Shown: piece by piece, positions 1-36,312 of the stretch
Layout of the letters: every line of letters starts with the position of its first letter
Position numbering within the stretch: position 1 is the stretch's first letter
NCBI GenBank assembly: GCA_030605125.1
Contig: JAUWBD010000027.1
Location: 1 to 36,312 of the forward strand
Source of the DNA: Verrucomicrobiota bacterium
GTDB lineage: Bacteria; Verrucomicrobiota; Verrucomicrobiia; Opitutales; Opitutaceae
DNA: 36,312 bases
Reading direction: 5' to 3'
Program-made: the position numbers and the translations under genes
Notes under the pieces: model-generated
What the model saw: the letters and a program-made list of their open reading frames with translations, nothing else
Told to the model about the DNA's origin: nothing
Databases searched by the model: none

Positions 1-93
1 TGGCGTTGCTGGAAAGACAACGTGCCTTACGACGACGCACGCTATCTCGCCGCCCTCGCCAAACGGCGATCACCCTTGGCAAACGCCGCCTGA
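1..93 (+). CDS. C-terminal end of a protein entering from the left, possibly an IS110-type transposase
   Basis: An open frame runs from base 1 to a TGA at 91-93 and gives 30 residues beginning WRCWKDNVPYDDARYLAALA and ending in ANAA. The pattern of an aromatic-rich WxxW followed by PYD and RYL resembles what I recall of the C-terminal tail of some IS110/IS116-type transposases. The fragment is far too short to prove this. The frame has no start in the window, so the gene is truncated by the window edge rather than demonstrably broken. It is convergent with the ppx-like gene, whose stop lies 43 bases away. The reading frame is fairly secure; the family is a guess. Confidence 0.35.
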   Translation, partial: WRCWKDNVPYDDARYLAALAKRRSPLANAA

Positions 94-136
94 AAAACGC
101 GAAATAATCCTTGCGCGGACCACCTCAGCTTTTGGC

Positions 137-1096
137 TTAGCCGGCGGCGGTCTCGAGCGCCTCGGCGGCCAGGCCCCACCGCAGGTTGTAGAGGGAGTGG
201 TGAAAGCGGGGCAGGGCGGCCGTCTCGGCGACGGCCAGCAGGGTGACGAGCGCGGTGGGCAACACGTCGGCGCGGGCGGGCGGCATGCCGGGGATGGCGC
301 GGCGTTCGGGGAGCGTCAGGGGCGCCAGCTCGTCCACCAGGAGCGCGAGCGAGTCGGTGGCGATGACCGAGGGTGTTTCCTCGAGCGCCACGCCATGGCG
401 CGCGGCCTTCAGCAGGCGCATGGCGGTCACGGTGCCGCCGGTGAAGACGGCCTCGGCCGAGGGCGGCAGGTCGAAGCGGAAGCCGGCGCGGCGCAGCTCC
501 TGCCGGGTGTGGAGGGCGATGCCGAGCAGGGCGTCGGGATCGAGGGGCGAGGCGGGGTCGGCGACGAATTTTTCGGTGAGGCGCACGCAACCGAGGCGGA
601 GGCTGAGGGCCTGGGCGATGCGGCGATCGCGAAAGGCGAGGCACTCCAGGCTGCCGCCGCCGAGATCGAAGACGTAGAAATCGCGCAGGGCGGCGAGGGC
701 GGGGTCGCAGGTGAGGCCGCGGCCGATGAGGTTGGCCTCCTCGTCGCCGGAGAGCAGGCGGATGGGGTGGCCGGTGTCGGCGAGCACGCGGGCGCGAAAC
801 TCGTCGCCGTTGGCGGCGTCGCGCACGGCGCTGGTGGCGACCAGGACGGTGCGGGCCGGGGCGAATGGGGCGCCGAGGGCGAGCAGTTCGCGGACGGCGG
901 CGAGCCCGCGGGCCATGCCCTCTTCGGAGAGGCGGGGATTGGCGGCGCCGAGGCCGGCGCTGATGCGCGCGTCGAGGGTCTTGTTTTTTAGCGCCTCGAG
1001 GGTGCCGTCGGCGCGGCGGCGCGCGACGAGCGTTTTGATCGAGTTGCTGCCGATGTCGATGATGGCGACCGGAGCCGAGGCGGAGGGCGAAGACAT
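137..1096 (-). CDS. ppx: Ppx/GppA family phosphatase (exopolyphosphatase / pppGpp phosphohydrolase type)
   Basis: This 319-residue protein begins with the ASKHA-fold phosphate-1 motif AIIDIGSNSIKTLVARR. It carries the second nucleotide/phosphate motif FDLGGGSLECLAF near residues 142-154 and the TSAVRDAANG segment near residue 88, all typical of Ppx/GppA enzymes that hydrolyse polyphosphate or the gamma phosphate of pppGpp. The length matches the short, single-module Ppx form; the extra C-terminal HD-like domain of enteric Ppx is absent. Sequence alone cannot say whether polyphosphate or pppGpp is the main substrate. It lies downstream of rpoD on the same strand, but a strong terminator sits between them, so it is probably transcribed separately. 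The ATG start puts the phosphate-1 motif about ten residues into the protein, as expected. Confidence 0.85.
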   Translation of the reverse strand: MSSPSASAPVAIIDIGSNSIKTLVARRRADGTLEALKNKTLDARISAGLGAANPRLSEEGMARGLAAVRELLALGAPFAPARTVLVATSAVRDAANGDEFRARVLADTGHPIRLLSGDEEANLIGRGLTCDPALAALRDFYVFDLGGGSLECLAFRDRRIAQALSLRLGCVRLTEKFVADPASPLDPDALLGIALHTRQELRRAGFRFDLPPSAEAVFTGGTVTAMRLLKAARHGVALEETPSVIATDSLALLVDELAPLTLPERRAIPGMPPARADVLPTALVTLLAVAETAALPRFHHSLYNLRWGLAAEALETAAG

Positions 1097-1176
1097 GGCG
1101 AGGAGGCGAGAGGGGCGCGCCCGCGCGCCGGAAGGAGCAAGTGGGCGGTGGCGCGGCGGTGGGGAGGGGCGGGGCC

Positions 1177-1211
1177 AAAAAAAACACGCCGCCCGTGGGC
1201 GGGGCGGCGTG
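1177..1211 (-). terminator. Rho-independent terminator of rpoD
   Basis: A perfect 10-bp inverted repeat (1185-1194 with 1202-1211, GC-only core) encloses a 7-base loop. Read on the minus strand it is followed by eight T residues (complement of the A run 1177-1184). It lies 28 bases past the rpoD stop. Confidence 0.85.
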
Positions 1212-1238
1212 GAGAGGGGCGGCGCGGGAGGCGAGCCG

Positions 1239-2492
1239 TCAGCGCAGGTTTCCGTAGAGCTTGGCGCCGAGTTTGCCGACGGTCTTGGGCGCGAAGGGCG
1301 AGGCGACGGTGGCGATGGCGGCGGGCTTGGCGGGACGCGCGCCGGGCTTGGCCGGCTTGGCGGAGGAGCGGGCGGCGGCGGCCTTGGCGGAGGAGGCCGC
1401 GGCGGCGGAGGCGACGGCGGCCTCGATGAGGCCGGGGCGGGCCTTGGCGGCGATGGGCGCGGGCGCGGCGTCGGAGGGGGAGCGGGCGGCGATGAACTCG
1501 CGGATCACTTCCTCGCGGGCGCGCTGTTTCTCCTCGAGCTCGATGTCCTCGGCGGTGCGCTGCTCCTCCTGGCGGGCGAGGGCCTTGCGCATCTTGGAAA
1601 GCGCGAGGTTTTGCAGCTGGCGCACGCGCTCGCGGGTGACGCGGAACTTGGCGCCGACCTCCTCGAGGGTGAGCTCGTCGCGGCCGTCGAGGCCGAAGCG
1701 GTAGCGGATGATCTCGGCCTCGCGCGGATCGAGCGAGTCCACGAGGGCGCGAAGGGCGGAGTTTTGGTTGTTTTCGCGGAGCTGCTCGAAGGGCGTGGCG
1801 GCGTTTTCGTCGCCGACGATCTCGCCGAAGGTGGTGGAGTCGCCCTCTTCGCCGATGGGGGCGTCGAGAGAGGCGGGGCGCACGCTGACGGACTTCAGAT
1901 GGGCGACCTTGCTCGTCGGGATCTGAAGCTCCATCGCGATCTCCTCGTCGGTGGGCTCGCGGCCGAGCTCCTCGGTGAGGGCCATGGCCGTTTTGCGCAT
2001 CTTGGAGATCTTGTCCACGAGGTGGACGGGGAGGCGGATGGTCTTGGACTGGTTGGCGAGCGCGCGCTTGATGGATTGTTTGATCCACCAGGCGGCGTAG
2101 GTGGAGAGCTTGCCGCCCTTGGAGGGGTCGAAGCGCTCGACGGCTTTGATGAGGCCGATGTTGCCCTCGCTGATGAGGTCGAGCAGGGGCAGGCCAAAGT
2201 CCTTGTAATCCATGGCGATCTTCACGACCAGGCGCAGGTTGGCCTGGATCATGTGGTCGCGGGCGGCCTTGTCGCCCTTGAGGATGCGTTTGGCCAGCTT
2301 GACCTCTTCGTCGATGGTAAGCAGGGGCGTCTTGCCGATCTCCTGGAGGTAGAGCTGCAGGTTGTTGCGCTCGGGTGCCTCGGACGGGGCGGCGGCGGCG
2401 CGCACGGGCTCAAGGAAAGACGGCGTGGCATCGATCTGCTGCGCGTCGATCGCGGAGGAGGCATCGCGGTCAGATTGGGCGAGAGCGGACAT
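1239..2492 (-). CDS. rpoD: RNA polymerase primary-type sigma factor (sigma-70, RpoD/SigA group)
   Basis: This 417-residue sigma-70 protein has region 1.2 (NNLQLYLQEIGKTPLLTIDEE, residues 43-63). Regions 2.1-2.4 follow, with the core-binding DLISEGNIGLIKAVERFDPS and the promoter-melting and -10 reading stretch YAAWWIKQSIKRAL. Region 3 follows, then region 4.2 with the -35 helix-turn-helix LTLEEVGAKFRVTRERVRQL near residues 277-296. The short N-terminus lacks the large region 1.1 of E. coli RpoD. The odd part is the C-terminus: roughly 110 residues continue past the helix-turn-helix, first a charged helix (QRTAEDIELEEKQRAREEV), then about 80 residues rich in Ala, Lys and Pro, ending in GAKLYGNLR. 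Most primary sigma factors end soon after region 4.2. It is a monocistronic unit with its own terminator. Identity is secure; whether it is the sole housekeeping sigma cannot be seen here. Confidence 0.93.
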   Translation of the reverse strand: MSALAQSDRDASSAIDAQQIDATPSFLEPVRAAAAPSEAPERNNLQLYLQEIGKTPLLTIDEEVKLAKRILKGDKAARDHMIQANLRLVVKIAMDYKDFGLPLLDLISEGNIGLIKAVERFDPSKGGKLSTYAAWWIKQSIKRALANQSKTIRLPVHLVDKISKMRKTAMALTEELGREPTDEEIAMELQIPTSKVAHLKSVSVRPASLDAPIGEEGDSTTFGEIVGDENAATPFEQLRENNQNSALRALVDSLDPREAEIIRYRFGLDGRDELTLEEVGAKFRVTRERVRQLQNLALSKMRKALARQEEQRTAEDIELEEKQRAREEVIREFIAARSPSDAAPAPIAAKARPGLIEAAVASAAAASSAKAAAARSSAKPAKPGARPAKPAAIATVASPFAPKTVGKLGAKLYGNLR

Positions 2493-2905
2493 GGGCGGGA
2501 TGGGTTGAAGGTTGCTGTGCTTCCAGAACGTTTCGTGCCGGGCACCCTGGCGGATGCGATTTAGTCTTGTGATACGCGCACGGGCAACCGGTTCCGGTTA
2601 AAAATGCCAAAATATGCGTGGAATTTCCGGGGCCTTGCGTAAGGGCGTTGTGCCAAGGTGACGCGGGGGCGGGAGGAAACCCGTCCAAGTCGGCTCGTTT
2701 TTCCATCGCGTGGCGAAGCGCCCGCTCGTCTGCGGCGTTTGGCGCGGGCCTTTCGGAAATCCCGAGCCCTCCCCCGGGGAAAACACCAGCCCGAACGTGG
2801 AGGAAGAGTAGATTTTAACCTTTTGAAGAACAATGAGAAGAAAAACAAGTTTCGTTTGATTTGACGGCGGAAGCGCCGAGGGTGCGGCGAACCCTTGTTC
2901 CAACT
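2493..2905. other. 413-bp divergent intergenic region between rpoD and the DUF2959 lipoprotein gene
   Basis: No protein-coding or RNA gene could be supported here. It must hold the promoters of both flanking genes. A short palindrome, AACCGG-TT-CCGGTT, lies at 2586-2599 next to an A/T-rich patch. A second A/T-rich stretch (about 2805-2862) stands out against the GC-rich background and is the most likely promoter area for the rightward gene. No motif was convincing enough to mark individually. A structured RNA cannot be excluded by eye. Confidence 0.4.
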
Positions 2906-3601
2906 ATGAAATCCAATACCTCCCTTCGCATCGTTCTTACCTCCTCCCTTCTGCTCGGCGCCGGCTTGGGCTTTACGGGATGTCAGTCGCGCACGGCCGG
3001 GGTGGGCAAAAGCCCGGCTCTGACCAAGGCTTCGGATACCTCCGAGTCGATCCGCTCCGCGTCCGACAATGTGCAGCAGATGCGGCTGCAGATGGACTCC
3101 ACGCTGGCGGCCCTGCGGGATCTCACGGAGCGCCCCGGCGACATCCGCGGGCAGTTCGAGGAAGTCCGCCGCGAGTTTGCCGCCCTCGAAACCACTTCCG
3201 CCAAAGTGACCAACTCCGCGAACAAAATGCAGAACCAGGGCGACGCCTATCTGCGGGACTGGGGGCGGGAGGTCGCGACGATCCAGAACCCCGAGCTCCG
3301 CGGGGCGTCGTTTGAGCGCCGCGATGAAGTGGCCGAGCGGCTGGAGCGCATCTCGCGCAACTACCAGGAGGTCCGCTCGGAATATGCGCCCTTCCGGGCG
3401 AGTGTCATGGATGTGATCACCGCCCTCAGCGTCGATCTCAGCCAACGCGGCCTGGAGACGGCCCGGCCCTTTGTGGCGCGGGCCAACGACCGGGCCGAGC
3501 CGGTGAAGAACTCGCTCGATCGGCTCTCGGGCGACTTCCGCGAGGTGGGCGTCTCGCTCCGTCCCGGAGCGCACGACATCGCGACCACGCGTAATCGCTG
3601 A
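2906..3601 (+). CDS. DUF2959-family lipoprotein
   Basis: This 231-residue protein has a lipoprotein signal: a basic N-terminus (MKSNTSLRIV), a hydrophobic core and the lipobox FTGC near residue 26, so it is probably anchored in the outer membrane facing the periplasm. The rest is a long, charged, mostly helical body with heptad-like spacing (LAALRDLTERPGDIRGQFEE; RRDEVAERLERISRNYQEV). This pattern and length match DUF2959, a family of unknown function known from many Gram-negative bacteria. The frame extends upstream to a TTG at 2861, but that would put 15 residues ahead of the signal peptide, so the ATG at 2906 is preferred. No clear Shine-Dalgarno site is seen. The next gene, also a lipoprotein, lies 161 bases downstream on the same strand. 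Confidence 0.75.
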   Translation: MKSNTSLRIVLTSSLLLGAGLGFTGCQSRTAGVGKSPALTKASDTSESIRSASDNVQQMRLQMDSTLAALRDLTERPGDIRGQFEEVRREFAALETTSAKVTNSANKMQNQGDAYLRDWGREVATIQNPELRGASFERRDEVAERLERISRNYQEVRSEYAPFRASVMDVITALSVDLSQRGLETARPFVARANDRAEPVKNSLDRLSGDFREVGVSLRPGAHDIATTRNR

Positions 3602-3762
3602 GCCGGGCGGCGTCCGCCATTTCTTCGGCACCGGTCGCGCCGCTCGGGCGGAGGCCGGTGTTGGGGGGATGGCGCGCCACCGGCTGGCGTTTGATGAGGC
3701 GCACGCGGAACCGGTTGCGTGGGCCGTGGCGGCGGATAGGCTGAGGCTCCTTTCATCACACC

Positions 3763-4269
3763 ATGAAATCCTCCGGATGGTTTGTCCTGAGTTCATTCCT
3801 TGTGCTCGCCGGCTGCGCCACGCGGCCGGCGCCGCGTCCCGCCGACACGGCGCCGGGCTCGCAGGCGGCCGCACCGCGGGAAGTCCGCATCGAGCAAATT
3901 CGCGACCTCAAGGGAAGCTCTTGGGTCTTGGTCGAGCTGCGCGGTTCGCCGGCGGAAACACCTCCGGCAGGCTGGGAGCAGCAGAGCCTCGAGTTTGACC
4001 GCAAGGGACTGCGGGCGACGGGCAACGCGGGCGTAAACCGTTTCGCGGGCCGCTATACGCAAGACGAGGCGGGGCTGGTCTTCGGGCCTCTGGCGCTGAC
4101 GCGTCGGCTCGGGCCGGCGGAGTGGATGGCCGCGGAGCAACGCTACACGCAGGCGCTGAGCCGGGTGGTGGGCTGGAGGCAGGAGGACGAGCAATTGATC
4201 CTGATGACGCCGCGCGACACCCGGGCGGCGGTTTTCGAGCGCGCGCCCCCGGCGACCTCGCGGCGCTGA
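3763..4269 (+). CDS. META-domain (HslJ-like) lipoprotein
   Basis: This 168-residue lipoprotein has the lipobox VLAGC at residues 14-18. After a Pro/Ala-rich linker, residues 47-160 match the META/HslJ domain: SSWVLVELRG at the start, GNAGVNRFAGRYT in the middle (family pattern GCNRxxGxY), a threonine-plus-helix segment (LTRRLGPAEWMAAEQRYTQAL), then a strand (EQLILMTP) and a final AAVFER. The conserved cysteines of HslJ-type META domains (GCN and the later TxxxC) are replaced, so a disulfide is unlikely. In E. coli, HslJ is linked to novobiocin resistance and heat shock; the molecular role of META domains is not settled. A shared bidirectional terminator follows, making it convergent with the small lipoprotein gene. 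Confidence 0.72.
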   Translation: MKSSGWFVLSSFLVLAGCATRPAPRPADTAPGSQAAAPREVRIEQIRDLKGSSWVLVELRGSPAETPPAGWEQQSLEFDRKGLRATGNAGVNRFAGRYTQDEAGLVFGPLALTRRLGPAEWMAAEQRYTQALSRVVGWRQEDEQLILMTPRDTRAAVFERAPPATSRR

Positions 4270-4317
4270 TTTGTCAGGCAAGCGCGCAGGGGGCAGGGAA
4301 GCGCACCGCCCCCAAAG

Positions 4318-4355
4318 AAAACCCCCGAACCTCGACGGTTCGGGGGTTTTCTTTT
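4318..4355. terminator. Bidirectional intrinsic terminator
   Basis: A perfect 14-bp stem (4318-4331 with 4337-4350) has AAAA at its left base and TTTT at its right base around a CCCCCGAACC core, with a 5-base loop. T-rich tracts follow on both strands. It serves the META lipoprotein gene rightward and the small lipoprotein gene leftward. Confidence 0.9.
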
Positions 4356-4367
4356 CAGAGCCGAGGC

Positions 4368-4538
4368 TCAGCGCATCCCGCCGGGGCCGCCGAAGCCGCC
4401 CATGCCGGGAATGCCGCCTTCCCAAGTCGCGGGACGGCTCCACGGAATCGATGAATCCTCGGGCTGCTTGGTGGCGCAACCGGTGGCGAGGAGGCCGAGG
4501 GTGGAGGCGAGGGCGAGGAGGACGAGGCGACGAAGCAT
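4368..4538 (-). CDS. 56-residue small lipoprotein of unknown function
   Basis: The ATG at 4538 opens a 57-codon frame ending at a TGA (4368-4370). The product starts MLRRLVLLALASTLGLLATGC, a textbook lipoprotein signal with the cysteine at residue 21. The mature part is only about 36 residues: ATKQPEDSSIPWSRPATWEG, then a Gly-rich tail containing IPGMGGFGGPGG. The SIPWSRPxxWE segment looks conserved in character, with Trp, Pro and Arg in a short stretch, but I cannot name a family. It starts 28 bases after the stop of the coiled-coil gene on the same strand and ends at the bidirectional terminator, so the two probably form an operon. Its fit between a stop and a terminator, plus the signal peptide, argues that it is real despite its size. 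Confidence 0.7.
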   Translation of the reverse strand: MLRRLVLLALASTLGLLATGCATKQPEDSSIPWSRPATWEGGIPGMGGFGGPGGMR

Positions 4539-4565
4539 GAGTCGGGTGGCGAGCCGGGGATCGGA

Positions 4566-5357
4566 TCAGTTCTGGTAGCTGGCGGTGTCGCCGGCGCGCA
4601 GGGTGCTGCGGATGGAGGTCGGGACGACCTGGGCGATGGCGAAGGTGTCCTTCACCTCGGAGATGACGGATTGGGCGATGGTCTCGCCGTCGCGGGTGAT
4701 GGCGAAGCGATTGCCGACCTGGATGCCGTCCTCGGCGCCGAGTTCGAGAACGACGAAGGCGTTGCGGCTGCCGACGCGGGCGACCTTCGCGGCGGCGGTG
4801 CGCTCGCTGAGCGGGGCGGCGGGGGCGGCGGCCTGGCCGGAGGCGCTGGCGGGGCGGGAGACGGCGGTGCCGGTGCCGCCGGCGGCGGACGAGGTCTGGA
4901 GCTCGGCGATGCGGGACTCGAGGGAGGCGATGGTCTGGCGGGCGTTGGCGAGCTCGTCGGGGCTGCCGACCTGGGCGGCGAGGCGGGTTTGCACGAGTTC
5001 GCGGCGGAGCTGGTCGAGATCGGCGTTGAGCTTGCGCTCGGCCTCTTCCTTCGAGGCGAGGGTGCGCTTGGCGGTGTCGAGCTCGCGGTTCATCTGGACG
5101 TTGCGGGCCTCGGCGGCGGTGAGATTGCGGCGGGCCTCGGCACGATCGGCGTCCACTTCGGCGAGCTGGGCCTGGCGCTGCTCGAGGGTGGATTTGGTCT
5201 GGGTGAGATCGGCCTGGAGGGTCTCGGCGCGGTTGTTGGCGCTGCTAAGATCCGCTTGGAGCTGGGTCTTGGTTTCGCCGATTTGCCACCAGAAGTAGCC
5301 GGAGGCGGCGGAGCCGAGAAGGGCGAGAATACAGAGAACGAGGGTAAGCGATTTCAT
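4566..5357 (-). CDS. Membrane-anchored periplasmic coiled-coil protein with a C-terminal beta domain
   Basis: This 263-residue protein opens with an N-terminal hydrophobic segment (residues 3-26, LTLVLCILALLGSAASGYFWW), which is probably an uncleaved anchor. Residues 30-145 form a long coiled coil (repeated LQADLSSANNRAETLQADL and LEQRQAQLAEVDADRAE patterns). An Ala/Ser/Pro linker follows, then a C-terminal domain (about 185-260) of short strands: VGSRNAFVVLELGAEDGIQVGNRFAITRDG and IAQVVPTSIRSTLRAGD. That end resembles the small beta-barrel ends of MreC- or FlgT-like envelope proteins, where a GIQVG turn is common; this is a fold-level resemblance only. The small lipoprotein gene follows 28 bases later, suggesting a joint envelope role. 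Function is not assigned. Confidence 0.65.
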   Translation of the reverse strand: MKSLTLVLCILALLGSAASGYFWWQIGETKTQLQADLSSANNRAETLQADLTQTKSTLEQRQAQLAEVDADRAEARRNLTAAEARNVQMNRELDTAKRTLASKEEAERKLNADLDQLRRELVQTRLAAQVGSPDELANARQTIASLESRIAELQTSSAAGGTGTAVSRPASASGQAAAPAAPLSERTAAAKVARVGSRNAFVVLELGAEDGIQVGNRFAITRDGETIAQSVISEVKDTFAIAQVVPTSIRSTLRAGDTASYQN

Positions 5358-5417
5358 CAGGGGAAGTCGGAGACGGTGCGAGGGGGGAGACAGCTTGGAA
5401 AGGAGAAAGTGTTACGG

Positions 5418-5503
5418 GGAAACGCCCTGCCGGAGACAGGGCGGGCCCGGATGGGCACGGGCAGGTTTTTTGCGGTAGCGGGGCGTGGATGCCGCCCGTG
5501 CCC
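5418..5503 (-). terminator. Possible terminator region of pgi (two inverted repeats)
   Basis: Between pgi and the coiled-coil gene there is a 10-bp perfect inverted repeat (5453-5462 with 5494-5503, loop 31 bases) and then a compact 7-bp hairpin (5423-5429 with 5437-5443). On the minus strand the compact hairpin is followed by only TTTCCCC, so it is a weak intrinsic terminator candidate. Confidence 0.4.
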
Positions 5504-5508
5504 GAGAC

Positions 5509-7080
<1,572 letters not shown>

Positions 7081-7169
7081 GGGTATGAGCGGGGAGGTCT
7101 AGCGCGACCGGGCGGGGCTAGGCGAGCGCGAGCTGGGGTGGCGGGATGAAAATTATCGCAAACCACCAT

Positions 7170-7191
7170 GAGGCCGGTGTGTGCCGGCCTC
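7170..7191 (-). terminator. Hairpin at the end of the GNAT gene
   Basis: An 8-bp stem GAGGCCGG/CCGGCCTC (7170-7177 with 7184-7191) with a 6-base loop overlaps the GNAT stop codon. The downstream minus-strand sequence is only mildly T-rich, so it is a terminator candidate of moderate quality. Confidence 0.4.
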
Positions 7192-7606
7192 AAAGGTCGC
7201 GGCCCATGGGGCGCGCGAAGTCCATGTCCTCCCAGCCGCGGCGGCTCCAGAAGTCGGCGCCGGAGTCGTTGTTGTGCGCGACGAGGATCAGGGCGCGGCG
7301 CAGGCCCTGCGCCTCGAGCAGGGTGACGGCCCGCTCCACCAGCGCTCGGCCGACGCCGATGTTCTGAAACCTCGGCTCGACCGCCAGGTGGTAGAGGAAG
7401 CCGCGCCGACCGTCATGGCCGGCCAGGACCGCGCCGACGAGGGAATCGCCGACAAACGCGGCTTGGCTGATGCCGGGATTGCGCGCGAGGTAGCGGGCCA
7501 GCGCCTCGGGCGAGTCGCCCTCGGCGATCTCCACGCCCTCGGCCCGCCGCCAGAGCTCCAGCGCCGCGGGAAGGTCTTGCACTTCGAGCGGATGGATCGT
7601 GAACAT
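7190..7606 (-). CDS. GNAT family N-acetyltransferase (YpeA-like)
   Basis: This 138-residue single-domain acetyltransferase covers the GNAT fold in order: N-terminal LPAALELWRRAEG, the beta2-beta3 hairpin AAFVGDSLVGAVLAGHDGRRGFLYHLAVEP (residues about 52-81), the acetyl-CoA pyrophosphate-binding motif QNIGVGRALVERA (83-95), and the C-terminal LVAHNNDSGADFWSRRGW, the usual motif B. The GHDGRRG and LAVEPRFQ segments are close in arrangement to E. coli YpeA. The substrate is unknown. The ATG at 7606 is chosen because the domain begins immediately after it; the same frame stays open far upstream across htpG, but that part is noncoding shadow. It follows htpG by 53 bases on the same strand, so co-transcription is likely. 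Confidence 0.8.
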   Translation of the reverse strand: MFTIHPLEVQDLPAALELWRRAEGVEIAEGDSPEALARYLARNPGISQAAFVGDSLVGAVLAGHDGRRGFLYHLAVEPRFQNIGVGRALVERAVTLLEAQGLRRALILVAHNNDSGADFWSRRGWEDMDFARPMGRDL

Positions 7607-7659
7607 GGGGCCGGCGGTGCGGGGGGGCGTGGGGCCCGGTGGGGGGGCGGGGTGCGCGC

Positions 7660-9537
<1,878 letters not shown>

Positions 9538-9628
9538 GGTTGAGTGGAAAAAGGGGAGCAGGAGATAATGCCTCGCGGGCGCCGTGCAAGCGCGACGGCG
9601 GCACCGGCAGGCATCCGGTTTTTCCTGG

Positions 9629-10510
9629 TCAGGCGGCCCGGGCCGATTCTTTGCGGCACTGGAGCGGCGATTGGCCGTAGCGGCGGCTGAAGGCGCGGCT
9701 GAAACTGTAGGGCGAGGCGAAGCCGCACTGCTCGGCGACCTCGGAGACGCGGGCGGGGCTCATGCGCAGGAGCCCGCGCGCCCGCTCGAGCCGCAGCTCG
9801 CGCATGTGGCGCCCGAGGCTGATGCCGCAGGAGGCGCGGAAACGGGCGCGGAGGTGGCTCACGCTCATGCCGAGATCGGAGGCGAGCTCGCGAAGGGTCG
9901 GCATGAGCGGCCGGCGACGCTGGATGGCGAGGTTTACCCGGGGCTTGAGCGTCACCGCCGCCCCGGCCGCCATCGGCGTGGGCGGCGGGGTGAGATCGGC
10001 CAGGAGCAGGGCCAGGCGCAGCTCGGGCAGGCCGGACTCGGGCCGGGCGCGCCAGTCGCGCACCAGCTCGCGAAGCATCGCCAGGCGCTCGGGGCCGAGG
10101 TCGAAGGGGCGGTGGCGCAGCGGCTCCAGCACCACGCCCTGGGCATACTCGAAGGTCACGAAGAGCCAGTGGAGCCGGCGCTCGGTCCGGGCGTAGTGGT
10201 GATGCTGATACGGTAGCACCACCATGCCGCGACCGGCCTCGAGGAGCGTCTCGCGGTCGTCGGCGCAGACGGTGGCGCGGCCCTTGAGCGCGACGATGAG
10301 CACGTGGCGGTGGTGGAGCGCGCGTCCCTGGAGCGGACGGTTAAGCTCCGCGCCCGAGCGACGTTGGAAACAAATGACGTTTTCCGGGAGCGGCGGCGCC
10401 GGGCGGCGCTTGCCGTGCAGCGGATGCGCCGGACGGCCGAGGCGAGCACAGGCGGCGGAAAGCCGGGTGATCCCGTCGGTTCTGGCGTCTGTCACTTTTG
10501 TTAAAGACAT
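9629..10510 (-). CDS. AraC-family transcriptional regulator
   Basis: This 293-residue protein has a cupin-like N-terminal sensor half (HHRHVLIVALKGRATVCADD near residue 65, then VVLPYQHHHYART). The C-terminal AraC DNA-binding domain has two helix-turn-helix units: LRELASDLGMSVSHLRARFR and VSEVAEQCGFASPYSFSRAFSRRYGQSPLQCR. A GTG nine bases upstream (10519) would also work as a start. The gene is divergent from the nagB-like gene with only 58 bases between starts, so it is the natural candidate regulator of that amino-sugar operon, responding perhaps to an amino sugar or its phosphate. This functional link is inferred from position only. The 17-bp repeat operator found elsewhere in the window is absent from this intergenic gap. 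Confidence 0.85.
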   Translation of the reverse strand: MSLTKVTDARTDGITRLSAACARLGRPAHPLHGKRRPAPPLPENVICFQRRSGAELNRPLQGRALHHRHVLIVALKGRATVCADDRETLLEAGRGMVVLPYQHHHYARTERRLHWLFVTFEYAQGVVLEPLRHRPFDLGPERLAMLRELVRDWRARPESGLPELRLALLLADLTPPPTPMAAGAAVTLKPRVNLAIQRRRPLMPTLRELASDLGMSVSHLRARFRASCGISLGRHMRELRLERARGLLRMSPARVSEVAEQCGFASPYSFSRAFSRRYGQSPLQCRKESARAA

Positions 10511-10568
10511 CGTCACCACGGCTATTCAAACGGCGCACGATTGGGAGTATATTCCGCGGCATCCCCTC

Positions 10569-12473
10569 ATGCCCATGAACGCCGCCGAAACCCGCCAGCG
10601 GGAGAAAATCCCGACCGAGATCCACGCCTCCGCCGACGCCGCCAGCAAGGTGCTCGCGGCCGAGATCGCCGCGCTCATCCGGGCGCGGGCGGCCGAGGGC
10701 CGGCGGGCGGTGCTCGGCCTCGCGACCGGCTCGACTCCCGTCCGCCTCTATCGCGAGTTGATCCGGCTGCACAAGGAGGAGGGCCTCTCCTTCGCGAACG
10801 TCGTCACCTTCAACCTCGATGAATACTACGGTCTCGGGCGCGGGCATCCCGAGAGCTACTGGCGCTTCATGCACGAGCAGCTCTTCAACCATGTCGATCT
10901 GCCGGCCGCCCACATCCATGTGCCCGACGGCACCGCGCCGCGCGGCGAGGTCTTCGGGTGGTGTCGCGCCTACGAGGAGCAAATCCGGGAGGCGGGCGGG
11001 CTGGACTTGCAGATCCTCGGCATCGGCCGCACCGGCCACATCGGCTTCAATGAGCCGGGCTCGGGGCGCGATTCGCGCACGCGGCTCGTCACGCTCGATT
11101 CGCTCACGCGGCGCGACGCCGCGCGCGACTTCCTCGGCGAGGCCAACGTGCCGCGGCACGCGATCACGATGGGCGTGGGCACGATCCTGGACGCCCGGAA
11201 GATCGTGTTGCTCGCCTGGGGCGAGGCGAAGGCGCGGGTCGTCGCCGAGGCGGTGGAAAACCCGCCGGTGGACTCGCTGCCGGCGAGCTTTCTGCAAGGC
11301 CACCCGGACGTGCGTTTCCTGCTCGATCCGGCGGCGGGCTCGGAGCTCACGCGGATCAAGCATCCCTGGCTGGTGGGGCAGGTGGAGTGGACGCCCGCGC
11401 TCGGGCGCCGCGCCGTCACCTGGCTCTCGCGCGAGGTGAAGCGCCCGATCCTGAAGCTGCTCGACGAGCACTACGGCGAGCACGGCATGTCCGACCTGCT
11501 CACCGAGCAGGGCCCGGCCTACAATTTGAATATCCGCATCTTCAACGAGGTGCAGCACACGATCACCGGCTGGCCGGGCGGCAAACCCAAGGCCGACGAC
11601 ACGCACCGGCCCGAGCGCGCCTCGCCCTTTCCCAAGCGCGTGGTCGTGCTGGCGCCCGAGCCCTCCGACGAGATGCTCGGCATGGGTGGCACCTTGTCGC
11701 GCCTGGTCGAGCAGGGGCACGAGGTGACGGTGGTTTACCTGACCTCGGGCAATCTGGCCGTGCCCGACGAGGAGGCGCTGATCGTGACCGACCTGGTGTT
11801 GGATTTCGTCAACGGCGCGGCCGGACCCGAGTCCGCGGCGCGCGGCGCGCGGGCCGCCCTCGCGCGCAAGCTCGCCGACCCCTCGGCGAGCGACACGCCG
11901 GAGACGCGCCGGCTGAAGGGCCTGCTGCGGCGGGGCGAGGCGCGGGCCGCGCTGCGCCTGGCCGGCGTGGCCGCGAACGCGGAGCGTTTTCTCGACCTGC
12001 CGTTCTACGAGAAGGGCCGTTACCGGCAGTTTCGGCCGGGAGAGGCGGATCAGGCGGCTTTGACCGCGCTGCTCGCCGAGCTGCGCCCGCACCAGATCTT
12101 CGCGACCGGCGAAGGCCAGGATCCGAGCAGCGTGGGCGCGGTTTGTTTCGAGCTGCTGCGCGCGGCGTTGGAGGCCAACCGCGAGCAGGCGTGGCGCAAG
12201 GACTGCCGCGTCTGGCTCTACCGCACGCCCGACAAGGCCTGGGCGCCGCACGAGATCGACATGGCGGTGCCCCTGAGCCCGGCGCAGCTCGCGCGCAAGG
12301 TGCAGGCGATCTATCAACACAAGAGCCAGCGCAGCCAGACGCCGGCCGGCGAGGATCTGCACGAGGCCTGGCAACAGGCGGAGGCGGCCGCGCGCGCGAT
12401 TGCGCAAACCTACGACTCGCTCGGCCTCGCGGAATACGAGGCGATCGAGGCCTTCCGCCGCTGGATGTTTTGA
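10569..12473 (+). CDS. nagB: Glucosamine-6-phosphate deaminase fused to a PIG-L/LmbE-like domain
   Basis: This 634-residue fusion has a NagB domain in residues 1-330 (LATGSTPVRLYRELI phosphate loop; FNLDEYYGL with the base Asp; GIGRTGHIGFNEPGSG active-site loop). NagB converts glucosamine 6-phosphate to fructose 6-phosphate and ammonia. In the loop, the Asp of classical GVGNDGHIAFNEP enzymes is Thr, while His and Glu are kept. Residues 350-630 resemble the PIG-L/LmbE deacetylase domain attached to the long NagB proteins of Bacteroides. However, the metal motif HPDDE is replaced by APEPSDEM (residues 362-369), and the later His-containing loop reads GEGQDPSSVG, so the zinc site looks lost. The ATG at 10569 starts the domain; the frame's upstream extension overlaps the AraC gene and is rejected. 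The ROK-like gene starts 15 bases after the stop. Confidence 0.88.
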   Translation: MPMNAAETRQREKIPTEIHASADAASKVLAAEIAALIRARAAEGRRAVLGLATGSTPVRLYRELIRLHKEEGLSFANVVTFNLDEYYGLGRGHPESYWRFMHEQLFNHVDLPAAHIHVPDGTAPRGEVFGWCRAYEEQIREAGGLDLQILGIGRTGHIGFNEPGSGRDSRTRLVTLDSLTRRDAARDFLGEANVPRHAITMGVGTILDARKIVLLAWGEAKARVVAEAVENPPVDSLPASFLQGHPDVRFLLDPAAGSELTRIKHPWLVGQVEWTPALGRRAVTWLSREVKRPILKLLDEHYGEHGMSDLLTEQGPAYNLNIRIFNEVQHTITGWPGGKPKADDTHRPERASPFPKRVVVLAPEPSDEMLGMGGTLSRLVEQGHEVTVVYLTSGNLAVPDEEALIVTDLVLDFVNGAAGPESAARGARAALARKLADPSASDTPETRRLKGLLRRGEARAALRLAGVAANAERFLDLPFYEKGRYRQFRPGEADQAALTALLAELRPHQIFATGEGQDPSSVGAVCFELLRAALEANREQAWRKDCRVWLYRTPDKAWAPHEIDMAVPLSPAQLARKVQAIYQHKSQRSQTPAGEDLHEAWQQAEAAARAIAQTYDSLGLAEYEAIEAFRRWMF

Positions 12474-12488
12474 AACGAGACCCCGCCG

Positions 12489-13880
12489 ATGAAGATCGTT
12501 CCTCCCCTTGATCCCGGCTTCACGCCGGCCGTGCTCTGGAACCGCGCCTACCGCGCGCTCGTCGAGAGCGACCCCGGCGCGCGGCGCGTGCATCTCGCCC
12601 TCGAGCGACCGGATGGCACCGTGTTCCGGCACGCGTTTTCCCTGCTCAGGCAAAACCATCCGGAGGCGCACCGCACGCCGCGCTTCGTCGAGCGCCGGGT
12701 GAAGTTTCTCCTCTGGCAACAAGGCGCCTCGCGCGTGTGGCTGGCCGGCGCGCCCGAGGTGGCCGACCACCTGCGGCGGGTTTACGCGCCGGAGGGCGAG
12801 CGCGCCTTCGACCACGCCTTCATGGGTGGGAAGGTCTATGGCGAGGTGTTCTCGGTGCGCGAGGCGGCGTCGGCGGATGAGCTGCCGGCGGAGCGCTTCT
12901 CCTCCGTGAGCGCCGGGCGGCATCTCGACGGCTGCCGGATCGGCTTCGACCTTGGCGGGAGCGATCGCAAGGCCGCCGCGCTGGTGGACGGGCGCGTGGT
13001 CTATTCGGAGGAGATTCCGTGGGATCCCTATTTCCAGGCGGACCCGAGCTATCACCTCGACGGGGTGAACGACTCGCTGCGGCGCGCCGCCGCCCACCTG
13101 CCGCGCGTGGACGCGATCGGCGGCAGCGCGGCGGGCGTGTATGTGAACAACGAGGTGCGGGTCGCCTCGCTTTTCCGCGGCGTGCCGCCCGCGGAGTTCG
13201 AGAGCCGGGTGCGCCGGATGTTTTTCACTCTCCAACAATCCTGGGGCGGCGTGCCCTTCGAGGTCGCCAACGATGGCGAGGTCACCGCGCTCGCGGCCTC
13301 GATGTCGCTCGGGGTCAACTCCGTGCTCGGCATCTCCATGGGCACGAGCATGGCGGCCGGCTACGTGACGCCGGAGGGCCAGATCACGAGCTGGCTCAAC
13401 GAGCTGGCCTTCGCGCCGATCGAGCAACGCGACTGCGCGCCGCGCGACGAGTGGTCGGGCGACATCGGTTGCGGCGTGCAATACTTCTCGCAGCAAGGCG
13501 TGGCCCGGCTGGCCGCGTTGGCAGGCTTCTGCTTCGCCGACCACACCGGATTGCCCGAAAGACTGGTGGCCGTGCAGACCGCGCTCGCCGGCGGCGACGC
13601 CCGCGCCCGGGCCGTGTATGAGACCGTCGGCGTGTGCTTCGGGTATGCGCTGGCGCACTACGCGGAGTTCTACGATCTGGCGCACGTGCTCATCCTCGGG
13701 CGTGTCACCTCCGGCGAGGGCGGGGAGATCATCCTGGCCCGGGCGCGCGAGGTGCTCGACGCGGAGTTCCCCGAGCTGTCGCGGCGACTCGCGTTGCACA
13801 TGCCCGACGAAAAGAGCAAACGTCACGGCCAGGCGGTGGCCGCGGCCAGCTTGCCCTCCCTCCGCTCCGCCTCCACCTGA
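12489..13880 (+). CDS. ROK-like sugar kinase with a unique N-terminal extension
   Basis: In this 463-residue protein the ASKHA/ROK fold begins only near residue 150 with the phosphate-binding motif RIGFDLGGSDRKAAALVDG. It continues with AIGGSAAGVYVNNEV, the probable catalytic aspartate region FEVANDGEVTALAASMSLG, and the adenosine-site loop VLGISMGTSMAAGYV. The usual ROK zinc motif CxCGxxGC is missing. The first 150 residues, including YRALVESDPGARRVHLALE and HRTPRFVERRVKFLLWQQGA, have no assignment from me. Sitting between NagB and a PIG-L deacetylase, it most likely phosphorylates an amino sugar such as GlcNAc or glucosamine in the cytosol. It lies 15 bases after nagB and 11 bases before the deacetylase gene, a tight operon. 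Confidence 0.7.
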   Translation: MKIVPPLDPGFTPAVLWNRAYRALVESDPGARRVHLALERPDGTVFRHAFSLLRQNHPEAHRTPRFVERRVKFLLWQQGASRVWLAGAPEVADHLRRVYAPEGERAFDHAFMGGKVYGEVFSVREAASADELPAERFSSVSAGRHLDGCRIGFDLGGSDRKAAALVDGRVVYSEEIPWDPYFQADPSYHLDGVNDSLRRAAAHLPRVDAIGGSAAGVYVNNEVRVASLFRGVPPAEFESRVRRMFFTLQQSWGGVPFEVANDGEVTALAASMSLGVNSVLGISMGTSMAAGYVTPEGQITSWLNELAFAPIEQRDCAPRDEWSGDIGCGVQYFSQQGVARLAALAGFCFADHTGLPERLVAVQTALAGGDARARAVYETVGVCFGYALAHYAEFYDLAHVLILGRVTSGEGGEIILARAREVLDAEFPELSRRLALHMPDEKSKRHGQAVAAASLPSLRSAST

Positions 13881-13891
13881 CTTTAATCCCG

Positions 13892-14743
13892 ATGCGCTTC
13901 TCTCATCCCCAGGCCGACATCTTCGTTCCCGACGCGGGCGATCCCGACGCCGCGCTGGCGCGCGTCACGCACCTCTGCGTGGCCGCGCATCAGGACGACA
14001 TTGAGATCCTCGCCCACGACGGCATCTGCGAGTGCCTCGACGATCCCGCGGCCAAGGCCTTTGGCGGCGTGGTGGTGACCAACGGCGCGGGTTCGCCGCG
14101 CAGCGGCCCCTACGCCCACCTCACCGACGAGGAGATGCAGGCGGTGCGCCGCCAGGAGCAGCGGGAGGCGGCGCGGCTCGGCCGCTACGCGATCCAGCTC
14201 CAGCTCGCCCACCCGAGCGCGGACGTGAAGCAGCCCGGGCACGCGGGCGTGGCGGCGGATCTCGCGCGGATCTTCGGCGCCTGCCGCGCGGAGGTGGTTT
14301 ACCTGCACCAGCCGGCCGACAAACACGACACGCACGTCGCCGTCTTCCTGCGCTGCCTCGAGGCCCTGCGCGCGCTGCCCGCGGAGCGTCGGCCCCGGCG
14401 GGTGCTGGGCGCGGAGGTGTGGCGCGATCTCGATTGGATGGTGGACACGGACAAGGTCGCCCTCGACAGCGGCCGTCGTCAGGACCTCGCGGAGCAGTTG
14501 CTCAAGGTCTTCGACTCGCAGGTCACCGGTGGCAAGCGCTACGACCTCGCCACGCTGGGGCGACGGCTGGCCAACGCGACCTTCCACACCTCGCACGCGA
14601 CGGACCGGCTCGCGGGCATCACCTGGGCGATGGATCTCACGCCGCTCGTGCAGGAGCCCACGCGCGACGTCGCCGACTACACGCTCGGCTACATCGATCG
14701 TCTCCGCGCCGACGTGGCGGCGCGGATCGCACGGTTTCGGTGA
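13892..14743 (+). CDS. PIG-L family N-acetyl-sugar deacetylase
   Basis: This 283-residue protein has the family's zinc motif near the N-terminus, AAHQDDIE (His33, Asp35, Asp36, Glu38), equivalent to the AHPDDE of LmbE/MshB/PIG-L. The second metal region is KHDTH (His145, Asp146, His148). These enzymes remove the acetyl group from GlcNAc-type sugars. Unlike the degenerate domain fused to NagB two genes upstream, its metal ligands look complete. As the third gene of the operon it would supply glucosamine or glucosamine 6-phosphate for NagB and so could replace NagA, for which no gene is present in the window. Homologues in Bacteroidetes and Verrucomicrobiota occur beside long NagB proteins as far as I recall. 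The ATG lies 11 bases past the ROK stop. Confidence 0.82.
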   Translation: MRFSHPQADIFVPDAGDPDAALARVTHLCVAAHQDDIEILAHDGICECLDDPAAKAFGGVVVTNGAGSPRSGPYAHLTDEEMQAVRRQEQREAARLGRYAIQLQLAHPSADVKQPGHAGVAADLARIFGACRAEVVYLHQPADKHDTHVAVFLRCLEALRALPAERRPRRVLGAEVWRDLDWMVDTDKVALDSGRRQDLAEQLLKVFDSQVTGGKRYDLATLGRRLANATFHTSHATDRLAGITWAMDLTPLVQEPTRDVADYTLGYIDRLRADVAARIARFR

Positions 14744-14859
14744 GGCCGGAGCTTTTCCGCGTGCGGAAGCGCCGGTGACAGGATCGGCCTTGGAGAGGCA
14801 GCTGCGGTCCCCTCCGGCATGGGGTGGCGCGGCCGGGGGTGGTGCGCTGCCGTGCTTGA

Positions 14860-15876
14860 TCAGTCTGCTGCGGCGAGCGGGGCGTGTTGTCGGCGCCAGG
14901 CGGTGACTGTCTCGTGCGCGAGACGGCGGAGGTCGGCGGCGTCTTCGGCGGAGAGGCCGCGCGGGTGGTAGGTGAGCGAGAGGACGCTGTCGTCGAAGAG
15001 CGTCTCATACCAGACGCAGGCGGCGAGGTAGCAACCGGCGGTGTTGGCGTGGAAGCCGTCGTAGTCGAAGCGGGGCTCGCCGGTGCGCTGGTCTTTGATC
15101 CAACGCCAGCCGGGGGTAAGGCTTCCGGTCTCGGCGGGGTCCTTGCCGGCGGGCGGGTTGTCGTAGTTGAACTTTGGATCGGGGCGGAAGGTCCAGCGTG
15201 GTGTCTGGCTGGCGGCGTGGAAGGCCTCGCCGGCCGGGATGATGCGGAGCCCGTAGTTGCTCGCGAGCTGGAGGTAGGCGTCGCGGAGGCGCTCGTGCAT
15301 GCGCGTGCGATCGAGGCCGGGGACTTTTTGGTAGAGCGGGTGGTCCTCGCGGTAGGCCCAGGTCATGTGCACCACGATCTCGGCGGAGGGCGCGTGGGCG
15401 CGGACAAAGTCCACCACGCGGCGGGCGTGGGGTTCATAGGTCTCGGGCTGGTAGCTTTGGTGGCTGACCTGCTGGATGGTGACGACGTCCCACTTCGTCG
15501 CCTCGAGCGCCTCCTGGAGGCTGAAGTCGCGGCGCTCGCCGGTGATCGGGTGGCTGCGGTTGTTGTAGGGGCGCGCCTCGGCGGAGCCGGGCCGCTCCTC
15601 GGCGGCGCGGATGGCGGCGGCGTGGCGTTCGAGGCCGGCGCCGCCGAGATTGGCGGGGAACCAGACGAGTTTCTTGCCGCCGTTTTCGGCGAGGGCGGGG
15701 AGGTAGAGCAGCGCGTTGTTCGCGAAGCTGTTTCCGATGGTGAGCAAAGCGAGGGACTGGCGAGGCTCGCGCGCCGGCTCGGCGGCGCGCGTGGCGGGCG
15801 ACGCAAACGCGAAGCCGAGCAAGGTTACGCTCGCGACGAGGCGACGCAGGAGGCGGGGATGTGGGCGGATTTGCAT
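14860..15876 (-). CDS. Secreted DUF4886 SGNH-type hydrolase
   Basis: This 338-residue protein has a Sec signal peptide (basic MQIRPHPRLLRRL, hydrophobic core, TRAAEP cleavage region near residue 32). SGNH/GDSL blocks are visible: block I LLTIGNSFANNA with the nucleophile Ser50; block II around ANLGGAGLERH; block III WDVVTIQQVSHQS; and the C-terminal DGFHANTAG giving Asp273 and His276. The order and spacing match DUF4886, found in many polysaccharide-utilisation clusters, where such proteins are thought to act as sugar O-acyl esterases. The substrate is not shown. It is the last gene of a three-gene minus-strand operon, 31 bases after the alpha/beta-hydrolase gene. It is paralogous to the first gene of the same operon, though much shorter. 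Confidence 0.8.
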   Translation of the reverse strand: MQIRPHPRLLRRLVASVTLLGFAFASPATRAAEPAREPRQSLALLTIGNSFANNALLYLPALAENGGKKLVWFPANLGGAGLERHAAAIRAAEERPGSAEARPYNNRSHPITGERRDFSLQEALEATKWDVVTIQQVSHQSYQPETYEPHARRVVDFVRAHAPSAEIVVHMTWAYREDHPLYQKVPGLDRTRMHERLRDAYLQLASNYGLRIIPAGEAFHAASQTPRWTFRPDPKFNYDNPPAGKDPAETGSLTPGWRWIKDQRTGEPRFDYDGFHANTAGCYLAACVWYETLFDDSVLSLTYHPRGLSAEDAADLRRLAHETVTAWRRQHAPLAAAD

Positions 15877-15907
15877 GAGGGGAAAGAGGTGCGGGGGTGA
15901 TGATGGC

Positions 15908-16792
15908 TCAGCGGGCGGCGACGGCGCGTTGCACGAAGCCGGGGATGAGCAGCAGCGAGGGCGGGTAAACGCCGCCGTGGTCGAAGCCGCCGAGCTCGTA
16001 GAACTCGACGTGGCGGTGGCCGAGGTTTTTCAGCGCGGAGGCGAGGAGCTGGTTTTCCTCGACGCGGTTTTTGTATTCGATGCCGCGATCGCCGAGGATG
16101 AGGCAGATCGGCGGCAGGTCGGCGGCGGCGTGGTAGAGCGGCGCGTATTGGTCGATGATCGGGCGAAACTCGGGGCCCTGGTCGCCGCGGAGTTTTTTGA
16201 CGAGGAAGTGGGTCGTGGTCTGCGCGCTGATCGGGACGATGCCGGCGAGGTCACGCGGGGTGAAGCCGTGCGGCGCGAGCCAACGCGCGTCCATGCCGAC
16301 CATGGCGGCGAGGTAGCCGCCGGCGGAGTGGCCGGTGACGAAGACTTTTCGAGGATCGCCGCCGCGCGCGGCGATGTTGCGAAGCACCCACGCGGTGGCG
16401 GCGGCGGCATCCTCGAGGAAGGTGGGAAAAGGTGCGTGCGGCGAGAGCCGGTAGCCTACGGCGGCGACGGCGAGCTGCGGATCGGTGATGGGTGGGAAGC
16501 CGCGTTCGCCGCCGGTGAGACCGCCGCCGTGCAACCAGATGACGGTGGCGAAGCCGGGCCGGTCGGCCGGGTAGCGCAGGTCGAGGAGGCACTGGCGGCG
16601 TTGATAGTCGTCGGCCTTGGCGGCGATCTCGGCGGGGGCGTCGGCGTAGTAGTAGAGGGCGGTCTCGGTGCGGGTGGTGGCGGGGCCGGTGGGCGTGGGC
16701 GCTTGCGTTTGCGCGGCGAGGTCGGGCAGGGGGGCGGCGACGAGGAGGGCCATGGCGGCGAGGACAGTGAGGCGAGGGAGAGGGAGTTTCAT
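15908..16792 (-). CDS. Secreted alpha/beta-hydrolase carbohydrate esterase
   Basis: This 294-residue protein has a signal peptide ending near residue 27 (AAPLPDLAAQ). The alpha/beta-hydrolase landmarks are complete: oxyanion motif WLHGGG (residues 86-91), nucleophile elbow GHSAGG with Ser156, an acidic residue in ILGDRGIEY (Asp235) and the catalytic His272 in GGFDHGG. The HGGG motif and overall length place it with the hormone-sensitive-lipase-like and acetyl-xylan/feruloyl esterase-type enzymes. Its two neighbours are also secreted esterase-like proteins, so deacylation of a plant or algal polysaccharide outside the cytoplasm is the likely job. It starts 13 bases after the stop of the upstream 671-residue gene and ends 31 bases before the next gene, so the three are co-transcribed. 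Confidence 0.82.
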   Translation of the reverse strand: MKLPLPRLTVLAAMALLVAAPLPDLAAQTQAPTPTGPATTRTETALYYYADAPAEIAAKADDYQRRQCLLDLRYPADRPGFATVIWLHGGGLTGGERGFPPITDPQLAVAAVGYRLSPHAPFPTFLEDAAAATAWVLRNIAARGGDPRKVFVTGHSAGGYLAAMVGMDARWLAPHGFTPRDLAGIVPISAQTTTHFLVKKLRGDQGPEFRPIIDQYAPLYHAAADLPPICLILGDRGIEYKNRVEENQLLASALKNLGHRHVEFYELGGFDHGGVYPPSLLLIPGFVQRAVAAR

Positions 16793-16805
16793 CGGCGGCG
16801 CGGGG

Positions 16806-18821
16806 TCAGTTGGCCAGGGTCACGCGGAGGCGCAGAAAGCGTCGTGGGTTTTCGGATACGGGCGCAGGGGCGGCGACGGTGACCTGCGTGCCGGCGGCGC
16901 CGGGATTGGTGGCGACGAGGGTCCAGGTGTGCAGATCGGTGCTGGCCTCGACTTGGTAAACGAGGTCGGCGCGGGCGCGAAAAAAGCTGAGGCTCAGGGA
17001 AGTGGAATCAGAGAGTGAGGAAACGAGGGAGATCGGAGGGGAGGCGCTCGGGTGGAGGGGATCGGTGGCGAGGGCGTATTCGAGGAGGTTGGGGAGGCCA
17101 TCGCCGTCGGGATCGGCCAGCGCGGGGGAATCGGCGGCGGAGAGGGCGTGCTCGCTTACCCACACGTCGTAGCCGGAAGCGGCGGGGAGCTGCTCGGTGA
17201 CGGTGAGGTAGTTGAGGTAGGCATACTCCTGGGCCTGGCCGGCGGCGTTGCGGGGCTCGACGACGAGCAGGAGCGTGTTGTCCGCATCGGGCCGGGCGTC
17301 GGCGAAGGTGGCGGTCTGGCTCGTGTTGTTGGCGGCCTGGATGTGCACGGGGGCGTAGTCCTCGAGTGAGAAGCGGGTGAAGCGAGAGCCGACGTTGAGG
17401 CGCGAGGCGAAGGCGGTGAGCGTGTAGCGCCCCTGCGGATCGAGGCCGGCGAGGCGCACGGTGGAGCGGGGGTTGGTGCCGCTGCCGATGCGGTAGAGCG
17501 AGTCGCGGCGGGCGCTGGCGGGGAGGCCGGGCGCGTCCTCGTTGACGCCGTTGCCGTTGATGCTGGTGAAGGACGCCTCGACCGCGATCGTGGCGGTGGG
17601 GTGGAGCTGGCCGTCGGCGCGCAGGATGGGCGCGGGGGAGCCGGCGGCGGCGCTGGTGTGGTTGTGCCAGTGGCGGCCGTCGGGCGCCGGGTTTTCCGTG
17701 GCGAACTGCACGTCGCCAAAGTCGATCAACCACTCCCGCGTGGCGGTGCCGGTGGCGAGGGTGAGGGTGGCGACATCGGAGTGGACGACGCCGCCGTCGG
17801 AAAAAGTGAGGCGCGCTTGGTAGCGGCCGGTGCGGGTGTTGTCGGCCTGCGGGACGACGAGCGTGGAGGCGTCGGCGCCGGAGATGAGCGAGCCGTTGTG
17901 GAACCACGCGACGGCGGGCTCGCCGGCGGCCTCCACGGTGAAGCGGGCGGTGTCGCCGGGGAAGACGATGGTCGAGGCGGGCTGGGCGGTGATGCCCGGC
18001 TGGGTGGCGTTGTAGGCGACTTGTTGAAGCGCGGCGGCGCGGGAGGCGGGCAGGCCGAGCTGGGCGGCGGCGCTGCCGGTGCCGGTGGGGAGGGTGCGCG
18101 GGTCGTGGCCGAAGAGCTTGTTGAACAAAACGAGCGCGGAGAGGTAGCTGCCGGAGTTGTTGGCGTGCCAGTGGTCGCCACCCCAGAGCGTGAAGCCGCC
18201 GGGCGGCACGTTCTTCGAATCGTGCGCTACCCCGACATCGAGTGCGCGCATGAAGGCGTCGCCAACCGGCGCCCACTCATCGAGGCCGAAGTCGCGGGCG
18301 GCGGCGGAGTAGGCGGCGCGCAATTCGGACTGCATGGCGTGCAGGGTGGCGTAGGGCGTGGGCGTGAGATCGGGGCGCGCCCAGGTCTCGTAGAGGAAGA
18401 GGCGGACCTCGGGGTTATAGGAGCGGAGGTAGTCGCGGAGGTTTTGCACCGCGGTGCGGAAGGCGGGGATGTTGCCGCTGGGATGGGTGCTCAGGGGGCG
18501 GGTGCTGTGCTCTTGGAGCACGACGTAATCCCAGGAGCGCCCGAAGAGTTGGCGCCGGTCGCGGTAGTGGGCCTCGAGAGACTGGCCGCCGACGGCGACG
18601 ATGAAGACGTTCACGTCGGCGCGGCCCGACTCCTCGCTGAATTTCCGGATCAAGCCCGGGATGCCGCCCATGCCGTTGCCGGTCAGGTCGGTGACCTGGC
18701 CGGCGTTGTAGCCGGTGGGGTTGTAGGTGAAGCTGTTGCCGACAAACAGCACGTCTAGCGCGAGGGCGCGGGACGCGAGGAGCAGGCTCAGCAGGGCGAG
18801 GAGGAGGGTGGGGCGACGCAT
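16806..18821 (-). CDS. Multidomain secreted protein: DUF4886 SGNH hydrolase, Ig-like domain, DFG module and TSP3-like end
   Basis: The product has 671 residues. A signal peptide occupies residues 1-21. Residues 22-245 are a DUF4886 hydrolase: LFVGNSFTYN with Ser30, VAVGGQSLEAH, DYVVLQEHST and GGDHWHANNSG with Asp216/His219. Residues about 276-357 form an Ig-like domain (PASTIVFPGDTARFTVEA... VAWFHNGSLI). Residues about 362-550 are the recurring beta-rich module (WLIDFGDVQF ... ending YLNYLTVTEQ). Near residue 580 a thrombospondin-3/dockerin-like calcium repeat reads DPDGDGLPNLLEYALATDP. A final strand-rich part contains YQVEASTDLHTWTLV. The ATG at 18821 is chosen because it begins the signal peptide; the frame runs 61 codons further up but through the terminator region. 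It leads the three-gene esterase operon. Confidence 0.8.
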   Translation of the reverse strand: MRRPTLLLALLSLLLASRALALDVLFVGNSFTYNPTGYNAGQVTDLTGNGMGGIPGLIRKFSEESGRADVNVFIVAVGGQSLEAHYRDRRQLFGRSWDYVVLQEHSTRPLSTHPSGNIPAFRTAVQNLRDYLRSYNPEVRLFLYETWARPDLTPTPYATLHAMQSELRAAYSAAARDFGLDEWAPVGDAFMRALDVGVAHDSKNVPPGGFTLWGGDHWHANNSGSYLSALVLFNKLFGHDPRTLPTGTGSAAAQLGLPASRAAALQQVAYNATQPGITAQPASTIVFPGDTARFTVEAAGEPAVAWFHNGSLISGADASTLVVPQADNTRTGRYQARLTFSDGGVVHSDVATLTLATGTATREWLIDFGDVQFATENPAPDGRHWHNHTSAAAGSPAPILRADGQLHPTATIAVEASFTSINGNGVNEDAPGLPASARRDSLYRIGSGTNPRSTVRLAGLDPQGRYTLTAFASRLNVGSRFTRFSLEDYAPVHIQAANNTSQTATFADARPDADNTLLLVVEPRNAAGQAQEYAYLNYLTVTEQLPAASGYDVWVSEHALSAADSPALADPDGDGLPNLLEYALATDPLHPSASPPISLVSSLSDSTSLSLSFFRARADLVYQVEASTDLHTWTLVATNPGAAGTQVTVAAPAPVSENPRRFLRLRVTLAN

Positions 18822-18894
18822 GGGGAGAGCGGAGCGGAATGGCGCGGGGTGGGCGCGATGGGGCGGTAGGAGCGGGGCGCGCCCCGCGTGGCAC

Positions 18895-18926
18895 AAAAAA
18901 GGCCGCCGGCGAAACGCGCGGCGGCC
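18895..18926 (-). terminator. Intrinsic terminator after the first PEP-CTERM gene
   Basis: An 8-bp GGCCGCCG/CGGCGGCC stem (18901-18908 with 18919-18926) is followed on the minus strand by six T residues (complement of 18895-18900). It lies 32 bases past the PEP-CTERM stop and 74 bases before the start of the esterase operon, so part of that operon's expression could come from read-through. Confidence 0.8.
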
Positions 18927-18957
18927 GGAAGGAGACGAGGGAGCTGGCTCGGAAGGA

Positions 18958-19695
18958 TCAGCCCTTACGGCGGCGGCGGCGAGTGGCCGCGACGCCGAGC
19001 GCACCGAGGCCGGCGAGCGCGGCGAAGGCGGAGGGCTCGGGAATGGCGGTGATGCTCATGGCGTTGATGTAGTAGAAGCGGCTGGCGTTATCGTTTCCGG
19101 CGCCGGCGCGAACCGTGAGGGTGGCGAAACCGTTGGCGTCGGAGAACACGCTCGTGAGGGAAACGCTCTGGGTGTTGTTGCTGGAGTTCACCGAGACGCT
19201 TCCGGAGCCAAGACCCTCAACCAAAAACTCGGTGGTGCGATTGTCGGAGACGCTGCCGCGCGCGCTGGCGAAGGTGAACGTGTATTCCTGACCTGGCTGC
19301 AGGCCGGAGAAGACGATGGTGCTGAACTGGCCAACGCCTTGCTGGAAGAATGAGTCGCGCCACGCGCTGAAGGGGAACGGATCGCCCTCGGCGCGGGGGT
19401 TGGTGAGGTCGCCGGTGCCGTTGTTGCCGCCGAAGCCCCGGGTGATCTGGTAGCTGATGCCGCTGGCGAGGCCGGTGTTGAAATCGATGAGGGAGACCGG
19501 GCTGGCCATCACCCCGATGTCTTGGGTGACGTTGTTCCAGTTGCCGCCGGTCCACGTGGTGGCGAGGCTGCCGGTGGGGGCGCTGAAGTCGATATAGACG
19601 GCGGTCTGGGCGAGGGCGGTGAGCGGGGCGGCGATGGCGAGCGCGAGCGAGGCCGAGCGAATCGAACGGGAGGTCAGGGAGCTGAGCGTGGTCAT
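18958..19695 (-). CDS. PEP-CTERM exported protein carrying one DFG module
   Basis: This 245-residue protein has a signal peptide at residues 1-29 (SLALAIAAPLTALAQ). Residues about 32-215 form the recurring module: VYIDFSAPTG, NWNNVTQD, VSLIDFNTGLASGISYQIT, the DSFFQQG block, FSGLQPGQEYTFTFASARG and the closing FYYINAMSI. The C-terminus is a PEP-CTERM sorting signal: IPEPSA, a hydrophobic segment AALAGLGALGVAAT and the basic end RRRRRKG. PEP-CTERM tails are recognised by exosortase, which is not encoded in the window. The module looks like a beta-sandwich and could bind glycans or other surface material; no catalytic motif is seen. A 17-bp operator-like element sits 62 bases before the ATG, shared with the divergent repressor gene. 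Confidence 0.85.
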   Translation of the reverse strand: MTTLSSLTSRSIRSASLALAIAAPLTALAQTAVYIDFSAPTGSLATTWTGGNWNNVTQDIGVMASPVSLIDFNTGLASGISYQITRGFGGNNGTGDLTNPRAEGDPFPFSAWRDSFFQQGVGQFSTIVFSGLQPGQEYTFTFASARGSVSDNRTTEFLVEGLGSGSVSVNSSNNTQSVSLTSVFSDANGFATLTVRAGAGNDNASRFYYINAMSITAIPEPSAFAALAGLGALGVAATRRRRRKG

Positions 19696-19756
19696 GGATG
19701 GATGGGGTTAAGACGCCCCGACGTTTCAAAGCGAGGGCAGCAGCGTCAAGGTTAAA

Positions 19757-19773
19757 TGTATTTTTAAGTAACA
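19757..19773. promoter_or_regulatory. Operator-like element 1 (degenerate), between the PEP-CTERM gene and repressor 1
   Basis: TGTATTTTTAAGTAACA, flanked by AAA on both sides. It keeps the TGTATT left half and ACA right end of the 17-bp consensus TGTATT-CAAAA-RATACA but is an imperfect palindrome. It lies in the 189-bp divergent gap, so it could control both the PEP-CTERM gene and repressor 1 (autoregulation). Assigned by comparison with the five other sites in the window. Confidence 0.6.
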
Positions 19774-19884
19774 AATTGACGGCCGAGAATGGCAGGCCGC
19801 GAACGACGAGCAGGAAGGGTCTGCGGGGCATCTTTCCCTTGTAAGGGAGCGTCCGGAGCCGATGTTGTGGAGGAAATCGCCGCC

Positions 19885-20991
19885 ATGTCTTCCCCCGCCG
19901 AACGCACGAAACTCGACAAATCCGGCCGCTACCAAGCCGCGAAGAGCCTGCTCCGCCACAAGGTGCTGAGCGGCGAAATCGGGGAGGGGGAGCAACTCCG
20001 CCCCGAGCTGGAGATCTGCCGCGAGACGAACCTTTCCCGCACGACGGTGCGCAAGGCGATCGGGGACCTCGTCGCGGAGGGGCTGCTGGTGCGGTTTCGC
20101 GGGCGTGGCACCTTCGTCAATATTCGCCGTTCGCGCGTGCAGAAAAAGCAGCTCGCGCTCATGGCCTGCCGGCATTCCCACGTCTCCGGCGCGCACGAGC
20201 TGCTGGTGCAGGGCGCGCGGCAGGCCGCGGAGGACCTCGGCTATCAGCTCGCGGTGGTCGATTCGCGCAACGAGGAGGAGGCCGCGTTGCGGCAGGCGAT
20301 GCTGCTCAACGAGCAGAAGGTGGCGGGCACGGTGGTCGTGCCTCCGCAGACCATCTCTTCCGACGCGGTGACGGATCGCGTGGTCCGCGCCCTTGTCCGC
20401 GCGGGCCAGAAGGTGGTGATCGCCGACGATCTCAGCGGCGACGACACCGTGCCGAGCGTGAGCAGCCAGAACGAGGAGAGCATGCGGGAGTTGACGGCTC
20501 ATCTCATCGCGAAGGGGCACCGGCGGATCGCCTTTCTCACGAGCTGGCGGACGGAGGCGGTGCGGGAGCGCGAGAGCGGCTTCCGCCAGGCGATGTCCGA
20601 GGCGGGACTGCCGGTGCGGCCGGAGTATTTTCTGGAGGTCGGAGGGCGCGATCCGGCCCGGCAGGGCACGCAGGAGGTGGACGTGTTCATGGCGATGCGG
20701 GAGCCGCCGGAGGCCATCGTATGCCTGCATGATCTCATCGCCTTCAACGTGCTGCGGCGCTGCGAGGAGCGGGGCTGGCGGGTTCCGCAGGATGTCGCCG
20801 TGACGGGCTTCGACGACCTCCCGGGCGCGTCCACCGCGCATCCGCCGCTCACGACCATGCATCAGCCGCTCAAGGCCATCGGTTCGCGAGCGGTGGAGTT
20901 GCTGGTGCGGCAGCTCGCCGGCGAGCCGATCGGAACCGTGCATGAGCGGCTGCCTTGCCGCCTGGTGGTGCGGAAATCTTGCGGCTCGTGA
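19885..20991 (+). CDS. GntR-LacI hybrid transcriptional regulator (repressor 1)
   Basis: The product has 368 residues. The N-terminal GntR-type winged helix-turn-helix is residues 15-80: VLSGEIGEGEQLRPELEI, then recognition helix ETNLSRTTVRKAIGDL and wing RFRGRGTFV. Residues about 88-365 are a LacI/periplasmic-binding-protein sugar-sensing domain: GARQAAEDLGYQLAVVDSRN, SVSSQNEES, HRRIAFLTS, VAVTGFDDLPGAS and LTTMHQPLKAIG. This is the architecture of AraR and related repressors that leave DNA when a sugar binds. The ATG at 19885 follows a usable GAGGAAA ribosome site and begins shortly before the winged helix; the frame's 32-codon extension upstream is unlikely. The nearly identical repressor 2 lies 4.3 kb away. 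It is divergent from the PEP-CTERM gene and precedes a glycosidase gene. Confidence 0.9.
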   Translation: MSSPAERTKLDKSGRYQAAKSLLRHKVLSGEIGEGEQLRPELEICRETNLSRTTVRKAIGDLVAEGLLVRFRGRGTFVNIRRSRVQKKQLALMACRHSHVSGAHELLVQGARQAAEDLGYQLAVVDSRNEEEAALRQAMLLNEQKVAGTVVVPPQTISSDAVTDRVVRALVRAGQKVVIADDLSGDDTVPSVSSQNEESMRELTAHLIAKGHRRIAFLTSWRTEAVRERESGFRQAMSEAGLPVRPEYFLEVGGRDPARQGTQEVDVFMAMREPPEAIVCLHDLIAFNVLRRCEERGWRVPQDVAVTGFDDLPGASTAHPPLTTMHQPLKAIGSRAVELLVRQLAGEPIGTVHERLPCRLVVRKSCGS

Positions 20992-21031
20992 CGGGGGCGC
21001 GGGGCGCGTCGCCGAGTTTTTGAGTGGAAAT

Positions 21032-21048
21032 TGTTTTAAAAAAGGACA
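21032..21048. promoter_or_regulatory. Operator-like element 2 (weak), upstream of the 657-residue glycosidase
   Basis: TGTTTTAAAAAAGGACA keeps the TGT/ACA ends, the 17-base length and the A-rich centre of the consensus but has the poorest half-site match of the six. It lies 96 bases before the ATG of the glycosidase gene. Because this A-rich patch could occur by chance, confidence is modest. Confidence 0.4.
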
Positions 21049-21144
21049 AGTAGGGCGGCTCCGGTTTTCCCGGTCGGTCACGCGATTCCCGCGGCCGGCG
21101 CGGCGTCCCCGCGCGATTCCATCCACCCTGTCACGCCCATCCCG

Positions 21145-23118
21145 ATGATTTGTCTCCGCCCGTTCCTGGCGACGCTGTGCGTCGCGTTTTCCTCACTGGT
21201 CGCCGCGCCCGGCCCCATCGAACCGCTCGCGATCAGAGGCGCCGACTACTTCACGCAGGCGGGCGAGCCGGTGCGTTTTTGGGGCGTCAACATCGTCGCG
21301 GGCTACTACGACAAGGCGAAGGCGGACGCGATTGCCGCCAACCTGGCCGCGCTCGGTGTCAACCTTGTGCGGCCCCACCATAATCTGCGCCCGAGCCGCG
21401 ATTGGAATCCGGGCATGGTCAGCGGCTCGCTGCTCACCTACGAAAACGACTCCCGCGAGTGGGACCCGGAGGCGCTGGATCGTTTCGACTACCTCAACGC
21501 CGCGCTGCGTAGGCGCGGCATCTACCTTGCGTTCTCCCTGCACGGCACCCGGGCCTACCGCGCGGGCGACGTGGATATCTTGAAGACCGACGACGCCGAC
21601 CGCCGCGGCTGGATGGAGGCGATCAAGGAGATCCACGGCTGGGACTGGCGTCGCGGCTTCGACGTCCGGAAGCTCTTGCCGGTGGTGGACGAGCGCGCCG
21701 CGCTCCTGAACGTGGAGTTCACCCGCAAGCTGCTCGAGCATCGCAACCCCTACACCGGCCTCACCTACGCCGAGGATCCGCAGGTGATCAGCATCGAGTT
21801 GGTCAACGAGCACTCGCTGGAATACGCGGTGATCTGCAACAACCGCATGCCCGCCCACCTGCAGAAGGCGTTCGAGGCGCGCTGGGCCCACTACGCGCGC
21901 GCCGCGGGCATCGAGCCGGGCGACCTCTACGCGCCGACCAACGACGAGCAGCGGATGCTGCGCTCGCGTTTCCTGAACGGGCTCGACGAGACCTTCTTCG
22001 AGCGGATGAAGGCCGCGGCGCGCGCCGCCGGCAGCCGCGCGCCGATGACGCTCTCCAACCTCTGGCGAGGCGACGCCTTCGCGGAGATGAACCAGCGCAC
22101 GGCCGATTTCATCGAGAACCACGCCTACATCGACCCGCTGGTGGTGCGGGGCATCGACGACGGCTTCCGCTCCGCCAATCGCATGGCGCTCGTGGACAAG
22201 CCGTATTTCCTCGGCGAGTTCAACCAGGCCGAGGGGGCGGCCAACATCGCCCGGCACGCGCCGCACCGCACCATGCTGCCGGTGGCCGGAGCGGCCTACG
22301 GCCTGCACGCGGGATGGAGCGGGATCGTATGGTTCGCCTGGATACACGGCGACGGCGCGATCGGCGACGATGGCTGGGCGCTCGACGAGGGCCGGAAGGC
22401 CCGCCTCGGCGACATGGTCTTCGACGGCATGATGCTCGATCACATCCGGACCACGGGGATGATTTTCCGTCGCGGGCTGGTGGCGCCGAGCTCGAAGCCG
22501 GTGGTGCTCTGGGCGGAGGGGCCTTTCGGCGCGGCGAATTACCAGGACCTGATGCGCGGAGCGGTGGATCATCGCGCCGGCTGGCAAAGCGTGCATGCGT
22601 TTCGTCGCGCCTACGGCCCGGTGCCCGAGGACCAAGGCTACGCGCCTTGGATGCGCGAGCCGGCGAAGTCGCCGTTGGTGTCGGACACGGGCGAGATCGT
22701 GCGCGACGTGGAGCGTCGTCAGCTCACGGTGGCGACCGGGCAGGCGGAGGCTTTCAGCGGTTTCCCGGACGCGGACGCGCCGGCGAAGCTGCGCCACCTC
22801 GAACTGCGGGCGAAGCCCGGGGTGTTTGCGACCGTCGTGGCGGTGAGCGAGGACGGGCAGGCCTTGTCGCAGACGCGACGCGTGGTCATCAGCCGGAGCG
22901 CGGTCGCGGAAGATGGCGGCGAGGTGGCGGATGAACTGGCGCTTCGTCTCGCCGGCATGCGGTCCTCCGCGGACGGCGGAGAGGGGTGGAGCTTTGTCGT
23001 CACTCGTCCGCGCGCCGCGGCCGGCAAACGCCTGCCGGTGCAGGTGGACGCCCACGGCGCGGTGCGCCTGCCTCTTGCCGGTTGGCATGAGGGTGAACTC
23101 GTGCTCGGCGGAAAGTAG
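21145..23118 (+). CDS. Secreted glycoside hydrolase of the GH5/clan GH-A type
   Basis: This 657-residue protein has a signal peptide at residues 1-20 (MICLRPFLATLCVAFSSLVA). The catalytic part starts like many GH5-type enzymes: PVRFWGVNIVAGYYD, then LAALGVNLVRPHHN. A probable acid/base Glu222 lies in ISIELVNEHSLEY (the Asn-Glu pair of clan GH-A) and a probable nucleophile Glu358 in YFLGEFNQAEG; a third typical segment is WSGIVWFAWIHGDGA. Residues about 440-657 form a beta-rich accessory region (SPLVSDTGEIVRDVERRQLTVATGQAEAFSG). The whole protein aligns end to end with the C-terminal half of the 1276-residue protein at 30453. Specificity cannot be read from sequence; mannan or another beta-linked glycan is plausible given the GH38 enzyme nearby. 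No family number is assigned with confidence. Confidence 0.72.
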   Translation: MICLRPFLATLCVAFSSLVAAPGPIEPLAIRGADYFTQAGEPVRFWGVNIVAGYYDKAKADAIAANLAALGVNLVRPHHNLRPSRDWNPGMVSGSLLTYENDSREWDPEALDRFDYLNAALRRRGIYLAFSLHGTRAYRAGDVDILKTDDADRRGWMEAIKEIHGWDWRRGFDVRKLLPVVDERAALLNVEFTRKLLEHRNPYTGLTYAEDPQVISIELVNEHSLEYAVICNNRMPAHLQKAFEARWAHYARAAGIEPGDLYAPTNDEQRMLRSRFLNGLDETFFERMKAAARAAGSRAPMTLSNLWRGDAFAEMNQRTADFIENHAYIDPLVVRGIDDGFRSANRMALVDKPYFLGEFNQAEGAANIARHAPHRTMLPVAGAAYGLHAGWSGIVWFAWIHGDGAIGDDGWALDEGRKARLGDMVFDGMMLDHIRTTGMIFRRGLVAPSSKPVVLWAEGPFGAANYQDLMRGAVDHRAGWQSVHAFRRAYGPVPEDQGYAPWMREPAKSPLVSDTGEIVRDVERRQLTVATGQAEAFSGFPDADAPAKLRHLELRAKPGVFATVVAVSEDGQALSQTRRVVISRSAVAEDGGEVADELALRLAGMRSSADGGEGWSFVVTRPRAAAGKRLPVQVDAHGAVRLPLAGWHEGELVLGGK

Positions 23119-23123
23119 CCGTG

Positions 23124-23155
23124 AAAAAAGCCGCCTCTCGCGAGGCGGCTTTTTT
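23124..23155. terminator. Bidirectional intrinsic terminator
   Basis: A perfect stem AAAAAAGCCGCCTC/GAGGCGGCTTTTTT (23124-23137 with 23142-23155) with a TCGC tetraloop. A and T runs at the two ends make it work in both directions: for the glycosidase gene rightward and the converging propeller gene leftward. Confidence 0.9.
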
Positions 23156-23203
23156 ATCCGGCAAGACTGGATCGCTGGCGGTCCCGGCGGTGCTGACCTG
23201 CCT

Positions 23204-24355
23204 TTAGGAGGTGTGGTCGATCAACTGCTTCACCGGCACGAGCGCGAGGTCCACTTGTCCGCGCACGAGGGTGGTGTAGCAGATGTAGCGATCGCCGAGC
23301 GCGAACTGGGGGTGCGGGTGCACGTGGTAGCCGCGAAGGGACTCGGACACGTAAGGCATGTCCGATACGATTTCGACCGTCTTTCCCGTGCGCCGGTTGT
23401 GAAAGATCACGCGACCGGGCGCGACGGAGGGGCCGGGGATGCAGTCCGCCACGACGTAGTCTTCGGTGAGCCCGGTGTGGGCGTGCGAGACGGTGTCGGA
23501 GGCCCAGAGCGTCTCCGGCTGGGCGGCGGGATCGAAGGGGTCGATGCGCATGGCGCCGCGGCCGTAGTGGATGTAGCAGACGTGGAGGCCGCTCGCGGCC
23601 CACCACTCGTGGCCGTGCTTGGCGGCGCCGGCGGCCGCGGCGTCGGGAAAGATCGGCCTGGCCCGCTCGCCGCGCCGCAGCAGCCACATGCGGTTTTCGT
23701 AGTTCGGGCACTCCCCGGTGACGGGATCGATCCAGGAGTCTTGGTTGACGAGGATGAGATCGCGGTCCGTGGGGCTGAATTGGGCGTGGTTGTAGCAGCG
23801 GTCGAATTCCTGCCACAGGACGGGCGGCGAGCCGTCGAGCGGCAGGTGGCCGACAAACCACTGGCGGCCGATCTCCGCGTCGAAGGCGAAGGCGCGGCGG
23901 TCGGCGGAGAAGGTGAGGTGGGTGGCGACGCGCCAGGGGCGACGGTTGCGGACGAGTTCCGCGGGCAGGCGGTTGATCGGCTGGGGGGCGTCGGTCGAGG
24001 CGGTGCCGGGGCCGCGTCGCCAGAGTCGCGAGCCGATGCACCAGTAGATGTGGCCGTTCTCCGGATCCACTGCGGGCGAGGCGTCGAGAAACTGGGTGTC
24101 AGGAAAGTGGCGCAGCGTCTGTTCTTCAAAATCGACGACGGCCAGTTGGCGGCCTTGATTGCCGCTGCCGGAGGGCGGGAAGGCGCAGTAGAGCCAGAGG
24201 TAGCGCCCGTCGGCGCTGAAGCTCGGATTGGTGTAATAGAACGACTGCTGGAGCGGGGCGATGCGACGATCGAGAAGGAAGCTCTCGACGCCGCTGCGGG
24301 GATCGCGCCAACGGGAGAACAGCAGCGAAGACTCGACGAGATCGGTGGCTGGCAT
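23204..24355 (-). CDS. Oligogalacturonate-lyase-like (PL22-type) seven-bladed beta-propeller protein
   Basis: This 383-residue protein has no signal peptide, so it is probably cytosolic. Propeller blades show as repeats of the PSFSADGRYLWLY, HLTFSADRRAFAFDA and HAQFSPTDRDLILVNQD kind. Histidines fit the metal site of PL22 lyases: CYNHAQFSP, KHGHEWWAASGLH, DTVSHAHTG and YHVHPHPQFALGDRYICYT. PL22 enzymes cleave unsaturated digalacturonate with the help of Mn2+. The resemblance is by motif order and length; other propeller lyases or epimerases of the same fold are possible. It follows the pseudopilin gene on the same strand with a terminator-like hairpin between them. A pectin-type enzyme beside an alpha-mannosidase suggests that the region handles a mixed glycan, or that the substrate differs from galacturonate. 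Confidence 0.6.
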   Translation of the reverse strand: MPATDLVESSLLFSRWRDPRSGVESFLLDRRIAPLQQSFYYTNPSFSADGRYLWLYCAFPPSGSGNQGRQLAVVDFEEQTLRHFPDTQFLDASPAVDPENGHIYWCIGSRLWRRGPGTASTDAPQPINRLPAELVRNRRPWRVATHLTFSADRRAFAFDAEIGRQWFVGHLPLDGSPPVLWQEFDRCYNHAQFSPTDRDLILVNQDSWIDPVTGECPNYENRMWLLRRGERARPIFPDAAAAGAAKHGHEWWAASGLHVCYIHYGRGAMRIDPFDPAAQPETLWASDTVSHAHTGLTEDYVVADCIPGPSVAPGRVIFHNRRTGKTVEIVSDMPYVSESLRGYHVHPHPQFALGDRYICYTTLVRGQVDLALVPVKQLIDHTS

Positions 24356-24373
24356 GGGACAGGGCTAAAAGCG

Positions 24374-24400
24374 AAAAGGGGGACCGGCAAGCGGTCCCCC
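24374..24400 (-). terminator. Hairpin between the pseudopilin and propeller genes
   Basis: A 9-bp stem GGGGGACCG/CGGTCCCCC (24378-24386 with 24392-24400) is followed on the minus strand by TTTTCGCTTTT. It could terminate most pseudopilin transcripts and let a fraction read into the propeller gene, whose start is only 18 bases further on. Confidence 0.65.
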
Positions 24401-24423
24401 GTTATGACAGCTGGCAGGTGGAA

Positions 24424-25110
24424 CTATTCACCGAACCAGAAAGTAGCTGCAGGCGTTCCGGGCGGAGCAGAAGTAGGCGCGAGCAATGCCATATCGGACA
24501 CGACCTCGACATGCCCGTCGAGGAACGCGACATGGGCGGCACCCTTGTGAGGGCGGATGGGTGGACGGCCGAGGCCGAGCGTTTCAGTGAACCAGGTGGG
24601 ACTGTTGTCGTTGTCGTTACCTTCCGAGAACAGGGCGGTGCGGCTCGGATTTCGGAAGCTCTCTATGCGTTTGATCCGGACGATAGTGCCGGGTGCGGCG
24701 CTGGTGCGGTTAAGGTCGCGGTTGATCCCGTAGGTGCGCGGAAAGGCGAGGGCCTCGACGGCCGGCTTAAGCCTGAGGCTCTCTTGGCACGAGAAGACTT
24801 GGCCGATATTCCGGCCAGCGGCGGTGCCCATTCGATCAGCGGCTGTCTGGAACCAGCCGCTACCAGGTTCAGTGACGTGGATGACGCCTCGATTGTCATT
24901 CGTCTCCAGAAGGTAGGCCTGGGCCAGTTGTCGCAGGTTTGAACGACACTGCGCGGCGCGAGCCGAGGTGCGCACGGCGCCGACGGTGGGGATGATGATC
25001 GCGGCGAGGATGCCGATGATCGCGATCACGGTGAGCAGCTCGATCAGCGTGAAGCCGCGCGGGCGGACGACGGTGATCTGGCCAGGACAGGCGAGGTGGG
25101 AGGTCTTCAT
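24424..25110 (-). CDS. Prepilin-type (pseudopilin) protein with H-X9-DG motif
   Basis: This 228-residue protein has a type IV prepilin leader and helix: [20 protein letters not shown], where cleavage is expected between Gly and Phe with Glu at +5, followed by [20 protein letters not shown]. The C-terminal segment [18 protein letters not shown] contains His-x9-Asp-Gly, the prepilin-associated motif common in Planctomycetes, Lentisphaerae and Verrucomicrobiota. The role of these abundant pseudopilins is not established; many lie in polysaccharide loci. The ATG at 25110 is preferred over one at 25158 because it gives a normal short leader. An operator-like site lies 65 bases upstream. Base composition in the middle (about 24460-24930) is less GC-rich than its neighbours. 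Confidence 0.82.
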
Positions 25111-25175
25111 TGGGGCGGGGTGCGATGGCGGACTGGGGAAAGGAAAAGCCGACTCCATGCGGGCGACGCGGCAAA

Positions 25176-25192
25176 TGTATTCAAAAGAAACA
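25176..25192. promoter_or_regulatory. Operator-like element 3, upstream of the pseudopilin gene
   Basis: TGTATTCAAAAGAAACA has a consensus left half and centre and an altered right half. Preceded by CAAA and followed by AA. Read on the minus strand, a TTGACC and a TACATT hexamer (19 bases apart) flank and overlap it, which would suit repression of a sigma-70 promoter, though that spacing is slightly long. Confidence 0.65.
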
Positions 25193-25289
25193 AACAGAGG
25201 TCAAGCATGGTTTTTTGACGGACGTGGGATGACGCTGGGGACTGAGTGAATCTACCGAGCACGGGCCGATCAGAATTTAGCTCGTCAAA

Positions 25290-25306
25290 TGTTTGAAAAA
25301 CATACA
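25290..25306. promoter_or_regulatory. Operator-like element 4, upstream of repressor 2
   Basis: TGTTTGAAAAACATACA is a near-perfect palindrome with one mismatched pair. It ends 32 bases before the repressor 2 ATG and overlaps a good -10-like hexamer TACAAT (25303-25308). The position points to autoregulation of repressor 2. Confidence 0.7.
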
Positions 25307-25338
25307 ATCAGGGATAGGCCGCGCGCCTTCGCCGCACG

Positions 25339-26478
25339 ATGATCTCCGACGCCAGTTTCAAGAGCCTCGATGAAACGAGCCGCTATCAGGCGGCCCGTCA
25401 GTTGCTCCGCATGAAGGTGCTGAGCGGCGAGCTCGGGCACGGGGACCAGTTGCAGCCGGAGCTGGATCTCTGCCGCGACACGAACCTGTCGCGCACCACG
25501 GTGCGCAAGGCGATAGCCGATCTCGTGGCCGAGGGGCTTCTGGTGCGCTATCGTGGTCGTGGCACTTTCGTGAGTATCCGCCGCTCCAGCGTGCAAAAGA
25601 AGCAGCTCGCGCTCGTGGTGTGCCGCCACGCGCATGTGGCCGGCGCGCACGATCTGTTGGTGCGTGGGGCGCGGCAGGCGGCGGACCGGCTGGGCTACCA
25701 GCTCATCGTGGCGGACTCCCGAAACGAGGAGGACGCGGCCCTGCGCCACGCGATCAACCTGAACGAGCGCAAGGTGGCCGGGACCATCGTGGTGCCGCCG
25801 CAGACGGAGTCTCCGCACTCGACGATCGAGCGGGTGCTCCGCGCGCTCACGCGCGCCGGCCAGCGCATCGTGGTGGCCGACGACCTCAGCATGGACGACA
25901 AGGTGCCGAGCGTGAGCAGCCAGAACGAGGAGAGCATGCTCACGATCACGCGTCACCTCGTGGCGCGCGGGCACCGGCGGATCGCCTTTCTCACGAGCGG
26001 TCGCACCGAGGCTGTGCGGGAGCGTGAGAACGGCTTTCGCCGCGCGATGCAGGAGGCCGGGCTGGCGGTGCCGCCGGAGTGTTTTCTCGAGGTGGGCAGC
26101 CGTGACCCGGCGCGGCAGGGGTTGCAGGAGGTGGATGTCTTCATGGCGATGCGCGAGCCGCCCCAGGCGGTGGTCTGCCTGCATGATCTGATCGCGCTGA
26201 ACTTCATGCGCCGCGCGGAGGAGCGGGGGTGGCGGGTGCCGCACGACGTGGCGGTGACCGGCTTCGACGACCTTCCCGAGGCCTCGCGGGCCCACCCGCC
26301 GCTTACGACCATGCACCAGCCGCTCAAGTCGATCGGCGCCCGCGCCGTGGAATTGCTCGTTCGCCAGCTGCGCGGGGAGCCGCTCGAGACCCCGCATGAA
26401 CGTCTCCCTTGCCGACTGATGGTTCGGCGCTCCTGCGGCGCGGAGCCTTCGCCTCTCCTTTCCCTGTCACACCCATGA
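25339..26478 (+). CDS. GntR-LacI hybrid transcriptional regulator (repressor 2)
   Basis: This 379-residue paralogue of repressor 1 (gene at 19885) has the same two-domain layout. The winged helix-turn-helix is almost unchanged: DTNLSRTTVRKAIADL and RYRGRGTFVSIRR against ETNLSRTTVRKAIGDL and RFRGRGTFVNIRR. The sensor domain (residues about 88-365) is also very similar, with VPSVSSQNEESM, HRRIAFLTSGRTEAVRERE and VAVTGFDDLPEAS. Differences cluster in stretches such as PPQTESPHSTIERV and in the last residues, AEPSPLLSLSHP. Two regulators with one recognition helix but slightly different pockets could integrate two related sugars at common operators. The stop overlaps the start of the next gene as ATGA (26475-26478), so the secreted CBM-like protein is translationally coupled to it. 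An operator-like site lies just upstream. Confidence 0.9.
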   Translation: MISDASFKSLDETSRYQAARQLLRMKVLSGELGHGDQLQPELDLCRDTNLSRTTVRKAIADLVAEGLLVRYRGRGTFVSIRRSSVQKKQLALVVCRHAHVAGAHDLLVRGARQAADRLGYQLIVADSRNEEDAALRHAINLNERKVAGTIVVPPQTESPHSTIERVLRALTRAGQRIVVADDLSMDDKVPSVSSQNEESMLTITRHLVARGHRRIAFLTSGRTEAVRERENGFRRAMQEAGLAVPPECFLEVGSRDPARQGLQEVDVFMAMREPPQAVVCLHDLIALNFMRRAEERGWRVPHDVAVTGFDDLPEASRAHPPLTTMHQPLKSIGARAVELLVRQLRGEPLETPHERLPCRLMVRRSCGAEPSPLLSLSHP

Positions 26479-27053
26479 AACCCACCAGACTCCACCTCAT
26501 CGTCCTCGCTCTCGTCGGCCTCTTCGGAGGCGCGTTCTCCTTCGCCCAGCCGGCGCCGGCCGGCCCTTCCGGAAACATCGCGATGCTCGACCGCCGGGTG
26601 CCGGAACCGGAAAAGCCCTGGCTGCACCAGCTCTGGCAGGCGGACATCGATCTCGATCCCGCTCAGCGCTACGTGCTGTCGTTTTGGGTGAAGTCCTCGG
26701 CGCCGACGCGCCTGAGCGTGTCCACCAAGCACAGCGTCTCGCCGTGGGACTACTTCGGCGTGCGGGAAAACATCGCCATCACGCCCGAGTGGAAGTGGGT
26801 CGAGCTGCCCTTTCGCGCCACGCGCGCCATCCCGAAACACTCGCGCCTGAGTTTCGCCTTCGGCAACGGCGACGCGGTGAAGATCATGGTCGCCAACGTG
26901 GTGCTCCACCAGGAGGGCTCCGACAAGTCGAAGAACCTGCTCTACGACGCGCGCTTCGAAACCGGCCTCGGCGAGTGGAAGGTCTCCAATCGCAAGCCCG
27001 GCGTCTTCGACGTGGTGATCGTGCCCTGGCCGTGGGACCTGCCCACGGAGTGA
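26475..27053 (+). CDS. Small secreted carbohydrate-binding-module-like protein
   Basis: This 192-residue protein has a signal peptide at residues 1-24 (LHLIVLALVGLFGGAFSFAQ). The mature part is a single galactose-binding-like beta-sandwich resembling CBM4/CBM9-type modules: WLHQLWQADIDLDPAQRYVLSFWVKSS, then ITPEWKWVELPFRA, LSFAFGNGDAVKIMVANVVL and the trailing NLLYDARFETGLGEWKV. No catalytic domain is attached, so it may bind sugars at the cell surface or in the periplasm, or assist an enzyme in trans. Its ATG overlaps the stop of repressor 2, giving strict co-expression of a sensor and a binding protein. A strong terminator closes the unit. The CBM family assignment is by pattern only. Confidence 0.68.
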   Translation: MKPTRLHLIVLALVGLFGGAFSFAQPAPAGPSGNIAMLDRRVPEPEKPWLHQLWQADIDLDPAQRYVLSFWVKSSAPTRLSVSTKHSVSPWDYFGVRENIAITPEWKWVELPFRATRAIPKHSRLSFAFGNGDAVKIMVANVVLHQEGSDKSKNLLYDARFETGLGEWKVSNRKPGVFDVVIVPWPWDLPTE

Positions 27054-27071
27054 GAAGCTCGGGCAGAGCAG

Positions 27072-27104
27072 GCCCCCGCCGCACGAACGGCGGGGGCTTT
27101 GTAT
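27072..27104 (+). terminator. Intrinsic terminator of the repressor 2 / CBM unit
   Basis: A 10-bp stem GCCCCCGCCG/CGGCGGGGGC (27072-27081 with 27088-27097) with a 6-base loop is followed by TTTGTATTT. It lies 18 bases past the stop of the CBM-like gene. Confidence 0.75.
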
Positions 27105-27199
27105 TTGGAGAAGACAAAAGGTTGGCCGGCGGTTTGGCCCGGATGCCGCGCCCGACCGGCACCTTCTGGAAAAAGGTGGAGCGCGTCGGTGAAATTCCC

Positions 27200-27228
27200 T
27201 TGGAAGCCAACCCGGCGCCCAATAATGT
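27200..27228 (+). promoter_or_regulatory. Candidate sigma-70 promoter of the mannosidase operon
   Basis: TTGGAA (27200-27205) and TAATGT (27223-27228) are separated by 17 bases. The -10 hexamer overlaps the left end of operator-like element 5, which is the arrangement expected for repression. The hexamers were picked by eye. Confidence 0.4.
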
Positions 27229-27242
27229 ATCGAAAAGATACA
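27226..27242. promoter_or_regulatory. Operator-like element 5 (perfect palindrome), upstream of the mannosidase operon
   Basis: TGTATC-GAAAA-GATACA is a perfect 6-bp inverted repeat around five bases. It ends 37 bases before the GH38 ATG. It is one of the two best copies of the shared 17-bp element. Confidence 0.8.
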
Positions 27243-27279
27243 ATGCGGAGGGCCGTTCCCGCCGCTTTTCCGTCCTCGC

Positions 27280-30200
27280 ATGCTCTCCTCCCCGCTCACC
27301 CTAGCCAAACTGCGCCGCGTCGAAGCGGCGTATCGAGATCTCATTCACCGACCGTTGGCGGTGCTGCCCGTCGAGGCTTTCGAGACGGACGCGCATCTGG
27401 CGGGCCTGCCCTGCCAGGAGCATCCGTGGGCGGCCCGTGAGCTTGGCTGGCGTTGGGGACGCTCGGGCGGCAGCGCGTGGTTTCGCGCCCGGTGGGTGGC
27501 GGAGCGGGATCACGCCGAGCCGCTGTATGTGATGGCGGATACGGGCGGCTGCGAGGCGCTGTGCTTCGTGAACGGCAAGGCCTGCGGCATCTTCAACCAC
27601 GCCGACTACAAGTGGCAGCGCGGCGATCATCGGGCGCTGCTGCTCGCGCCCGCGGCGCACAAAGGCGAGGTGTTCACCATCCTGGTCGAGGCTTACGCCG
27701 GCCACGAGATCGTCGGCGTGCACCCGAGCGACACGCCGGAGACGCAGGACGCCTACCGGCCGCCTTTCGTGCGCACGTTTCGCGGCATCTCCGTGGCTCG
27801 ACGCGACGAGGAAGTGAAGGACCTCGTGGTGGACCTGCACACGGCGCGGACCTTGGCCGAGGCCTTGTGTGACCGCAGCTTTCGTCGCGGCAGACTGCTG
27901 GCGGTTTTCGACCAGGTGTATGCCGCGCTGTGGGAGGAGCCGCGCGAGGTGGCGGAGGACGTGTGGCGCGAGGGCGTGCGGCGCGCCTCGGCGCTTCTGC
28001 GGGTCGAGTTGGCGAAGCGCAACGGCGACGACGCCCCGCGCGCCGGCCTGATCGGGCACTCGCACATGGATACCGCCTGGCTCTGGACGGTGGACGAGGC
28101 GAAGCGCAAGTGCGCGCGCACCTACTCCAACGCCCTGCGCCTGATGGACCAGTATCCCGAGTATCTCTTCGTGCAGAGCTCGGCCATCCACGCCGAGTTC
28201 ATGCGCGAGCGTTACCCGGACATTTTCGAGGGCATCCGGCGCCGCGTGGCCGAGGGCCGCTGGGAGCCCAATGGCGGGGCTTGGGTGGAGCCCGACGTGA
28301 ACCTCGCCGGCGGCGAGGCCTTGATCCGCCAGTTCCTCGTCGGGCGCCGGTTCACCCGGAAGCATTTCAACTACACCGGCGACACCTTCTGGCTGCCGGA
28401 CACCTTCGGCTACTCGGCCGCGCTGCCGCAGATCCTCGCGGGCTGCGGTATCCGTTATTTCCTTACGACCAAGCTCACCTGGAACGAGACCAACAGCTTT
28501 CCCTACGACACCTTCTGGTGGGAGGGCATCGACGGGACTCGGGTCTTCACCCACTTCAACGACATCCACTGCGCGCCGGATCCCGGCACGCTGATCAACA
28601 AGCTCGCCGGCACCGGCCCGAAGGATTTTCGCAAGACGGAGAACCACGTGCGCCACCCCGACGTTAACCAATCCCGGCTGATCTCCTTCGGTCGCGGCGA
28701 CGGCGGCGGCGGGCCGGATTTCGAGATGCTGGAGATGGCGCGTCGCGTCGGCGATCTCGAGGGCTGCCCGCGCGGCACCTACATGACGGTGTCGGCCTTC
28801 ATGGCGCAGTTGGAGGCCGAGGCGCGGCGCGCGCCGCTTTACGCCGGAGAACTCTACGTCGAGGGCCACCGCGGCACCCTGACCGGTCAGGCGGCGATCA
28901 AGCGCCTGAATCGCCGCGCGGAGTTCGCCCTGCGCACGCTCGACTACGTCGCGGCGCGGGCGCGGCTGGCGGGCCTCGAGGCGGACGCGACACGGATCGA
29001 CGCGCTCTGGCGCCTGCTGTTGTTGAACCACTTTCACGACATCCTTCCCGGCACCTCGATCCCCGAGGTGCACGATCGCGCGATTGGCGAACTTGACCAA
29101 CTGGTCGCCGACGCCCGCGCTTACGCGTTGGAACTGCTCGCGGCGCTGTCCACCGGCGGCGGTTCGGATAATCGTATCAGTATTCACAATACGCTTGGTT
29201 GGACGCGCGACGCCGGCTGGATCGACGCCGCGCTGCCCGCGCCCGCCGGTGTGGCCTCGCAGGAGATCGAAACGCCCTGGGGCGAGCGTCGCCGCGCGCT
29301 CGCCGGGCTGGCCCTGCCGCCGCTCGGCGCGACCACCTTTACTGCCGGCGAGCCCGCCTCCGGCGAATCGCCGTTTGCCTACGAGGGCGACATGCTGCGC
29401 ACGCCGCACGCGGTGCTGCGCTTCGACGAGGCCGGCCGTATTGTCTCGTGGCTTGACCTGGCCTCGGGCCGCGAATTGCGCGACGCGCGCGGCGGTCCGC
29501 TCAACAGCCTCGTTTTCGGCGAGGACATCCCCGCGCAGTGGGACAACTGGGACATCGACCCCGACCTCGAGCTGAAGCTCGCGCCGCTCACCTCGCCCGC
29601 CGGGTTCAGCGTTGTGGCCGACGGGCCGTTGCAGCTCCGCCTGCGCCGCGTGCTCAAGCTCGGCCGCCGCTCCGTGCTCACGCAGGACATCGTGGTCCAT
29701 GCGCACACCGCGCGCGTTGATTTCGAGACCGTCGTCGATTGGGAAGAACCGCACCGCTACCTCGGTGTCGAGTTCCCGCTCGCCGTGCACACGCCGGCGG
29801 CGCGACACGAGATTCAGTTCGGCCACCTGCAACGCGGCACCCACCGCAACTTCGCCGAGGACCGCGCGCGCTTCGAGGTCAGCCAACACAAGTGGACCGA
29901 TCTCTCCGAGGCGGACTTTGGCGTGTCGCTGCTCAACGACTCCAAATACGGCCTCTCCGTGCTCGGCAGCCGCGTGCGGCTCTCGTTGCTCAAGGGCGGC
30001 GGCCACCCCGATCCGCGCGGCGACAAGGGCGTGCACACCTTCACCTACGCGCTGCTCCCGCACGCCGGCGGGTTCTGTGTGGAGTCCGTGGTGCGTCCCG
30101 CCTACGAGCTCAACACCCCGCTGCTCGCTCACCGCGGCGGCACGCGCGCCTCGGCTTCGCTGATCGAGGAACCCGCGCCGGGCATCGTCGTCGAAACGGT

Positions 30201-30387
30201 CAAACCGGCCGAGTCCGGCGAGGGCGTGATCGTGCGTCTTTACGACGCCGCCGGCTCGGCCTCGCGCATGGCGATCACTCCGGTGGCCCCGCTGACGCTC
30301 GCGGGCGACTGCAACCTGCTCGAGGACCCGTGCGAGGCGAAGGAATGGCACCGGCCCTTCGCGCTGCGCACTGTTCGCCTCGCCTGA
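27280..30387 (+). CDS. Alpha-mannosidase, glycoside hydrolase family 38
   Basis: This 1035-residue enzyme has no signal peptide, so it probably acts in the cytosol on imported oligosaccharides. An N-terminal beta domain precedes the catalytic barrel. The barrel has the zinc motif GHSHMDTAWLW (His262 and Asp264 fit the HxD ligands), the nucleophile in TFWLPDTFGYS (Asp374, also a zinc ligand) and the final His ligand region NHFHDILPGTS (His584/His586). The helical and beta-rich C-terminal domains follow (for example SIHNTLGWTRDAGW and PLAVHTPAARHEIQFGHL). GH38 enzymes release alpha-linked mannose from N-glycan or mannan fragments. The length fits the family. It leads an operon with the 1276-residue glycosidase gene 65 bases downstream and is preceded by the best operator palindrome. 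Confidence 0.93.
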   Translation: MLSSPLTLAKLRRVEAAYRDLIHRPLAVLPVEAFETDAHLAGLPCQEHPWAARELGWRWGRSGGSAWFRARWVAERDHAEPLYVMADTGGCEALCFVNGKACGIFNHADYKWQRGDHRALLLAPAAHKGEVFTILVEAYAGHEIVGVHPSDTPETQDAYRPPFVRTFRGISVARRDEEVKDLVVDLHTARTLAEALCDRSFRRGRLLAVFDQVYAALWEEPREVAEDVWREGVRRASALLRVELAKRNGDDAPRAGLIGHSHMDTAWLWTVDEAKRKCARTYSNALRLMDQYPEYLFVQSSAIHAEFMRERYPDIFEGIRRRVAEGRWEPNGGAWVEPDVNLAGGEALIRQFLVGRRFTRKHFNYTGDTFWLPDTFGYSAALPQILAGCGIRYFLTTKLTWNETNSFPYDTFWWEGIDGTRVFTHFNDIHCAPDPGTLINKLAGTGPKDFRKTENHVRHPDVNQSRLISFGRGDGGGGPDFEMLEMARRVGDLEGCPRGTYMTVSAFMAQLEAEARRAPLYAGELYVEGHRGTLTGQAAIKRLNRRAEFALRTLDYVAARARLAGLEADATRIDALWRLLLLNHFHDILPGTSIPEVHDRAIGELDQLVADARAYALELLAALSTGGGSDNRISIHNTLGWTRDAGWIDAALPAPAGVASQEIETPWGERRRALAGLALPPLGATTFTAGEPASGESPFAYEGDMLRTPHAVLRFDEAGRIVSWLDLASGRELRDARGGPLNSLVFGEDIPAQWDNWDIDPDLELKLAPLTSPAGFSVVADGPLQLRLRRVLKLGRRSVLTQDIVVHAHTARVDFETVVDWEEPHRYLGVEFPLAVHTPAARHEIQFGHLQRGTHRNFAEDRARFEVSQHKWTDLSEADFGVSLLNDSKYGLSVLGSRVRLSLLKGGGHPDPRGDKGVHTFTYALLPHAGGFCVESVVRPAYELNTPLLAHRGGTRASASLIEEPAPGIVVETVKPAESGEGVIVRLYDAAGSASRMAITPVAPLTLAGDCNLLEDPCEAKEWHRPFALRTVRLA

Positions 30388-30452
30388 GAAACGCTTTCCC
30401 GGTCTCGTTTCGGCGCGGCCGGTTTTATCCAACCCTAAAACAGAAAAACCCC

Positions 30453-33400
30453 ATGATTGATTCCCTGCGACCCCTGGTCGCGAGGGCACTGCCGTGCCCA
30501 TTCGCGACGACCTCCGGCATCCGCCGCTACGCGACTGCCGCCGCCCTGTGGCTGTCATTGACCCCCGCGCTGCCCGCGGCCGAGACCGTGTTCATCGACT
30601 TCGGCGGCGGCGGCTCCGCGCAGACCGCCACGGCCGGCTGGAACAACCTCACCGCCGTCAACCCCGGCTCGGCCATCGCGCTGACCGACTACCAGACGCA
30701 GTCCGCCAGCGGCCTGTCGCTGGAGTTCACCACCAACTTCTTCGCGACCAACGGCGGCGGCGTCACCTCGGCCATCGGCGAGTTTCCGTCCACCGCCGCG
30801 CAGGACTCGTTCTATCACTCCGGCTCGGCGACGCCGACGCTGGTGCTCTCCGGATTCGATCCGACGCGCACCTACGACTTCGATTTCATGGCCTCGCGCG
30901 ACGGAGTGGGGGATGCGCGCGTCGCCCGCTACACGCTCACCGGCGCGGCCACGCAATGGACCACGCTCGACGCGTCGAACAACGCCTCGCAGGTCGCCTC
31001 GCTGACCGGCCTCACGCCGGCGGCCAACGGCACGTTCACGCTCGTCGTCGCGGCCGATCCGACCAACACCAACTCCAGCCAGTATTTCTACCTCGGCGGC
31101 CTCAAGATCACCGGCCACGACGCCACCCTTCCGGCGGGCATCCTCTACTATCAGGGCTTTGACTACGGCGACACCGCCGGCGACCTCACGGCCGTGTCCG
31201 GCTCCGACTGGACGCTCACCGGGACCGCCGTGCCGTTGTATTCGCCGCGTGGATTCATCCACCCGGCGGTCGGCGGCACCGGCGGCTCGCTCTACACCAG
31301 CGACGCCTACGGCGGTGGCGGCACACGCCGGGTCGAGCAGTCGCTCAACGTCGACCTCACCAGTCTCACCGAGGTCTGGGTCAGCACGCTGATCGCCATG
31401 GTCAACCGCCCGCAGGCTTCGGCCTCCGCGGACGTGACGATCTCCATTTTGCAGAACGATTGGCAGGCCGCGATCAACCACACCGTGGGCAAGGTCTGGA
31501 ACGACACCACCGGCATCCGCTACGGCTCCACCTACCTCACCGGCGCCGAGTTCACCGCCGACATTGAGCGCCCGCTGCACATCGTCTATCGCGTCGCCGA
31601 GGGCTCGGCGACCGAGTTCTGGGTCAACCCGACCGGCACGCCGACGCCCGGCACCGGGCAGTCGATCGGCAACGTCGTCAACAACCTCACCACGCTCACC
31701 CGCTGCCGCATCAACCAGGCCTCGATGGGACTGCACGTCGACGAGATCGTCGTCGCCGAAAACTACGCCGCCATCGCCGCGCTCCTCGCCAAGCCCGCCG
31801 CGCCGTCGGGCTCGCTGCTGGTCGACTTCGGTTCCGGCACCTATCCGACGACAACCTCCGGCTGGAACAACATCACCGGCTCCGGCGACACGACCACCGT
31901 GCACGATCTCGTGGACAGCGGCGACGGCCTCGACAGCGGGGTCAACCTCCGCCTGCTCGCACCCTTCACCGGCGCCAACACCAGCGGCGTCAACACCGCC
32001 ATCGGCGCCTTCTCCGCCGACGCCGTGCGCGATTCGTTCTATTCGTCGGGCACGGCCACGCCGTCGTTCGAGCTCACCGGCCTCGACCCCTTGATCAGCT
32101 ACGCCTTCACCTTTACCGCCTCGCGCGACGGCGTGGGCGACGCCCGCGTGACCCGTTACCAGGTCGCCGGCGCCACCACCGCGGCCACCTCGCTGGATAC
32201 GTCCAACAACGGCTCCGCCACCGCGACGGTTCCCTCGGTCGCGCCCGACGCCACAGGCCGCGTGGTCATCACCGTGTCGAAGGACGCGGCCAATACCAAC
32301 GGCTCCGGTTACTTCTACCTCGGCGCGCTCCGGGTCGAGCCGGCCTCGATCACCACGCTCGTTCCGCTGACCATCTCGGGCGACCAATACCGCGACCCCG
32401 ATGGTCAGCCCGTGCGCCTGTGGGGCGTCAACGCGGTCGCCTTCTTCCCCAACCGCGAGATGGCCGACGGCTACGCCGATAAACTCGCCGCGATGGGCGT
32501 CAACTGCGTGCGCTGGCATCACCTCCAGCGCCCCAGCCTCGACTGGAACAGCAAGTCGCGCATCACCGCGCTGTCCACCTACGCGACCGACAGCCGCACG
32601 CCCGACGCGCTCGCCTGGGACCGCTTCGACTACCTCAACGCCCGCCTGCGCGCCAAGGGCATCTACATCATGCTCAGCGCCGAGTTCAGCCGACAGTATC
32701 ACCCCGGCGACGTCGCGATTATGCCGGTCAACTCCACCGACGACGCCGCGTGGTCCGCCGCCATGACCTCGCTCAACTCTTCCGCGCCCTACGGTCCAGT
32801 CGAGCCCTGGCGGTTCGCCATCGACAAGCGCAAGATGCTGCACGTCTTCGACGAACGCGTCGCCCGCCTCAGCGAGGAGTTCACGACCGAGCTGCTCGAC
32901 CACGTGAACCCCTACACCGGCCTGAGCTACGGCGACGACCCGCAGGTGATCGCGCTGGAGTTGCTCAACGAGTTCTCCTCCGAATACGTCATCGCCTCCG
33001 GCAACCGCTACGAGAAGACCATCGGCGGCGTCAACGAACTCGGCTACTGGAACGACGAGCTTCTTCAACAGTGGTCCGACTACGCCACGGCCCACTCGGT
33101 GACGCCCGGCGATTTCTATGCGCCATCGACCACCGCGCAGCGTCAGGCCCGCTCCGACTTCCTCGACGGACTCGACCGCGCCTATGCCCAGCGTATGAAG
33201 ACTCTGGTGACAAACCTCGGCTACTCCAAACCGGTCGTGTTCTCCAACCTTTGGCGCGGCGAGCGTCCATTAAAGACCAACGCCGACGAGAACACCCACA
33301 TCGAGGACCACACCTACAGCGATCCCTTCATCGTCGACGGTCCCGACGACTGGGTGCGTCGCGTCGGCCGCTCGGTGATCGCCGGCAAGCCGTTCTTCAT

Positions 33401-34283
33401 CGGCGAGATCAACCAACGCGAGGGCTCCGAGCACTGGTCGACCGACGATCCCCGCCGCACGATGTTGCCGGCCACGATCGCCACCTACGCCGCGCATCAT
33501 GGCTGGTCCGGCTTTGCGTGGTTCGCCATGAATCATGGCGACGACAACGTCGACTTCACCGGCCGCGGCGCGACGCTCTCGCGCGATCGCAGCCTCGGCA
33601 GCCTGATCAACGACCAGATGCAGCTCGACCACATGGCGACCGCCTCGCGCATCTTCCGCCGCGGGCTCTTCGCGCGGTCGACCGCGGAGAAGACCGTCTG
33701 GATCGACGACCCGATCTGGCAATGGACCTACAACGGCTTGGTCGCGCAGAAGTATAACTTCGCCGCCGGCTGGCAGGGCGTGAACGAGTTCCGCAAGGCC
33801 TTTGGCGCGAAGCCGCCCGGCCAGGACACCGCGACCTACATGGTCGGTTCGCCAACGGGCAATCCGCTCGTCTCCGACACCGGCGAGATCCGCAAGGACA
33901 CCGTGCGCAAGCAGCTCACCGGCGCCGCCCCGCAGGCCGAGGTGTTCAGCGGCAACCTCGACGTCTCCGCGCCGGCGGGCCTGTCGCACCTGCAGATCAA
34001 CGCGACCTCCGGCTTCGCCACCGTGCTGCTCGTGACTGACGACGCGGCGGACCTAGACGACAGCCGTCATGTGCTCGTGAGTCGCACGCACATCACGACC
34101 GGCGGCGCCGATGTGGCGGGACCGGGGCTGACGCTCAACGGTCTGCGCGCCCCGACGGGTGGCGAGGTCTGGCGCTTCACCGCGGACGGCGCGACGCAGA
34201 CGCTCACGATGACCGGCGGCGCGCTCGCGCTGCCGACGACCGGCAGCTGGCGTCAGGCCGAGCTGCGACTGGTGACGCCGTGA
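30453..34283 (+). CDS. 1276-residue secreted multidomain glycoside hydrolase with two DFG modules and a LamG-like domain
   Basis: A signal peptide (about 1-43) ends near ALPAAE. Residues 45-220 are module A (FIDFGGGGSAQ, AGWNNLTAV, QDSFYHSG, FYLGGLKITG). Residues 230-440 are a concanavalin/LamG-like domain (ILYYQGFDYGDTAGDL, WVSTLIAMVNR, MGLHVDEIVVAE). Residues 452-630 are module B (LLVDFGSGTY, SGWNNITGSG, RDSFYSSG, FYLGALRVEP). Residues 637-1276 are a clan GH-A-like hydrolase paralogous to the 21145 gene, with probable acid/base Glu840 (IALELLNEFSSEY) and nucleophile Glu985 (FFIGEINQREG). The frame is open far upstream into the GH38 gene; the ATG at 30453 is chosen because the signal peptide follows it and no other start does so. 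It is co-transcribed with the mannosidase. The binding modules suggest attachment to an insoluble or surface glycan; the exact substrate is unknown. Confidence 0.78.
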   Translation: MIDSLRPLVARALPCPFATTSGIRRYATAAALWLSLTPALPAAETVFIDFGGGGSAQTATAGWNNLTAVNPGSAIALTDYQTQSASGLSLEFTTNFFATNGGGVTSAIGEFPSTAAQDSFYHSGSATPTLVLSGFDPTRTYDFDFMASRDGVGDARVARYTLTGAATQWTTLDASNNASQVASLTGLTPAANGTFTLVVAADPTNTNSSQYFYLGGLKITGHDATLPAGILYYQGFDYGDTAGDLTAVSGSDWTLTGTAVPLYSPRGFIHPAVGGTGGSLYTSDAYGGGGTRRVEQSLNVDLTSLTEVWVSTLIAMVNRPQASASADVTISILQNDWQAAINHTVGKVWNDTTGIRYGSTYLTGAEFTADIERPLHIVYRVAEGSATEFWVNPTGTPTPGTGQSIGNVVNNLTTLTRCRINQASMGLHVDEIVVAENYAAIAALLAKPAAPSGSLLVDFGSGTYPTTTSGWNNITGSGDTTTVHDLVDSGDGLDSGVNLRLLAPFTGANTSGVNTAIGAFSADAVRDSFYSSGTATPSFELTGLDPLISYAFTFTASRDGVGDARVTRYQVAGATTAATSLDTSNNGSATATVPSVAPDATGRVVITVSKDAANTNGSGYFYLGALRVEPASITTLVPLTISGDQYRDPDGQPVRLWGVNAVAFFPNREMADGYADKLAAMGVNCVRWHHLQRPSLDWNSKSRITALSTYATDSRTPDALAWDRFDYLNARLRAKGIYIMLSAEFSRQYHPGDVAIMPVNSTDDAAWSAAMTSLNSSAPYGPVEPWRFAIDKRKMLHVFDERVARLSEEFTTELLDHVNPYTGLSYGDDPQVIALELLNEFSSEYVIASGNRYEKTIGGVNELGYWNDELLQQWSDYATAHSVTPGDFYAPSTTAQRQARSDFLDGLDRAYAQRMKTLVTNLGYSKPVVFSNLWRGERPLKTNADENTHIEDHTYSDPFIVDGPDDWVRRVGRSVIAGKPFFIGEINQREGSEHWSTDDPRRTMLPATIATYAAHHGWSGFAWFAMNHGDDNVDFTGRGATLSRDRSLGSLINDQMQLDHMATASRIFRRGLFARSTAEKTVWIDDPIWQWTYNGLVAQKYNFAAGWQGVNEFRKAFGAKPPGQDTATYMVGSPTGNPLVSDTGEIRKDTVRKQLTGAAPQAEVFSGNLDVSAPAGLSHLQINATSGFATVLLVTDDAADLDDSRHVLVSRTHITTGGADVAGPGLTLNGLRAPTGGEVWRFTADGATQTLTMTGGALALPTTGSWRQAELRLVTP

Positions 34284-34321
34284 GCTGATCAGTAGCACGA
34301 CTGAATTACGGTGAAACGACC

Positions 34322-34354
34322 GCGGCCCTCCCAACATGGGAGGGCCGCTTTTTT
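34322..34354 (+). terminator. Intrinsic terminator of the mannosidase operon
   Basis: A perfect 11-bp stem GCGGCCCTCCC/GGGAGGGCCGC (34322-34332 with 34338-34348), 5-base loop and six T residues (34349-34354), 39 bases past the stop. Confidence 0.92.
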
Positions 34355-34366
34355 GTGATCGAGACA

Positions 34367-34424
34367 GTAGCGCCGGCTTCCAGCCGGCCGTCGTGATCGA
34401 TGGCAGGCAGGATGCCTGCGCTAC
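34367..34424. repeat. REP-like intergenic element with outer stem and two inner hairpins
   Basis: The ends GTAGCGC and GCGCTAC pair over 7 bp. Inside are two hairpins, CCGGCT-TCC-AGCCGG and GCAGGCA-GGA-TGCCTGC, separated by a short GTCGTGATCGATG spacer. The fold would be a small cloverleaf or cruciform. Sequences of this type (translating to fragments such as AGFQPA and GRQDAC) recur between genes in many Verrucomicrobiota and Planctomycetes genomes as far as I recall. Only one copy is in the window. A separate 16-bp perfect palindrome (CGCCCGCATGCGGGCG) follows at 34434-34449. Confidence 0.65.
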
Positions 34425-34450
34425 GTTATGCGTCGCCCGCATGCGGGCGC

Positions 34451-34482
34451 AAAAAAGGCCGGAGACGCGAACGTCTCCGGCC
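34451..34482 (-). terminator. Intrinsic terminator after the second PEP-CTERM gene
   Basis: A 10-bp stem GGCCGGAGAC/GTCTCCGGCC (34457-34466 with 34473-34482), 6-base loop, and six T residues on the minus strand (complement of 34451-34456). It lies 23 bases past the PEP-CTERM stop. Confidence 0.88.
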
Positions 34483-34505
34483 TGTAGGGAAGATTCAGCG
34501 GGTCT

Positions 34506-35234
34506 TCAGCGCTTGCGGCGCAGGACGCACATGCCGAGGGCACCGAGGCCGAGCAGCGCGGCGGCGGCACTGGGCTCGGGGACCGCCACGGCCTCAATCT
34601 TGAGGGCGTTTAGGTGATAGTAGCCGTTGCTGTTGGTATTTGCCAAGGCCTTGGAGACATCCAACACAAACGTTCCGCTCACGCTCGGGCTTACCGACAA
34701 GATCGATACGGTAGTCAAATTGTTGCCGGCTGCATCTTGGGTAACTTGATTCGTTGCACTGCCGGTTAGAGAAAACAACGTGGAGCGATTATTACTTGAG
34801 CCGGCTGCACTGTTGCTGGAGGCAAGAAAAGTGAAGGTGTATTGTTTCGAGGGATCGAAGCCTGTGAACGTAATCTGAGCGTTGCGGTCAGGTGCGTTTC
34901 CATCGCTGCCATAGAAGTAGTCGCGCACTGCTGTTGCGGAGAAATCTTCCGTTGCTGCATTTGGCGCGCTGGAGCCTGTCGCTTGGAATGCGTCTGTGAT
35001 TTGATAGCTCAATCCACTGGCGAGGTTGGTGTCATAATCCAATAGTGAGGCTGAACTGCCCATTGCACTGACCGAAGTGACGTTATTCCAGCTCTTGCCT
35101 GATTCAGTGGTGGTGTTGCCGGAGGTTCCGAAGTCCATGAAAATGACCTGAGCCGACGCGGCCAGCGGGGAGAGCGCCGCGAAGGCAAGGAGCGGACGCA
35201 GGGCCCGGACGATTGGGGAGGATGAGGTGCGCAT
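34506..35234 (-). CDS. PEP-CTERM exported protein carrying one DFG module (second)
   Basis: This 242-residue protein has a signal peptide at residues 1-28 (LLAFAALSPLAASAQ). The module spans residues about 30-212: IFMDFGTSGNTTT, SWNNVTSV, SASLLDYDTNLASGLSYQIT, RDYFYGSDGN, FTGFDPSKQYTFTFLAS and the closing YYHLNALKIEA. The C-terminus is a PEP-CTERM signal: VPEPSA, a hydrophobic helix AALLGLGALGMCVL and the basic RRKR. It is a clear paralogue of the protein at 18958, with the same domain order. The middle of the gene (about 34640-35100) is less GC-rich than everything around it, which could mean recent acquisition or relaxed codon choice. It lies 21 bases after the upstream secreted-protein gene, so both are transcribed together, under the operator at 35784. 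Confidence 0.85.
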   Translation of the reverse strand: MRTSSSPIVRALRPLLAFAALSPLAASAQVIFMDFGTSGNTTTESGKSWNNVTSVSAMGSSASLLDYDTNLASGLSYQITDAFQATGSSAPNAATEDFSATAVRDYFYGSDGNAPDRNAQITFTGFDPSKQYTFTFLASSNSAAGSSNNRSTLFSLTGSATNQVTQDAAGNNLTTVSILSVSPSVSGTFVLDVSKALANTNSNGYYHLNALKIEAVAVPEPSAAAALLGLGALGMCVLRRKR

Positions 35235-35255
35235 GTTGCTGTGGTGGGGTTGAGG

Positions 35256-35747
35256 TTACTCGAGAATGACGCTGACGGAATCGATCCACGGGCCGGGGAG
35301 GTCGTCCTTGGTGGTCTTTTTGAGGATGATGCCGCTCGACTCCTTGGCGAGGGCGACGGGGATGTTGATGTCGACAAAGCTGTTGGCGGGCGCGTCGGCG
35401 GGAATGGAGACCTTGCCGTAGGGCTCGTTGGGGCCGCCGGAGACATACACCGCGTAGCCGGCGACCGGCTCGCCCGTATTGTAAACGCGAATACGCACGG
35501 TGGCGGCGCCGGGAGGCGTGCGCTGGCCCTTCCAGTAGGTGACGTAGCCCCACTGGTTCATGGAGCCCTGGACGCGGGCGACCTTGGCGTTGTCGACGAC
35601 CTTGGTCTCCATCAGGCCGGACTCGACGGCGCCGGAGCCGTCACCCTTGTGAGCGGCGGTTCCCTTGAGGGTTTGGTGCACGGTCTCGGCCGAGACGGGC
35701 AGGCACAGGGCGAACAGAAGGGCGGAAGCTAACAGGGTTTTTTTCAT
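35256..35747 (-). CDS. Small secreted protein of unknown function, all-beta
   Basis: This 163-residue protein has a signal peptide at residues 1-20 (MKKTLLASALLFALCLPVSA). The mature part alternates short strands and glycines: VQGSMNQWGYVTYWKG, AATVRIRVYNTGEPVAGYAVYVSGGP, ANSFVDINIPVALAK and a final PGPWIDSVSVILE. The pattern, ending in a strand with a Trp-Ile-Asp-Ser block, resembles galactose-binding-like beta-sandwiches (CBM-type), but I cannot name a family. The ATG at 35747 is chosen over 35801 because it begins the signal peptide; the longer form would run through the operator. It is first in an operon with the second PEP-CTERM gene and sits behind the other perfect operator palindrome, 36 bases upstream. 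Confidence 0.7.
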   Translation of the reverse strand: MKKTLLASALLFALCLPVSAETVHQTLKGTAAHKGDGSGAVESGLMETKVVDNAKVARVQGSMNQWGYVTYWKGQRTPPGAATVRIRVYNTGEPVAGYAVYVSGGPNEPYGKVSIPADAPANSFVDINIPVALAKESSGIILKKTTKDDLPGPWIDSVSVILE

Positions 35748-35783
35748 GGGAAACGGATTCTCGGGGTGAGTGGGATGTCTAAA

Positions 35784-35800
35784 TGTATTCAAAAAATACA
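35784..35800. promoter_or_regulatory. Operator-like element 6 (perfect palindrome), upstream of the small secreted protein gene
   Basis: TGTATT-CAAAA-AATACA is a perfect 6-bp inverted repeat around five bases. On the minus strand a TTGATT hexamer and a TACATT hexamer lie 18 bases apart, with the operator between and over the latter, as at the pseudopilin gene. Confidence 0.8.
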
Positions 35801-35843
35801 AAACGAATCAAGCCGGAATTGGCAAGGTGGTCCAAGTGGTTGT

Positions 35844-36312
35844 TTATTGGGGGACTACGACGAGTCGCATGAAGCGCCGCGGTTGTTCCTCCAAGGGGGT
35901 ATTGTCGCGGACGGTGTAGCGGTCGGCGGTCTGGCCGAGGGTGGTCGTGTGCGTCGGGCCGGAGTCCCAGTGGGCGAGGTCGCCGGAGACTTCGGCGACG
36001 ACGACGGGGGCGTCCGCGTCGGGGTTGAGCGAAGTGTCGAGCGTGAGGTAGGTGTGGTCGTCGGTCCGGGTGAGCGTGGCGGCGGGTGCGGGGGAGGGTT
36101 GCCGGGGGTCTTGGTTGAAGGCGAACTCCTGGAGGTTGGTGAGGCCGTCGTGGTCGGGGTCGAGCTCCGGTGCGGCTTGGTCGGCGGGCAGGCGTTGGCG
36201 GCTGGTCCACACGGCGTAGGACGTGGCGGTGGGGATGGACTCGGTGAGCACGAGGTAGCTGAGGTAGCCGAAGTCCTGGGTGACGTCGTCGGCGTCGAGC
36301 GCGCTGACCTCG
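35844..36312 (-). CDS. C-terminal part of a secreted modular protein (cut by the window edge)
   Basis: The frame is open from the window edge to a TAA at 35844-35846, giving about 155 residues. It begins at the end of a module (TQDFGYLSYLVLTESIP), followed by SYAVWTSRQRLP, a thrombospondin-3/dockerin-like calcium repeat DPDHDGLTNLQEFAFNQDP and a strand-rich end with VVVAEVSGDLAHWDSGP and RRFMRLVVVPQ. The same order (module end, YxVWxS, DPDGDGLPNLLEYA, ending RRFLRLRV) occurs in the 671-residue protein at 16806, so the two share at least their C-terminal half. The N-terminal domain that would tell its function, for instance a DUF4886 hydrolase, is outside the window. A GTG at 36251 should not be taken as the start. 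Confidence 0.75.
   Translation of the reverse strand, partial: EVSALDADDVTQDFGYLSYLVLTESIPTATSYAVWTSRQRLPADQAAPELDPDHDGLTNLQEFAFNQDPRQPSPAPAATLTRTDDHTYLTLDTSLNPDADAPVVVAEVSGDLAHWDSGPTHTTTLGQTADRYTVRDNTPLEEQPRRFMRLVVVPQ

Follow-up and report, generated by a model that had tools for sequence, protein, structure and literature searches.

Predicted clan GH-A glycosidases related to GH148 in a Verrucomicrobiota bacterium: a bare enzyme and a paralogue with added modules

The DNA analysed here (the window) is a stretch of 36,312 nucleotides from a Verrucomicrobiota bacterium (assembly GCA_030605125.1, contig JAUWBD010000027.1, positions 1 to 36,312). Two of its genes appear to encode the same type of glycosidase, one bare and one with additional domains, which raises the question of what kind of enzymes these are, how the pair arose and on what it might act. 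The proteins are labelled P0002 and P0001, and L-numbers denote related loci or proteins.

The enzyme pair and its predicted catalytic residues

21145 to 23118, + strand: P0002, bare, putative GH148-like glycosidase (ORF, BLASTP, predicted structure), with a signal-peptide-like start (by eye), predicted GH-A barrel (~25-445) and C-terminal beta domains (446-657)
21808 to 21810, + strand: Glu222 of P0002, predicted acid/base, end of strand beta-4, LVNE (alignment, model)
22216 to 22218, + strand: Glu358 of P0002, predicted nucleophile, strand 354-361, GEFN (alignment, model)
30453 to 34283, + strand: P0001, extended, putative GH148-like glycosidase (ORF, BLASTP)
32358 to 34280, + strand: P0001, predicted catalytic GH-A barrel with its C-terminal beta domains (BLASTP, alignment)
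32970 to 32972, + strand: Glu840 of P0001, predicted acid/base (alignment)
33405 to 33407, + strand: Glu985 of P0001, predicted nucleophile (alignment)

Both reading frames are open and have gene-like GC by codon position. Residues 636-1273 of P0001 aligned with residues 25-654 of P0002 (43% identity over 648 residues, 458 bits), and the E-value of 8e-151, which refers to a single pairwise comparison, is far beyond chance. The first-pass annotation had described the two as paralogous glycosidases aligning through their catalytic and C-terminal regions; this proved right, and the shared motifs it quoted (RFWGVN/RLWGVN, IELVNEHSLEY/LELLNEFSSEY and FLGEFNQAEG/FIGEINQREG) are present. A third full-length copy (L003, 41%) lies on another contig of the same genome, which also carries more distant paralogues.

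The candidate catalytic pairs named in that annotation (Glu222/Glu358 and Glu840/Glu985) are correctly numbered, and both positions are occupied by Glu in all 34 rows of alignment A3 (the partial sequence L068 is left out of this alignment and of both trees, and the partial L023 out of alignment A1). Invariant in the same 34 rows are R76, H79, N221, E222, H326, Y328, E358 and W396 (P0002 numbering), i.e. Arg, His, Asn, Glu, His, Tyr, Glu and Trp, which we take to be the conserved GH5 set. In the predicted structure of P0002 (pLDDT 92.7, pTM 0.92) E222 directly follows strand 214-220 and E358 lies on strand 354-361.

The structure comparison that had been proposed as a check returned GH-A enzymes as the top folds. 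The best Foldseek match of the P0002 model was a GH5 mannanase (E 8.4e-13); the GH5 mannanase 8gf3 aligned with Z 21.5 over 315 residues (rmsd 3.1), and GH42, GH164 and Op5Man5 entries with Z 17-19 over 350-430 residues. The predicted (beta/alpha)8 barrel, with Asn-Glu after beta-4 and Glu on beta-7, places P0001 and P0002 in clan GH-A. According to this confident model, the barrel of P0002 is closest to GH5-type mannanases and its rear part resembles GH42/GH164.

Placement relative to GH148 and GH5

Searches with Pfam and NCBIfam gave no curated family model above its cut-off for either enzyme. The earlier statement that the pair could not be placed in a defined family beyond a GH5-like resemblance holds as far as these models go, although clan GH-A and a GH148-type neighbourhood can be assigned. 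The suggestion of an uncharacterised branch agrees with our literature searches, in which no publication on this clade was found, which is not proof of absence.

The GH148-type neighbourhood was revealed by a profile of the clade, which matched GH148-like paralogues of the same genome (L006, E 1.2e-31; L008, E 1.5e-36) and L029 of another genome (E 4.7e-58; all computed at Z=1e6). L006 carries the motifs INNEN and ITEYN on either side of a CBM4_9 insert (E 8.8e-10), with a Glu-Glu spacing of 335, and thus resembles the published description of EngU, in which E239 in INNEN and E581 in VTEYN are 342 residues apart and flank a CBM4 (PMC5725463). By sequence comparison with these EngU-like paralogues, P0001 and P0002 are homologues of enzymes of the EngU/GH148 type; one such enzyme is encoded elsewhere in the same genome. 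What is common to both groups is the predicted clan GH-A barrel with the acid/base Glu after beta-4 and the nucleophile Glu on beta-7. The clade differs in its motifs (LVNEHS/LLNEFS and GEFN/GEIN) and, as alignment A2 also shows, has no insert between the barrel halves: the two glutamates lie 135-145 positions apart in 32 of the 34 rows of A3, and 173 apart in the other two. Since this insert is absent from P0001 and P0002, their membership in GH148 is unproven; the insert is not part of the formal definition of that family.

It is unlikely that the two are true GH148 enzymes, i.e. endo-beta-1,3/1,4-glucanases like EngU minus the barrel insert. The clear homology to the GH148-type paralogue speaks for it, as do the 17 GH148 genes reported in the Opitutaceae strain TAV5 (PMC8233224), which indicate that GH148 is abundant in such bacteria. 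Against it stand the spacing of 135-173 versus 342 in EngU, and the GH148 members known in 2017, all of which are reported to have an insert at the EngU site, with no insert-free member found (PMC5725463). Moreover, a branch with SH-aLRT 99 separates the clade from six distant outgroup rows (picked by hand among distant paralogues for the first tree), and the GH38 and PL22-like partners described below do not seem to suggest a plain glucan. No entry named GH148 was among the matches listed in the PDB profile and structure searches, an absence that proves nothing.

The GH5-like resemblance noted earlier is real in terms of fold, but Pfam Cellulase (PF00150) matched neither P0001 nor P0002 at E up to 1. 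Pfam GH42 likewise gave no match. A phmmer search of the PDB with P0002 alone returned nothing at E up to 1; the same search with P0001 yielded three mannanases of family GH5 (E 0.001 to 0.23). All PDB profile matches under E 0.01 were GH5 mannanases, the best E-value being 1e-5 for the clade profile and 2e-8 for that of the wider alignment. Of the 20 sequences in the wider alignment, 10 matched Pfam Cellulase with E no higher than 0.1 (lowest 1e-5). These matches, the nearest solved folds and the adjoining GH38 gene would fit a subfamily of GH5 made up of mannanases or exo-beta-mannosidases, an assignment that we nevertheless consider improbable. The best-matching barrels, those of endo-mannanases (8gf3, 1rh9, 3pz9) and of the Cellvibrio mixtus exo-mannosidase (1uuq/7odj), share only 13-20% identity with the model in structure alignments, P0001 and P0002 have large extra C-terminal beta domains, and the two proteins themselves lack a Pfam Cellulase match. 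Furthermore, the rear part resembles GH42/GH164; with GH42, GH164 (Bs164) and Op5Man5 the barrel and a further domain align over 350-430 residues, at 8-16% identity. GH42 and GH164 enzymes are homotrimers built of a barrel plus a trimerisation domain; the alignments relevant to these two families span 388-430 residues.

Added modules and an old duplication

30585 to 31124, + strand: DFG module 1 of P0001, predicted malectin/CBM-like beta sandwich (profile; fold from its sister, module 2)
31137 to 31802, + strand: middle domain of P0001, LamG-like by eye (phmmer relatives)
31812 to 32348, + strand: DFG module 2 of P0001 (profile, predicted structure, fold comparison)
16806 to 19004, - strand: DUF4886 (SGNH-like) protein that also contains an Ig-like domain and a single DFG module, the latter at ~17184-17750 (Pfam, profile)
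18958 to 19695, - strand: PEP-CTERM protein consisting of one DFG module (Pfam, profile)
34506 to 35234, - strand: PEP-CTERM protein consisting of one DFG module (Pfam, profile)

In P0002 the barrel is preceded only by a signal-peptide-like start (by eye). P0001 alone carries added domains, as had been claimed: two DFG modules (residues ~45-224 and 454-632; mutual identity 44-45%) around a third domain. The i-Evalues of the modules (2e-78 and 8e-77) are matches by construction, because the profile was built from these same two modules. The label LamG-like for the middle domain (~229-450) stays a reading by eye, since no Pfam family matched it and its model, folded from its own sequence beside DFG module 2, has pLDDT <50 over nearly its whole length (its relatives had fallen on DFG columns in two alignments, and the domain was therefore folded in this way). 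It is homologous to the stand-alone proteins L059:18437-19366 and L052:5777-6748 (phmmer E 6e-31 and 2e-25), whose PEP-CTERM matches are below the cut-off.

The predicted DFG structure has a malectin/CBM-like beta-sandwich fold, matching 2o14 (Z 13.2, 136 residues, rmsd 2.5), malectin 9ikp (Z 10.2, 145 residues, rmsd 3.2) and CBM61 2xon (Z 9.1, 131 residues, rmsd 3.2); sandwich domains of Cry and binary toxins match about as well as the sugar-binding or malectin-like ones. A PDB search with the DFG profile gave only fibronectin-type and other chance-like matches (best E 0.024). The module looks like a candidate sugar-binding family common to a secreted enzyme and PEP-CTERM proteins. A purely structural or surface role (adhesion, attachment or a PEP-CTERM-type extracellular matrix) is a serious alternative, though we give it rather less than even odds: the PEP-CTERM proteins that flank the locus are built entirely of this module, for which the genome holds 13 matches, including 5 within the window, but many of the fold matches are sugar-binding or malectin-like (CBM61, malectin, Fbs1, CBM36), and a CBM family occupies the equivalent place on orthologous enzymes.

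A scan of genome contigs with alignment A1 yielded 32 related loci, whereas none of the 40 pattern matches from a single-sequence scan was a relative. Three of the 32 loci (L044, L057 and L059; Cerasicoccus and a relative) contain both a bare and an extended enzyme, and there the P0001 orthologues bear CBM96 modules at the N-terminus, the place taken in P0001 by DFG modules and another domain. CBM96 is described as alginate-binding (PMC9971899). The arrangement of one bare and one extended enzyme is therefore present here as had been noted, but is not unique to this genome. The idea that the modules of P0001 are common to its orthologues was dropped, as these three carry CBM96 instead.

In the tree the extended clade (support 100/100) and the bare clade (98/98) are separate. 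P0001 and P0002 as a sister pair were rejected (AU p 1.2e-5), which rules out a recent tandem duplication; the two genes stem from an old duplication, which is a new observation.

Gene neighbourhood and proposed function

19789 to 20991, + strand: GntR-type regulator carrying a sugar-binding domain of the LacI type, upstream of P0002 (Pfam)
23204 to 24355, - strand: P0008, PL22-like protein resembling oligogalacturonate lyases, without a signal peptide by eye (family profile)
25339 to 26478, + strand: second GntR-LacI regulator, upstream of the GH38 and P0001 genes (Pfam)
26409 to 27053, + strand: P0009, small CBM4_9 protein (Pfam CBM_4_9 E 7.7e-08, above cut-off)
27280 to 30387, + strand: GH38 alpha-mannosidase, no signal peptide by eye (Pfam Glyco_hydro_38N E 2.4e-79)

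Pfam was run on 28 hand-picked ORFs of the window and 10 of neighbouring loci (the loci hold 367 ORFs), and signal peptides of window proteins were judged by eye. The second regulator is 77% identical to the first. The P0009 gene probably starts at an internal ATG; its product has a signal-peptide-like start by eye. P0008 scored 15.8 bits against Pfam Pectate_lyase22 (PF14583), below the cut-off of 30, and its family profile matched the solved oligogalacturonate lyases 3pe7 (E 1.8e-18) and 3c5m (E 2.4e-16), of which it is a predicted homologue: the HE-W, SH and HPHP positions align, but a Tyr stands in place of a Gln that is presumably a metal ligand in PL22.

The locus, comprising two GntR-LacI regulators, both enzymes and the PL22-like, GH38 and CBM4 proteins, recurs in parts among distant relatives. 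Relatives of the first regulator (>50% identity) were detected in 9 of the 32 loci, those of P0009 in 4, GH38 in 8 (not seen in 24) and the PL22-like gene in 11 (not seen in 21); the loci without them include short contigs. Of the 11 loci with the PL22-like gene, 9 have it no more than ~1.2 kb from a gene for an enzyme of the family studied here. A regulator, both enzymes, the PL22-like gene and GH38 occur together only in L044. Counted over whole genomes, the PL22-like gene is present in 8 of 14 genomes with the enzyme and 11 of 274 without it (Fisher p 1.7e-7, kinship between genomes being ignored and thresholds having been set after the lists were seen). CAZyme genes also form clusters in general.

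The predicted fold, the two invariant glutamates, the homology, the old duplication and the recurrent neighbourhood are the computed basis of the reading that we favour (probability of roughly 0.7): P0001 and P0002 would be anciently duplicated, secreted, retaining glycosidases of a GH148-related clade within clan GH-A, with P0001 anchored by its modules and the products finished inside the cell. Both are probably secreted. E222/E840 would serve as acid/base and E358/E985 as nucleophile in double displacement on a beta-linked glycan. The DFG, middle and DFG modules may hold P0001 on its polysaccharide, while the module-free P0002 would act on soluble or periplasmic oligosaccharides. After import of the products, the PL22-like enzyme and the GH38 alpha-mannosidase would complete their breakdown in the cytoplasm, under control of the two near-duplicate regulators.

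The cluster probably digests a complex polysaccharide. A heteroglycan with mannose and uronic acid best fits the partners, as a tentative guess; xanthan-type or glucuronomannan-type substrates, suggested by the GH38 and PL22-like partners, were considered. The structural neighbours of P0002 are mannan-active, but a shared fold does not show the substrate. More speculatively, the clade may be a glycoside hydrolase family of its own, lacking the GH148 insert, with an old pair of soluble and substrate-anchored forms whose anchors were swapped wholesale (DFG here, CBM96 in Cerasicoccus), and may constitute, with a divergent PL22-type lyase and GH38, a Verrucomicrobiota-Planctomycetota degradation route for a mannose/uronic-acid glycan. 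To our knowledge, no enzyme set of this make-up has been described, and none appeared in the literature searches.

The host is a little-studied bacterium, and the enzyme pair represents an uncharacterised branch of the known clan GH-A; Verrucomicrobiota, Planctomycetota and Lentisphaerota bear glycosidases that no family model names. Clade members occur in the cultured species Victivallis vadensis, Cerasicoccus arenae and C. frondis, which, with the assigned catalytic pair and the recurrent gene partners, makes the activity of the clade directly testable. With its unrelated modules, the orthologous catalytic lineage offers a natural experiment on module function.

Fold and family placement of the two glycosidases

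The first-pass annotation had described two paralogous glycosidases, one bare and one carrying added domains. The pair is 43% identical over 648 aligned residues:

30453-34283: P0001, extended glycosidase, 1276 aa
21145-23118: P0002, bare paralogue, 657 aa

The added domains are indeed confined to P0001, where two DFG modules flanking a middle domain lie ahead of the barrel. Neither protein matched a Pfam or NCBIfam family model at its cut-off. The candidate catalytic glutamates had been numbered correctly. In an alignment of P0002 with the second copy of the window and 32 proteins from loci of relatives (34 rows; also the input for folding), E222 and E358 are glutamate in every row. In the P0002 model (pLDDT 92.7, pTM 0.92), E222 directly follows strand 214-220 and E358 lies on strand 354-361. 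R76, H79, N221, H326, Y328 and W396 are also invariant; together with the two glutamates they match the eight residues conserved in GH5.

The suspected GH5 resemblance was borne out by structure comparison. The best Foldseek match of the P0002 model was the GH5 mannanase 6tn6 (E 8.4e-13), and the top 50 contained further GH5 mannanases and mannosidases, plus GH35 and GH42 enzymes. VIA aligned the model with 8gf3 (Z 21.5, 315 residues, rmsd 3.1), 5e9a (GH42; Z 19.0, 430 residues), 6t7g (GH164; Z 18.9, 408 residues) and 7bob (Op5Man5; Z 17.0, 350 residues). Thus, the barrel appears GH5-like, and the arrangement of the rear part resembles that of GH42 and GH164 enzymes.

The annotation had gone no further than this resemblance; however, sequence comparison permits a closer placement, as GH148-like. 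Searching the own genome with the enzyme gave 10 match stretches in 8 genes, with full-length matches in three. In a distant paralogue, L006, a CBM4_9 domain that scores above the cut-off (E 8.8e-10) lies between the motifs INNEN, with Glu321 (open-frame numbering), and ITEYN, with Glu656, which puts the glutamates 335 residues apart. Because the founder of GH148, EngU, shows this order, its CBM4 insert (293-430) lying between E239 (INNEN) and E581 (VTEYN) (PMC5725463), L006 is very probably a GH148 member. The clade profile recognized L006, L008 (with EngU-like motifs) and L029 (from another genome) at E 1.2e-31, 1.5e-36 and 4.7e-58, respectively (Z set to 1e6), while a small reverse profile, built from three overlapping readings of the own genome's two EngU-like genes, recognized P0002 at 1.6e-23 and P0001 at 2.7e-20. 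In contrast to EngU, the clade has its glutamates only 135-145 residues apart (32 of 34 rows; 173 in the other two) and therefore lacks an insert between them. According to PMC5725463, no GH148 protein without the insert was found. Since L008 gave no CBM4_9 match in Pfam and has a distance of 163, the insert is variable. The clade is GH148-like by sequence, and GH148 membership itself is unproven. For Opitutaceae strain TAV5, 17 GH148 genes have been reported (PMC8233224).

L006 and L008, both of GH148 type, lie ~2 kb apart on one contig (G000:C147), and only one has the CBM4_9 insert in its barrel.

In the phylum sample, where up to 4 candidates were scored per genome and match counts are therefore lower bounds, the enzyme had some match in 91 of 288 genomes, with a relative at E < 1e-120 in 14. 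Apart from two Anaerolineae, the hosts of the 32 loci yielded by a profile scan of genome contigs belong to Verrucomicrobiota, Kiritimatiellota, Lentisphaerota and Planctomycetota; they include Victivallis vadensis and two Cerasicoccus species, C. arenae and C. frondis.

Gene neighbourhood and the PL22-like partner

In order of position, the window carries a PEP-CTERM/DFG protein (-), a regulator, P0002, the PL22-like P0008 (-), a prepilin-like protein (-), a second regulator (77% identical to the first), the CBM4_9 protein P0009, GH38, P0001 and a PEP-CTERM/DFG protein (-). Among the 32 loci, the PL22-like gene was present in 11, regulator relatives (> 50% identity) in 9, GH38 relatives in 8 (three merely 25-29% identical) and the CBM4_9 protein in 4. 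Only L044 combines regulator, bare and extended copies, PL22-like gene and GH38; within their sequenced stretches, L057 lacks GH38 and L059 the PL22-like gene. The PL22-like gene lies within ~1.2 kb of a glycosidase-family gene in 9 of its 11 loci (~6 kb in L043, ~4 kb in L049).

The PL22-like protein (E 1e-50 or better) occurred in 8 of 14 enzyme-bearing genomes and in 11 of the remaining 274 (Fisher p 1.7e-7), and GH38 in 8 of 32 loci gave p 9e-6 at a per-locus chance of 3.4%, which we chose from the own genome's 8 copies. These statistics take no account of relatedness between genomes or of the tendency of such genes to cluster, their thresholds were fixed after the lists had been seen, and some genomes belong to both collections. 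In six of the eight co-occurrence genomes the PL22-like and glycosidase genes are at most ~1.1 kb apart; G186 carries them far apart on the same contig, and G212 on separate contigs. GH38 matches were detected in 55 of 115 sampled genomes.

Several other genes were noted. A recurrent neighbour accompanies a glycosidase in 5 of 32 loci (L043, L046, L051, L052, L059); the member scanned (L046:2771-4966) is DUF5054, with an HLDIGF motif that looks GH38-like by eye. Prepilin-like proteins with an N-methylation motif recurrently adjoin glycosidases (24424-25158 in the window and 21 ORFs in related loci), and a Victivallis neighbour (L061:7419-8567) is a DUF1559 protein. At 10224-13880 of the window, a glucosamine-6-phosphate deaminase-like protein is fused to a PIG-L domain (PRK02122-type), directly followed by an ORF that is sugar-kinase-like by eye and has no Pfam match at E 0.001.

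The P0008 family profile matched the oligogalacturonate lyases 3pe7 (E 1.8e-18) and 3c5m (E 2.4e-16), and Pfam PF14583 stayed below its cut-off in all three members scanned. HEWW and the later SH and HPHP of P0008 align with these lyases, but it lacks the Gln that serves as a metal ligand in PL22. Near the C-terminus the family has HxH(P/A)HP, its three histidines invariant in 12 rows (P0008 and 11 loci). The family, which adjoins glycosidases in several phyla, is possibly an uncharacterised lyase family.

Duplication history and N-terminal modules

In a careful 39-row tree, P0001 clusters with the extended enzymes from L044, L057 and L059 (support 100/100), and P0002 falls within a 14-row clade (98/98) that includes their bare copies. 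By phylogeny, P0001 and P0002 are an old pair. A sister pairing of the two was rejected (200.7 log-likelihood units worse, AU p 1.2e-5). In L040 and L041 a different second copy, truncated by the contig end, clusters with the own-genome third copy, L003.

At their N-terminal ends, the three extended orthologues have CBM96 (whole-protein E 5e-18, 5e-15 and 4e-12) in place of DFG modules; therefore, unrelated modules are found on one catalytic lineage. The CBM96 founder binds alginate (PMC9971899). The DFG module has 13 matches in the genome, five of them within the window:

30585-31124 and 31812-32348: both in P0001
18958-19695 and 34506-35234: one in each PEP-CTERM protein
17184-17750: in a DUF4886 protein

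Pfam placed no family over the module in the DFG proteins scanned; a DFG match was present in 21 of 96 genomes of the phylum. Folded from six alignment rows, the DFG block (from model residue 221 onward; pLDDT 68-96) was modelled well. Its best matches were YxiM (2o14; 136 residues at rmsd 2.5, Z 13.2), malectin-like domains from receptor kinases of plants (Z ~12), human malectin (Z 10.2) and two CBM families, CBM36 and CBM61 (Z 9.1 each); Foldseek ranked CBM61 first (E 8.7e-5). Because sandwich domains from binary toxins and Cry toxins gave matches comparable to those of the CBMs, the fold by itself does not establish sugar binding.

Predicted mechanism and substrate

Clan GH-A enzymes act by retaining double displacement, which would be expected of P0001 and P0002. 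Because leader-like starts were seen by eye in P0001, P0002 and P0009, and in neither GH38 nor P0008, both glycosidases and the CBM4 protein P0009 would be exported, and GH38 and P0008 would act inside the cell. The N-terminal modules would be expected to hold P0001 on the polymer. The sequence names no substrate; our best guess, from the gene partners, is mannose plus uronic acid. The original observation was real and correctly seen, and its interpretation partly correct. P0001 and P0002 lie within a gene cluster that is both recurrent and testable.
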